Below, one piece after another: positions 1 through 64,000 of a DNA stretch of 64,000 nucleotides. This stretch comes from Diaporthe sp. PMI_573 (lineage: Eukaryota; Ascomycota; Sordariomycetes; Diaporthales; Diaporthaceae). Every line of letters begins with the position of its first letter. Within the stretch, counting starts at the first letter, position 1. The stretch covers positions 248,001 through 312,000 of the forward strand of contig JAJTUP010000029.1 of the NCBI GenBank assembly GCA_021399435.1. The letters are read 5' to 3'. The notes beneath the pieces are model-generated. The model made no database searches, was not told the origin of the DNA, and was given only the letters and a program-made list of their open reading frames with translations. A program made the translations under genes and the position numbers.

Positions 1-671
1 ACGCTCCTGAAGGGCGCCACCGAGGTGACGCCATGGGTTGTCACACACGCCAGCCAGCTCGGGCGCGTGTGGTCCAGGAATCGAAGTCGCTGGTAGAGCT
101 CCCCCGCGGGCGGCCAGAGATTGCAAATGCCGTTTTGAACAAAGGCTACCGTCGACGCGCCATGCAAGTACCGCCTCAGCTTATCGATCTGCGGCATGAC
201 ATCTGTTGCCTTTGTGGCCACGATGAGGTTCTCGATGGGCGTGAGCTCCTGGATTGGACCATTCGTCGGCTTTTCGTCCGTCCACCACTCAACATCAAAA
301 TCCGTGAACCTGTCCACCTTGCCGTGACGTGTCATCTCGATTCCCGGCGTTGAGTCCCAGTGTTCCAGAAGCGACTTTCGATGGACAACCAAGGTGATTG
401 GTGGCTTCGCCGGGATTTGAGAGAGGCTGGTCGCAAGCAGGCGACCCAGGTTCCCGACTCCAAGCACATAAATCCTTTCTGAAGCTGTTCTGTTCTTTGC
501 CGCCTTGTTTGGTGTTGGTGCGGGCGGAAAGGAAGGGCCAGAGGTGAGATTCACGGCTGTCCAAGCAAAGAGCTTCAGCGGAGGGCTGTTATCTTCGACG
601 ATGTTCCTGAGCCAGGCTGCTGGCGTCTGTTGAAGGCCGCCGCTCTGAGCTTGCTTTTGTTTAGACAACAT
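1..671 (-). CDS. Ketopantoate reductase (2-dehydropantoate 2-reductase), N-terminal part, 3' end outside window
   Basis: The ATG is at 671 and the frame stays open to the left edge (223 codons, no intron seen). After an unconserved leader of about 70 residues comes a Rossmann start (IYVLGVGNLGRLLA, GxGxxG), then the ATKATD segment with the conserved lysine, the VQNG loop and ACVTTHGVTS, all typical of the ApbA/PanE family. The enzyme reduces ketopantoate to pantoate with NADPH in pantothenate synthesis. The C-terminal helical domain lies beyond base 1. It is divergent from a pantothenate synthetase gene, so two consecutive steps of one pathway are paired. Some fungal ApbA-like proteins reduce other keto acids, but the neighbour favours ketopantoate. 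Confidence 0.85.
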   Translation of the reverse strand, partial: MLSKQKQAQSGGLQQTPAAWLRNIVEDNSPPLKLFAWTAVNLTSGPSFPPAPTPNKAAKNRTASERIYVLGVGNLGRLLATSLSQIPAKPPITLVVHRKSLLEHWDSTPGIEMTRHGKVDRFTDFDVEWWTDEKPTNGPIQELTPIENLIVATKATDVMPQIDKLRRYLHGASTVAFVQNGICNLWPPAGELYQRLRFLDHTRPSWLACVTTHGVTSVAPFRS

Positions 672-1998
672 CGACTGGGAGTGCCGAACTGTCGCCGTTC
701 GGTGGTCACGGAGCGGGACTCGCCCGGTTCGGTATATGAGTATGCTAGGTCTTGGCCTGAGAAACTGGGTATTCAATTTCTGCACAACAGCCAGTATCGG
801 ATCGTCGGCGTGATATGAAAAATAACTAGTATGTGAGGTATTTTCTGTACGAGTTGGATCAAACCATAAAGTTGACTGCTCAGAGGACTCTTAAGAACTT
901 TGTCGAGAGAATTGGCAAAGGGTTGATTAAAGCTTCCCAGGGTTCGCAATTAGTGTTTCATTCTGCTTAATCTTTAGCCCGACACGCTATTATCCTAGTC
1001 CAGGTACAGTGGAATTAATTGCCGAAAGACAGGTCTAGTAAAGATTAAGCAAGAGGCAGGGGATTGAGAAATAAGCATTGCATTAGATTCCAAATACGTG
1101 CAGACTTCGGTTCCTTATTGCTACGTATCTGATGATTACGTGACACCCAAGCATCATATCGAGCTTAGCTAGGAGGCTCTATACTAGACGAAAACTAATC
1201 ACAGTAGCGTACCTACTTTTCTAAGGGCTGATGATTGGCAATAGCAGTTGCCCGGGAAGAGAACCCGGTCCACGTGCGAAATTTCCATGGACAATACTCG
1301 CTGATAATCAGGTCTGTCGCGCCCTAAAATTCCGATTAGGCCCGGCGGCTAATTGTCTATTCCATCGGGCATAACACTTATTGTGTGCACCATTTGGCTT
1401 GTGGTCGACTATATGGCGGGATTGCCCTGTGGGGAGGAATTCTTCTTCCGATATTTCAGCATCTCCGGACGGCGTGGGATTTAGGTGGCGTATAAGCAAC
1501 CGGAGGCGGCCTTAATTTACTTCCAGCGTTTGCATACCGTTAAAGACAAGTTTGCTGTGAATTCTTTGTGCTTGGCCATCCATGCTCTCTTTGCCATCGA
1601 CAGGGATCCTTTGGCATCGGTCCTGAACCAGAGGACCCACACGGGATTGCTCGGTCACCGGGCAGCATGTGCAGCGGAGCTCGTGTAAGGGTCTTGCTGA
1701 GATCCTGGCAGAGCCTCGGGATATTTTGAGGCCGACCTGAGAACGTCGGGGCCGTACGACCTCCTGCGGCCGAAACGACTTACACGGCCACCTCCCACGG
1801 GCCAAGGGGCAATTGTGGTCGAAGATCGTCCCGGGCTTGCGCTCTCTCGGCAGTGATGACCACATATATAGTCCAGACACTGCCATCGTCCCGGGCAGTC
1901 TGAGAGCTCTCACAAGAGCACACATTTCCCGAGATTACGCACATATTTCCCTTTGCATCCTCGTCATCTGGAAGAGGTCGCGCGCGAACTCGGCAGAA
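672..1998. promoter_or_regulatory. Shared divergent promoter region of the ketopantoate reductase and pantothenate synthetase genes
   Basis: About 1.3 kb between two divergent starts with no convincing coding sequence. The part next to the synthetase is GC-rich and has several CGG/CCG triplets (about 1335-1350, 1465-1510 and 1740-1800), the kind of half-sites Zn2Cys6 regulators bind. No single motif can be assigned. Confidence 0.5.
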
Positions 1999-3081
1999 AT
2001 GACCACTGCCGCAGCCCAGACTATCGAGTCCACGGCCCGCCGGGCCTCTTGCGAGACCATTGCGTCAAGTCAGATTCGCATCCTCCGGACTTTTGACTCG
2101 GTACAGTCGTGGCGTCGCCCGTACCACCGCGACGGCAGCGTGGTTGGATTCGTCCCAACCATGGGCGCTCTGCACCACGGCCACCTCAGCCTCATCAGTG
2201 CCGCAGCTCGCGAGAGCGACCACGTGATCGTCAGCATCTATGTCAACCCGACACAATTTAGCGCCAAGGAGGACCTGTCATCCTATCCCGCGAACTGGGA
2301 CGCTGACTGCCGCCTGCTTGCGGAGCTGGACCGCCAGCTAGCAAGGGATGGCACTAGCAAAGGTCGGATCAGCGCCGTCTTCGCGCCGACCGACAATGTC
2401 ATGTACCCCACGGGCGTTCCAGGCCAAGAGATCGAGTCCAAGGGCAGCTTTGTAACAGTAACGCCAGTCGGCGAGGTGCTCGAGGGCGCGAGCCGGCCCA
2501 CCTTCTTCCGCGGCGTCGCTACACACTGTATGAAGCTATTCAATGCCATTCAGCCTGACAAGGCCTTTTTCGGCCAGAAGGACATCCAGCAGGCCGTCGT
2601 GGTTAAGAAGATGGTCAAGGACTTCCTCCTTCCTATCGACATAACAGTTTGTCCAACCGAGCGCGAGCCCGATGGCCTGGCACTGAGCTCGCGAAACGTC
2701 TACTTGGGCGAGAGGCGGCGGCAGGTAGCCCCAATTTTGAGCCGCGCCCTGCAAGCTGCGGCCAGGCAGTATCACGACGGTGCAACGGACCGCGATGCTA
2801 TCCTGGGCACAGCCAAGCAAGTCGTAGCAGAGACGCAAGCACAGCAGGTGGCTATGCCGAAGGCGAGCAGAGTGAACTTCGAAGTCGATTACATCTCCCT
2901 TGCCGAGCCGGACACGATGGAGGAAGTTGCAGCGCATGTCAATCGCGAGAAAGGCGCCATACTCAGTGGGGCCATCAAGATATTTCCTGTCGAGACACCG
3001 CAGCCGGGCGAAGAGTTGGGGCACAGCGGCGGGCCTCTTGTTCGAATTATTGACAATGTTGTTTTGGAGAGCTCGATTTGA
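1999..3081 (+). CDS. Pantothenate synthetase (pantoate--beta-alanine ligase)
   Basis: Single-exon gene of 360 aa. The frame is open upstream to 1813, but the ATG at 1999 is chosen because homology begins soon after it. It shows the nucleotidyl-transferase signature PTMGALHHGH (residues 53-62), then NPTQF, the FGQKDIQQ segment and LALSSRNVYL, all hallmarks of the PanC family. The family joins pantoate and beta-alanine through a pantoyl-adenylate. The length fits fungal enzymes of 310-370 aa. It is divergent from a ketopantoate reductase and lies upstream of a Zn2Cys6 regulator, a dioxygenase and a PLP decarboxylase. Whether it is the housekeeping enzyme or a second, specialised copy cannot be told from this window. 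Confidence 0.92.
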   Translation: MTTAAAQTIESTARRASCETIASSQIRILRTFDSVQSWRRPYHRDGSVVGFVPTMGALHHGHLSLISAAARESDHVIVSIYVNPTQFSAKEDLSSYPANWDADCRLLAELDRQLARDGTSKGRISAVFAPTDNVMYPTGVPGQEIESKGSFVTVTPVGEVLEGASRPTFFRGVATHCMKLFNAIQPDKAFFGQKDIQQAVVVKKMVKDFLLPIDITVCPTEREPDGLALSSRNVYLGERRRQVAPILSRALQAAARQYHDGATDRDAILGTAKQVVAETQAQQVAMPKASRVNFEVDYISLAEPDTMEEVAAHVNREKGAILSGAIKIFPVETPQPGEELGHSGGPLVRIIDNVVLESSI

Positions 3082-3804
3082 CATGAGTCAAACAAAGATC
3101 CTTCGCAAGTCTCATAGCTGTCTTTCGTAAATTGCTACCTGGTTCCCTCAAAATCGAAGCTGCCCTCTTCAAATACTCAAATAGTAGACGACTTCCATAC
3201 CAGTAGGACCCGTAGCCGTGGCTACGACCGTTTTTACTTACCCAATTCGCATATAGTATGGATCATAAGATAGTTCTGCACCTCGATGTCTAAAGAGTGA
3301 CATATTGTAGAAAATCATAAGACGATATGTCCTGTGGAGGGGTAACCACCATGGTGTACGGCGTCAGATAATAACTGTACCCTGGCTTGCTGTGTATTCC
3401 GGCGCTTCCGCTAAACTTTATATGACATCCCGGGTATAGAAATAGCCGTGGCAGCCCCAATTGCTGTTGTTATTGTTACCTGATATAATTCTTACAAACC
3501 AAACAACCCCACACACGCACGCTAGTACCTGCGGGTTCTGCCGCTTTTAGCCTGCATCCCCTGAATTATGTCGCTACCCTACAGCTGCCCTAGCTAAACT
3601 AGTGAATAAAGTTTGTATTTTCTTGTTGACGCTACAGTGCCAGGGGCCATGCCCCACAAACTCCACATAATTGCAGCGAGACTGGGCAGATACCAGCCAG
3701 CAAGGAGGTAGTTGATAAGTGCTCGGCGAATGTTCTCCGGCGATGAGTCGTGCTAAACTCTCCCATGTCAAAGAACAAACCTCGCGAGCGGGCGAGAACG
3801 AGCC
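3082..3804. other. Intergenic region
   Basis: 3' flank of the synthetase gene and 5' flank of the regulator. Fairly AT-rich; I see no gene, repeat or structured RNA. Confidence 0.5.
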
Positions 3805-5927
3805 ATGGCTAAGTTAATGCCAACCAGCGTCATCACTGCCTGCAAATCATGCCGGTCTCGAAAGGTGAAGTGCGACAAAGTGCGCCCACGATGTGGGCAA
3901 TGCGTGAAGCATAGCTTCGAGTGCGTCTTCGTGCACGAGACACTTAAGAGAGGGCCTCGGAAAGGAGAACTCGAGCGGCTCAAAGCCGAAGTCAGTACGT
4001 TCGTCCGTCTCCTGTCTTTATCATTCCCCCGGAACTTTCTTCGCATGTAAGGATCGTGCGTACTAACGCTTTCTGAAGCGACTCTCAAGCAGAAGCTAGC
4101 AGTGCAACAAGCCGGAGACCAGTTCACATCGCCGACTGTTTATACGGCAGCTCCTAGCGAAGTGGCTGCGAGCCAGGCAGCAACGTCTGAACGCGCTACA
4201 CGGCGTAACTCTCAGACTGACCAAGAACCTCATCACGCGAATCACTGCAGCAATGTGGTGTCTGATGTGTATGCTGGCACCGGTAATGACAGCGGCCAGG
4301 GTTGGGATGCCAGAGCGGACCCGGAGTTCATGGCGTGGCTTGACCTCACTCTCCCTTTGACAGACCTCTGCTTGCCAATGGAGCCTTCCAGCCGGAACTC
4401 GTACATCCGGGACACGAGACAGCTGGGGGTCAGTTTGAACAAACTGGTTAAGGCGGACTTGTAAGACTTGACTGACACCCCCATAAACGTGGTCGCAACA
4501 CTGACTTGTCCCTTCGTGGTAGGGAAGCAATATACTTTGATAGGGCACAGCCCTTTATGCCTTTACTGCACAGAAACCGCTTTCACTCTTGGGCCGACCT
4601 TGATGTAATCACGCCGAGTCAGGACTGCTTGCGGGCCGCGGTATGGACAGTCGCAGCAGCGCTTTGCCCTCGCTTCCACGACATGTACATGAGCCTCTAT
4701 AAGCACACCAGGCAGCTCTTGCAGGCTCTGGATGGTGGCGAGCAGGGGCACTTGTGGGCGCCTGTGGGCACATTACAGCTTGAGCAGATCCAAGCATGGC
4801 TCCTCATTGGTCACTGCGACTTGATCCGGCACGACCGCCAAGTGGCTATACTTTCAGCTACGAGAATATCTCGCCTCGTACAGGCGGCACGTTTCAACTT
4901 GCGGCATACAGGAGATAGTATGGCCGACGATAAGGGGCTCCTAACACCCAACTGTGCAGGCAATGGCCCAGACGTCACATTAAAGGAGGAGAGAGGTCGG
5001 GCCTTCTGGGTTGCGTTCTGCTTCGACCGGATGGTCCACTCACTCGACCACTGTCATTTCACTTTACAAGACGAGACGGTAAGCAAGGCCCTCTCTCGCG
5101 GCTTGGCTCTTTGGCTAACCAAAGCCCCGATTCTGTTGGTCACAATCAGGCATATTTACCACTACCGTGGCCCGAGGCCGCATACCAGGCTTCAGAGCCG
5201 ACTGTAATGCATACCCTGACCGACGTACTCGAAGCACCACGTGTAGACTTGCACGCCTGCTTCGCAGAAAGCATAGTCACGATTAGCCTTTATGGACGTT
5301 GTCTAACCCACAGATGGCTTGCGGCGGCGGCGAAGGCGCGGAAGACGCCAATGCCGCCCGACATAAGCAGCAGCGCAGCGGCCGGTGACGGCGAGTGCCA
5401 AAGGCGGCACGCGTGGCTCGTCCAGGCCCTGGACCTGCGGTTCCGGTCCGGAGGCCAACCCCCGCTTGGGGCTTCTACGTCTTTGCTCATCCTCGCTCAC
5501 CTCTTGAACCACGGCTGCGTCGTGCACCTGCTCGAGACACTCGTAGAGCACATGGACGACCCGGAGCTGCACGTCGATCAGGTCTACAATGCCTACAACT
5601 CTGTTGTCAACATAGCGCAGTTTACAACCACGCTTCCTCAAGCTGCCTGTTTCAAGGTAAGTCCATGCTCGCCCATGGTTGCGAATGTCTTTGTCCTATT
5701 CGAAGCGTTGTTGACTCGCGAGCCTCCAGATGCATCCACTCGTACCGATCGTCTTGTCACAAGCGCTCAACTTTCTGAAGAGGTACAGGTATATTCTAGA
5801 GCGAGACCGTGACCCGGCAAGCATAAACCAAACCTTGCAATGCTTGGTGCTGCAGTTGGAGAAGTTCGAGGATGTCCATATTGTAGCGAAAGACTTCCTG
5901 GTGAAGTATCGGTCCGATACCTGGTAG
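3805..5927 (+). CDS. Zn2Cys6 transcription factor with fungal-specific middle homology region
   Basis: Five exons: 3805-3994, 4079-4460, 4523-5078, 5150-5656, 5730-5927. All phases agree and give 610 aa. The Zn2Cys6 cluster is at the N-terminus with cysteines 13, 16, 23, 30, 33 and 40, followed by a basic linker. The middle part (YFDRAQPFMPLLHRNRF, later ERGRAFWVAFCFDR) is the fungal transcription factor domain of gluconate/xylanase-regulator type. The first intron uses GTACGT at 3995; the earlier GTCAGT at 3991 breaks the frame. It sits in the middle of the putative pantothenate-type gene group and is the obvious pathway regulator (inference). Confidence 0.88.
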
Positions 5928-6639
5928 TGTTAGCGAAATGTCCATGCACCACATACTCCTGTGAAGTCACCACCCTATATTTCGTGATTTGATTGCATGC
6001 ACAACTAGCACAACGAGAATCTCGGACTCACCACAGCGATCGTGAGAAGAAGCCCTCTTATTTGCACAAGAACGCAATTCACCATAGATGTTTTGGCTCT
6101 GTCTGAATGTACTGTGACATCAGCCATAGACCAAACACTTCCAGATCGTGGTCAGCCCTATCTTTCAAGTATATTCCATAATTGCTATCATCTTGCTCAA
6201 TACGGAAGAAGATATCATAATATTGATACCTTGCTATTTATGTATACCGTGTTCTTCAGATCATTGCCGAAGTCGTGAAATTGAGGCTAATTCGTGTTAA
6301 AGGGGAGAAAACCTTGGAAGACTTCGAGAGGGGGACTTTGCGTGGCCCCACAATCTCGATGTCACAAGCGATACGTTGCACACAACTTACACAACTCACA
6401 CGACTCGATTTCTACACTATGAGCTCTGTAGAAGTTGGTATCAGCATTTATATCTTACTAAGTCCAGCATAAAACACAATTCCAGAAGTTGTTTCTGTAA
6501 CAGATATCTAAATCAGCCTGCTAATTTTTACAACCCAACTTTGCATGGTGAGTTTTACACTTTGAACCTGGTCGGAATTGTTCCGACCATAATTTACAGC
6601 TTCTTCGATCCATTGATAGTCAGTTCGACGCAAGGCACC

Positions 6640-6828
6640 ACGTGACCCGGCCAGGAGACATGGCCGAACTGCGAGTCAGAAGGCGTCCGATGCTCCCGAT
6701 CGGCCACAAGTTACTTCGAAAGCGAATGCCTTCTAAGGTACTACGTGACCGAGTCAACAAGACAATGGCCGAACTGCGTGTCAGGGGGCGTCCGATGCGT
6801 CCGGTCGGCTACAAGTTACTCCGAAACG
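6640..6828. repeat. Diverged direct repeat of about 85 bp in the dioxygenase promoter
   Basis: Copy 1 is 6640-6724 and copy 2 is 6743-6828, both starting ACGTGACC and both sharing ATGGCCGAACTGCG and ACAAGTTACT. Each copy carries a dyad of the CCGATCGG/CCGGTCGG type. Both copies also encode a similar short peptide in the plus frame, which probably only reflects the duplication. The spacing (about 103 bp) and the CGG-type dyads make regulator binding sites possible (inference). Confidence 0.75.
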
Positions 6829-7021
6829 CTCCCGCTGCAGCTCTCGTAGTTGTCGCCAGGGGCTAATGAGTCGCCCCCTAGACTCCAAACCCGAGCCTGG
6901 CACGTCAACGCTGCACAGCAAAGGCAGACATGGATTAACGTTAGCTTGCCAACTTTCAGCAGTCGTAAGTACGGCTCTGGCGATTTTGCTCAAACACGCG
7001 TAAGCTCAGCATTATAATCAA

Positions 7022-7028
7022 TATAAAT
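7022..7028 (+). promoter_or_regulatory. TATA-like box of the dioxygenase gene
   Basis: TATAAAT about 100 bp upstream of the ATG at 7123. It supports that start over the in-frame ATG at 7027, which would overlap the box. Confidence 0.5.
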
Positions 7029-7122
7029 GCTGGGAAGCGATGCTTCTATAGTGAAAAAGTGTTGGCTGACAATTCATTCGCCATCAGCAAACCCCAGACA
7101 CAGTCCTCATTCCCAGATCAAC

Positions 7123-8082
7123 ATGTCTGCAGTCACGTCTAACACCCCGCTTTCTTTCACTCCTCTACACGAGACCTTTGGAGCCGAAGTGCATGGAATG
7201 CCATGGCAAGAAACAATTCCAGACCCCATAATCCAGGAGATCAAGGATGCCGTCCACAAATATGGCGTGCTCGTTTTCCGCGGCGCCAACCTCGACAACG
7301 ACGAGCACATACGGTTCTCTAGACACTTCGGCGACCTGGACAATGTCAAGGCCTTCATGAAGGCTGGCCGAAGTATGCGATTCCCCGAACAGCCAGAGAT
7401 ATTTGATCTCTCGAACCTGGATGAGAAGGGAGACCTAATGACCAACCCGGACTCGATACGGGTGGCGGCGTACAAGGGCAACTTTCTGTGGCACGCGGAC
7501 ATGGCCTACAACCCCCGGAGGTGCTCTTACGCCATACTGCGCGCGGTCGAGCTGCCCCCACCGGGAACTGGCGGAGAGACAGAGTTTCTGGACACTCGCA
7601 AGGCTTTCGAAGATCTGCCGCCGGGGAAGCAGGCCCAGCTCGAAAAGTTGGTGACGAATAACTCGTTCTACCACCAGCGGAAGCTGGCGGCGCCCGAGGC
7701 CTACGCCGATCTTGAGCCGCTTGCGTCACCTATGTCGCGGCACCGGCTCGTGCCGCTCCACGAACAGTCTGGACGGAAGAATCTATTCATCACCACATGG
7801 GTGCATCACTTTGACGGCAAGACCAAGGAGGAAAGCCTTCCCTTGGTCAATGAGCTGCTGGACTGGGTATCCAAGCCGGAGTACAAGCTCACGGTCCAGT
7901 GGCACAACAACGGCGACCTGCTCATGTGGGATAACAGGGCAGTCATCCACCGTGCGACGGATGGCGGGTCGTATGCCTTCAAGTACAGGCGTGACGTGCG
8001 GAGGACTACGATCAAAGATGACGGCGCGTCTGCGTACGGCGAGAACGGAGCTGGAGCCTGTTGGCAGGTTGGTTTGTCCTGA
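7123..8082 (+). CDS. Fe(II)/2-oxoglutarate-dependent dioxygenase, TfdA/TauD family
   Basis: Single exon, 319 aa, with good start context (ATCAACATGTC). The family core is complete: iron ligands H124 and D126 (WHADMAYN), distal H276 (AVIHRATDGG) and arginines at 290-294 for the 2-oxoglutarate carboxylate. TfdA/TauD enzymes hydroxylate, dealkylate or desaturate small acids such as taurine, phenoxyacetates and amino-acid derivatives in the cytosol. The substrate cannot be read from the sequence. Between a pantothenate synthetase and an amino-acid decarboxylase, a carboxylate such as pantothenate or beta-alanine is plausible (inference). Ascomycetes carry many paralogs, so a link with its neighbours is not certain. 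Confidence 0.9.
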   Translation: MSAVTSNTPLSFTPLHETFGAEVHGMPWQETIPDPIIQEIKDAVHKYGVLVFRGANLDNDEHIRFSRHFGDLDNVKAFMKAGRSMRFPEQPEIFDLSNLDEKGDLMTNPDSIRVAAYKGNFLWHADMAYNPRRCSYAILRAVELPPPGTGGETEFLDTRKAFEDLPPGKQAQLEKLVTNNSFYHQRKLAAPEAYADLEPLASPMSRHRLVPLHEQSGRKNLFITTWVHHFDGKTKEESLPLVNELLDWVSKPEYKLTVQWHNNGDLLMWDNRAVIHRATDGGSYAFKYRRDVRRTTIKDDGASAYGENGAGACWQVGLS

Positions 8083-9142
8083 TCGTGCATACTTGTCGGA
8101 ACAGAGGGATTAACGGCGGGAGGAAAGCTCCGCCTCCGGGCCTTCGGAGAAGAATTCGCAGCCCCTCCAGGCTCAGCCGGCTTCTCAGCGGTGTGGTGTG
8201 TGTAGACAGCTTTCCAATCGTGACATATAATGGAATTCGCAACTCGAGTGTATGAATGAACTTCTTTACTCTCTAAGAATTCTGTGACTGCGGCCCACAA
8301 GCATATGGGTGGCGCTTGCAGAAAGAACCAAAGGGAAGGGCTAGGGACCACGGCATGGCGTACCCGTTCATCTCCTTCGAGTGAACTTGATGCTGTGCAG
8401 GGTATTGGTGATGCAGGAAACTGATTCTAATTCAAAGCACTGCACGCATATTCGCAACAAGCAGCATTGCGACTATAGAAAAGAGTGACTAGGGACATGC
8501 AGTAACGAAATGACTCCCCATAGCGCCATGCCCACGATGGAAACCATTCAGATGTTGTGGAAGACGTGCATGGCCTCGGCCCGAGCTCGGGGAGCCTGCG
8601 TCCCAGCACCCTTATTACTACGCCGCTGTTTCATTCAACATGCGTGTTCGTAGCGTGCCGTCAGAAATCGCAAGATATCTTTGTTGCGCCGTTGCCAGAT
8701 TCGGGCCCGTTGGTGAATTTCCTCGGCTCACTTTACATAAGAGTGGCGGGGGGCCGTCTTCAAACATTATCCCGCGACGCTGTTATAGTAGCGCCTACGC
8801 TCTACTTACTCCGACCAGCCGGCCGTCCTGACGTCGGCGCAACCCTTCCCGAGGTCCCACACGGGCCTGCGGAGTCCGGGCCGGGGCCGACTCTACCAGA
8901 TACACGATTGCGATGTCGGCCATAAGCGAGACCGTTGTGCACCGGGCGACCTCGATAACGCAGTATCTGGTGAGAGAGGCTTGGGAAGAGAGAGTGGTTG
9001 TCAACAGACGTTCTCGGTCCACAATGACAGCACTCATACGTCCCGGCTCGTGATTAAATACCCAGCGCTGGGCACAAGCGAGATGAAGATCCAGTTGGAG
9101 TGTTAAGGTTTCCCTCGTAAGATCGAAAATCAAGCCATCACA
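8083..9142. promoter_or_regulatory. Intergenic region, promoter of the PLP decarboxylase gene
   Basis: About 1 kb. Small open frames are present in several frames, but none has homology I recognise or codon use like a gene. GC-rich CCGG/CGGCCG stretches lie at 8815-8890. Confidence 0.45.
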
Positions 9143-10888
9143 ATGTCTCCGACCACTAGCCTTCATCGCGCACAGGAAACAGCCGATGTTAGTGCAATCG
9201 CCTCCCCCGCTCCATCATAATGTTCATGAAGACTAACGGACCAGCTCGTGGATGCGGTGAAATCTCTAATTGTCCCCTTTATCGCCGCAGCCGACCAAGC
9301 AGCATCGACAAGAGCGACTGGCGAAAGCGACACGGCTGGCGTCCAAGACCCTCAAGCTCGAAACGTGCTTGTGAGGTCGTACGGGCCCAAAGCACTTGCA
9401 CAACAACTCAGCTTCTCCTTGCCAAAGCAGGAAGGAAAGGGCCGAGCCGGTTTCGTGGAGACCGTCAAGGATGTCCTCGAGTACAGCGTCAACACTTGGG
9501 ACCAAGGCTTTCTGGACAAGCTCTCCGCGAGCACCAATGCCGTATGGTGCAGCCAGGAGGCGTGTTCTTTAGATGTGAGAGGCTGACGCAGGAATGCAGG
9601 TTGGAGTCGCCTCGGAGCTACTGCTCTCTGTCCTCAACGCAAATGTCAGGCCCCTTATGTCCCATATATCGATCGATATACGACTCGGCTCACTAATACC
9701 AGAATACAAATCCAGGTCCACGTGTATAAGGTCTCGCCCGTGCTTACAGTGGTTGAGAAGACGACGGCCCGAGAACTGGCGGCTCTCTTTGGCTTCAAAG
9801 GTTCTCGTGCGGGCGGGATCTGCTGTCAGGGAGGGTCAGCCTCGAACCTGACCTCGCTGGTCACAGCACGCAACGCGCTGTACCCAGACTGCCGGCTTCA
9901 GGGCAACAGGGATAAGGATTTCGTCGTCTTCACCAGCGTCGGCGGCCACTACAGCGTCGAGAAGGCAGCCCGCACAATGGGGCTAGGTTCGGCTGCCGTC
10001 GTCAAAGTCCCGGCCGACTCGGTGGGCCGCATGGACCCGGCAGCGCTCAGCAGCGCCGTCGTAGCGGCCCAGCAGGTTGGCCGCACGCCGCTCTATGTCA
10101 ATGCCACGGCGGGCACGACGGTGATGGGCGCATTCGACCCGCTCGAGGCCGTTGCCGCCGTCTGCCGCAAGTTCGGTATGTGGCTGCACGTTGACGCGTC
10201 ATGGGGAGGGCCGACTGCCTTCTCAACCACGCATCGCTACAAGCTCGCGGGATCTCACCTCGCCGACTCCATCACGGTCAGCCCCCACAAGATGCTCAAC
10301 GTGCCGCTGACGTGCTCGATGCTCCTCACCAACGATACGGCCGTGTTCCATCGTGCCAACACTCTCCCTGCCGACTATCTGTTTCACGCTGACGTTGAAA
10401 GCGAGCACGGAAACAAGGGAGAGGGCCAGGGCGGTGTGGAGGCAGACGAGGTATGGGACATGGCCGACTTGACGCTGCAGTGCGGCCGTCGCGGCGATGC
10501 CCTCAAACTCGCGCTGGCTTGGATCTACTACGGCGCCACAGGCTTCGAGCGCCAGGTTGACCATGCCTTCAGCATGGCCAGCTACCTGGCGACCGTCATC
10601 CATGAGCACCCGGACTTCGAACTTCTGTCCCCCAACCCACCTCCCTGCCTGCAAGTATGCTTCTACCACGCGCCGGGCGGAAAGGCGGGTGATTGCGCGG
10701 CAAAGAACACGAAGCGGACGGCACAGCTGGCCAGGGCACTCATGGATCGGGGCTTCATGGTGGACTACGCTGCAGGAGATCGGGGCAGCTTCTTCAGGGT
10801 GGTAGTCAACTTCCAGACGCTGAAGAGCACTGTTGAGGGACTGGTCAAGGCACTCGATAGCGTCGGAACAGAGTTACTCTATTCATGA
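9143..10888 (+). CDS. Group II PLP-dependent amino-acid decarboxylase (glutamate / aspartate / cysteine-sulfinate decarboxylase-like)
   Basis: Four exons: 9143-9187, 9245-9541, 9600-9644, 9716-10888, giving 519 aa, the usual length. The short third exon restores the family segment around VASELLLSVLNANVHVYKVSPVL. PLP-binding features: HVDASWGG with the pyridine-contacting aspartate, and SPHKMLNVPL with the Schiff-base lysine at about residue 321. The family removes the alpha-carboxylate of glutamate (GABA), aspartate (beta-alanine) or cysteine sulfinate (hypotaurine); motif reading alone does not say which. Two genes away is a pantothenate synthetase that needs beta-alanine, so aspartate 1-decarboxylase activity is the attractive guess. 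Well-studied yeasts make beta-alanine from polyamines instead. Confidence 0.9.
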
Positions 10889-11569
10889 CTTCGCGTTCTT
10901 TTATCGCTTGTTCGCACTGCAGAGATGCGGGCTTCGCCGCAGGTAGAATATATGTAGATACTCTGGCTGGTTTAATTGCTTTGATCTCTACTTCCAAGCA
11001 CAGAATGATTTAAAGACAGTTGGCCACTTCCTCACTTCGCAGTTTCTATTAATATTCAGTATAGTATATATAACTGCCTAATCACTGTCTAGTAGTTGGG
11101 AAGGGTATTACGAGGCTTGCCGACTAGGTATTAGTTAGGACCTATAAGGCTGCTAGTGTGGCACGGCTGATGAACCAATTATAAAAGCGGCAGCGCCGAC
11201 CGCATCACAGGTATTACATATGTACACACACCCCTAGATATGTAGGCTTGATTCACAGCCACTGGCACTGCCTTCAGCACTGCCTGAATATCTACATATG
11301 TAGGTAGACAGCCCCCATGGTGGGGTCGGGCTCAATGAGGCTTCGCACCTAATTCATCTGCTCTCGGTGAGCCACCTGTCAGCACCACTACCCTAGGTAA
11401 ACCCTCTCATTGTGAGATCCTGCTTCCACGCTTCTGCTCCATTGTAACACTTCATCAAGTAATCGTCAACACCTAGGGTGACTAAATCTCTCAGTACGTG
11501 GATTTTATCTTGTTATTGTATGGTGAATTGGACTCATTATCTATCACTAACACCTCAGATCCTTAGACC
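10889..11569. other. Intergenic region
   Basis: AT-rich spacer with a small palindrome CTACATATGTAG near 11292 and poly-CA near 11223. No gene seen. It separates the pantothenate-type genes from the NLR-like genes. Confidence 0.45.
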
Positions 11570-12667
11570 ATGACAAGTTCGGAATCAGACCCCCCACCGG
11601 CTGACGATTTCACCGTCGGCCTGGTCTACGTCAAACCGTTGGAGATGCGGGCACTCACCATGATGCTAGACGAGCGGTATCGTTCTGGGATGGCCAGAGC
11701 CCATGGCGACAATAACGATTACGTTCTGGGTCGCATTGGCGACCATAACGTCGTCGTCGTGGGGCCCCCGCGTGGGGAGCAAGGGACCGTTGCCACCGCT
11801 CAGACTGTCACAAGCATTCGCTTGACGTTCCAAAATGTTACCGTTGGGCTCCTAGTTGGAATCGGCGGTGGCATTCCACACTATCCAAAGAACGACGTCC
11901 GCCTCGGTGACGTCGTCGTTGGAGCGCCTGAGACCGGTCCTGCTGTGGTTCAGTACGACTTTGGAAAGAGGACAGCTGACGGGAGGTTCGAGATTACCGG
12001 AACCCTCGCTAAACCGCCGCGCCTGTTGCTCAATGTCGTCAATAAAGTCGAGGACAAATATGATTACTTGCAAGAGGGCGATGATGATGTGCTCAAGGTC
12101 CATCTGTCTCGTTTTCTGCAGTACCCAAGATTAAGGAGAGAATACGACAGGCCCCAGGTCCCAGACAGGCTCTTCCAAGCATCTTTCACCCATCAACCCG
12201 AAACCGTGTGCGCCGACCATTTAATCGACATGGAAGTGATCCGAGAGGCGAGGGAGAACAAAGACCATATTGTCGTTCACTACAGTACGATTCTATCCGG
12301 CGATACGCTCATGAAAAACCCAGCGGAGCGTGATCTTCTGAGCGGGAAGCACAACAATGCGCTCTGCTTGGAAATGGAGGCCGCTGGGCTCACGGACGTG
12401 TTTCCGTGTTTGGTTATCCGTGGAATCTCGGATTATACGGACTCCCACAAGAACGACGCCTGGCAGAAGTTTGCGGCTGCGGCGGCAGCAGCATATGCGC
12501 GGGAGATCTTGCTCAATATGGCGAAACAGATGCCCCGATCCAAGGACCGTGAGCGCCAATACACAGGTCCGAAAAACAGTCATTTGATGTCGGTAGGCTA
12601 TGCCGGTCAAATGACGACCAATAACTTCGGCGACAATAATGGGCACATGACAAACCACTTCGCATAA
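11570..12667 (+). CDS. Stand-alone PNP_UDP (nucleoside phosphorylase superfamily) protein with Asn/Gly-rich tail
   Basis: Single exon, 365 aa. Residues 10-320 form the MTA/SAH-nucleosidase-like fold used as N-terminal effector in many fungal NLR (STAND) proteins: VGIGGGIP, GDVVVGAPE, CLEMEAAGL (ribose binding) and RGISDYTDSHKND with the catalytic aspartate. Usually a NACHT or NB-ARC and repeats follow; here the protein ends after a 30-residue polar tail rich in Asn, Gly, Met and Thr (NNFGDNNGHMTNHF). So it is either a truncated NLR or a free effector. The tail composition recalls short amyloid signalling motifs that pair effectors with NLRs in fungi, but I cannot match it to a named motif. 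Its neighbours are other self-recognition relics. Confidence 0.85.
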   Translation: MTSSESDPPPADDFTVGLVYVKPLEMRALTMMLDERYRSGMARAHGDNNDYVLGRIGDHNVVVVGPPRGEQGTVATAQTVTSIRLTFQNVTVGLLVGIGGGIPHYPKNDVRLGDVVVGAPETGPAVVQYDFGKRTADGRFEITGTLAKPPRLLLNVVNKVEDKYDYLQEGDDDVLKVHLSRFLQYPRLRREYDRPQVPDRLFQASFTHQPETVCADHLIDMEVIREARENKDHIVVHYSTILSGDTLMKNPAERDLLSGKHNNALCLEMEAAGLTDVFPCLVIRGISDYTDSHKNDAWQKFAAAAAAAYAREILLNMAKQMPRSKDRERQYTGPKNSHLMSVGYAGQMTTNNFGDNNGHMTNHFA

Positions 12668-12784
12668 TCTCCTTTATTTCTGAACCGTTGGCGAGGAAAC
12701 AGGGATATAACTCAATCGTAGCCTGTCATAGAGTCCCTTCTTCAACATGTTGCTACCTACACACAAAACAGAAAAGACAAAACT

Positions 12785-14188
12785 TTAGGAGATGACGAGA
12801 GACTTGATCGCAGAGAACAGCCCATCTCCTCCTTGCCACGGTGCCCTTGAAGATTGTACATTTCTGTTCCTATTGAATGTTGGCCCCACGCCACGCACAG
12901 TACTCCAGCCAGTACGGATGCCGACTCCTCCACCCACGCGGACACGATATGGTCGCTCACGATATGTCGCATTGTGGGCCGCGACCAGTATGTTCTTGAC
13001 GTCGTGGAGCTGTTGTCCAAATTGTTTCAGGCTGAACAGCTCCTGGATCCTGCGGTCGACGTCGGCCTGGTCCATGACCGCTCTTACGCCTCCGCGACGG
13101 CCCATGGTAGCTGTCAGCGTCTTCACGAGCTCCTCGTGGCGGCGACGGTCTTCCTGGAGGTTCATGAGGCGGCGCTCGTTCCCAAGCGCCGAAAGATGGC
13201 TTTTTCTCGCGGCGTGGATCTTGGTCTCCTCGTCCTTGACGAGCATGTCGAAGTACGCCAGGGTTGCGTCGTTGTACGCGGTGATGGAGTGCTCCTTGAG
13301 GAAGAGACCGAACTCGACGGCCGTCTGACGGATCTTCTCGTGCTCGGCCTGGTGCTCCTCGACTTCCTTGTTGATCTGGTGGATCGCCGTGGTCCGGAGC
13401 GTGGTGTCGTCGTCGTGCGATGTGAGCTGCTTCTCGATCTGAGGGTCCAGTATCGTCGCAGTGTATTCCTCCAGCTCGACTATGACGTGCATGTGTTCCA
13501 TCCAATGATGCTTGCAGCCGTTACATGTGCCAGTTTCGTCGTCCATCGCCCAGCAATGTATTAGACCCGGGTCAGCGACGCGTTCGATCTGCACGTTGTT
13601 CAAATAGCATTCTTTGTGGCAATGTGTCTTATAGTTCGTAACAACCGTACCGGTGCCGGTGCCATCGTCCTGAACCTCGATACAGCTTTCATTCTTGCAG
13701 ACGGTTCTGGGGAGTGTTAAAGGCACAGCCCTGAATTGTGTCCTCTCAAGGTTCAACCGTCGCCGCAAATCCTCTCCAGATAGGCGTAGATTCTCCAGTT
13801 CAGCCTTTTGATCCTCACAACGCGCCATATTAGCGCGGATCATCTGTGAGACATCCGCCATTGGCTTTGTAAGCTCTAAGATTAGCTGTCGCGCCCTGTT
13901 AAGGCTGACGGTGTTTTTGACGCTGTGCGATGGGCTCGATTTGAAATGCTGGACCAACCGAAGGGTCTCTTCCCTGGAGTGTTGCCAGCTGCGGTCAAAA
14001 TCCTTCTTATTCGGCAGCGGAACACCTTTTTTGAGCACAGCCAGATACCTGAAAGCCTCGGAATCAAAATAGTAGGTCGTTTTGGTGGTCAATCGGAGGC
14101 CAACATCCGAGTGCTGACTGAGAAGAGCTTTTAAAGGGCCGAAGGTATCACCTGGTGTGTAATTCGATATGCGAGTGTTGGTAAAGCT
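12785..14188 (-). pseudogene. DUF8206-type protein lacking its N-terminal GTPase domain (truncated remnant)
   Basis: A long minus-strand frame is open from a TGA at 14191-14189 down to the stop at 12785. It carries a family signature (TPGDTFGPLKALL, YYFDSEAFRYLA, then a Cys/His zinc-like block with CKNESC, THCHKECY and CNGCKHHWMEHMH, then long coiled-coil helices). As I recall, the full fungal proteins begin with a P-loop AIG1/septin-like GTPase domain; that part is missing. No in-frame ATG exists before 13861, and the conserved FTNTR segment directly follows the TGA, as if cut or frameshifted. The start of the facing AAA+ gene (14216) occupies the lost 5' region. A product from the ATG at 13861 would have 358 aa. 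Function unknown. Confidence 0.7.
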
Positions 14189-14215
14189 TCAAGATAATGT
14201 TGGACACGGAACAGC

Positions 14216-16546
14216 ATGGCTACTAATGATGTAGTCCTCCGCCTTGTGCAAAGTTGCAAGATAAGTGAGGAACGGGCTATCGCCCTGCTCCAGGTGAGAA
14301 GTACCTACAGCAGCACATGTCCGGGGACTCATACTAACTGGAGATCAGAAGTACCATAACGACCCCGAAAACGTCAAGGCTCATCTAGCCATGCTGTCAC
14401 GATACTGTCCCGTCACTCGCCCATCCACCGGCACTGTTGGTCCAACCCCTGGCGTAGCAAGTCAGGTAGCCTCCCCTCCGGTTCCGTCTGGGAAAAATCA
14501 GAATACATGGTCGAACTCCCGCCCCTTAGGATCAGTGAGTCCTCTGAAGGTGGGGTCCAGCGATGGGCTACCTGGCGACAGTTCGCCGCCATGGGACGTC
14601 GCAGCTGAGAAGGGCAAAGTCGTCCGCTTCGCCGTGCCTCCCGAGGAGGGGCCGGACGAGACCAGGGTTGTCCTCGAAATGCCGGGTCCACAAATATGGT
14701 GCGCCCTCGAAAATGATACCGAGAAAGAATGGGACTTCAAACTTCCGAAGATTCCACAGCCCTCCTCAGAAGGACTTGTCAATACTGCTGAGGGCCTCGA
14801 TCTCCAAGCACTTGTGGGAGGAGTGCAACACGGGTGGAACGCGCATGTTGTTTCTAATTATCTGAAAAGATTTGACCAACAACATCTGAGGGAGGCGCTC
14901 AATCGCCCTGTGGAGGGTGTCCCTTCCATATTCTACCCCGTCTCGACGAATGACGAGGCGATAGTCCGACTCTGGCCTGCTAATGGCGGCGATGTCAATG
15001 CCGTTCATCCTTCAGGAGTTCCACTCCTTGCTTTCGCGATTGTCAACAGCCAAAATATTGGGGCTGATACAACACAGATGGTGGCTATACTTCTGGGTCT
15101 CGGCGCACCTCCCGAGACGATTCCTCGTGCATGCTACAAGCCACAAATCGAGGAGCTCTCCGGGAAGAAGCAGAAGAAAAACTCTCCGGATGAAAGTGAA
15201 GATCCAGATCCAGATTGGTTCACCGAAGAGGTCAAAAAGAAAATCTTGCAAGCGATAAATCTCACCCAGCAATACTATCTCTCCAAAGCCAGCAAGACGA
15301 AGCGACCCTCTCGACGGAAGAATCAGGTCGCTAGGCGGCGGGACGCTGAGCCTCTTCTCGGCATACCGTACTTCCTGGTTGGACAATCCCTCGCGTCTAG
15401 CCGCCTGCTCCAGAAGTTCCTGACGCACCTCGCCAAAGGGAGCAGTCAGACGCCTCTTGTACTGGCTTTTGCTGGACCCAGCGGCCATGGCAAGACCGAG
15501 CTGGCCAGGCGCCTGGGGCGCCTCCTCTCGCTGGAGCTCGAAATCGTCGACTGTACCATCTTCACCAAGGAGATTGAACTATTTGGTCCCCGTAAGCCCT
15601 ACCATGGTGCTAGCGAGGGTTCCCCACTCAACAATTTCCTCGCGCGTCATTCGGGGGAGCGATCTATTGTCTTCTTCGGCGAGTTTGAAAAGACCACCCC
15701 GGATATCCATCAGGCATTGCTACTGCCTTTTGATAGCGGTAATGAATCACTACTTGAACATTAGCTTTCACAATCTTGTATAACACTTGGCGGCTAATAT
15801 TAGCTACAGGGGAGTACCAAGACCGCAGAGACCGTAGCACGGTTGACTGTTCCCAGACCATCTTCGTTCTTGCTACCAACGCGATGGGCCGGGATATTCA
15901 GGACTTCTGCGCCGACAAAGAGGCGATATTCAGCGATCACATGGAGCTCCAGGACAAAGCGGCCAAGGAAATCTAAGATTATCAAGAACGGCTTCCGATC
16001 GAAATTTGGGGCGAGTGTTCCTTCAACCTCCGAGTCACAGAGAAACTCCCATTCCCCTTGAGGGGTCGCCTCTGACATAAAGTATACATAGGCCCCACTG
16101 ACAGGACGCGTCTCTGACTTCATATTCTTCCTGCCATTCTCGGTCTTGGAACAGACTGTGGTGGCGCATAAGTGAGTTCTTTCTTGTTTAGTTGTTGACA
16201 GAAATGAGCAACATTCAATTTGCCTGACAAACAAGCAAGGTTCCTGTTGGAGCTGTGCAAGCAGGTGCGCGAGCCGGTCCGTCTCACCGAAGACAGTGAT
16301 GAACAACTCCTGGGAGACGTCCAATTGCGGTTGCCGCGCGAGGGCGCCGTCTGCCGCGCTCTCGCTGAGGCCAGCTACAACACCAACCTCGGCGCACGCA
16401 GTCTCAAGACCGCCATCGAGGAGGTGCGGGAGAAGCTTACAGAGGCGTATCTGGATGAAGACGATGAAATCACAGAGGGCGGAGGGCTTCAAGCCTTCGC
16501 CTTGGAAGAAATAGGCGGTGAAGTCACAGTCGTTCGAGTCACTTGA
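14216..16546 (+). pseudogene. Ankyrin/ClpB-like AAA+ ATPase gene with a one-base frameshift and degenerate Walker B
   Basis: Exons 14216-14293, 14349-15738, 15810-16016, 16092-16171 and 16240-16546 splice cleanly except for one extra base near 15974, where the frame meets TAA (15974-15976) while homology (KIIKNGFRSKFGA) continues in the next frame. The N-terminal third is unconserved, followed by one ankyrin-like unit (NGGDVNAVHPSGVPLLAFAI), then an AAA_2 module: Walker A GPSGHGKTELA at 402-412, Walker B SIVFFGEFEKT at 465-475 with Gly470 where the family has Asp, sensor-like FVLATN, and the ClpB C-terminal helical end (LGARSLKTAIEEV). It is probably a decaying member of the fungal ankyrin-ClpB family, unless the base is a sequencing error. 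Confidence 0.75.
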
Positions 16547-17596
16547 AAAGTATCAGCCGCCCGCAAGAATGTATTGGGCCAGGGAAGGAATAACTAACGC
16601 AGGAAAGCTGGAAGCGGCAATGGAGAAGGGCCTTTGAGCCAGATAGTCAAACAATCTGAAGTTTGTTTACTTGTCATTTTAGACCTACCATAGAGAACAT
16701 AACGTTTTTGGGCGGTCAACTTGTCGGGTGTAAACCAGTCGCTCAAAGGCCTGGGGCGGGCGAGGCTACAGGTGCTCAAGTCCAGCGAGTCAGGTGGTTC
16801 GGTTGCACGATGCATTGACTACTACGACAGAACCGAATTACAATTCACATCTTTCGACTCCTGGTTCTCGTCTCCGACTACCTGTCTGCTGCTATGGAGA
16901 AAGGTGAGAAATGATACCAGGTGGAAAGCCCCTATCGGGACCCTAGGAGATATTTGTCCACTACCAGTACTCTAGTAAGCCTACAAAGACTAAAAGGGGG
17001 GCCCCCGCTCGCCGGAGGCATTTCGCGTAGTCCTGTGTACGCGAAACGCCTCCGGCTCACCCCCGACAAAAGGGTTGGCTGCGGATCGACGTCGCACGGG
17101 GAGTCAATTATGCAAGGAATAAGCAGGATGATAGACAGCCCGAGTCGGGTAGCACATGCGGAAAACCAAAACGCATGAGTAACAGCTTAAATCCGTCCGT
17201 ATTACGCGTACTTGCGCGCGTTTTCGAAAAAGTTTAATCCGAGGCCGGGTTAGCAGCGCCTCTGTGCGCAGCCCTCCACCTTTCCGGGACAAGTCTTAAC
17301 GGCGAGATCTCCGAGGCCCGAGGTGACGGCCGGCTCCCCTTTTTTCTCATTTTCCAAGCCCTTTTAAGCACCTGGGACCCATTTTGCCTACTCGGATTGC
17401 GCGGATGGAATAGCTTAACCCAGGTTTCCGTCATCTTATCAATCTGATCAGTCCTCGCTAGTCACCGCACATCGGCCCTGCATCCGTTATGAGACAGACC
17501 GCTTGACTATTTAAGACATCACTGCTCTTCCTGACCCTCGGCATCGTTGCATCATTATTGCTAGGAGTCTTTCTCGATACTAGATCTCCTACGAAA
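16547..17596. other. Intergenic region with a GC-rich hairpin
   Basis: No gene recognised. Holds the strong inverted repeat at 17011-17056 flanked by G5C5 runs, and the 5' flank of the oxidoreductase gene. Confidence 0.45.
17011..17056. repeat. Inverted repeat, 19-bp stem with 8-nt loop
   Basis: Arm 1 is 17011-17029 (GCCGGAGGCATTTCGCGTA) and arm 2 is 17038-17056. They are complementary with a single mismatch that becomes a wobble pair in one RNA strand. GGGGG before and CCCCC after the arms could lengthen the stem. Confidence 0.8.
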
Positions 17597-19218
17597 ATGG
17601 CTGTCGGACTGAGGAATGTCGTGGTCATTGGTGGATCATATGTTGGGATTGTAAGCCAGCGTGCAAACCCGCAATGCATACTGGTGCACTACACAATGAA
17701 ACATCATACTAACAAGGACGACGAGATAGAACGCAGCCAAGGAACTCGCCAACGTACTGCCTGCAACGCATCGTGTGAGTGCAATCAGATTCCCGGATAG
17801 GTTCTAAATTACTAAGAACATTACAGGTACTCCTTATCGACCCTCACAGCCATTTCAACCACCTCTTTGCTTTTGTAAGTTAAGTCACTATCCCTTTACG
17901 CGTGTTCGTTCCGTGATCGAAGCAGTTCAAACGCGACCACCATCTGCCTCCAAGGAGAATCAGAGTCTGACAGTCCCAAACGCGAACTTTTGCGGACGGC
18001 ATCGACACAACCCTTCGCAATCGCTTTACGCATGCACTTGGACAATATTGCTCCCCGCTGGCCCACTGTAGAACACGTCAATGCTAACGAGACAAGCCAC
18101 GATTCGCCATCCTGCCTGACTACGAGCACAAGGCATTCATCCCGTATTCGGGGCTATTCAATGGAACGCCAAATAAAGACCTGCATGCATTCGTGCAAGC
18201 CAAGGTCGTATCACTCAAGTCGAAGGAGTTGACTCTGGACCGGGAATGGCAGGGCTCAAAGCAGCTGTCATTTGAGTATCTCGTCGCCGCGACGGGCACG
18301 CGCCTCGCTGCGCCCGGTTCCATGCCGTCGGATGAGAAGGCACCCGCGGTGGAGTACCTCAAGAAGTACAACCAAGGCATCAAGAACTCAAAGTCGGTGA
18401 TCCTTATCGGGGGTGGCGCCGTTGGCGTCCAGATGGCGTGTGACCTCAAGGAGATCTACCCGGACAAGGAGGTCACGCTGGTCCACTCGCGGGACCACAT
18501 CATGCCGGTATACCACGAGAAGCTGAGCAGCATGATCAAGGAGAGGTTCGCAGAGCTAGGCGTCAAGTTTGTGGGCGGCTCGCGGGTCAACATCCCGGCC
18601 GGAGGATATCCCCTCGGCGAGACAGGGGAGCCCATCACCGTGAGCCTCCAGGACGGAAGGACCCTCACAGCCGACTTTGTCGTCCAGGCGACCGGGCAGA
18701 TCCCCAACACACAGTTCCTCAAGGACCTGACGCCTTCCTCGAACGATTCGCTCATCAACCCCAAGAACGGATTCATCCGAGTCAAGCCGACGCTGCAGTT
18801 CCAAGACGAAGCGCACCCTTACCTCTTTGCCCTCGGAGATGTCGCTGATTCCGGGGCTCACAAGGCGGCCCGTCCTGGGTTCGCCCAGGCTCAGGCGGTA
18901 GCGAAGAACATCCAAGCGATGGTCGACGGCAGGCAGCCCAGCGAGGAGATTGTGGTTGGGCCGGCTGGCATCCACTTGACTCTGGGATTGGTAAGTCCCA
19001 ACGAAGTAGCGCCGACATCTTTTTCTTCCTCTTTTTGGGATTGACTGACAGTCTGTGGACAGACCAAAAACACCATTTTCAGGAACCCAGATCCTAAGGC
19101 TGGAGATGCGGAGCCTTTTATCAACTTGAAGGATGACGGAAGTGCCGACATGAGCATCGATTCTGTCTGGGAGAGGCGCGGCGTTAAAGTGACTGACCCA
19201 AGGGACTATCATTTGTAG
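17597..19218 (+). CDS. AIF/FSP1-like FAD-dependent NAD(P)H oxidoreductase
   Basis: Five exons: 17597-17650, 17730-17774, 17827-17874, 18097-18990, 19063-19218, giving 398 aa. Pyridine-nucleotide-disulfide oxidoreductase fold: FAD site VVVIGGSYVG at the very N-terminus, VAATGTRLAAPG, NAD(P)-binding VILIGGGAVGVQMA, and the C-terminal FAD segment LFALGDVADSG. Size and layout fit the AIFM2/AMID branch (quinone or electron-acceptor reductases linked to cell-death and redox control). No redox-active CxxC and no mitochondrial presequence or membrane helix is visible, so it is cytosolic or loosely membrane-bound. The third intron is long (222 bp) for this window. It converges on the sugar-transporter gene. 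Confidence 0.88.
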
Positions 19219-19984
19219 ATGAAAACCGCGGTTTGACTACGATGACTCCGTGTACCCGATAGAGCCATTGCATACCTGGGTAGAGAGTTAGACTCATCAA
19301 CTGTATGCTACGTTCTGCTTTTGAAGGAAGTACCCTTTCTTAGTGAGGTACCAGCATCCAATTAAAGCGCAACTGAAGCTTGAACATCAAATACCAAGTC
19401 ACAGTAAATTCATGCCGCTCTTCCGAGGCCAGTCCTACCTTTTCAACCCTTCCAATTCTCTTTTACATACCAACTGAGGGGGGAAGCATTGTCAATTTCA
19501 ATCTACATTGACATTTGAGTCCGTTGATGCCGTATACGGAATGCGCACCAGGTTCTAGCAGATAGGCATTTCTTCTTTGTGTGCTCGGAGGTTGTGGCAT
19601 TATAGTAACCTAAATGGCCGGCAACCAAGACTTGTTAGTTTAGGACTAATTTCATGTCACATTGTCGCATGACCAAAGTGTGGACAGAATCTAGATGAAA
19701 TCGAAATCCGGGTCTTGACATATGTAAGCCCTTCACTACATTTCTACTATCAAGCTCAGGAATCTAAGATCATGAAGAAGTAGAATATATTCAAAACACA
19801 AATGTCTATCTAAGTGGTCTCGTGGCTTGCTCTTTGTAGCTCATCCCGTCTCGCCTGCGGGCCCAGCTGACGCGCTGCCGGGAAGCACATGGGTCTCGTG
19901 CCATCATCGTCTCGGTCTCATTGATGCAAGTACCTCCTCCACTGAAGCGCTTTATGTATAAAATCTTGAACGGTCTTGAACCCC
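19219..19984. other. Convergent intergenic region
   Basis: 3' flanks of the oxidoreductase and transporter genes, AT-rich. No gene seen. Confidence 0.45.
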
Positions 19985-21933
19985 TTACTCGTTGTCCTGG
20001 ACATCGATGACGGTCGACTTGAACTTCCTGGCCGGGGTCTTGCGGTGGAACAGGATATCGATCTCACGGTACGAGCGGTCCTTGAGCTCGGGCAGGAAGA
20101 AGAAGGCCATGACCCAGCACACGCAGGCGGTGCCGCCCCAGACGAAGCCGCACTTGCCCGCGACGTTCCAGCCCGTCGGGTTGAGCAGCTGCGAGGCGAG
20201 GTAGATCATGGGGATCTCGGTGACGTAGTAGGCGCCGCGGCCGACGCCCGTGCTCAGGGCACGCAGCCTCACCGCCGACGTCTCGGAGATGATGGAGTAG
20301 GTGATGGGACCCAGGGAGCCGGCGTAGACGAACGAGATGAAGATGCCCAAGATAGCCTGGGCGTAGTTTGTCCCGGTGTTCTGGGCGATCGATGCGCAGA
20401 TGCCGAGGAGCATGAGGAAGGTTACGTTCACTCCTGTGCCCCAGAGGTAGATGGTGCGGCGACCGAACCAGGCGGAGATGAACAGGGACCCAACGTTGGC
20501 GACGAATTGGAGGCACGAGTTGATCAGGCCAAGCTGGAAAGAAAAGTTGGTCGACATGCCGGCCTCTATGCTGAGGGTCAGCCATCTAAGTTTGGACATA
20601 TCAGGGGTGGGAGGAAGATGAGAACATACGTTCGAAGAAGAATGTTGCCTGGTTGGCAATCAGGTTACCAGCAAAGTTCTGGGACGTGTAGATCAAGCAA
20701 GTAATTATTGTCCGCCTCAGATCGGTGCCCTTGACAAGGTCGATCAGTTTGGGATCACCGCCTGTCCTGGCTTCAATCTCAACGGTTCGCTCAATCATGG
20801 CAAGCTCGTTCTGGGCATTTATCTTGGATTGGCGTCCAAGACGCTTGATTGAGCGCAGGGCCTCGTCCTTTCGTCCGTGGCGGATGAGCCAGTATGGAGA
20901 CTCGGGCGCGAAGAATATGAGGATCATCAGGGGAGCCTGTACGTGTCAGCTGTAGGAACTTTTGGGAGACACTTGCTGTCTTCACTACTAGGAAGGTCTA
21001 GGGCTTACTGGGAAGATCCACTGCAATGCGAGAGGGATTCGCCAGGACCATTCATCATTCCGCTGGTTGAGGGCATAGGTGGCACCACCGACGATAATGC
21101 TACCGATAGACCAACTCATCTGGAGCGTCGCCGCGCAGGCACTACGGAGAGCCAAAGGGACGATCTCACTGGCGTAGGCGGGAGAATTCGCAATGAAGAA
21201 TCCCCAAGGAACGCCTTCGAAGGCTTGCCCAATGACGAGAACTTCGAGTGATTGGGCCTGGTTGGAGGAGCATGTCAGACAATATATCCTACGGCCAGGG
21301 AGTTAAGTAGCGCGGGATGACTCACGAAAAAGGAAATGAAGATGGTAGCATTCATCATCACCAGGGCCAAGAGAGTAGTCCAGCGGTAGCCGATTCGGTT
21401 GGTGATGGGGCCAGCCAAGAGGACCCCGACAAACGCACCACATTGACCGGCTTGGAAAAGGGAACTCTGCCACTTGGTCTCGATGGACTTGACATCGGAT
21501 CCCGGGACAGGAACACCGTACCTCTCCTTGAAGGCAGGAAGGGCGACAAAGTTGCCGTTGAGGAACATGTCGAAGGACTCCATAACCTGCAAGAAAACAA
21601 GCGTGTTAGCCAAGGTTCTTCCCGCGCACGCAAGCTTTGCACATGCAAGCCCCCCTTCTGGGCATCAGACTGGGCACTTGGCAGGGCGAGGGCGGCACCT
21701 ACAATGGTGAAGCACATGATGAAAGCCCAGAAACAAGCCCACGGATACGTCTTGACGGCCTCCGCAAAGCCCATCTCGTGCTCGCGGTTCTCGCCGTCGA
21801 AGGCATCATGCATCACGTCCGCGTTTTCCAGCACATCGCCGTGGCCGACACCCTTCTCCTTGATGCCAGGTACGTCGACATGTTCGGCCTGGTGCGACCC
21901 CTTGGTCTCCTCGATGTCGCTTTGAGACGACAT
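19985..21933 (-). CDS. MFS sugar transporter, maltose/alpha-glucoside:H+ symporter type
   Basis: Five exons on the minus strand: 21933-21703, 21586-21326, 21257-21009, 20936-20630, 20565-19985; 542 aa. Features of the sugar porter family: acidic cytosolic N-terminus, MESFDMFLNGNFVALPAF in TM1, GPITNRIGYRW after TM2, PESPYWLIRHGRKDEA after TM6, QAGMSTNFSF at TM7 and PELKDRSYREIDILF after TM12. This pattern is that of the MAL permeases, which import maltose, trehalose or other alpha-glucosides at the plasma membrane. The exact sugar is not determined. An in-frame ATG exists 30 bp upstream (21963); the one at 21933 has the better context and is the usual start. Confidence 0.9.
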
Positions 21934-23558
21934 GTCGCGGATGTGTGTGCTTCTTGTCGACACCCACGTGGTGAATGAAAAGAGTCAACAAGTCAACAAG
22001 TCAACGAAAGAAGAACAGGAAGTCGAGACCAAAGAAACTGAGCAAGGGCCAAGAAAAAGTGGGCGAGACACGCTCCTATTATCTACAATCGACGCGCGTG
22101 GGGGAATGTCCCACGGCCAGGCGCCACCCGCCCCTTCACTGCTGAGAATCCGCCCGCATAAACCCACATCCATGTAGCCCCGGCATCGTATCTGCAACGG
22201 TGTCCTACAATTTGCGCGGTTAACACGAGTTGCTGGCCGTGGGATGGGATACCCTCTGGGAAAGGTATCCACGCGTGTTTGGGGCCCCATCATTGCCAGT
22301 CAGGTTGCCCCCACCACAGAACTTGGGGAAAATACGGAGAACCCGGGGCCAGTAGGGATAGGCCCGTTTGCCCCATAAAGCTATAATCTTGGAGAGTCGC
22401 ATCCTGGGCTGTCTAAGCTCGGACAGCGCCGCTTGAGCCGCAGGTGTGCCGAGGCGCCGCATTCTGGGTGCGTCTGGCACACGCTAGACAAATGTGTACC
22501 TACGCGGCGAAAAGCTCCCTCCTTCAATATCCGACACCGTCGTCGGCTGCAGCTGGCTCATAAGTGACTCTGTATCTGCCGGAACGCTGTGGTGAAAAGC
22601 AGTGGACTGGATGCCTCACCGACGACCTACGCCAAAGTCCCTCATGACTTGGGCACCGAACCCAGGGGAGGGAATTGTCAGGGGAGGCCAGCTGACAGGG
22701 ACAGCCCCATCATCATTGTGGAGGCCAGTACCACCATCCCCAGGCCTATCATATTTAGGCATTGATTCCCGTCGCTCTGGTTCTCAAAACGGAGCGAATC
22801 AGCGAGGCCCATGTCGGGTATGACAAGACCAGGCACCATCAGCTGGCTGTAAGGCAAGGCGGTCCTTTGCAGCGGGACAGGGACCATGAGTTAGACTAAG
22901 CAAGCCGGGCCGACTCCATGGTTTCGGAGATGCTCTTGTTACCTCACGGCCGGAGACATGGAGCGACACACGTCAATGTCAGGATGCGACGGCTCTTTTC
23001 GAGCTGAGACCCATTGTGATGTCCTGCAAAGCGCTGAGGCGATCTTGCAGGTGAATCTGAAAATCTGGCTGACTTGCATGTTTGCATACGTGGGCTACGC
23101 CATTGGCTGGTACTGTGGGACGAGGGATGCCCAGACGCTGATAGACCTCGGTTGACTCGGCCCCACAACAAGATAAGCAACGCGCTCAGTGGCTGCGAGT
23201 CTACCAACTGCCCTTTCTTGTGCAACCCATCTTTCACGTTGAACAAGCTTGGATGAAGGATAGGATGCAGACTGTTCGAGATGGAAAAATTACGCAAAAT
23301 GCAACACGAATCTGTGCTACGCGTTTAGCCTCGGCACAGCAATAAGCCGCACGTCCGCCCGTGTCCCCACCGTAGTACAGAATTTCCGGTTGAGCCGGAC
23401 GATGACGGGTGCTACATTCTATGCCTCTGTTCTCACAAGGACGTACTCCCTTGCGAGATACGCCATGGAATCTAAGGAATAGGGGTGGGGGCGCCAAAGG
23501 GGGACAAAAGAAAAGATTTTCTCCACTACAGGAACATCAGGAAACATCCAAAAAGTGA
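21934..23558. promoter_or_regulatory. Promoter region of the sugar transporter; otherwise empty
   Basis: The 1.6 kb upstream of the transporter has no convincing gene. The dyad GTGGGGGAATGTCCCAC at 22098-22114 matches the CreA/Mig1 core (SYGGRG) on both strands, which would fit carbon-catabolite repression of a sugar permease (inference). A short direct repeat of AACAAGTC lies near 21988-22010. Confidence 0.4.
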
Positions 23559-23629
23559 TACTACGACGGGGAGTCGAACCCCGAGCTCAACCTTGGAAGG
23601 GTTGAATGTTACCGCTACACCATCGCAGT
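23559..23629 (-). tRNA. tRNA-Gly (anticodon UCC)
   Basis: 71 nt without intron. The 7-bp acceptor stem ACTGCGA/TCGTAGT contains one G-U pair. The D-arm has the A box GTGTAGCGGTAACA, the anticodon stem CAACC/GGTTG holds loop CTTCCAA with anticodon TCC at 23597-23595, and the T-arm CGGGG/CCCCG has loop TTCGACT. The discriminator base is A. T runs, usable as Pol III terminators, lie downstream on the minus strand (about 23509-23518). Confidence 0.93.
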
Positions 23630-24117
23630 TGGTTAAAATTTGAAGCAAAATGGAGCACTCATCACCGGATTCCATCCACGCCAAAGAGCAGTCCGCGCGT
23701 GAGCGGTAAGGAAATGTGGAGGCCCGTCTGAGATTAGTCTCACAATTCTCTGCTCTTCAAACGGGTTCTTTCAACAGCAGTATTCAGAGGAGCTTCAAAT
23801 GGCCCCCCGTGCATGGCTCCTTATGGTCGTTTCAAGTCGAGAGTATTACATCAATATTTAGACAACCCTTTGACTGACTGGCCTATGGAGGTCACAATGT
23901 ATTCTCAACAATTGAGGTCTTCAATTTTCCATCAAAACGTCTTTATATGAAAATGAGTCTCGGTTGCTATTTAGGCCGCCTGGCTATCTTTCCATCAAGA
24001 AACATGCAACAGCCATGTGTACTCCGAGCTTGCCATGCCATCTGCCAATGCCGTACTTTGCAGTCACTGAGAAAGTACAAGAGACTTCATTTTCTCGAAG
24101 AGGCTCTTCCGACGGTG
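23630..24117. other. Intergenic region
   Basis: Between the tRNA and the 3' end of a minus-strand unknown gene. Nothing recognised. Confidence 0.4.
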
Positions 24118-24943
24118 TCAAGCGCTGCTCTGTAGCGCTATGGAGGGTTTGCTGCTGCCAGAGCGCCGGTCGTTGTAGACAGCCCACGCCTCAGAAAGAA
24201 GCTCCTTGTCCTGGCCCTCCAAAAGATCGCGGTCCATCTTCTCAAGGAAACGACCAAGGCCACCAAGGCCTTCAGTCCACTTCTGCGCTCGGATCTTGAG
24301 ACCCACCGCAATCGATCCACCCTTCCGCCCCAGGATTTCCGCGTCGCGGTCGAGCCCAAAGGCTCGGAGAGTGTTCATGGCGTGAATGCTGTCGACCACG
24401 TTCAAGTGGGGCCGAATCATGCAGCGGCCACTCTGCTCGCCGTGGGAATTATTGCAGCTATAGCTTCCATGCTGCATCTCTTGACGCATGCAGCGGATGA
24501 CGTGCTTGAGGCCTCGCTCGGTGACTAGCCACATATTGTCGGGTAGGACAATCATGTCGTCGGACTTAGTTGAGGTCGCGTAGCAGTCTTCGACGATCTT
24601 GGGAATGTCTGGTTTGTCTTGGTTAGATTATGTTGGATCAAAACGAGGCCAGTTTAGTTTGAGAAGCCCAATGTGCAGACGTTGAGCCATTGGAGATGTG
24701 ATACGTACAGTGACGTAGCAAAGCTACGTTGACCTTCTCCTGCAGAATGAGAGGGCTTCCCAGACTACCATATGCAATCGCCACACGGTCTTCGCTCTCC
24801 AAGATGGCCTGACGAGCACTGAAATCGAGACCCTCGACTTGGCCTCGAAGACCAGAAGTCTTGTGCTCCTGCAGTGGTGGAAGGGAGGCAGGGTCGGCAG
24901 GCTTCGCAGTCTTGGCCGCCTTCATTGCCTTGGAGGCATCCAT
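24118..24943 (-). CDS. Uncharacterised fungal protein (241 aa)
   Basis: Two exons, 24943-24709 and 24608-24118, with a GTACGT donor and the junction reading RHYIPKIVEDC. I do not recognise a domain. The N-terminus is Lys/Ala-rich (ASKAMKAAKTAKPADPASLPP region), followed by mixed alpha/beta sequence with several cysteines (HGSYSCNNSHGEQSGRCMI) and a helical C-terminal half. No signal peptide or membrane segment. The ATG at 24943 is chosen because the longer reading frame upstream looks like 5' UTR. Intron, codon use and frame conservation make it a real gene; function unknown. Confidence 0.7.
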
Positions 24944-25968
24944 GCGGGCCTGCGTGTGGGCTGGGAACTTGATCTCACACGTTGTGATGGTTTGGTTGGT
25001 GTGACGATGGTAAAATAGTAGATGACGATAGATCAACTATGGTCAGAAGGAATGAATCTGTTGGCGAGCCTGGCTGATGTTGATGGTAGTGTAATTAGAG
25101 GAAGATGTCGAGATTTGGAAGGGCGTTTTGGGTTTAAGTACTGCATGACGATTCAGTGTCGTGATTTCACTTCAGAAACGCGAGTAGATATGTGAATAGT
25201 TGGTGGGGAGTTTTGGCATTGTTTAAGGTAGATACTTTAGTAGATAATGAACCCTTGCAACATTAGGGCGGCACTGTCTTGAATCGAATGCTAAGTGTAA
25301 CTGAAATGTTACATTCCTCGAAGAAGCCCTGTCATAGAGTATGCGGGCGTCTATGGTCGTCCATTAGCGATGTGAATCAGAGACAGCATCACAACACAGA
25401 TCGTCACTTCAAGGGTAGACGCCCTATTTATGCACCTTGTGTTCCTCCTGATTCTCAATATTGATTGAATACCGTCTCGCAAACTTTGGTTAGTGAGCAA
25501 ATCTCACATATATTATGTGGAAGCCGACATGGCTGATCGGATTGAACATGATACATGTCACCACTAACTCGGAGTGATGCCCAAGTTTGATAATTCAATA
25601 AACTTTGGCTGCTAGCATGTCCTTTCCTCTAGAATGGTATGATTATGTGTAACCTCGAAAGATGTTGTACAGATTTTATCCAAACACACTCCTGCACATC
25701 TTTTGCTGACCTCGGACTATCTCAACATTTGCGCATCTGTGTGTTGTCAATCCGTACACTGTCTGAACAGTTTTGGCGCTCCTAGTGTGGACGAGTGGCC
25801 CAGGCAAATCCATGTCTTGATGATTTGTCAAACCGACCCTCACCCTGGGACCTATTATTTCGTCTCTTAGACCCCAGGGTGGCTTTGAATACCATGGCAA
25901 GCTCCGACTGGTCCTCCTTGCGGAACGGTTTAGGAAGAGCGAGCACATTCTTCGGTTCCACTCCTCAA
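24944..25968. other. Intergenic region
   Basis: 5' flank of the 241-aa protein gene and 3' flank of the next minus-strand gene. AT-rich; nothing recognised. Confidence 0.4.
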
Positions 25969-26400
25969 CTACTTCTTGAGATGAGGAAAGTGCCTCAGAA
26001 CACAAGGGAGCTGGTCGTCAGCCATCCCTGAGAACATCAACCGAGCCGAAGGAACTTTGTCCTTGGTGTAGTTCACCAAATCCTCAAATGCCGGGGTCAA
26101 TGGGATATCTGATCGAAGCCCGAACCCGAGCAGGACCCCGTCCCACGTTTTGCCTGATCCACTTTCAGCCGGCGGGCCATTTCGGATGAGCTCGTAAATG
26201 TCCTCCGAAACCTTGCCTTCGGAAGTTGGTGTGAAAAGCTCGGTCTTGTAGTAAAGTCCCTGGACCTTGTCGAGTTGAGCAAAAGCTTCCCCAAGGGCGG
26301 CGATTATTTCGTCGGTCGCTGGGCCAGCGAGCTCAGGTCGATGCTCGTTTGTCCAGTTAAAGTCAAGTCCAACTACTAAAACAGATGTTTTCAAAGCCAT
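25969..26400 (-). CDS. Uncharacterised small protein (143 aa)
   Basis: Single exon. The beginning (ALKTSVLVVGLDFNW) looks like the first beta strand and loop of a Rossmann-like fold; later segments (TWDGVLLGFGLRSDIPLT and VPSARLMFSG) read as further strands. No catalytic motif is recognised and there is no signal peptide. Composition and uninterrupted length support a real gene of unknown function. Confidence 0.6.
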   Translation of the reverse strand: MALKTSVLVVGLDFNWTNEHRPELAGPATDEIIAALGEAFAQLDKVQGLYYKTELFTPTSEGKVSEDIYELIRNGPPAESGSGKTWDGVLLGFGLRSDIPLTPAFEDLVNYTKDKVPSARLMFSGMADDQLPCVLRHFPHLKK

Positions 26401-27383
26401 CGTATGCCCAAAGAAAGCTGGTGATCCAGCCGTGCTCGTGTAGATATCGTGTTGTTTGCAAAGCTCGATAATTCGTAAGGGCTGATTTCAGTTCAGTTGT
26501 GTGATGGCCATCAAGAGTCACGGCTGTAAGGGCAGGCGTTGAGGTCTTTTATGAGCCCTTGCCAATATTTATCCGGGTCTTAGTCTCGGAGACGGCCTGA
26601 TTCCACTCACCATAACGCCTTGGTTTGTCATCTGTATTCTGGGCACTGCTTTCTCGCCCTTGATTTTCATCCGAGGACCGACATCTTGGCGTTATTGATG
26701 CTGTCTTCCCTGATGATATCTACCCAGCACTGGTGGAAAAGAAATGTCTCCACCTAGGCCGTTCAATAGACACTTTAGTACAACACAAAATTCCCTAATC
26801 TATTGCCATTTTGGACTGTTTGATTCTTTCCTGTTCGTGATCAAGTCTCCTGCGGCTGGGCATTCGGACATGGAATTTGGCCACGGGCCTCGGAGCAGCA
26901 AAGTTCGGCCACGGACCTAACCAGCCAAGCTCGGGCTGTCGGCCGAGCAGTCCGAGGGTACGCCTGGGTTCATAGATGTAGCCTCACCTTTCAACACAAG
27001 GAGCCAGACTGTAACGGAATTGGACCAGATGTTGGTTGCAGAAATGATCAATGAAGTTTGAATTCGCCTGGCCAACTTGACCATCACCAAGGTCCCGGAA
27101 ATTGAAGACTGGATTAGAACCTACCCACGCCGGCCGAGCGTAGTCTAATCCAATTCTTGGATTGGAGGTGGAAAGAATGACATTTCAATAATAGACGACT
27201 GCATACATGATTATTTGTAAATCTTGAATCCAGACCCTCGTAATGGACTATCCACAGTATGGAATGAGAATTAGACATTAAAAAGTCGTGGATACTAATA
27301 TCCGCGACATAAGTCAAATAGCGCCCCATAAACCTGACCCAAAGAAAGCAACAGAACTTCTAGTCCAAGACCCTGTCATCTGT
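26401..27383. other. Intergenic region
   Basis: No convincing gene. The motif CTCGG/GGCCGAG recurs between 26880 and 27140, without clear structure. Confidence 0.4.
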
Positions 27384-28395
27384 TTACAGCATAACTGTGA
27401 AGAAGAATGAGAGCACAACAATCATAGCACCAGCCAATATTCCAACGCTTCTCTCAGACGCATCAGACTGCACGAAGGTTGGCCGAGCGGGCACAGGTGC
27501 CGCCGAGCTCTCGGGCGCCGGTATTCCCGTCGGTGCTGAACCAGACGTAGGGGCCGGAATAGGGGCGGCCGGAATAGGGGCGGCCGGAGGAGGAACAGCC
27601 GGAGGAGGAACTGCCGGAGGATGAACAGCCGGAGGAGGAACAGCCGGAGGGGGAACAGCCGGAGGGGGAACAGCCGGAGGGGGAACAGCCGGAGGAGGAA
27701 CAGCCGGAGGATGAACAGCCGGAGGAGGAACAACTGGCGGGGGAACAACCGGAGGGGGAACAACCGGAGGGGGAACAACTGGCGGGGGAGCAACTGGCGG
27801 AGGAGCAACTGGCGGAGGAGCAACTGGCGGAGGAGCAACTGGCGGAGGTATGACCGGGGGAGGGTTGACTGGAACAGGGGCGGGACTCTCCGGGACCACA
27901 GTGGGATACGGCGGCGTCGGCTGGACCTCGGGTGGGGGAGCCGGTGTCGGTAGAGGTTGCACGGGCTGTCAGTGTGGTTGCGTGTGTTAGCTACACTTCG
28001 TCATGGCATCAGGCATAGACATGGACGGCAACGATGTGACTGAGAGCAACATCTTTCATTCCTGAAGGCGATGAGAAAATTCTTACCGTCGTGATAGTGC
28101 AAGGGCAGTTTGTGATGGTGAGCATAGTCGGCCCTGTGGCGGTGTACGATTGGTGGTTGACAACGATCACCGTCGGCTCGGGGCACCAAATGGTGTATGA
28201 CTTGACTACAACGACGGTCGCATTGTGGTACCCATGCTTTGGAGGCAATGTTGTGTTGGTGGGAGGAGGACGGATAGGAATGGGTGTTCTGAAAATGGGC
28301 GGCTCAACAGGGGTGCTGTTGACGTGGGCCGTACTGTTCTGAGCCGCCGTCAGGCCCACAGCCCCAAGCACCAGGAAAGACTTGAGTAACTGCAT
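27384..28395 (-). CDS. Proline-rich GPI-anchored cell-wall protein
   Basis: Two exons, 28395-28087 and 27965-27384; 296 aa. Signal peptide MQLLKSFLVLGAVGLTAAQ, then an N-terminal domain with N-glycosylation sites and the wall-protein signature TITNCPCTITTV. Next comes a low-complexity stalk of about 20 PPPV/PPAV-type units (residues about 135-235), a Ser/Ala/Pro spacer, and a hydrophobic C-terminus VGILAGAMIVVLSFFFTVML typical of a GPI-attachment signal. Expected at the plasma membrane or wall, O- and N-glycosylated. The stalk repeats look unstable and may vary in number between strains. Confidence 0.82.
27540..27860 (-). repeat. Tandem GC-rich minisatellite encoding the PPxV stalk
   Basis: 15-bp units (GGAGGAGGAACAGCC and variants) in about 20 copies, inside the coding region of the GPI protein. 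Two sub-families, AACAGCC and AACAACC/GCAACTGG, lie in blocks, showing repeated local duplication. Confidence 0.85.
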
Positions 28396-29286
28396 GATGT
28401 CTCTCTGCAATAAAAACCAGAGTCTTGTCGGAGATAAAGCACCTTGATAGGAAAATTCCAAGGTGAGGCAGAGGCTTGAGTGAACGAGATGAAGTGGCTG
28501 ACAAGGAGATGATCGTAGCCATTTTTATAGAACATTAATTATATTCATTTTGGTGAGCTCAAAATCACGCATGCGCGACTACTGCGAACACAATCACGAC
28601 GGAAACAGCGTGGTTCCCCCACAATGTCTTAGATTTTGAGACAACTATGCTCGGGCCCTCCCGCATTCCAGTATGTCCCCGCGTGTACCTGATGATATAT
28701 ACATCCAACATGACCAATCTGAAGCTAGCGCGGGTTCTCGAATCACTGTGTATACTGTGGAGACGAGGCTGGGGATCGGCAACGGCCTTGCTGACTTTCG
28801 TCTAGACAGCAAGTCTGATGTCCGTTTGCGTTCGATGCGTCTCCATTTATGTGGTCTCGTTTTTAATCCGTGTACGTACGCTTCTTAAGCAATGTGTAGG
28901 CGGTTGCTTCATACAGTGGTAAACGCTTAGACCTCTGTATTTATACCGCATTCAGAGCAAAGTAAAGTCCTTGAACTACATATGTTAGATGGGCATAAAC
29001 ACGAGAAATACCTCCAGTGGAGTTTATGGGTCACAAGGTCACAAGTTTGTCAAAGCAATTGTCTATTTCTGTGCTAAGCTAAGAACGCCATCCCTCGAAA
29101 TCATTGCTCCCAGCAGACGTTTCCCTGTTCGGCTATACAGCAATTGATCTGTATGCCAAGAGACGTGCACAGGCGTCTTTGCTCTCTACCTGTAGCCCGT
29201 AGTCCTATTCCACTAGCCAGAAAGCAGCTTGCGCTGCTGCTCGGGTCCATTTCCCATCACATGAAAATCTACTGGCACTTACCTCT
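28396..29286. other. Intergenic region
   Basis: Promoter of the GPI protein gene and 3' flank of the Nudix gene. No gene recognised. Confidence 0.4.
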
Positions 29287-29865
29287 TCACTTTGTTGAGG
29301 CACCAGCCATGGCCTCGAGAACAGACTTCAGCTCTGGCCATGCCTGCCCGAATGAAGGGTGCAATGGTAGCGTTTCCACGTCCTGAATCGCAACCCATTT
29401 CACCTCCAGAGACTCGGTGTCCTCTTTTGGAATGGTTGGCTCGAACGGCTTGACCACCTCGGCAGTCACAGTAGTGTACTTCCAGGCTCCGTGGTCAAGG
29501 AACGCCTTCTCACTCAAGATTACGATTGTGGGGTCGAGCCCATCGGCACAGTCTTGCGGAAGACCTGCCTCCTCGGCTGCCTCACGAAGCGCGCCCTGGG
29601 CTGGGTTCTCGCCTTCGTCCAGGGCACCTCCCGGGAGCCCCCACGTACCTCCCGCGGTGGTAGTGTAAGATCGATGCTGCAGGATCACCTGTGTGACTGG
29701 GCGATTCGGCTTGGTCTCATCTCGACGAACGAGAAGCATGCCAGCCGCACCACCGAGCCCGAAATGACGTCCCTTGCATGTCTGGCAGTCCACCATCCGT
29801 TCCCACGGACTTTTGGGCTCCGGCAACTTCTTCTCACCTTCCTGTTCCTCCTGGTCTGACGACAT
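29287..29865 (-). CDS. Nudix hydrolase
   Basis: Single exon, 192 aa. The Nudix box GX5EX7REUXEEXGU is complete (GALDEGE, then REAAEEAGL), following the strand TWGLPGG. A short N-terminal part has [10 protein letters not shown], which may bind metal. Nudix enzymes cleave nucleoside diphosphates linked to another moiety; the substrate is open. Family features suggest an ADP-ribose/NUDT-like or bacterial-type hydrolase. Cytosolic, no targeting signal. Confidence 0.9.
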
Positions 29866-31157
29866 TGTTTGGTTGTGACTTGGTTCTTCTTGTTCAGAAT
29901 TGACTTAGCTTACCCTGAGTTGAAGAGATTGATGATCTGGAATGTGTGTTTTGGCGTTTGGTGAGAAGAGACTAGAGCGACAAGACGATCGAGCTGGTAG
30001 GTTTATATACTTCACCGCCAGCGTCGAATTGTCTATCAGCTTTGAAGTTCTGTACAGTTTAATACAATAGCATTGTTCTCCCGTCGACGAGTGATGGACA
30101 AAGAATTAAAACAATGCTATTGTATTCCCCTACGCAGACTCTGACAACGAGTTTGTCACTCGAAGAGTCTCCAACATTGAAGCTTGCAATCTACTTTGAT
30201 CTGGTCTTGGTAATGTACGCAATGGTCTTGTCTGCTTGAGCGGCCGAGGTTCGTCCGGAAACATGCCATCAAGAACTACGTCGCCAAATCATCCACTGCG
30301 ATGAATTCAATGCGTATGACCTGTCACACTATTCACCAAAGTAATCTGAAGTGCATAGTTATGTCCCTAAATCCTCATACGGCTACACTGGCTACTAGTA
30401 GTGCAAAGCAACACGGAGAGGAGAGATCAATCGCAAAAGCTTAAGATGCTATGTGATATGTGAGCAGGACCCACAATCATTCATTTGCTTACTGCTTTCC
30501 TTTTAAAATTCCCGGAATTCTGTTTGGCTATAAAAGCTTCCTGGGAGCACGCAACTAATTCTGTCAATTCCCATGGACAAGATTTCCAGCTTACACCCAT
30601 CGCGGAAATTTTCAGGGGTTTGAGCTAGTATTAATGCTTTGTCTCAAATCTTCGTCCTTCTACATCGTCTTGTTTACAAGCGTTTAGTGAACAAACCTGC
30701 GAACTATCCATGCGCCCCCGCGCGCAAATAAATTTATGGCCGACGAACTGCCGAGCAATAAGCCTCTCGAGCCTTGGCAATGGGGCCACGTGAGTCGACA
30801 TGGTTTGTAAATCCACATAACCTATGGAGATTGATAAAATCCCCACTTGACTATGTGATTCCTAGCGTAGCGTTCCGTTCGTTGGCGCTAGAGGAAACGG
30901 GGAAAATGTCGTCAGACCGTTGCGCAGCTAGTTCTCCCTGATTCCAGCGCGGAGAAATATGCGGAGATGTGGGCAAGTTTCGGTGGGGACGGATGCTCCC
31001 CACCAGAGTGTTGGCCATGCTGGGGATCGGATATAAGCAACATATGTCAGGCTATATCTAAGGCTAAAGGCTTTTCTAAAAATTTGCAAGGCGCATGCAC
31101 TGCACCCTCTGACAATTGCTTGTGTGCTCTGGTGCTGGTGAGCACTTGTCGTTCAAG
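29866..31157. other. Intergenic region with a perfect inverted repeat
   Basis: Divergent promoters of the Nudix and sulfatase genes. Contains the 17-bp inverted repeat at 30061-30126 and a good TATA box (TATAAAAG, 30529-30536) with no recognisable gene behind it; the next ATG (about 30573) opens only a very short frame. Confidence 0.45.
30061..30126. repeat. Perfect 17-bp inverted repeat with 32-nt spacer
   Basis: Arm 1 (30061-30077, AATACAATAGCATTGTT) and arm 2 (30110-30126) are exactly complementary. It lies about 200 bp upstream of the Nudix start. It could be a small MITE-like relic, a cruciform or an RNA hairpin. Confidence 0.85.
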
Positions 31158-33017
31158 ATGGTCGCCCTCACGTCAATGCCGAACATCATCTTTATGATGG
31201 CCGATGACCATGCTGTGAGTGACAGTTCAGGAAATTGAACCCTTTCTTGTCCATGAGATGGCAACCGGGGCTGACTTGTATGAACACAGGCCAAATCAAT
31301 ATCGGCTTACGGGGCTGGCATCAACCTCACCCCCAACATCGATCGCATTGCGAACGAGGGGGCTCGTTTCGACCATTGCTATGTCACCAACTCAATCTGC
31401 ACGCCCAGTCGTGCTGCCATAGTGACTGGCATGCACAGCCACGCCAATGGAGTCTTCACCCTGGACGATACGCTGAATAACAAGATGCCCAACGTGGCAA
31501 AGTCTATGCGTATGGGTGGCTACCAGACAGCGATCATCGGGAAGTGGCATCTCGGTGAAGGCGAGGATCATCAACCTACGGGCTTCGACTACTACTCTGT
31601 AGTCCCGGGCCAAGGAAACTACTGGGACCCTATCTTCATTGACAATGGAAATGAGACTCAGTACGAAGGCTATGCTGTCGACATTGTGACAGACAAGGCC
31701 ATTGAATGGCTCGAGCAGAGGAACGAATCACAGCCGTTCGTACCCAACACCACTTCTCCAATTGCGTTTCGCGGCTGACATGATCCAGCTTCTTCCTCAT
31801 GTATCACCAAAAGGCTCCCCACAGGAGCTGGGAGTGGCACCCAAGATATGCGGATTACTACACGGATCCTATTCAGCTGCCGGACACATTCACAGACGAC
31901 TACAAGAACCGGGCCAACGCCGCGTCGGCGACAGAGATGCGGGTTGCTGATGATATGACATACTTCGACCTGGGCCTTGTCCAACCCCAGGGCGGCCACG
32001 AGGTTGGAGAACTCTTCTATCCTGGCGTGTCGACCGAGCGAAAAGTTCCGAACCCGAGCAACACCACGGCGCTGCAAGCGCTCCGCCTCACTGATTCGAG
32101 CACGGGCGAGGTCTTCAAATTCGAGAACCAAACTGCACTAGCCAACTTCAAGTTTCAGAGGTACATGCAACGGTACCTGCGCGTTGTTCAATCTGTCGAC
32201 GATAATGTCGGGCGCATGCTGGATTGGCTCGACGAGAAGGGCCTTACAAATAACACTTTGGTCATGTACACTTCGGTATGTTTCGGATACCCTATGGTAA
32301 TCTTGGTTGGGTTACTGATTCATTTTCTCAGGACCAAGGAATGTTCCTCGGTGACCACGGTTGGTTTGACAAGCGCTTTATTTATGAAGAATCCTTCCAA
32401 ATGCCTTTGGTCGCACGCTATCCTCCGGAGATCGAGGCAGGCAGTGTCATCAAGGATATTGTACAAAACGTTGACTTTGCCGCAACAATGCTGGATATCG
32501 CGGGACTGCAGGTGCCAAGCTACATGCAGGGCAAGTCGTTCCGGAAGGTTCTCCAAGGAGAAACGCCCGAGGACTGGGACCAGCTGGCATACCACAGATA
32601 CTGGATGCACCGAGACCCGATTCACAACGCATATGCGCACTACGGCGTGAGAGATGCACGGTACAAACTGATCTACTGGTATGTGCCGGGCTTTCCGAAC
32701 ACACTGTTCTACCCACCCGACTGACCATTGAACGCAGGTATAACGAAGGCTTTGGCCTTCCAGGCACGTCCCTTGGAGGCGAAGAAAAGCAGTGGGAGCT
32801 TTTCGATACCCAGGAGGATCCCTTCGAGCTCTTCAACGTCTTCAATGAGCCTGAGTATGCGAGCGTCGTGACGGAGATGACGAGGAAGCTGGAGAGAAAG
32901 ATGACGGACATTGGTGACGAGTGGGTGCACGATCCTGACCCTGCAGTCGCTTCCAATTCCACGGTCACTCCCTCCTCGGAGATGAGGCGTGCCAAGCTCA
33001 GTGCCGTTAATCACTGA
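31158..33017 (+). CDS. Sulfatase (arylsulfatase superfamily, N-acetylglucosamine-6-sulfatase-like)
   Basis: Five exons: 31158-31214, 31290-31735, 31789-32275, 32332-32678, 32738-33017; 538 aa. Donors GTTCGT (31736) and GTATGT (32679) are needed to keep PFFLMYHQKAPH and LIYWYNEGFGL in frame. It has the metal site MPNIIFMMADDHA, the formylglycine signature C56-TPSR in SICTPSRAAIVTG, GYQTAIIGKWHLG, DQGMFLGDHGW, and a long C-terminal part as in bacterial-type glycan sulfatases. There is no signal peptide, so unlike lysosomal or secreted sulfatases it would be cytosolic, as fungal aryl and choline sulfatases are. Cys56 needs conversion to formylglycine. Substrate unknown. Confidence 0.9.
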
Positions 33018-33639
33018 GCACCATGCTCACTAATCGAATCTTGTGGCCTGGGTGTGGTACCTGAGCTGTATGAAGTATAACACCTCTGATGTCGATCTAT
33101 GTACATACATTTTGAATCTTTAGGGGCCATAGTCAGCGGTCAACGCACTGATATGGTGCCTACTAGCTCTCAAGATGCCATGCAGATCAGCAGACATGAA
33201 TGTATAGACCTTAATGATACTTTTCGAGCCGTGATGATCTTTCTTTCCTAGACGATTCTGCTCAGTATACATATAGAAAACAGTCACGGATTTTTCATCT
33301 CGGATAAAGCCCTTACGCAACAGCCGGGTTGTAAGCTGCTCAATCGTAGGGCTGTTCTCCACTGTCAGAGAGTCAAATATGGCCAGTAGATGTTGTCCTA
33401 GGAACAAGGTAACCTGTTACTAATATGCAAAAGCCGACTTGACAAATCACCAGCGAGTAAAATAGAACGTTTGAGTTGGGTTGACCAGAGTGTGTATTGG
33501 TTGCGCTGTACCCAGACCGTAACTCAGCCCCAGCAATTGTGCCTTTCGCTCCGCTCAAGCATGTGAGACCACCTCAGGCCTTCCACAACATCATTCCAAA
33601 TCCTGTCTCTCTGGAGTAGATTGGATCTAGTTCCCATGC
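33018..33639. other. Intergenic region
   Basis: 3' flanks of the convergent sulfatase and small secreted protein genes. Nothing recognised. Confidence 0.4.
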
Positions 33640-34059
33640 TTACGCAATGGCCGCAAGGTAGTCCTCCTCGGGCATGAAGGTCTTGAGCTTCTTGTCGTCG
33701 GCACAACAGGTGCTGAACTATTATCGACAGTATTAGTGACATGCCGCACCTTTTTATAGTGTTTTGAAGCACAAGATTGACGTCGCATGCGTGTCTTGAT
33801 GTACATTGGCGATGGAAAGACCTACAATCGAATCGGTGCAATCGCCCCAACCGAGGCCGCACTTCGACTTCTGGAGACAAATACGACAATTCGGAATGCA
33901 CTGCACTCGTTTGTTAGTGCGATCCCTCTTAATCATTGATTTCCAGCTTGGCATGTTGAAACACGAAATATGGCAGGAGACACATACGCAGTAGCTCGTG
34001 GCAAGAGCAGATCCGACAAGGCCAAGGCCAAGGAGAACGAGGTTTGTGTGCAGTCTCAT
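33640..34059 (-). CDS. Small cysteine-rich secreted protein (74 aa), effector or antimicrobial candidate
   Basis: Three exons: 34059-33988, 33900-33826, 33717-33640, all phase 0. Signal peptide MRLHTNLVLLGLGLVGSALA, then a mature peptide of about 54 residues with eight cysteines in the order CC, C, C, C, C, CC. It ends acidic/hydrophobic (FMPEEDYLAAIA). Each intron joins cysteine-containing segments, so the reading is convincing even though the gene is tiny. A TATA-like TTTAAATAG lies about 110 bp upstream. Eight cysteines in four possible disulfides are typical of apoplastic effectors, hydrophobin-unrelated toxins or antimicrobial peptides. No family recognised; function not assigned. Confidence 0.78.
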
Positions 34060-35544
34060 GGTGGTCGTAGTATGTGTACTTTGCTGTGAGATGATGAATT
34101 TTTTTGTTGGTTGAAGAGTTGGTCAAGATGAGCTGTGGGCTCCTGAAAAGTCTGACTGTCGAGGGTTTAAATAGGTGTTCGCAGGGACGAAGTGATTTAC
34201 CACGATTGATACTCGGGTGAAGGAAATAAGTGAAGGTGTCCATCACTGAGAATCATTCTTGGGACGAAGCCAGAACTGGACAGGCTCCACCGTGCCCAAA
34301 CATACCGTACACTGGTCTGTATCTGTGTGGTGATGGTCAGACATTGTGGTCCGTTTGTCAATGCCAACAGAGCACTCGAGTGACTGTATGTCTAGTGCTC
34401 ACATACTAGAGACCAGGATTCGAAGCTGACTTTCGGCAAACGCGGCCAACTGGCGCGAACCTATGCCAACGATAATGCAAACGGTCAGCCTTCATAACCT
34501 CGAGGACCCTTGACTCCCTAGCCCTATTTATCAGATCAAACAAAATGCACGCGCGTGTATGTGTGTTCATCCAAAACCTTTCTCCTGGGAAAGGCATTGA
34601 GCTTGGGGAGGGGGGTATAAACACAGCCGGAGCAGTTGACAAATTTCAGGCTCAGTCTTTCCGGTCCAAAAGCTCCTCAGCGGTTGATATCTAGACCCAT
34701 AATAACCTGCTAGGGCTCCATGTCCATTTCATGAGACTCCAACTAACGAATACACTGCAATTGAAAGCCACACCTCAATCGCTTCAAAGATTGTCCATTG
34801 CTTTCAGCAGCGGGGAACCCAGGACGCTGCTAAAGTAGCAACGGAAATTCCAGGCATTTGCGGTCTCATGAGGTGATACTCTCCCACAAGGGGCTTGGAA
34901 CCAAAGTTCTGTATAACGAGAACCAGGCACATGTGGGTGTAATGATATCCGCACAGGATCAGCCATACAAGCCTGGTAATGTGAAGCGCTGCAGAGGGCC
35001 ACCGGCGACCATTGGCAGACATCTGAAAGACAGAATTCACCAATTGTCCCCGTTGTACCTTCATTGACGAAATGGGAAACAAGTAGCATGGCCAAGTCCA
35101 AACGGCTACATAAGCACAGATGAATTCCATTGTGTGTGCGAGCAAAATATGAGGCAAATAGTTCAAATCTCGGGTTACAATCCGATACTAGTATCAGCGA
35201 TATGAATTCTCGAGTCTACCAATGTTATCGATACCACTTCAGACAAAGCCCAGCAAGGCACGCTGATATGCGATCCCGTTACATGCTCCGGGGCATGAAG
35301 CCGGCCCCAGGCTTCGGTATTTGTCATCGGCTCCACGTCGGTGGCCTCGCGTTAAACCCAAGTGCCGAAGATGTCTAGCAGCAAAAGTGAATGAAGAGGG
35401 CTGCAAAAGCAGTCAGGCTGCCCCTTAAAAAGTGCTCACCAGAGATATGGCTGGATATCCCAAAGATTGCACAAATTCTTGATAGATCATCCGGAATTTT
35501 CTGTGCATCCACCGTCCTCAATCAGTCCCAATCAATTCTCTACG
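34060..35544. other. Intergenic region
   Basis: 1.5 kb without a gene I can support. Minus-strand open frames near 34784-35166 are hydrophobic and cysteine-containing but lack a coherent gene model. Confidence 0.4.
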
Positions 35545-36003
35545 ATGTCACACACAACGCCACCAGACCAAGGACTCCTAGTGTCCTGTCAATGCAGCTA
35601 CATCTCCTTCCGGACGCCGTCGAAACAGCCCCTCCGCGTAGCATGTTGCCACTGTACCGCATGCCAAAAACAATCAGCGTCCGCCTTTGGATCTTCAGCC
35701 TTCTATCCTACCGAGGCCTTTGTGTCCAACTTGTCGCCAGAGGCTAAAGACAAGCTGCAGCTTTTCACCCACCCAACCGACAGCGGAAACACGATGCACT
35801 GCTACTTCTGCCCAAAGTGTGGGGTGCGGCTCTATCAAAACTCCCGCCGGCCTGATGGGACGGCGGGAGCCGTGGTGGCGGTCAAGGCTGGCTGTGTGGA
35901 GGGTCTGGATTGGAAAGACGTGATCCATATTTGGACAAAGAGTGCTATCGTGCCGATTCCGCATGGGGTAAAGCAATACGAAAAAGGTCTGCCTCCTCCA
36001 TGA
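35545..36003 (+). CDS. GFA/CENP-V domain zinc protein
   Basis: Single exon, 152 aa. The zinc ligands of the GFA (glutathione-dependent formaldehyde-activating)/CENP-V fold are present: CQCSY, CCHCTACQK, and CPKCGVRLY in the second half. Such proteins are small cytosolic zinc proteins; some act on S-hydroxymethylglutathione, but most fungal members are untested, so the enzyme name should not be taken as shown. The ATG at 35545 is chosen over in-frame 35467 because the domain starts right after it. Confidence 0.85.
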   Translation: MSHTTPPDQGLLVSCQCSYISFRTPSKQPLRVACCHCTACQKQSASAFGSSAFYPTEAFVSNLSPEAKDKLQLFTHPTDSGNTMHCYFCPKCGVRLYQNSRRPDGTAGAVVAVKAGCVEGLDWKDVIHIWTKSAIVPIPHGVKQYEKGLPPP

Positions 36004-36425
36004 TTGGAGGCTCCTGTCAACGGGTCAGATACTAGCCTCCTTTTGCTTCTCAGGATGAGGCGAAATGAAGAATGAGAAGGCATAGGAATACCGCGGCTCA
36101 CGCCAAGTAAATTGTCTTGTTTCATGGTTGAACTATGGGATTTGAGTGTCAAGTTGCGCAAGAGTGCAGGTCAGATGATGTATCACGTTCAACTCGTTCA
36201 TGATTGAATTGTGATCTGTGACATCTGGAGGTGTTGCATTGTCTTTGACACCAGAAATTTGAACTTGTTCACAGCATACTTTGTATTGATTTCTCGAGAA
36301 CCCGCCGTCATGCATGCAGGCAAAACCCGGGAATTTGTCTAACAACATTTGCGGCCTATTTCGAGCGTAGCATGATCCAAAACCCTCAATGATGCCCTGG
36401 TGGCTTTCTTTTCTTTTTTTGTCCT
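36004..36425. other. Intergenic region
   Basis: Convergent 3' flanks. Nothing recognised. Confidence 0.4.
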
Positions 36426-36691
36426 TCAATTCTTTGACCCAGAGGATTTCGATACTGCACCTCTTATTAGCGAAGAACGCATTTGACCATGACTTGTGGC
36501 AGCAATTACTCACATGGCTCCTTCTGGAGCTGCGAACTAGAGTCGGCTTCCACTAATGTCACCTCCGAGCCCATCGCGGCCTTGCTCGTTGCCTGGCTCT
36601 TGCTCGTTGCGGACTGATTCCCTCTCGGAAGGAGATGCGTCTTCTTCTCGAGGGCTGCTTGGAACATTGCAACGTCGTAGGAATCCGGCAT
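36426..36691 (-). CDS. Small uncharacterised protein (68 aa)
   Basis: Two exons, 36691-36514 and 36454-36426, with a GTGAGT donor, a GCTAAT branch site and a TGCAG acceptor. The protein is hydrophilic and Ser/Lys-rich, starting PDSYDVAMFQAALEKKTHLLPRG, without signal peptide. The well-formed intron suggests a real small gene. No function assigned. Confidence 0.5.
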
Positions 36692-37246
36692 GGTTGCTGC
36701 CTCTGCGGAAAACGGGGCCGAATACTTGGATACAACACAGAAGATAGTTTGAGGGTACGTGAGGAGGAGTGCCGGGGCAAATGTAAAGCTTCTTTGAGAG
36801 TGCAGAAACCTAAAACCCAAGGAGAGGGCGAGCTTCTAAGCGTGAAGCATATAAGCAATCGGCAGGCAGCTGCATGTAAGACGGACCATCATTCAAGCCT
36901 AGGGCGCGAATGACTGATAGATGATCCTCCAGTGAGTCAGTGAGACAACCGAGCCAATTGAGCCAGCCGTAACACGAAACATAAATGAGCCTGCTTATCT
37001 TCATCCTTTCATTGGCCATACGTGCGTAAAAAGGTTATCGCTTGGGTTATATCGTGTGAATTAAAGCATGCTGCTGTTGACGGTTTGCAACCCCGAAGCC
37101 AGGCCCGTCCCGGCAAGGCAGAATGAGCCCCGAGCGCCGATGTCCTGCAGGCTGCGATTAGCGATGAGTCATTGTGACACATTGTGACAAAAGTGCTGTA
37201 ACACTGATCCTCACATCGATTTATGTGACCTCAACCTAGCAGAGCC
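36692..37246. other. Intergenic region
   Basis: Promoter of the 68-aa gene and 3' flank of the acyltransferase. A doubled ATTGTGACA lies near 37171-37190. No gene. Confidence 0.4.
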
Positions 37247-38761
37247 TCAGAGTTGATCCTGTATTTCCAACCCTCTGAAAAGTTCCTCCACAATCTTACC
37301 CAACAATTCTTCTACAAAGGACTTCTCATAGAAACTCTGGTTAAAAGAGGCACCCAGCCGTAGTTCATCCCTCCAGCTCCAAACGTGGAATTGTACACAT
37401 CTATCAAGCCTGTCCGTGCCAATCGACACATCAGATACCTCAACCTTAGGGGCCAGGGGATCCGAGGGGGACTTGTACTCTCTGTTCAAATAGGTCTCGA
37501 CCTTTCCAAGCCCGCTCAAGTCCGGCGCCTGTATCGATGGAAGGCCCTCGGGGGCTGGAGTATTGAAGAGCACAGTCGTCCTTTGCAGATATGGCTCGGC
37601 TAGCTCCATCAAGCTGACTTGCGTCCCATCAGGTGCCTTCCAAAAAGCGGTCAAGTCTCTGGTGTAAACAGAAGTCATCTCATGAGCGACCTCCTCAAAC
37701 GTCTTTGCCTTGCCATCTTCGCCCGGGATTACTCTTTGGACGCAAATAGGCAGCCCAGAGAAATAGAGACCAAACGTCAACTGGTCCTCTGGGGCGGCCC
37801 CTGCTCCTATAATCGACTGACGAAGATCCACGGGGAAGAATGCAGCATAGGATTTGGCGAGGGCGTGTTGGGGAAACTCCGCAGTGACACGCACGATGGC
37901 GGCGTGTACCGCGCCTGTGAAGCTGATCTTCTTTGCTCGACGGGCCTCCGCAATCTTCGCTGTCTGCGAGACGTTGAGTCGCGTTTCAACGCGAGCACTG
38001 GCGCCTGGATGTGCTGTCTCGGAGTTGGGCCGAGTCGGTAGACCAATGCTCGGTACACCACGGAGGAACTCGCCAACTAGAGCGTCAGCGCCGGCTTCGA
38101 GTCGAAGAGCGTGTGTGTCCTTCTCGTCCTGCGACTTTTCCGCCTCTGTGCCCTGTTTTTGTCTCCAAATACGAGCCACGCTCTCAAGGTTGGGTGGTAG
38201 GGACTGGCTAGAGGGCAAATCTGCCGTGGGATGAAGCGGAGCATCCTCCAGCTTTGTGCGAAGAATCTCGGCCAGGTTGGTCAAAAAGACGTGGCCTAGT
38301 CTGGTCATCCCGATACCATCGAGACGCCAATGCGAAGAGCGGATGACGACTTGGGATGACCGGGGTAACCAGTGACAGGTGGCAGTTGGTGTTGGCCGGA
38401 GAAAAGAAAACAGACTCTCTGCATTCGCTTGCGTTTCATGCACAAAAAAAGTATCCTTGGTCCAGCGCGCGGCGTCGAAGGTGGGAATCGCTAAAATCTC
38501 TCGCGCAGGGGCTTCGGGCTGCTCCTGACTCGCCTGTTCTTGAGCAGGGCAGATGATTGAGCCAATAGCCGGATACTGACGACGGACTTCTTGCCAAGTT
38601 CTTTGGATATAGGGCAAAAGCTCGACAGTCCCTGACACTCGCAAGCCCAGAGCAAGATGGACAGCCCAGTGCTCCCGTTCGAGAGGTGCTCCAAGGTCGG
38701 CAAGTTTTTTGAAGAAGATTTCCAAATTGCCCAGCGGGCGTGAGGAGCTATTTGTCGACAT
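37247..38761 (-). CDS. Tri3-like / condensation-superfamily O-acyltransferase
   Basis: Single exon, 504 aa, from the ATG at 38761; the frame is open 104 codons further upstream without likely homology. The catalytic HxxxDG motif is SHWRLDGIGM at about residue 180. The chloramphenicol-acetyltransferase-like second half (FPVDLRQSI, FHVWSWRDELRLGASFN) fits the trichothecene 15-O-acetyltransferase (Tri3) and related fungal acyltransferases, which acylate hydroxyls of terpenoids. Cytosolic, no targeting signal. Its location at the edge of a group with P450, UbiA-type enzyme and SDR suggests it decorates that product (inference). The acyl donor is not evident. Confidence 0.7.
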   Translation of the reverse strand: MSTNSSSRPLGNLEIFFKKLADLGAPLEREHWAVHLALGLRVSGTVELLPYIQRTWQEVRRQYPAIGSIICPAQEQASQEQPEAPAREILAIPTFDAARWTKDTFFVHETQANAESLFSFLRPTPTATCHWLPRSSQVVIRSSHWRLDGIGMTRLGHVFLTNLAEILRTKLEDAPLHPTADLPSSQSLPPNLESVARIWRQKQGTEAEKSQDEKDTHALRLEAGADALVGEFLRGVPSIGLPTRPNSETAHPGASARVETRLNVSQTAKIAEARRAKKISFTGAVHAAIVRVTAEFPQHALAKSYAAFFPVDLRQSIIGAGAAPEDQLTFGLYFSGLPICVQRVIPGEDGKAKTFEEVAHEMTSVYTRDLTAFWKAPDGTQVSLMELAEPYLQRTTVLFNTPAPEGLPSIQAPDLSGLGKVETYLNREYKSPSDPLAPKVEVSDVSIGTDRLDRCVQFHVWSWRDELRLGASFNQSFYEKSFVEELLGKIVEELFRGLEIQDQL

Positions 38762-40145
38762 ATTGAAGGTGTATGAAGGATGGCTGCCAATCGTGTTGAG
38801 ACTTCGAATCCAGGAGTAAGGGCAAAGACGACCGGCTCCAAGCCCGAGGACTACGAATGCAGTCAGGTCCGCTGTTGGAGTGGTCCGTACTGGTGTCTTT
38901 ACTTTCCGAGAGGCAACACGCCACCACTCAACCCTTGCTACTTGGGTATTATAACGGTCAAGAGTTTCACGAGACGGAACTGTCCGCAACAGAGCATGCA
39001 CCCCGTGGTCCCCTTGGCAAAGTGTTGGTAAGTTCGTGTTCCGAGAGATCCAGGCTTGGAGCCTGCATGTCAAGTGGACCCGGAATTTTCATTCCTGGTC
39101 TTTGTGAAACCGATATTGGTAAAATCATATGAGTGAGACCTTTCTTGCATAACACAAGGTCAACTGAGGGATTGACTGCAGCACACTGACTGACTGCAGG
39201 TGGTGATATCCACATCTTCGCAGCACGGGACCAAGTCCGTAAGCTTGCGAATCTTGTGCCTGGTTCTTGAGTCGGTCTCGTTCTAAACACACCCCTGATG
39301 TCGTCTGACCTGGTGGAACCCCAACCACTCCAGCTACATGCCCGTATGTCCGATGTGATGAGAAGTGCAACCTGCCTGTTCCGCACAACGCCGAGGTCGA
39401 AAGTCGCCCATCCGAATGTTACAGTCGAACTAAGTTCATGTTTGAGGATTAATAAACAATGGGACCCATCAGTAGCACGATCTGGACCACAAAGCTAGTT
39501 GGCTGCTTAAGGCAGTCTCCAGGGCCGTCAGGAGTTCTCTCCACAATCCATCGGACGACAATTTATTAGCCGCGGATGTCACACAAACCGGCCAGAGCAT
39601 GTAGTGTAGAAGCATGCCCTCTGGGGGCGGATACAATATCACGGCCGCTAAACCTTTCCGTAGTCCAAGTGGATCCCTTGCACAGTGCGTGCTATGCGCA
39701 GATCTGACGAGTCAATCGTCTTGTATTGTCTATCCGACAGGCAGCGGCGGAGTAAATGCACAATGCATCCTTCAGGAGTCTCAAATCTTACCACCGGTGA
39801 AGGATCATATCTCAAAAGGAAGCTCGGTCCTAACCTCGGTAACAATACTATTTATGAACGTGGTGGAGACCGGATGCGTTTCCAGGCTCTCCCACGACGT
39901 CTAGGCCACTCCGTAGACCACTGGGGCGGGTACTGCGGCGGGTACTGCGGCGGGTTCTGCGGCACATCCTCCACAAACTTCGATTGACGAACTTCATCTT
40001 CAACGCAGATCGAGTCATGCGATTCTGAGTACCCGCCAAGTCCCCGAACCAACTGCATATCGCGAATCTGGTCGGTAACACCCACGATCCCATCAAGTCG
40101 AGGCTTAACTTGCGGTACAGAAGCGGCACAGCGACCACTATCACG
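38762..40145. promoter_or_regulatory. Divergent promoter region with a short tandem repeat
   Basis: Between the acyltransferase and rhodopsin-like gene starts. The only structure seen is the 12-bp triplicate at 39925-39960. No gene. Confidence 0.4.
39925..39960. repeat. Three tandem 12-bp units (GGCGGGTACTGC)
   Basis: Units 39925-39936, 39937-39948 and 39949-39960; the third has one change. About 190 bp upstream of the rhodopsin-like gene. Confidence 0.85.
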
Positions 40146-41568
40146 ATGTCGAAAATACCGACCGCCGAGGAAATAGCCTACATGACGGCACATCCAGATG
40201 ATTCTCTGGTCCCAGATATCATAGCATGTTGTGCGATATGCGGCGTCGCGTCCATCGTTTTCATCCTGATGCGTCTCTGGTCGCGAAAGCTCATTCACGG
40301 CCGGATAAAGGTCCAAACAAGTGACTGGTTGCTGCTCATAGGTTGGGTATGTTTCTGTACACCGATACTGACAATTCGCCACTGACTTCGCACTCCAGGT
40401 CTTCTTCGCGGTGTTCGATATTTGCTTTGCCTTGACAACCAAATATGGGGGCGGACGTCACATCATATACATAACGGATGCTCGCATGTTGCAAATTGTA
40501 AGTCTAAAGGATTTCTTGTGAAACCATTGCACCTTGTATCGCCCTCTTCCATACAAACGTTCTCTGACTTGTTTCGGGTGACAGCTCAACATTGCAGACG
40601 AGAACACGTACTGTTTCGCCATGGCTTTGATCAAGATCAGCATCCTGACGATGTACGGCGAGATCTTTATATCCCAACGCTTTCGATATTGCCTCTGGAT
40701 GGTCGGTACATTCATGATGTGCTGGGCCATCGCGTTTTCCTTCGCGGGCATCTTCCAATGTACACCGATCGAATATAGTTGGGACATAACAATCGCGGGT
40801 GGAACCTGTATCAATTACGGAGCTGTCGTGTTGGCCGCTGGTGCCCTCAACATAGCCACAGACTTCACGATTCTGCTGATGCCGATACCTTTGGTTTGGC
40901 GACTGCAAACATCCAGATCGAAAAAGTGGCAGATCATTTTGACTTTCTGCATGGGCAGCAGGTACGTCACCCTTCGGGATGCTTAGGCAAGGTTGGCAAA
41001 TGTCAAGCCTGATCAGATCATTGCTAACGAATGCTTCCCGCTCACAGTGCCTGTATTGTGAGCATTGTCAGATTGGCTTACGCAGAGAAGGTTGGCACCA
41101 CCGCCGATGGGAGTTGTAAGTTGCACCAGTCTCCTGTTACCCATCATTATTGGATTTGGTCTTGTTTCGGGGCTGACGCGTGTGGTTTCAGGGGATAACA
41201 TCCCGGCCGGGCTTCTGTCTACTGCTGAACTCATGATTGGCATTTTAGCAGCATCTATGCCAACATATCGCCCACTGTGGCGTCATCTGCGGCACGATGA
41301 GAATCATGGTAGCACTGATGCAAGCAACTCTGGTTACGGTTACCGCTTTGACAATTCGAAAAATATAGTGAACATCACTGGGGGCCGTGGAAGCGTGCCG
41401 CTTTCAGGCGTTGGGATCAACGTCACCAACCAGGTCGAGATGAGCGTTCATCCAAATCACCGTGACGAGTGGATGCGGGTTTCTGATGAGACGGACGATG
41501 ATCAACATCGTCTGACAACTCAATACGGCCGGGCCGTTTCAACACCAGAAGGCGTACAAAGAAGTTGA
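40146..41568 (+). CDS. Fungal rhodopsin-domain integral membrane protein (PTH11-like topology)
   Basis: Five exons: 40146-40346, 40399-40497, 40585-40961, 41048-41115, 41192-41568; 373 aa. Seven hydrophobic helices with family landmarks: TSDWLLLIGWVFFAVFD after helix 2, KYGGGRHI, ENTYCFAMALIKISIL, MCWAIAFSFAGIFQCTPIEYSWD, ATDFTILLMPIPLVWRLQ, a short fourth exon (SIVRLAYAEKVG), then ILAASMPTYRPLWRHL and a polar cytosolic tail. This abundant ascomycete family is mostly uncharacterised; some members act as GPCR-like sensors. It faces the P450 gene tail to tail. A role in the biosynthetic group is unproven. Confidence 0.85.
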
Positions 41569-42209
41569 TCTCTTTGAAAACGTTGTTGTCTTCTACCCCT
41601 AAAAAATTCGCAGTATATAATCAGTCTTTAAGATTTGTGATTGGGAAGTCCATGAGGGAAATTTAATTCCGAGGTTGCTACGCAGATCCACTTCCGCTAC
41701 CTGATCACATCGATCTGTGAATTGCTATTCAATTGCATGCAAGTTAGGCGGAGACGGAGACGCGCAAGTTACGCGCTCAAGTCGAAGAGGGCACTTTGAT
41801 TTCAAGAATTTTCTTCTCCTTTAATACTCAAGCCAATGCTTCCCAAGTGTTTAGTCGTCTGAACCTGTGGAGCTGCAGGACGAAAGGTCTGGTCTGGCTC
41901 ACCGGTGTACACATGTAGTCTGTCCACGAGGAGGCCGAGTGTCTCTCGGATGAAATGTATTGGGTTATTTATTTTGCCGTGATTGGAACTACTAGGCCGA
42001 CCAGAGGCTTTCAAATCACAACATTAGGCAATGCGGCACCTGTAGCCGACTCATCATCAGGTATTTCGACCATGGATGATTACGTGCATCGACCTGCTCC
42101 AGTCAGCTTACTCTCGTTGAACTAGGGCCTCACACTTATTCAAGTCTCGTAGATATTCATGAACTCTAGTAGCTAAGCTATGTGTACTCCTTGAGACAGT
42201 GATAACGCT
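41569..42209. other. Convergent intergenic region
   Basis: 3' flanks of the rhodopsin-like and P450 genes, AT-rich. Nothing recognised. Confidence 0.4.
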
Positions 42210-44167
42210 TTACATGTCCTTCCTTCGCTTGAACTGAAGCATGGGTCCCTGTTGCTCGCTGACAAAACGGCAGAACAGTTGGAACTCATCTTTCCTCTCC
42301 CTGCCCTCAACCCCGGTTCCTGTACCCTCTCCGACAGGGTTGCTGGCGTCCATCCTCATATCGAATTGCCAAAGCAAGCGGGCTATGATATATGAAACTT
42401 CTTGGTAAGCCATGTGTTTGCCGATACACGAGCTTCGCCCAGCACCAAAGGGTGTGAAGCCTAGGGTTTGACCGACACCGGCTATCAAACCTCGACCTTC
42501 ATCGCCCTCGTTCTTCTCTGAATCACCATTTGTGCTATTCATCCATCGCTCTGGCCTGTAGACAAGGGGGTCTGGGAAGATCTCCTCGTTGCGGTGCATG
42601 CTGTAGTGTGGTATTCCGAGATCTGTGCCTTCAGGGAAGACCTCTCCGTCCACAATCATACCACCAGGACCGACTCGACGTGGCAGAATGCTTGGTACTG
42701 GCGGACTGAGACGCATCGATTCATCGATGCAAGCAAACAGATACGTGACGCTTTGGAGTTGCGGGCTGGCAAATTTAATTGGGCATTTGCCATCCTCAGC
42801 ATCAGTGACCTTGAAATTTTCCCGTAATTCGGTCGTAAGTCTCTTCAGCGCATGGGGGTTGTGGGCCAGATAGAAGAGGGTCCCGGTGGTAGTGGTGATC
42901 ATTCCGTCCGTGCCGCCGCTGTCCGAAAATGCACATCAGCATCCACCTCGATAGAGAGACGGTAGTTCTCGAGCAAACAGAGTTATAGGGATGGCAGGAC
43001 AAAAATACTCACATGATGAAGAGACTAGCCTCCGATACGAGCTCGTCGTCAGTGAAGCCCCTGCCGGTCTTAGGGTCACTCGACTCCAGGAGCGCCTGCC
43101 AGATGTCCGAGCGAACAACGCCTTCTGCCCTTTCTTCGAGTCGCTTGTGTGCAAATGAGCGGCTGAGCGCCATGAGACTACCAATGCCGACGATGAGTTC
43201 TTTGAAGATCAGCCGGTGTAAATTGCAGAAGAACAATGACTGCATGTGTCCGACGAGATGAATGCCTGCCACGCCTTTCGGAAGATCGTGGACGTAGTGA
43301 CGATTCTCCCCTTGCCGCTGAGTGTTGAAGTGTTGACTGAAAGTCACGTCGCCCATCACATCAGCGATGCAGAACGCAATACGCTCCCCCATGTTGTGAC
43401 CATCGCTCCAGTCCGGGTCTGTGTCTTCAAGTGCATTGCCATATCTTGGGACTGTTTGGTCAAGTTTCTGAATCAAGTAGTCGACATGAGGTGTCACGCG
43501 GTTTTCCAGGCCCTTCACTGCGGTTGTCGTCAACGCCGAAGCGTTGACCCGGCGTCTGAAGGCATGGGCCTTGTGGTCAACCGTGGTGAGTGACATCTCT
43601 GCGCCAAAGAACCGTTTGAAGGAGCTGTATGCATTTGACTTGAAAGTATTTCCTTTGACATCATGCAAATCTCGCGATGCTGTAGGAGAGTTGATGGAAA
43701 GTCGATTTGGTCCAAAGCGAACGAATTTGCCTTGTGGGGAATCAGCACCACTGTATTTCTCCGACCTCTTGTACGCGGGAATTCATGATCATCTTACCAT
43801 GCTTCTTGTGTTGTTTGTGCAGTTCCAGGTGACGGCTACCGTCCGCAATCCAGTACACCGTATACCAGTCTGTACAGGCTGCCAAGAGTGGCCCCGGATA
43901 TCTTGCGAGTGGGTGGAAAGCTACCCGATATGACAACACGAGCAGCACCTATAAGTGATCTTCTATTAGTTCTCTTGTCCGATATTGTGTTTGCTCACAT
44001 AGCTACGCGGGTCCACTGACATATTCTCCCAATAAACACCCAACGAGAATAATGTATTTTAGTACACTTTTGTGCTGGTGAATCTGTGCCGCCTGACCAA
44101 TGATGGACACGGCGAGTCCAGCTGCTGTCAAGATGAATACTGTCGCAGAAGCAGCGTGAGGAACCAT
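42210..44167 (-). CDS. Cytochrome P450 monooxygenase
   Basis: Four exons: 44167-44021, 43948-43798, 43730-43013, 42918-42210; 574 aa. The donor GTCAGT at 44020 gives a smooth membrane anchor (about residues 9-60) leading into FHPLARYPGPLL. The I-helix is FIIGGTDGMITTTTG, the K-helix ExxR is ESMR in DESMRLSPP, the PERW motif is present, and the heme loop is FGAGRSSCIGK with the thiolate cysteine. All essential parts are intact. ER-membrane protein needing a reductase; the substrate is probably the product of the adjacent divergent UbiA-type enzyme (inference). Confidence 0.93.
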
Positions 44168-45333
44168 CTTAGGTGCTGCTGTCGGAGCGACAAAAAAAGA
44201 GAGAGCTGTTGAGTTGCCGATGCTGATTATTTTGCTGGCCGCGTTTGGCTTTCATAAAGCGGATGATGAACTTTAAAACGCCAGCACACGTGCACGGGCG
44301 CTGACGTGGGAGACCACAGCGCTTGAGGCCTCTCATCCATTGGCTGGCTCCCAACACTGGGCCATCTGTAGTGTAACTCTCGGTATTTGCCATTTCCATA
44401 CTCCCAATGCTTCTTTGACGCGTAGACTGCCAATGAGTTTCGAATTGGATGTCTCCAAGCCACGATCACGGATTCTAGGATAAGAGCCGAGCCCAGGCAC
44501 GCATCCTTCGCGCCAGCCCTAGGCCATCGGTGGTGGTCAGCCGGTCTGCTAGGCACACACCGAGGTATTGACTTGACAAGAAGTGGGTCGACTTAGACCC
44601 TCCCATCGCAATCCTGCAGCCCTGTATCCTTCAAGTGCATTTCTCTCGGCGGATGCTAGGCAACAATTATGCAAAGTGACAACCTATCCAAACCCGGTCT
44701 GCACAAAATTATGGAGACCTTTCGGGGCCATGACCAGGTACGGACGAAGTCCACAATTGCGCGAGTCTGGAAAGTTATTGATAATTGTGGATTATGCCTG
44801 CTGGTCCGTCCTCACGTCAACCCCAAGACAATCCACTTTCTCCATTTGCGAGGCAACGTGCGCAGTAGTCCGGTCCCACATTGCCTGATTGTCCAGCAGC
44901 GACAATCACACACAGTCAAGTCTCTGGGCATGGCTCGAGCATGGGTAGGTTCAGGTCAGAGGCTGTGAAAGGTGAGATACCAGGACCCATGTAAAGCGAT
45001 CTTTCCCCGGCGTGTAGAGCCAATTTGGCCGCGTGGGCATCGGTACCTTTGCAGCAAAACAGTCCTGCCGGATGTTGTTGTTGGTGGTTAGCTTTGCAGA
45101 GGCAGGTCACCAACTTGAAATGATAAGTGATATTCCAAGACTCTCACCGCACAAGATCAGGTCAGTTTTTGCGGCTCTTGCGGGTCATTGTTCTGGCCTG
45201 CAAATTTGCTCTCAGGTCACAAAATAAAACTCCCCGCATGATTCTGTACTACATTGCTTTTGCACCTCGATGAGCAGTTCCTGCTAGTAAATTTGAAGGA
45301 TAGTCTCATTCCATAAACATCAATTTTCCTCCA
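44168..45333. promoter_or_regulatory. Shared divergent promoter of the P450 and UbiA-type genes
   Basis: 1.17 kb between two head-to-head starts, the usual layout for co-regulated biosynthetic pairs. No gene or clear repeat inside. Confidence 0.5.
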
Positions 45334-46371
45334 ATGGCTCCCAAAATGGCAGATCTCACGCAGGTAAAGCTCTTCTGTATTGCAAGTTGTGCCGGTGTTA
45401 CCATTGATCCTGTTCGACTGACGTTTTCCGGTTCTTAGGTGCTTGAGCAACCGAAACGCACGATCTTCTATCATCTGAAGACGGCATTCTTGTTCACCAA
45501 GTCAGACTTCAAGACAGTCATCTTCCCCCAGACTGTGTTCATACTTGCGTTCGTCTTTTCGCAAATCGGACAAACCACGACAACACTGCAACAGGTAGCT
45601 TGGCGACTGCCACAGGCGCTGTCCTGGATCTGGCTCCACCTCCTCGTCGAGAACATCTCCAATCAGCGCTTGCCGGATTCCGTGGTGGAGGATGCGATCA
45701 ACAAGCCTTGGCGGCCTATCCCGGCCGGTCGGCTAACGGCAAACGAGGCAGATGGTCTGCTGCGCTTATGCGTGCCGCTGGCAATGGCGATGAGTCTCGT
45801 ACTTGAGAGTTTCGAGCCCAGTACAGCTCTCATGGCGTTCATCTGGCTTTACAATGACCTCGGCGGCAGCTCCGTTGGTCCCTTGCAACGCAACGCCCTC
45901 AATGCTGCTGGGCTGAGCTGTTTTGGCTGGGGAGGCGTCTCGGTTCTTCTTGGTCAGGACAGTGGAGATGGAATTCTGAACGGGCACGCCAAACCAATGA
46001 TGCCTCCGCATTTGGGCACGTGGTTAGCACTGTTAGCTGCCGTTATCACCACAACAGTCCATGCGCAGGATTTCCCGGACGTCGAGGGTGACAGCGCCAG
46101 GGACCGGGCAACTTTGCCACTGCTTTATGGCGAGACTTGTTCGCGATGGTCTCTCGCAATATTGGTCGTTGCCTGGTCCTTCGTATGCCCGGCGTTCTGG
46201 CATGTAGCGAATCCTTGGGTCTGGTTGGCGTCAGTCTCCCTTGGCTGCGTTATGGCTTCATTGACAATACTTCAACGGGGAGTGAGAACTGACGAGATTG
46301 TATGGAAGTTGTGGTGTTTGTGGATGTCAGTCTTGTACTTGCTGCCGTTGTTCAGAGGACTGGGGGCTTAA
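45334..46371 (+). CDS. UbiA-superfamily membrane enzyme, likely terpene cyclase or prenyltransferase
   Basis: Two exons, 45334-45363 and 45439-46371; 320 aa. Multi-span membrane protein with two Asp-rich regions on one face. The first is NQRLPDSVVEDAINKPWRP at residues 85-103, where the classical NDxxDxxxD is altered; the second is DFPDVEGDSARDRAT at 221-235. The PWRP(I/L)P tail of motif 1 is typical of the fungal UbiA group that includes membrane-bound terpene cyclases such as Fma-TC (fumagillin) and EriG (erinacine), as I recall the family. It is not the mitochondrial COQ2 type. A P450 is divergent from it, and an acyltransferase, an SDR and a regulator lie nearby. Prenyl transfer cannot be excluded. 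Confidence 0.82.
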
Positions 46372-48153
46372 GGCGATGGAGACAAGGATCAAGAGGCCGC
46401 TGAAGTGGAGGATTAGTGGCTGCATCTCCTTGGTGCCAAACCATGAAGGGTGGAAAGACAGGCAAAAGACAAAGTGGACGATCTGATGATATAGACTGAT
46501 GCGTTGATGATGTAGACAGGTGGATGTTTTCATGACGGGAAACTCCGATGATATAGATAATAGATTATATGTACTCTATGAGTCACTCTACTAAGTCGGA
46601 ACCACGATAGTTATCCTACTGGGACAAGACACAGTATTTATTGCAGGAATTTAAAGTCAATTTCGCAATGCAATTCTTCAATACTTGAAGGATATAGAAT
46701 CACGACTCCAACTCAGCAGCCCAAGTTCTAATTGTACATGGACTTCCGTCAGGATCTCCGGTCAATCCGCACGGAATTTGCCGGATGCCTGCTCAAGATC
46801 AAGAGAGGTTCACGACTGGAGCCGGAGAGTATTTTACAGTTCCTTGCAGAAGTTGACCCAGTCCCAGACAAGCCTCGCATGTAAACGTTGTCATGTGCAG
46901 AAACTCGAATTCATAATTTCACACCACATCACGCCGCACACCCGCCTCGGACATGCCACATGACATGTGCGTCCTGAACGGGTGGCGTCTTCGTGGCAAC
47001 CACCAAACGGCTTTCACATGCATGTTGGCTGACGCAACCCTCCAAGACCGTTGCTTTCACACAGTTGGCGCTAAGACGTCCAGGCGAGCGAGTAAACTGA
47101 CAAAAGTAAGTGCTCAGACCAAGTACATTCTCGGGACCACCTGCTATATCCGTGATTCATGCCCTTTGAGGCAGGAGGAAAAAAGACATTGAACTCGGCA
47201 GCGCTAAGTTATGATTATGAGGAAAAAATTGAGCAACTCGAATTGCTGGCCTCTCTCTCAGCGGTGCAAATGTTGTCTTTGGAAAGCATCATTGGATGAT
47301 GACTTTGTGGCGCTCGCTGTGCATTGAGCGACGGGCCGAGACGACGCGAAGGAACTAGATCACCTCTTCAGCCACCATCCGCTTGCCCAAAGGCTTGGTT
47401 CGGCTGGGCCCATAGTGCTAACATACTGTATCACCCCATGAGTGGGCCTACGTAGGTATCCACCGGCTGCTTCCGTTACCAAGTGCAACGTTGAAGTCAT
47501 CTCACACAGCTGAAAACGACCAATAAGCAATTGGTAAGGTCGCGGCGTAATTAGTGCTTATCTCCCCCACTCCCGTGGGACGTCGACACGGCCTTGTCCT
47601 ACCAACATGGCCACTCGCTATCCATTCATTCATGCTGTTTGGAACGGTTGATTGAGTTCAAGCCTGGCCCCAAACCCCACCCGGATGGTGCGTTCCGGCG
47701 CGAAGATCGGTCAGCCGAAGGAGCCGTAGATGTCGACCGTTCCGCGTGCAGCTCACCGTGTACTTTGAACTTCTTGACGCCAAAGGATGTACCTCTCTGT
47801 GGGTCTTAATAATCACTGCAGTGGGTGACCATTTGGTAGGGGGTAGCTTGGTGTACTGTTAACGTAAAGAGTCGGTGCAGCTTGGTGTACTTTGTTTAAT
47901 TTTGGAATGATCAACAAGCTCCAGCATCACCCGCGCAGGGAAACCCGGTCGCCCAACACTCGCGGGATACTTGCAACCCCGCTGGAGGATTTGCGGCCGG
48001 ATCCCGGAACAGGCACCCGCTGCAGAGCCTCGGGGGGTACTTGAGGACGTGCTCTCTTTGCCCATTCCTTTGAAAACACAGCATCGAAACTGTTCACTTT
48101 GCTTCAGGCCCTCAAACTGTTTCCTCTCTCTTTAGCAGACACGCATTCGCACC
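46372..48153. other. Intergenic region
   Basis: 1.8 kb, the longest gap in the window, with no gene, repeat or RNA that I can support. Open frames are short and without homology. Confidence 0.4.
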
Positions 48154-49271
48154 ATGGCACCCCAGACCTGGCTTATCACTGGCTGCTCCAGCGGCTTCGG
48201 CGCCGAGTTTGTGCGCCAACTCCGGGCCTTAGGTGATAACGTTATTGCCACGGGACGCAACGCTGCGACGAAGCTCGCACACCTCAAAGACACTGGAGCG
48301 AGCATTGTGGATCTGGATGTAACAGCTCCTGAAGAGACTATCGCCGCCAAAATTGAGGAAGTATGGGGTCTTTACCCCGGCGGAATCGATGTGGTTGTTA
48401 ATAACGCCGGCTATGTTCTGAGTGGAGCGTTTGAGGAGATCACGTATGTTTTAATTATCACACCCCCCCCCGGCCATTGTTTCTTTTACCTATTACATTT
48501 GACTAAAGTTGATATGTAGGCAAAAAGATATGGAAGCCGTGTTCAAGACCAACTTCCACGGCCCTTTGAACATTACCCGTGCAATCCTGCCAAAGCTGCG
48601 AGCCAAGGGCACAGGAACCCTGGTTTTTATGGGCTCCCAGGCAGGATGGCAGTACGTCTCATCACGGCCCTCGCCGCGAACGATAACGTATAATCTAACA
48701 CAATAATAGTGCCGACCCCAGCGCGACTGGATACTGTGCAACAAAATTCGCACTTGCAGGTGCCGTGGAATGTCTTGCAAAGGAGCTTGCCATCTTTTCA
48801 CCTGGCATAAAAGTGCTACTTCTTGAGCCTGGGTATTTCCGTACCAGTGCATTTAGCAACATTAACCACGTGGCCGAACGTGTAGAGTTCTATGCTCAGT
48901 TCAATGAAGGTATGTACAATGTCTTCTATCTTCACACCTCTACGACTCATCTCGCACAGCTGTTTTGGTTTCAACTCGGATTCTTTGAGATGTCCGCGAC
49001 TTTGTACTGCCGCTAACGAACAAAAATCACAGGTGTGAAGACTTTTGAGCAGGGTATAGTAGGAAATGAGCCAGGCGACTCTGTAAAAGGAGTTGCACGA
49101 ATGATCGAGCTGGCCAAGGGCACCGGGGTGGCCGCGGGGAAGGCGGTCCCGCTGAGAGTACCGCTCGGAACCGATGGATGGACGAGAATCAAGGATAAAT
49201 GCGAGGAGACACTGAAGATATGTCAAGAGTGGGAGGAGGTGGCAAAGAGTACCGACGTGCAACAAAAATAA
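48154..49271 (+). CDS. Short-chain dehydrogenase/reductase (classical SDR)
   Basis: Four exons: 48154-48443, 48520-48651, 48710-48909, 49033-49271; 286 aa. Cofactor loop TGCSSGFGAEF at residues 9-19 (TGxxxGxG), DLDV, NNAGY, and the catalytic YCATK (YxxxK) with the preceding serine in GSQAG. The loop residue after strand 2 (TGRN) suggests NADP(H). Such enzymes interconvert alcohols and ketones, which would fit tailoring of a P450-hydroxylated terpenoid (inference). Cytosolic. A run of nine C lies in the first intron. Confidence 0.9.
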
Positions 49272-49395
49272 GTGTCATGGTACAGCCGCCCATAAAGACA
49301 CGAAAGACTCAAATATTCAACCAGCAGGCATGTGTCTAATTGTAAAGATGCTACACAGTAGAATGGGGAAACACAATGAGACTGGGAAAGAAAAC

Positions 49396-49894
49396 CTAAG
49401 TTCGGGGTACAGCTGTTTTTGCAACGAATACCTCGGGCCTGATGATCTTCTGTGGTTGGAAGGAAGTTGTCAGTCCGTTCGATTCATTATCAAAGCGTAA
49501 TTGTTGGCGATAGTACTTGCCTGACGGGCATCTCGTAAGCACACTTTGGAACCGTTAAGCTGGCAATTCGACATGTTGATATTTCTCACGGCGTCCGTTG
49601 CCGTCAGCATCAGGCAGTGCTGACAGCGACCTCTGCTGCATTCAACAATGACAGGAATCTGATTTCAGCTCCTCCGCACTTGATGAGCCAACCTGCAAGA
49701 TGTTCCCACTGATCAAAAACTTGTTAGAATAATCAAGCTCCGCAAGCTGGGAGTCGGTATCCCTGTGGATAAACTACAATCAGATGTTTGCTAACCAACG
49801 ACGGAATGTCGTGAGCAGGCAGGTTCTCAGTCAGGTAGTTTCCCCAGAAGATGGAGCCGAGAATGCTTTGCATAATTATAAAGTAAACGACCAT
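49396..49894 (-). CDS. Candidate small secreted cysteine-containing protein with a GC-AG intron (doubtful model)
   Basis: Possible exons 49894-49800, 49762-49693, 49658-49521, 49449-49396, giving about 118 aa. The N-terminus (MVVYFIIMQSILGSIFWG) looks like a signal peptide. The third exon has five cysteines (VECSRGRCQHC, NCQLNG, KVCLRD) and the last ends KTAVPRT. The last intron has a clean GCAAGT donor, CTGAC branch and CACAG acceptor. But the first two introns would be only 37 and 34 nt, shorter than usual for fungi, so the gene may be wrongly modelled or decayed. Function unknown. Confidence 0.35.
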
Positions 49895-51128
49895 GCGACC
49901 CACCGAGGTATATGTCCTGCATGGAAGATCACTGCCAAACCTGAACTCGGGCCAAGTCACTCGCCCTTCCCAATCCACCAACCCCCTGAGGGCCCCGACG
50001 TTTCCTCCTTGCCATCGAATAGCGGTAACTGCCGTGGATCCCACTGATGCCAGATCGACAAAGTCGCCAAGTCTTTCCCCATAAACCCGAAATCAACCTA
50101 TCACTCGTTTCTTCTTTTGAACTCGTTGATCGAGCCAATCATTGAGGGGACCCAATCACTTGCAAATGTGAGGGGTCATTTGTATAGGAGCACATGGTTA
50201 ATGGCCCGACGATATGACCGCTCTCTTCTGTTGTCCTGCTTCCCAACCGAGTCGTCGCGGAACCCACCCGAGCCCGGGACTAAAAATTCCGGTTGGATCA
50301 ATATTATCCAAGCCCATTGATCTCGGAACCGGAACATGCTCTCTCGTACGTCCACGGCACACTCCCGATACACTACCCTATCTCGCCCGAAGTGAACTAA
50401 ATACACGCCGAGACAGACAACATTGCCACGGCACCCACTGCGTTTCGACAGCGTCACCGCTTTCACCTTTTTTCTGGTACCGCCCGCTGTATCTACCGTG
50501 TGCGAAAATGGGGACTTCTCCTGAAACAGCGATGCATCCAACGATGTGGATATAGTGACGGAGAGGGTGAGGTGGGCATTCTTGTTGACACTGAAAATTT
50601 GGCCTGCCTCACACCACCAGTCGTCCTTGCTATCCTGGATAATGCAGAGAGCACCATCTAGACTACATGTGCGGTATGGCGAGAGAACGCAGTGCAGGAC
50701 TACCTCGCGAAAAGGGAGGTGAAGATCGCCAAAATTGACCCTCGATGGACTTTTGGATTGCTCAAATCTGTCTTAAATATGTCGTCCAGTCTAAGGCGCC
50801 GGCAATATGTCAAAGCAGCGTGATGGCCACTATTTCTGTGAACGCGGCGGACGTCTTTCGTATCGTTGGTAGTTGAGATTGAACCCCGAAGCCATGCTCG
50901 TTCCGACGATAGATTGAGCTCCGAGCGCCGAAGGCCGCCCTGTTGGGAGAAGCCGAGCCCCGCTCTCACCTGCCACACATGCTTCCATTCTCTCTCACGC
51001 AACACAGCGGTCATCCAGCCGGCTGAAACCCTGTGGGACCAACAATACCCATGGAGCTTATCTGATCGAGACCAAATCATACGCAACTCGCGTCGTACAG
51101 TTACCACTTTGAGTTCTGGACCCGCATC
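49895..51128. promoter_or_regulatory. Intergenic region, promoter of the second Zn2Cys6 regulator
   Basis: No convincing gene. The long plus frame entering the regulator from 50866 is not its start; the zinc cluster lies in another frame. Confidence 0.4.
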
Positions 51129-53478
51129 ATGGAGCGGCCTCAGTCCTCACCAGCCTCGGCTCTCGGCGCTCCCGGACGTCGCCGCAACGGACGACTTCAG
51201 GCCTGCGAGCCCTGCCGCAAGCGCAAGGTCTCATGCGACCATGCGTTCCCGGCTTGTCGTCGATGTAGGGCTCGCAACAATCCCACTGGCTGTGTGTACC
51301 TTGGCGTCGAGGAAACCAGCCGGAAGTCCGCCGAGGCCCCTCCAAGGGGCGCGGCCAGGCCGCCTGCGAGGTGAGCAAACTATGGCCACGGTAATGGCAC
51401 CCCAGAGTGATATTGACCCTGACGTAAACCCCAGCACACGGCCTTCTCCGGGCTCGACTAGGTCACCAAGTATCAACGTACTGTCAGACTCGCCCGATTC
51501 GAGGAATCACGCCTCGGAGACGGGCCCTGGCTACCTGGGCTTCACTAGCTTTTCTGCCGTTTTTCAGGAGACACAGAACAGCCTGTCCCTCGTCAAAGGA
51601 CCTTTGATGGGCATCTCCTCAGTAGTGACGACTAGCCCTCCAGTTTCAGCGATTGAGAATGGCGACACAGGCATCACAACTGTTATCCTGTCGCCGCGAT
51701 CACTCGAGACCAGCCTGATTGTGTTGAATCGTATACCTGCCGAAGACGATGCCCTCGCACTATTCGAAAAACACACGAACCCAAACGACGGATGGATGCG
51801 TCTCGCTGCCAAGCGTGTCCTCGAGTCTCTACTCTCTGTCTTCGGCCGCACGCTGAGATCACGCAGGCCCAAGGATCTTGAGGAAATGGCCCACCTGCTT
51901 TCCTCAAACACAGTCAAACCATTGACTGAGGATGAGCTTGAATCCGAGGCGTGGCTTTCTTCATTTTCCGGGCGTAACATGCGATGGGAGGGCCTGGGTA
52001 TACTATTCACGTACTGGGCCCTCGCTGCACTGGCAGACCAACCTCACCGTCCAGACCTGCTTCGAAAATCGGACCAGAGACCCGCACCAATGACATCGGT
52101 GTACAAGGAAACCGCAGATATTTGTATCCAACTCTGTAGAGGTTGCACGCCGAACAGCCTGCTGCTCTACCTCGCATACAAGGCCGCCATCCTCGAGTCG
52201 ATGATCGCGGGGGACGCTGCCCCGTCCTTCTGGAGACTCCACGGAGAGAACATCGCGCTGCTGACATATCTCGGCCTCCACGCCCTACACGATGACAAAC
52301 CCTACATCCCGACAGCTGCCAAAGAGGTTAGAAGACGCCTCGTCTCACAACTCTTTGTCATTGACAAGGTGGCCGCATCTTTTAGTGGACGGCCGCCGCT
52401 GCTCAGCAGGAAGTACATGCTGACGCCACTGCCGCTGGACTTGAGCGACGAGACTCTGATGGCCGACCCCGAGACGATAGCCGAAGCGGTTGAGGGCCTG
52501 GACGATAACGGGTGGAATCGCAAGGGTGAACGTTACGCATCGACAATTGTCCGGGCGCGGGCGAAGCTTGCGCGGGTCAAGGACGAGGTGATGGAGGTGG
52601 CCCTCGGGAATCCTGTATATACGTCCATTGACGCATTACTGTGAGCTCGCTCCCTCCCCTTCCCACACTCTCTTTGACCTTCATCTCTGCAGAATGACCC
52701 TGCTTACTATGTCACAGCGCTTTAAAAGAGCACGAGTATGAGGCTTTTTCAGGGATACCAGACGTCCTCAAGTACTCACCTGACGTGGTGAGAGACCCGA
52801 ATATCCCAGCCCCGGAAATTTACATCAGGATCCTTGTGCGGCTGGAACATCTGCAGAACCTATTTTTCATCACACGCCTGCTGGTACAGTGGGGACATGA
52901 CAGTAACGCCGAGCTACTAAATGTCAGCTTCGAAATGGTCTCTGTGACCCTGGTGTTTTGGACGCACATGGATCGGCTGGCTGGGCTGCATGGAGACTTT
53001 GAGTGGCTTGTGAGTCGCACTTCTGACTGCCTTCCCGGCACTCTATTTCTCATGCCCAAGAACGAGACTCACGCTCGAACAGGTCATGGCATTCGCAGCT
53101 CCCTCCGGTGGGGTTCTCTGCAATGAGCTCCTCAAGCCATCCTTGCAGCATACGCCTGTACAAGGTGTCACACGCTCCGGTATCATACAGCAGCTAAGCC
53201 TCTTGAGTGGCTTTCTGGACTGGGTTAGCCCGTCAGCGCCGAACGGCGACCTGTGCAGCTCCTGCAAGGCTGTCATCCAGCACGTGTTAGACTACGCCCT
53301 CAACGCGCCGCCCGCGGAACCGTCGAGCACGGCGCCTGAAGGTGCTCTTGATTTCAACATTGATGACTTCTCATCAGACATTGACGCTATCAATGGGTAT
53401 TTCAATTTCGATCTGTTGAACACGTTCCACTTCGAGGCGCCTGGTCTCATGAGTTCGTCGCAAGAGCTTGAGAGCTGA
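51129..53478 (+). CDS. Zn2Cys6 transcription factor (711 aa)
   Basis: Four exons: 51129-51370, 51435-52640, 52718-53009, 53083-53478. N-terminal zinc cluster with cysteines 26, 29, 36, 43, 46 and 55 (CEPCRKRKVSCD, then CRRC), followed by a Ser/Pro-rich linker and a fungal-specific helical domain (RNMRWEGLGILFTYWALAA, LLLYLAYKAAILESM). The first intron shifts the frame, so a naive reading of the long open frame from 50866 would miss the DNA-binding domain. It ends in an acidic stretch (FNIDDFSSDIDAINGYFNFD) that may be an activation domain. Likely regulator of the upstream P450/UbiA/SDR group (inference from position). Confidence 0.88.
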
Positions 53479-53657
53479 GAAAGAGGGTTTGGCCCTCCCT
53501 TGTGCGGAGAGCAATGTATCAGCACCAAGATTTCCAATGAAAATCATTGAAAGACAGGTCAGTCATTCAAACCGGAACCAGAGCGTATTTGCGACGCGTT
53601 GCATTGTCATCACTGGAGTGAGGCGTCTTGTTCTGTCTATAGAGTCCTTAAGCAGAA

Positions 53658-54389
53658 TCATGAAAACTTGTAGTAAACATGATCAACCTTTCCCCCATTC
53701 TCGACATTAATGCTGAGCAACTCCTTGTTGATATCAAAATCCTTGATGGACCCCCGGATAGAGGAAGAGAAGACTGTGGCCCCAAGCTTGTCCCAACAGG
53801 CCTTCTTTGCCGCCGCCGTCTCCGTGGCAGAAACAACGAACGAATCGGTAGCCTTCAGGCCGATCCCAGCACGACATTCTGCGACGGCACCCTGCATGTT
53901 GGCATTCTCGACGTTGTAGCCCAGCACCTCCCTCAGGTCGGACGGCGCGAGGCCTGTCCTGGTCCAGCACTCCTTGAGGACCTGCCGCATCTTGAGGCGC
54001 GGCTCCGTCGTGTCGAGCCCGTTCATGGCTTTGACGACTGTCAGGCGCTTCGACTGCTTGTTCACTATGAGGGTGTCGATTGCTTCGGGTTGGCCGTCGG
54101 CGTCGATCTTTTTGTAGCCGTCTGCATATACGTTGAATACCCAGTGGTTTTGTGTCTCATCTGTTTCGAATTCCATCGAGTAGGCTTGGTTCCCCTGGGA
54201 TACTGTCAGGTGTTGAATCTGTTATGAATCTGAGTTGAGGGCTACCTACAGCAAAAGGTCTGATCGGAGCACAAGAAACCTAGATATGATTGTCAGAAAC
54301 ATGGTAATTCTTAGGTGTACGTCAATACTAACGATGCTGATCAGGAGGCTTAGAGCCAGGAAGATGGTCTGAAATGAGCGTGAGGCCAT
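53658..54389 (-). CDS. Secreted protein of unknown function (211 aa)
   Basis: Three exons: 54389-54333, 54279-54246 (only 34 nt) and 54202-53658. The tiny second exon links the signal peptide (MASRSFQTIFLALSLLISIVS) to a mature part starting CAPIRPFAVVSQGNQAYSM. The mature chain has few cysteines, a strand-rich start (HWVFNVYADGYKKID) and repeated ATD/ATET segments. I recognise no family. It converges with the regulator gene. Confidence 0.7.
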
Positions 54390-55168
54390 GGCGGCAAACG
54401 AGTGGAAATGATGTTGACAATGTTTCGGCAAAACAAAAATGAGAGCCGGGTCGATGGTTTCTGTCGACAAGTTCGAGAGTTGACCAAGCTACGCATATAT
54501 ACAAGTCATTGTCTTTTCAGTATTGTGACTGCAGTACCTGTGGAGCCAATTACGTTCCCAAGCGGTTCTGCACGTTCTTGCTGGTTCGTCAATCATCAGT
54601 AGTCAACTCCAGTCTCAAGTTAAGTTGGCAAGTCACAGGGGTTGTGACTTTCCCGCATGAAAGTCTGTGCTGGAATTCATCTAATGGCATTGGCATTGGA
54701 AGAATGCTGTGGTAGTCGCTCAACCCCTTACGGCCAAGACATCCCATTGCTTGAAAAGATTGCCGTTGAACAGGTGCTCTCTTGGCAAAGTCAGTCATGC
54801 GAACTCGAGAAGGTGGCTCAGTCCACGCAGATCGGCAAACCTCCTGTCCAGTACTTCTATATTTTGATAGACCTGTTCTGCACCAAGAACATCGACTTAC
54901 TCGCACCAGGTAAGCCCGGGCTTGGCGAGAAAAGCTGATTTGTTTTAGAAACGTCGGTGGGCCCGGTGATCATCAGATGAACGCGCCGAGTTTCTATTAA
55001 TACGCGGACGAACCACACCCATGTCAATGCTTTGAGAACGTCCGTTATATCAACACCAGCACCTGCTTCTACGATCTCTTTCTCGGAAGTTCCCAACTAT
55101 TTTACGGGCTTTTTATAACCCGTCAGCTAAGTAGTATGTCATAGACGTACTCGTATATTTACACGTAT
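54390..55168. other. Intergenic region
   Basis: 5' flank of the secreted protein gene and 3' flank of the next gene. Nothing recognised. Confidence 0.4.
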
Positions 55169-56254
55169 TTATGTCGACAATGGGGGCACTGTAACCACTT
55201 CCGTGCCATTCATCGTGCCACCTCTGTATGCATATGTGAAAGTCCACCCGGATCCCGCACCGCCGTGCTCACCCTGGTTGTTGACCACAACGATTCCCGT
55301 GGCCGCCTCAGGGTACTTCTTGATCATCCGCGAGACAGCATCCTCAGCAGCCTCCTGAGGCGTCATGCCCCGCCGCATGTTTTCGACTGCCTGGTAGCAG
55401 GGCAAAAAGCGCATCATGATATCGCCATCGCCCGTCGCGCCGCATCCGCCCACATCCCCATCGACATACGAGCCGCTCCCCGTGATCGGCCCGTCGCCCA
55501 CGCGTCCCGGTATCTTGTGCGACGCGCCGTTGGTTGACGTGCCGGCGGCCATCGTCCCGTCCACGTGAATCGAAATCATCGAAATAGTGTCATGCGACCT
55601 CCCCGCCGACGCCTCATAAGCGGTCGACTTCCTCGTCTTGAGCTCCACCTCCCTGGTCGCAAAAGTCGACTTCGCGGCGCTGCTCGGCGCAGCAGGCGCG
55701 TACGGCCCACACGCCGTGCTCGCATCCGGGACCAAAACACCAGCACGGTAGTTGGGCTGGCACCCCGCGGCCCTCCACTCGCTGCACCTCGCCGCGCTGT
55801 CGGCCGTGGTCAGGTTCTCCTCCGCGAAGCCGCCGAACCCGACGGCAAACTCAGTCGCCAGGTCACCGGCGAGCAGGGTGTGGTCCGTGTAGTCGAGGAC
55901 CAGCCGCGCCACGGCAATGGCGTTTTTGACGCGCCTGAGCCCTGCCACCGCGCCGGACTTCATGGTCGTGCCGTCCTGGATCATCGCGTCCAGGGTGGTC
56001 TCGCAGTTCTCATCTGGCGATCCGCCGTAGCCGACGCTGCCGTCGCACTGGTTGCGCTCGCAGGTCGCGCAGCCGATTTGCACGGCATCGAGGGCTGACG
56101 CGGAGGTCGCGACTAGGGACAGGTAGGCCATGTCGGTGGCGGCTGTGAAGGGCCCGCCCCAGGTGTTTATGACCATCGGCAGCCCTGGCGATGCCTGACC
56201 GGCTGTCGTGGTGACCCTGAGCAGGAGCGAGATGAGCGCGACGTAGAGCTTCAT
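55169..56254 (-). CDS. N4-(beta-N-acetylglucosaminyl)-L-asparaginase (aspartylglucosaminidase), Ntn hydrolase
   Basis: Single exon, 361 aa, with a signal peptide (MKLYVALISLLLRVTTTAG). Features of the glycosylasparaginase branch: INTWGGPFTAAT, GYGGSPDENCETTLDAMIQDG, the autocleavage and nucleophile site HDTISM with Thr223, then substrate-binding GRVGDGPITGSGSYVD. The precursor cuts itself before Thr223 into alpha and beta chains, and the enzyme releases aspartate and GlcNAc-amine from glycoasparagine. Vacuolar or secreted. All motifs are intact; GC-rich compared with its neighbours. Confidence 0.93.
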   Translation of the reverse strand: MKLYVALISLLLRVTTTAGQASPGLPMVINTWGGPFTAATDMAYLSLVATSASALDAVQIGCATCERNQCDGSVGYGGSPDENCETTLDAMIQDGTTMKSGAVAGLRRVKNAIAVARLVLDYTDHTLLAGDLATEFAVGFGGFAEENLTTADSAARCSEWRAAGCQPNYRAGVLVPDASTACGPYAPAAPSSAAKSTFATREVELKTRKSTAYEASAGRSHDTISMISIHVDGTMAAGTSTNGASHKIPGRVGDGPITGSGSYVDGDVGGCGATGDGDIMMRFLPCYQAVENMRRGMTPQEAAEDAVSRMIKKYPEAATGIVVVNNQGEHGGAGSGWTFTYAYRGGTMNGTEVVTVPPLST

Positions 56255-56674
56255 GGTGCCTCTTGGTTGGACAGTCGCTGTTGTTCCAAGAATTGAGGGA
56301 GCTGAGGGGCACGGAAACAGGCCACGCGTGTCTCAGATATGGTTGATATGGTACTTCATCCAGCAACAAGGACGCCAAGAGACTCTGATGATCACCGCAC
56401 GCTAGACATCGTCGAGAGGAGACGCAACTGTCCTTCCTGTTCTGGGCGGAGAGTCGTATTGGAAGTCTTGGAAGCTTGGGCTGTTAGCTGTTGTTGCCGG
56501 TTGATAAGGACAGTGTGAGGTCAAGCACACTGTGTTGATCCGGGAGATTTCTGGGCAAAACGAAAGCAACAACAACCGTGCGAGCTTCCCGGAAGCCGCG
56601 ATTGGCACTCATAGGCCCAAGTATTTACTCTCTATGACGAGCCGTGCTAATGCAAATATCAACGCGCGATGCTA
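56255..56674. other. Intergenic region
   Basis: Promoter of the asparaginase and 3' flank of the DUF7708 gene. Nothing recognised. Confidence 0.4.
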
Positions 56675-58427
56675 TCAAACTCCAAAGCGTGACTGACGCC
56701 CACGACCTCTGGCCGCCGATGCCCTCCCTTTCCGCCTTTGAGCCACGAGTTTAGTCTTCCTAGCTGGTACTACGAATCCAGAGTGTTGATCTGTTGAGGT
56801 CTCAAATGGCAACTCCGGACTATAGCTGATGAGCAGTACCTTGATCGTAAGTTGAGCTCCCTGCTCGTCAAGCGACTTGAACAGGGCCAGGAATTCCGAC
56901 AGCCAGTGGAAGCCGGAAGGAGAGCTGAAGTTTTGGTTGAGCAATTCCAAGTCCACGACAAAGTAGATATTTCCAGAGAGTGCGGATAACAGGCGTTGCA
57001 GGAGAGAGAACCATTCTTGCTCGGAGAGATTGCCCGAGAAAGCCGCAGCATTAAGGGACATTGACTTCTCCGTCTGGCCGCTTCGCCGGAGATCCAGGAC
57101 CTGCCGGACGAGATATTTCAGCAGGTCCTCAGTAGACATACTCTTAGCAGCCGCACCCTCCTGTGACGTGCCCATGGCGAATATAACGGGAATCTGCTTC
57201 AGGCGCAGCTGCTCGATCACGTCGACGGAGAAACACCTCAGGGCATGGCGCGAGCGGAAGTCTCCCTTGACGATAGAGACATCTGATTCTTTTGATCTCG
57301 CCCACCGTCGCATGCGTGCAAAATCCCAGAAACCTTCGGATAGTTGACGGGCTTGGTTTTGAGACGACCGTTTCTGGTTGACTAAGAGGTAATTCAGCAT
57401 CTTTCGCGGGTCCCACAAGTTGGAGTCTGCGATTGACTGCATGATCTGCGAGAACTGCAACTCAGACAGCTGCCTGTTCGTATCGAGTGTGGTCGACGAG
57501 ATGACTGCGCATATGTTCAGCCCGACTCCTTTTGCTGGAAAGATTTCGCAGCCAGGCAGCGTTGAGGAGAGACTCACGACTCGTTGTGGTTGAAATCGCT
57601 TCAAACCGTTGGGTGTGGACCGTCTCGGCGGCGCTGCACCTGGTATCCAGATTGTCCATTTTCGCAATAACTGTTCCCAGTGCCGAATCTATGCGAGAGA
57701 AGTTGACACCAACAGAGGTAACTATCTGGTCGATCTTCTCATTCACATGGCGCAGCTCCACCAGCTGTCCACAGTCTGCCAGATCTTGCACGACGAAGGA
57801 ATCGTGTCTGATGTCCCCGAGGATATCAGCGTAGCGAAGATCGAATGGTTGCGTGAAACTATGAATTGTACGCTTGAGAGATCCCTCATAGTACCACTTA
57901 TGGGCTCGCGTGAGGAACTTGAGTATGTCGGCGCATAGCTTTGACACGGCTGCTTTCATCCGGTCTGTTGGAAATAAGTTGGATCGGATCTCTACGCGCG
58001 GGAGCGCATCTGCAATTTCAGTCAAAGCTTTGGCTAGGCCTTTGACTGTCTTTTCATGATTGATAATTCCCTGATGACATGATGTCAATTTGCAGACGCC
58101 TCTTCCCTTTCCTGAGTCACTTACAACGAAAAAGAATTTCATTCCCCCCCAAATCAACGATACGGCTTCTGGATGTTGTTGTATGAGGACATCGACTACT
58201 CCTTCATAGAAAATCATCTTCTCTGATAGCTGTCGCAGCCACTTGAGAGCCTTGGAGTCCGGCTTGCGCGCCTCGTAGCGAGCGCTGCAGTCCTCAATGG
58301 CACTCTGGACATCTCGTAAGTTGTAGGAGTTGGCGAATTGAGGTTTCCGTTCACTTTTCTCTAATTGCTCAGAAAATACCGAGACTGCTGCCTTGAATTC
58401 GCTTTCCCAGATGCTGGTCCCGTTCAT
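56675..58427 (-). CDS. DUF7708 STAND-like protein without a recognisable P-loop
   Basis: Exons 58427-58125, 58070-57578, 57504-56675; 541 aa. The N-terminal half is the DUF7708 region found at the start of many fungal NLRs (IFYEGVVDVLIQQHPEAVSLIWGGMKFFFV, then NHEKTVKGLAKAL). The C-terminal half resembles a NACHT-type ATPase (DPRKMLNYLLVNQK; NIYFVVDLELL like Walker B) but lacks a GxxGxGK loop, and no repeats follow; it ends in a basic Arg/Lys tail. An upstream exon 58581-58453 (NSSATPQVADVARDWYNPLP) could be joined by an intron ending at 58392, giving 572 aa; this start is undecided. The first intron (54 nt) is in frame and easily missed. Confidence 0.7.
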
Positions 58428-59226
58428 TCTCATTAGCAAAGCGGTCGTTTACTTGGGTTTGACCTATGTCCGCCAGACTCGGCGGGTGAGTTTGATCAAA
58501 GAACCTGCTGCTACTATTTGGTAATGGATTGTACCAGTCTCGCGCCACATCAGCGACTTGAGGCGTTGCTGACGAGTTCATGATACACTCACAACGAGAG
58601 ATAATCTGACCAATAAAGTGAACTTTGTGGCAGACGTAGTGATATTTGATTATCTTTCCGAGAGCATTTAGCAGTCATATTATGGTGGCGACTGTGGTAT
58701 GAGGGAAGCTGATCTGTCAAGCTGCAAATATGTAGTACACCCCCAACACCAGTTCAAAGTGGAAGAACTTGCAGGTGGCTTGGAGTCCGAGCCCGCCAGT
58801 GACAGTGGCGAATTTTTGACAGCCCCGTATTGGTAGTGTAACACTCCCGTGGGTAACAGATCCTGCTGTCCTACTTGTCTGCCTGGCCCCCAGCCATCCA
58901 GCTGATGCATTTAGGACGATGACAGGGGTACAAGTGAGGGGATGCCGCCAATAAAGCTCCTCCACGAGGCCTCCTGCATTTCTTGTTGCGTCTCGACAAT
59001 GCAGTGGCGGTGGCTTTGGTCCCTTAGGCGCGCTCGGGTGAACGCACAGCAGCGGAAGACGCCAATCATAACAACTACCGAGGGCTACGTAGTATGGTTA
59101 TGGCATGTATATGAACTTGATTGAGGGGCTGGTTAAATCCATCTCAATCATCGCACACGCATTGAACTCTCTACCCATGACACTTTTTGCATACAAAGCC
59201 TAAAGTCAATATTCTTCTGGGGACTG
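58428..59226. promoter_or_regulatory. Divergent region between the DUF7708 and DUF7025-AAA genes
   Basis: Includes the possible upstream exon of the DUF7708 gene (58581-58453). Otherwise nothing recognised. Confidence 0.4.
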
Positions 59227-62200
59227 ATGTCACCATCAGATGACTACAATAATTTCCCATACGGCCTAAGCTTCTCAGGTTTTAGGAGCGATAACTTGAG
59301 AATTGAAGTAGTAGAAAGTATTGACAACAGGCACAATAGGATCGAATTGCAAACTGCTCTCGAGAGGTGCTTGGAGAAGGAATCTAAAACATCCCGCGTT
59401 GAGGTATTTCATAAATGCTTCTATGCGTTCACCTCAAGGGCGCTTGGTCTTCTGGAATACGTTTTGCAAAACGACTTTGTGACTTATGACCACGATGACG
59501 ACCGCAAATCAACCTTCGACGACGAACATTTAGACAGCATCAAAAGCATTCAGCGCGATTTGATTGACCGCATCCGAGAAGCTGTCCAGTGTCAATCCCG
59601 GGTTCCTGCAAGTCTCCACCTCATTCAAAGTCTATTAGAAGAAAGTGGCGTGAATGCGCTTCTTTCACAACATACTCCGGAATTATTGTTGTCCGTAAGT
59701 CACTTCGAAGTGTCTCTGGCCGGAAGACGAAGAAACTACAGATTGGAGGACGACAAATCAGGATTTCAAAGATTTGAGAACTTCGAAATTGGTCTCGCCA
59801 AGTACCAGATCCGTCAAAGGGGCTTGAAATTACGAAACAACAATGCACTACTGTCGAAATTGACAGATGAGATACGGAAAAGGACAGCAGCATATGATGC
59901 GCAGGCCGTGTTGAGCAGTCAAGAACAAGTAGAACATCAACAAATCGACCAGGAAATCAACGACAGAGGCGAGCAGTCCCATAGAGAGACTCGAAAGAAA
60001 AAAGGCCAGAGATACGAATCAGGACAAATCTGGAAGCACCTCACAATTTCACGGGACGAGACCTCAGCCAGCGACTTCATACACCAGAGAGTCGTCATTC
60101 TGTTTCTCAAGACGGAACAGCCAAGAATAGAGCCTAGTGAGACCAGAAGAAATATCATGAGAGGTGTGGAGGTCCCAGGGATATCTGGACGTGAACAAGA
60201 ACAAGAGACCCCGTCACATCACACACGCTCCCAGGCAGACGCTCCTTTTGGACAACCTCTCCACCATCAAACATTCTTCGGGCACGCATCAGTTTGCGTA
60301 CAATCCGATCGAAGTTCCAATCAATTCTCTCAAGAGCGAGACATGGATGTCATTGACAATGGGACTTCGATGGTTGGAACCGAGGAAGAGGGAAGCAGCT
60401 CGATGGCTTCCACTCCACCGGGCGACAGCTTTCGATTTCGTCAACTAAACAGTCGATTAACGTCACTCGAGCTTGAGAATCAACGACTGAAGAAGAATTT
60501 GAAGCGAGTGACATGCGAAAATTGGAAGGTTATTCATTTCATTACAGCCTCCCCTGTGGAGGAGCCGACCGGTTATTTCGACAAGCCAGTTATGACTCCC
60601 GGTCTCAAACATGACGATTTCACTATGAAGGCATTCCTGCCAGTCACCGACGTTGGTAGCTACGTTAAGCAGACTGGCCTGGACTTTGTAGTGTCGCGAT
60701 TCTACTCCGTTCCATCTCTGCTGGGCGAAGTGCGAAGGGCATTGGGCAAGAAGCAGCCGCCACCTGAGCCGATACACTACAGCGAGCATATTCAACTTCA
60801 ATCTCAGCAAATGTTGGAGGCAATGCAGGAGTTTCTATCACTACAGGCTGGATTCTGGGACAAATTCCCGGGTTTCAACGCTCGAGCACCGATCCAAGCG
60901 CCCTACATTTTCTGGTACATGTATCGATCACCGGATGCTTTACAGCAACTGCAACCCCTCCACCGAGATCTCATGCTCATGCTGACATCATGGATTGACG
61001 ACAACTACGCAAAGAAGTATGCCGAGGCAGGCTCGCACCTTGAAAGAGGCGTGGTGACATTGAGAACGATGCCGTTTCTCGCGTGCCCTGGAGATGTCCT
61101 CATCTGGAAAGAAAAGCGCTCAATGAAGGCTGCAATTACCTGTTCACTACTGTCACAGACGTCATCGCCGATACTGTACTGGGACAGCTCACAGGTTATG
61201 TGGTCGGATGACAAGCCGGATAAGGCCACGAAAAAAGGGGAGTTCTCAACTACCTGGTCTGCAGACGCTTGGAACTTCAAGTTCACTGGCGAATTCTTTC
61301 GCGAAAAAGTGCCCATTCAACTCAAGTTCAAAGCGTCATCGTTAGATCAAGAGGTAGAGATTGCAAAGCTCGCAATGTACCCCCTGAGATTCGCCGATGA
61401 GACGACAAGACTTCAGCTGGAGACCCGAGGACGAACCTTTTGGAGTTGCCGAATTCGTAACCTAGTGTCCTATACAGGCAATGAGGGTATTTTCACGGTA
61501 TGTGAGGAGTTCCCTGACAGACTACACGCTAACCTGACACTTATGGCGCAGAGTGGCGAGCGATTCATGGTGGACTTCCAGATATACAAGGAACTCCACA
61601 GAGACTCTCTGAAGTTCCAGTTATTGTATGAGGATGAGGATGAGGATGAGGACGATGACGAAGAAGACAGCGACGGCAGGCTCAGACGCAAGATGAGTCC
61701 TGAAGAGATGGAGTCCGATACACCACCTTCTGACCCTGATATCTACGTCTTCCCCGACACCGTCCCAGGCTACAACTTGAGAAGCAAGAAATGGGGTGAG
61801 GATGCACAAAACGAATTTACATCCATTGGATTAATGCTAATAAATTATGCAGTGGATCTCGAGGTCGACCGCATGACAGATGTCAAGTGGAACAAGAAAT
61901 CCTTTGAAAATCTTGTGATCGACGCAAAGGCCAAGGAAATGATCCAAGCCCTTGTCACTCACCAGATCGAAAGCGAGAAGGGCACTGACCTCATCCACCG
62001 AAAGGGCAACGGCCTGATCATCTTACTCCACGGCGGGCCGGGAACTGGCAAGACCTTCACGGCCGAGACCGTGGCTGAGATAGCCCAAAAGCCACTCTTC
62101 TGCGTGACCTGCGGAGACATTGGCACCAAGCCAGAGGATGTTGAGAAATATCTCGAATCAGTGTTGTATCTCGGCAAAACCTGGGGCTGTGTGGTACTGA

Positions 62201-62760
62201 TCGATGAGGCCGAGGTTTTCCTGGAGCAACGCAGCCTCGAAAACCTAGAACGCAACGCTTTGGTTTCAGTCTTCCTGCGTGTCCTGGAATACTACGAGGG
62301 AATCCTTGTCTTGACAACCAACCGTGTTGGAACCTTCGACGAAGCCTTCAAGTCTCGAATACTCCTGTCTCTACACTACGAGAAACTGACAAAAGGCCAA
62401 CGACGCAAGATCTGGAGGGGCTTCATCAATCATCTGGAGGATACACACCGTGACGCGTCCAGCAATGGCAAAGACAGCAGAGGGGAGCATGACGGAGGCT
62501 CCTCGGCGGATTTGCCTGACATCGACTACCAGGAGATCCTCGACTCTCTCGATGAGCTGGCAAGCCATGAACTGAACGGGCGCCAGATACGCAACATTAT
62601 CACCACGGCACGGCAGCTTGCCAAGTTTCGGGGGAAGACGTTGAATTACGGGCTTCTTGAAGAAGTTATATCGTTGTCCGGGAAATTCGACGAGTACTTC
62701 CGCAAACTGAACGAAAACCAATCAGACGAGCAGATCGCAAGGAGTGATGGGCTCCGATGA
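59227..62760 (+). CDS. DUF7025-AAA+ ATPase (about 1158 aa)
   Basis: One long frame, but 61796-61852 is almost certainly a 57-nt in-frame intron (GTGAGG donor, GCTAAT branch, ATGCAG acceptor). Removing it restores the family sequence KKWVDLEVDRMTDVKWNKK. Layout: an unrecognised N-terminal part (1-400), a short coiled coil, the DUF7025 region (PYIFWYMYRS to ILYWDSSQVMW), an acidic EDEDEDEDDDEED stretch, then the AAA core with Walker A GGPGTGKTFTAE, Walker B CVVLIDEAEVFLEQR, sensor LTTNRVGTFDEAF and arginine-finger region. This family is expanded in ascomycetes and functionally mostly unknown. The N-terminal 400 residues are more AT-rich than the core and may have a separate origin. Confidence 0.88.
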   Translation: MSPSDDYNNFPYGLSFSGFRSDNLRIEVVESIDNRHNRIELQTALERCLEKESKTSRVEVFHKCFYAFTSRALGLLEYVLQNDFVTYDHDDDRKSTFDDEHLDSIKSIQRDLIDRIREAVQCQSRVPASLHLIQSLLEESGVNALLSQHTPELLLSVSHFEVSLAGRRRNYRLEDDKSGFQRFENFEIGLAKYQIRQRGLKLRNNNALLSKLTDEIRKRTAAYDAQAVLSSQEQVEHQQIDQEINDRGEQSHRETRKKKGQRYESGQIWKHLTISRDETSASDFIHQRVVILFLKTEQPRIEPSETRRNIMRGVEVPGISGREQEQETPSHHTRSQADAPFGQPLHHQTFFGHASVCVQSDRSSNQFSQERDMDVIDNGTSMVGTEEEGSSSMASTPPGDSFRFRQLNSRLTSLELENQRLKKNLKRVTCENWKVIHFITASPVEEPTGYFDKPVMTPGLKHDDFTMKAFLPVTDVGSYVKQTGLDFVVSRFYSVPSLLGEVRRALGKKQPPPEPIHYSEHIQLQSQQMLEAMQEFLSLQAGFWDKFPGFNARAPIQAPYIFWYMYRSPDALQQLQPLHRDLMLMLTSWIDDNYAKKYAEAGSHLERGVVTLRTMPFLACPGDVLIWKEKRSMKAAITCSLLSQTSSPILYWDSSQVMWSDDKPDKATKKGEFSTTWSADAWNFKFTGEFFREKVPIQLKFKASSLDQEVEIAKLAMYPLRFADETTRLQLETRGRTFWSCRIRNLVSYTGNEGIFTVCEEFPDRLHANLTLMAQSGERFMVDFQIYKELHRDSLKFQLLYEDEDEDEDDDEEDSDGRLRRKMSPEEMESDTPPSDPDIYVFPDTVPGYNLRSKKWGEDAQNEFTSIGLMLINYAVDLEVDRMTDVKWNKKSFENLVIDAKAKEMIQALVTHQIESEKGTDLIHRKGNGLIILLHGGPGTGKTFTAETVAEIAQKPLFCVTCGDIGTKPEDVEKYLESVLYLGKTWGCVVLIDEAEVFLEQRSLENLERNALVSVFLRVLEYYEGILVLTTNRVGTFDEAFKSRILLSLHYEKLTKGQRRKIWRGFINHLEDTHRDASSNGKDSRGEHDGGSSADLPDIDYQEILDSLDELASHELNGRQIRNIITTARQLAKFRGKTLNYGLLEEVISLSGKFDEYFRKLNENQSDEQIARSDGLR

Positions 62761-63282
62761 AAGCCGACACAAGAGCTCGTTCGCTGCCTGCCCTGTCCGC
62801 GGGTCTGTGGGAATGGGAATACGGGTTGGGGGGGGGGGGTTGATTATCGAAATTCCTTTGACGGTGGCGGATTTAGTGGGGCTTGCTTGGAGGTCAAAAG
62901 AAACAAGGAAGGGTTTACATCAGTTTTTTTCTCCTTCATCTTCTTTTCATTGCTCTCGATCTTTTCAAACATCGTGGTGGTAATAAATTGGTAATTCATC
63001 TGAACCGCGAGGAAATAGGTATCGAAAATGCCCTGGGCATAAAAGCCCGATGCGAGTAAGATGTGCAGCCCATGGTACCATCTCACTTTTGCCCCTCCTT
63101 CTTCCTGGCCCCCTGTAATCCTTTCCATACCAGTAACGCCATCGGGAAAACCATCCGCCACCACAGCATAAGAAGTCATCATCAACTACCGTCCGTCCGT
63201 GGAGCCGCTGAACCGCCGGCATCAACACCTGAATATCCAAAACTCCGAGCCTTCCTCGAAAATGAACTCGTCGACACCTACA
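62761..63282. other. Convergent intergenic region
   Basis: Contains a run of 13 G near 62826-62838. No gene supported. Confidence 0.4.
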
Positions 63283-64000
63283 CTACGTAACCTTGCAATC
63301 CAGCCCCACCGACTCTAGCGCCTCGACCAAACGCTTCAGCGCCACCGGCCTCGTCAGGAACATATCGACCCCACTAGCCACCGCGTCCTGCTGGATTCCC
63401 ACGCCCGCCAGGCCCGTCAGGGCGATGATGGGAGTCTGATCCAGCCGGTTCGCCCTCTCGTGCTGACGGATTCGACGCGCTGATTCAAGGCCGTCCATGA
63501 TGGGCATCGAGATGTCGGTCAGGATGCAGCAGTAGTCCGATGGGCAGTGGGCGTACATCTCGGATGACTCGAGGCCGTTGATCGCTGTTACGTATGGCCT
63601 GTTTAGTTTCTTCATGTAGGCTGATAATATCTATGCAGACCACGGTTAGCATTAATGTCAGGAGTCATGCAACGACCCTTGTCCCGTTAGGACAGACTGT
63701 CGACTAACCTGGAGATTGATAGCGTTGTCGTCGACAATGAGGACAGACGCCGGCTTGACTAGCGTCTCCATCGGATTCGATCTCTCCACAACAGGCGTCA
63801 TCACAGCCACAGTGCCACCAAGCGTCGACTCCTCAGGCGGCGTCGGCAGCGGCATGGGGACCGTCTCAGCCGCTGTCTTAGGCGGCGCCCTATCCGCCAC
63901 GACCGTCGCGCGCTTAGACGCAACAACAGTGACGCCGTGGCCCTCCCGCTCCACACGCTCGGGCACAACACTACCCCTACGCCTGCTCATCAAGGGGTCG
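63283..64000 (-). CDS. Hybrid histidine kinase, C-terminal receiver domain (5' part outside window)
   Basis: Two exons seen, 64000-63709 (continuing to the right) and 63630-63283, joined in phase 0. The visible part has a Pro/Thr-rich linker and then a complete receiver domain: acidic pair SVLIVDDNAINLQ, phospho-acceptor aspartate in ILTDISMPIMDG, and the switch threonine in ALTG. The usually invariant lysine before the cis-proline (TKPV) is arginine here (LTRPV). Such domains end fungal hybrid kinases that feed the HOG or other phosphorelays. The kinase domains are not in the window, so an SSK1-like response regulator remains possible. Confidence 0.85.

Follow-up and report, generated by a model that had tools for sequence, protein, structure and literature searches.

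CJ-15,801, from Seimatosporium sp., is to our knowledge the only oxidised pantothenate natural product. It is a pantothenate-type amide oxidised in its amine part. Hopantenate (pantoyl-GABA) is a synthetic drug. The origin of CJ-15,801 in Seimatosporium, given in an initial annotation of the locus described here, is borne out by reference lists in the literature, where the compound is also described as a blocker of CoA synthesis in Staphylococcus aureus. Mimics of pantothenate are being pursued as anti-infective agents, and in the part of the open-access literature that we searched we found no biosynthetic genes for one, neither for CJ-15,801, in agreement with the annotation, nor for hopantenate. 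According to PMC12177691, a decarboxylase of a fungal cluster, PleC, which is homologous to DtxS4, was proposed to supply beta-alanine, and the product of that cluster was also formed without PleC; thus, a heterologous host can do without the decarboxylase of a cluster. Here, we describe a locus in Diaporthe sp. PMI_573 that is probably an accessory cluster of duplicated, specialised pantothenate genes, dedicated to making an oxidised amide of the pantothenate type. It amounts to a short candidate pathway of four enzymes and a regulator.

Gene set and further copies in the genome

The window is a 64,000-nucleotide stretch of Diaporthe sp. PMI_573 DNA. As the initial annotation had claimed, genes for a ketopantoate reductase (KPR), a pantothenate synthetase (PanC), a Zn2Cys6 regulator, a TfdA-type oxygenase and a decarboxylase lie consecutively, with open frames. 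The KPR gene is on the minus strand, with its 5′ part at 671 to 1 and the rest to the left of the window (C140:247358-248000); read across the window edge, it has 438 codons. A divergent intergenic region of 1327 bp (672..1998) with two CGG-N12-CCG sites (709 and 1717) separates it from PanC (1999-3081, plus strand), an intronless gene for 360 aa (Pfam Pantoate_ligase, E 1.6e-89). The Zn2Cys6 transcription factor (3805-5927, plus strand) has 610 aa as modelled, in 5 exons (3805-3994, 4079-4460, 4523-5078, 5150-5656 and 5730-5927), and matches Zn_clus (9e-12) and Fungal_trans (5.6e-07) on separate ORF pieces. Next come a pair of 62-nt direct repeats (6660-6721 and 6765-6826, 87%), with a CGG-N12-CCG site at 6806, and the TfdA/TauD-type Fe(II)/2OG oxygenase (7123-8082, plus strand), which is also intronless and encodes 319 aa (Pfam TauD, 2.1e-50). 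The last gene encodes a group II PLP decarboxylase (9143-10888, plus strand; Pfam Pyridoxal_deC, 3.6e-69) of 519 aa as modelled, in 4 exons (9143-9187, 9245-9541, 9600-9644 and 9716-10888). All seven of the introns modelled in the regulator and decarboxylase genes are GT..AG.

CGG-N12-CCG occurs in all four intergenic regions of the cluster. The N12 spacing stands out against shuffled sequences with P 0.002, or P 0.028 once gaps of 0-24 are scanned, and no longer motif common to these intergenic regions was found. The common sites hint weakly at a dedicated cluster.

We determined whether the genes have counterparts elsewhere in the genome. The possibility, raised in the initial annotation, that these are the genome's only pantothenate genes was rejected, because PanC, KPR and the decarboxylase all have copies on other contigs. 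There are two PanC loci, the second on C163 (57%); seven ApbA_C loci including the cluster KPR, the nearest other KPR being on C141 (48%); and, for the decarboxylase, two close loci and a further weak match, the second close copy being on C149 (61%). These diverged copies sit on three separate contigs, with their surroundings judged by eye from ORF lists. Thus, the PanC, KPR and decarboxylase of the cluster are extra genes, and the locus has what is expected of a biosynthetic cluster, namely contiguous genes with a Zn2Cys6 regulator that are additional to copies elsewhere. No PanB was found in the cluster, and PanB matches lie on contigs C135 and C2; likewise, no NRPS was seen at the cluster. 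For pantothenate kinase there is one locus, and thus no second copy that could confer resistance. We count both this and the absence of PanB from the cluster against our favoured explanation.

HET and PNP_UDP_1 families are typical of variable fungal regions, and by Pfam the cluster has a HET gene (L006 3712-5097) to its left and a PNP_UDP_1 gene (11567-12664) to its right. Among 18 further flanking ORFs, a Pfam scan, with shorter ORFs viewed by eye only, found no pantothenate-related gene. One of these 18, about 39 kb to the left of the cluster, encodes an MFS transporter. The flanks would suit genes that are neighbours by chance in an accessory region. However, the rough chance expectation for finding a KPR as well as a decarboxylase of this kind no more than four genes away from a PanC is about 4e-6 to 8e-6, assuming 15,000-20,000 genes, and the copy number, the separate clades and the partial linkage suggested by equal-sized contigs in other fungi (see below) also count against chance, which we judge highly improbable.

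Catalytic motifs and substrate pockets

The KPR matches ApbA (1.6e-20) and ApbA_C (3.1e-23). In an alignment to E. coli KPR (1ks9/2ofp) that is weak overall (E 2e-9 to 3e-9), it keeps the GxGxxG, KLxxNxxxN and SSMLQD/TEI/NG motifs of a ketopantoate reductase, the residues of which presumably have their usual roles. PanC keeps the catalytic motifs of a synthetase (H59, H62, N83, Q86, K194 and Q198); the conserved active-site residues given in PMC5772511 are, in Mtb numbering, His44, His47, Asn69, Gln72, Lys160 and Gln164. The oxygenase has the HxD...H triad and 2OG arginine of the TfdA/TauD family: H124, D126, H276, R290 and R294 are invariant in 34 aligned oxygenases, including that of the window, which were chosen from the window and 120 listed matches (the best 120 of 174). 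We take H124, D126 and H276 to bind iron and R290 to bind 2OG. The fold matches AAD-2/TfdA, and TfdA-type enzymes act on a CH2 adjoining a carboxylate. Sequence alone does not separate desaturation from hydroxylation by this oxygenase.

The pockets of PanC and the decarboxylase are altered. His176 of the cluster PanC aligns with Mtb Val142, which is among the active-site residues listed in PMC11317409. In an alignment with the best 120 of 2005 matches, His is found at this position in all seven PanCs of the cluster clade, whereas the other 115 have Val (111) or Ile (4). This is not a formal defining residue. The cluster PanC thus lacks the hydrophobic Val142-type residue, and since the change is common to the whole clade, the amide formed could be something other than pantothenate. 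In the decarboxylase, Ser109 aligns with the Ser of GAD at the GAD/GADL1 specificity position, where CSAD has Phe; by alignment, the residue is of the glutamate type and not the Tyr of the aspartate-type, GADL1-like enzymes. PMC7367687 attributes the smaller pocket of GADL1, relative to GAD, chiefly to the change from Ser to Tyr. In an alignment with the best 120 of 1605 matches, Ser occurs in all three cluster-clade rows that cover the site (four of the seven rows do not), whereas the 113 of 115 other rows with a residue there have Tyr (108), Thr (4) or Cys (1) and never Ser. The own-genome copy on C149 has Tyr, like GADL1, as does P0320, which is dtxS4 by source name only. Over its whole length, the cluster decarboxylase is equally near CSAD and GAD.

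These residues bear on what the cluster would make. Of the annotation's proposal that beta-alanine is formed from aspartate, the group II decarboxylase family stands, and aspartate specificity is weakened by the glutamate-type Ser109, where most listed fungal relatives have Tyr. Its pantothenate product fared similarly: the enzyme families and catalytic motifs are as claimed, but with both pockets altered the amide may differ. CJ-15,801 would be a possible product, but judging from the pockets an analogue that is GABA-based or altered in another way would fit at least as well.

Within our favoured explanation, a GABA-based or altered product is a tentative possibility: the decarboxylase would act on glutamate, and PanC would join GABA to pantoate, giving hopantenate, or would use a more polar hydroxy acid. 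Ser109, set against the Tyr kept by the C149 copy, and the clade-wide His176 both argue for it, and phosphorylated hopantenate is described as blocking PPCS. However, specificity is here read off single residues, the Thr of four relatives means that small residues occur outside the cluster too, and no hopantenate-making fungus was found in the part of the open-access literature searched. CJ-15,801 or an isomer, the other case within the favoured explanation, is more doubtful. Here, beta-alanine and then pantothenate would be formed, and C-alpha/C-beta desaturation would give the enamide. That the one oxidised pantothenate natural product known to us comes from Seimatosporium sp. favours it, as does the placement of Seimatosporium in Amphisphaeriales (Xylariomycetidae), the order with which the cluster decarboxylase groups. 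Related chemistry, an Fe/2OG-dependent oxidative decarboxylation in styrylamine-ended plant alkaloids, is reported in PMC12871766. Against this case, the decarboxylase lacks the aspartate-type Tyr, the PanC pocket is altered, and no Seimatosporium protein was among the named matches (the best 120 each of 2005, 174 and 1605).

The intact KPR and PanC motifs would also be expected if the cluster were simply a regulated second pantothenate set that raises pantothenate or CoA, with the oxygenase incidental, and a pathway-specific regulator would suit such induced supply. We regard this as unlikely: pocket changes are unexpected in a plain copy, PanB is absent from the cluster, and the oxygenase lies between the regulator and the decarboxylase, with close relatives of these two enzymes found on equal-sized contigs in two other cases.

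Clades and possible linkage in other fungi

Homologues of PanC, the oxygenase and the decarboxylase were searched for in other genomes. In trees, the cluster PanC and decarboxylase each fall in a narrow, firm clade (100/100 and 100/99). Set against the median of 77 other PanCs, those of the cluster clade have N-termini poorer in basic and richer in acidic residues. For PanC, a sister relationship to the C163 copy was not rejected (p-AU 0.166), nor was a topology (p-AU 0.362) that separates the other 23 rows from a group made up of the cluster PanC, C163 and 12 rows selected as not belonging to the Xylariomycetidae side. The decarboxylase nests within Xylariomycetidae, with Amphisphaeriales (97/94) and with Neoarthrinium (95/82), and not with its own paralogue; a sister relationship to C149 was rejected (p-AU 0.0036, with a preset group and a long C149 branch). 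Horizontal transfer of cluster genes between fungal lineages is a lead that these placements may offer.

Linkage in other fungi would be partial. The source contigs of the Diaporthe australafricana PanC (P0002) and decarboxylase (P0241) are both 317177 in size, those of the Microdochium nivale oxygenase (P0124) and decarboxylase (P0242) both 2569905, and those of a further oxygenase (P0122) and decarboxylase (P0252) both 6858. These equal sizes, rather than the DNA itself, suggest same-contig placement, and therefore linkage of PanC and decarboxylase in D. australafricana and of oxygenase and decarboxylase in M. nivale and on the 6858 contig. What did not appear is a cluster-clade PanC of M. 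nivale among the best 120 of 2005 matches (its listed PanC is at 64%) or a D. australafricana oxygenase among the best 120 of 174. Thus, the oxygenase and decarboxylase may be present where no PanC is dedicated to them.

The pairs of M. nivale and the 6858 contig, with no cluster-type PanC listed for M. nivale, would also be consistent with resistance. In that case the decarboxylase and oxygenase, as the core, would make a small inhibitor of pantothenate synthesis from an amino acid, and the producer would be protected by the additional PanC and its altered pocket. Resistance copies of a target enzyme typically have an altered pocket, and PanC has this trait. However, PanC and the decarboxylase are on equal-sized contigs in D. 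australafricana, KPR would need a role as well as PanC, and the product class of the decarboxylase corresponds to the amine substrate of PanC. Resistance is, in our judgement, decidedly unlikely.

Proposed pathway and known systems

The locus has the genes, with conserved catalytic motifs, separate copies elsewhere, narrow clades and two pocket changes. From these we infer all of the reactions and the order in which they run, as well as the substrates, regulation and purpose of a pathway to an oxidised amide of the pantothenate type. The further copies, the firm clades, the equal-sized contigs, the intact motifs, the fold match, the example of PleC, the shared sites (weakly) and the N-termini of the PanC clade count in favour of it. 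Against it count the lack, among the matches listed, of a cluster-clade PanC of M. nivale and of a D. australafricana oxygenase, the sister relationship of PanC and C163 that was not rejected, and the product formed without PleC. Once the Zn2Cys6 protein turns the gene set on, KPR would reduce ketopantoate or a close 2-oxo acid, and the decarboxylase would convert an acidic amino acid to an omega-amino acid (aspartate to beta-alanine or, judging from the pocket, glutamate to GABA). PanC would turn the hydroxy acid into an acyl adenylate and join the amine to it, giving the pantothenate-type amide. The second arginine of the oxygenase would then grip the free carboxylate, so that a nearby CH2 is hydroxylated or desaturated, and what results would be an antimetabolite of pantothenate resembling CJ-15,801 or hopantenate in kind. 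We further suggest, tentatively, that the ligase and decarboxylase are both substrate-shifted and yield a pantothenate mimic such as oxidised pantoyl-GABA, using a PanC-type ligase with histidine in the acid pocket and without an NRPS. This would be a class of fungal antimetabolites of the CoA pathway, with a history common to fungal subclasses. If the proposed route is right, a vitamin pathway would have been copied and retuned to its own antimetabolite, possibly moving between fungal lineages, and its PanC-type amide ligase would have a new pocket.

Among known systems, CJ-15,801 is known as a compound, whereas the cluster is known here from its genes; the subclass of Seimatosporium, Xylariomycetidae, is where the cluster decarboxylase nests. 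If the decarboxylase takes glutamate and PanC accepts GABA, the cluster would yield hopantenate. Compared with TfdA/AAD-2 dioxygenases, the window oxygenase belongs to a fungal clade. DtxS4 and PleC, the L-aspartate decarboxylases of NRPS clusters, likewise are PLP decarboxylases encoded inside a biosynthetic cluster, but, compared by description rather than sequence, the cluster studied here has no NRPS, a PanC ligase as partner and Ser109. As in pantothenate biosynthesis (PanE/KPR, PanC and aspartate decarboxylase), the cluster has the enzyme families that carry out the reduction, the decarboxylation and the formation of the amide, with catalytic motifs kept. Unlike that pathway, it is without PanB, its genes adjoin while the other copies are scattered, its pockets are changed, and an oxygenase and a regulator are added.

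Gene content and copies elsewhere in the genome

The initial annotation had described five consecutive genes at the left end of the window, and all five were found in that order, each assigned by Pfam. The ketopantoate reductase (KPR) gene lies on the minus strand, from window position 671 to the left edge and on to C140:247358, and is followed on the plus strand by the genes for pantothenate synthetase (PanC, 1999-3081), a Zn2Cys6 factor (3805-5927), a TauD/TfdA protein (the oxygenase, 7123-8082), and a group II decarboxylase (9143-10888; 4 exons and 519 aa as modelled). The cluster is bordered by a HET-domain gene on the left (L006 3712-5097, on an adjoining stretch) and a PNP_UDP_1 gene on the right (window 11567-12664), both assigned by Pfam. 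A Pfam scan of 18 further flanking ORFs identified no pantothenate-related gene, and placed an MFS transporter ~39 kb left of the cluster.

To be an additional pathway, the cluster should coexist with second copies of PanC and KPR, and a search of the whole genome (G000, 83.7 Mb, 217 contigs) located both. PanC has two loci, the non-cluster one being on C163 (57% identity), and the nearest non-cluster KPR is on C141 (48%), with seven ApbA_C loci in total. The nearest non-cluster decarboxylase is on C149 (61%) and the top non-cluster oxygenase on C174 (47%). PanB is absent from the cluster, with own-genome matches on C135 and C2. By eye, the ORF lists around the C163, C141, and C149 copies contain no further recognisable pantothenate gene. 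Since these copies sit on separate contigs with no pantothenate gene recognisable beside them, the regular genes appear dispersed through the genome, and the set in the window is additional to them. As a rough estimate assuming 15,000-20,000 genes, ~4e-6 to 8e-6 PanC loci would be expected by chance to have KPR and such a decarboxylase ≤4 genes away.

Each of the cluster's four intergenic regions contains a CGG-N12-CCG motif. Of 1000 dinucleotide shuffles, 0.2% showed such four-region occurrence at spacing 12 and 2.8% at any spacing from 0 to 24. The common motif is only suggestive of shared regulation. Upstream of the oxygenase is a pair of 62-nt direct repeats (window 6660-6721 and 6765-6826; 87% identical, 105 nt apart), each holding a CGG..ACAAGTTACT.CGAAA core.

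Several other loci were observed during the search. A PF00282 decarboxylase-family copy at G000:C210:68600-69856 has 8 TAG and 8 TAA codons within the match and resembles a duplicate that repeat-induced point mutation has altered. On C2, a second PanB-like gene in two ORF pieces (L034 801-1473 and 3768-4889) lies near a bZIP-like ORF and, judged by eye, an ORF resembling an FMN-dependent alpha-hydroxyacid dehydrogenase; these genes may form a small cluster of their own. Window 37250-52641 holds a weak PapA_C (acyltransferase) match just below the cut-off, two P450 pieces, a UbiA prenyltransferase, and a fungal transcription factor, and is possibly a second biosynthetic cluster.

Relatives and history of the cluster genes

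Among the best 120 of 2005 PanC protein matches, six are close (P0001-P0006, 75-92%) and the other 114 are at 61-70%. One of the six, P0002 from Diaporthe australafricana, is on a contig of size 317177, as is the top decarboxylase match, P0241 from the same species; likewise the Microdochium nivale oxygenase P0124 and decarboxylase P0242 are both on contigs of 2569905, and oxygenase P0122 and decarboxylase P0252 both on contigs of 6858. These equal sizes suggest that the members of each pair share one contig. Counting against a fixed cluster, the best 120 of 2005 PanC matches include none of the close clade from M. nivale, and the best 120 of 174 oxygenase matches none from D. australafricana. 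The public model of P0241 contains stretches resembling unspliced introns of the window decarboxylase gene, and thus published annotation of the cluster genes may contain errors.

The seven cluster decarboxylases fall into a single clade (100/99) in a 46-row tree. The sister of this clade is Neoarthrinium moseri (95/82), and both belong to a wider group (97/94) that also includes Seiridium, Truncatella, Pestalotiopsis, Neopestalotiopsis, and Xylariales sp. PMI_506. The partner of the genome's C149 copy is instead Pleurostoma (95/88), and grouping the cluster decarboxylases with C149 was rejected (p-AU 0.0036). Because the decarboxylase falls among Xylariomycetidae, to which Seimatosporium, N. 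moseri, and M. nivale belong, while Diaporthe belongs to Diaporthales, and because the C149 grouping is rejected, its transfer between lineages is a reasonable lead.

A similar transfer of PanC is unproven. The cluster PanC clade is firm in a 43-row tree (100/100) and stands on the side whose taxonomically assigned rows are Xylariomycetidae, at weak support (90/82), and Microdochium PanC rows, also Xylariomycetidae, stand on the opposite side. Neither grouping of the cluster PanC with C163 (p-AU 0.166) nor an arrangement placing it with C163 and 12 rows selected as not belonging to the Xylariomycetidae side, apart from the other 23 (p-AU 0.362), was rejected. The C163 PanC (L008 5282-6589) has a very long branch, 0.99 versus a tree-row median of 0.096.

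Features of PanC and KPR

KPR retains its family motifs in comparison with E. coli KPR, and in alignment the cluster PanC retains the equivalents of the conserved active-site residues described as His44, His47, Asn69, Gln72, Lys160, and Gln164 (PMC5772511). At the thresholds set, 15 positions distinguish the cluster PanC clade from the other listed rows, the most striking being His176, which is His in 7/7 cluster rows and Val (111) or Ile (4) in the 115 others. Aligned via C163, it corresponds to Mtb Val142, described as an active-site residue and hydrophobic docking contact (PMC11317409) in an enzyme whose active-site bottom is reported as mainly hydrophobic (PMC7770189). The first 30 residues of the cluster PanCs contain 1-4 basic and 1-2 acidic residues, compared with medians of 5 basic and 0 acidic in those other PanCs where the anchor was located (77 of 114); this would fit a different location for the enzyme and proves nothing.

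Predicted decarboxylase specificity and possible products

In a model of GAD, the side chain of the substrate glutamate is held partly by a Ser; at this position GADL1 has a Tyr, described as the major difference and as making the cavity smaller, and CSAD a Phe (PMC7367687). Ser109 of the window decarboxylase aligns with the GAD Ser, and the C149 copy has a Tyr aligning with that of GADL1. Across 122 aligned rows, Ser is present in all three cluster rows that cover the site (the other 4/7 lack coverage), and the 113 of 115 non-cluster decarboxylases with a residue there have Tyr (108), Thr (4), or Cys (1), and never Ser. This single residue argues against a simple supply of beta-alanine from aspartate, as first proposed for this enzyme, and for an enzyme that may take a larger substrate such as glutamate.

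The best reading of the cluster, which we consider probable, is that of a pathway dedicated to making an oxidised amide of the pantothenate type. If so, the product is unlikely to be CJ-15,801 itself, the Seimatosporium compound offered as an example in the initial annotation; a GABA-based or otherwise altered analogue, toward which Ser109 leans, has a somewhat better though still modest chance, and the remaining probability is assigned to no particular product.

We found no gene cluster for any pantothenate analogue among the matches listed from the open-access literature. For the fungi covered by one review, no homologue of PanD is reported (PMC11428646). PleC, a DtxS4 homologue, illustrates that a fungal cluster can include its own decarboxylase for beta-alanine, although pleosporacin was also formed without PleC in a heterologous host (PMC12177691). 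CJ-15,801 is described as being activated by pantothenate kinase and then blocking PPCS, and hopantenate likewise blocks PPCS (PMC12172042, PMC7770189, PMC12570885); thus, either type of product would be an antimetabolite.
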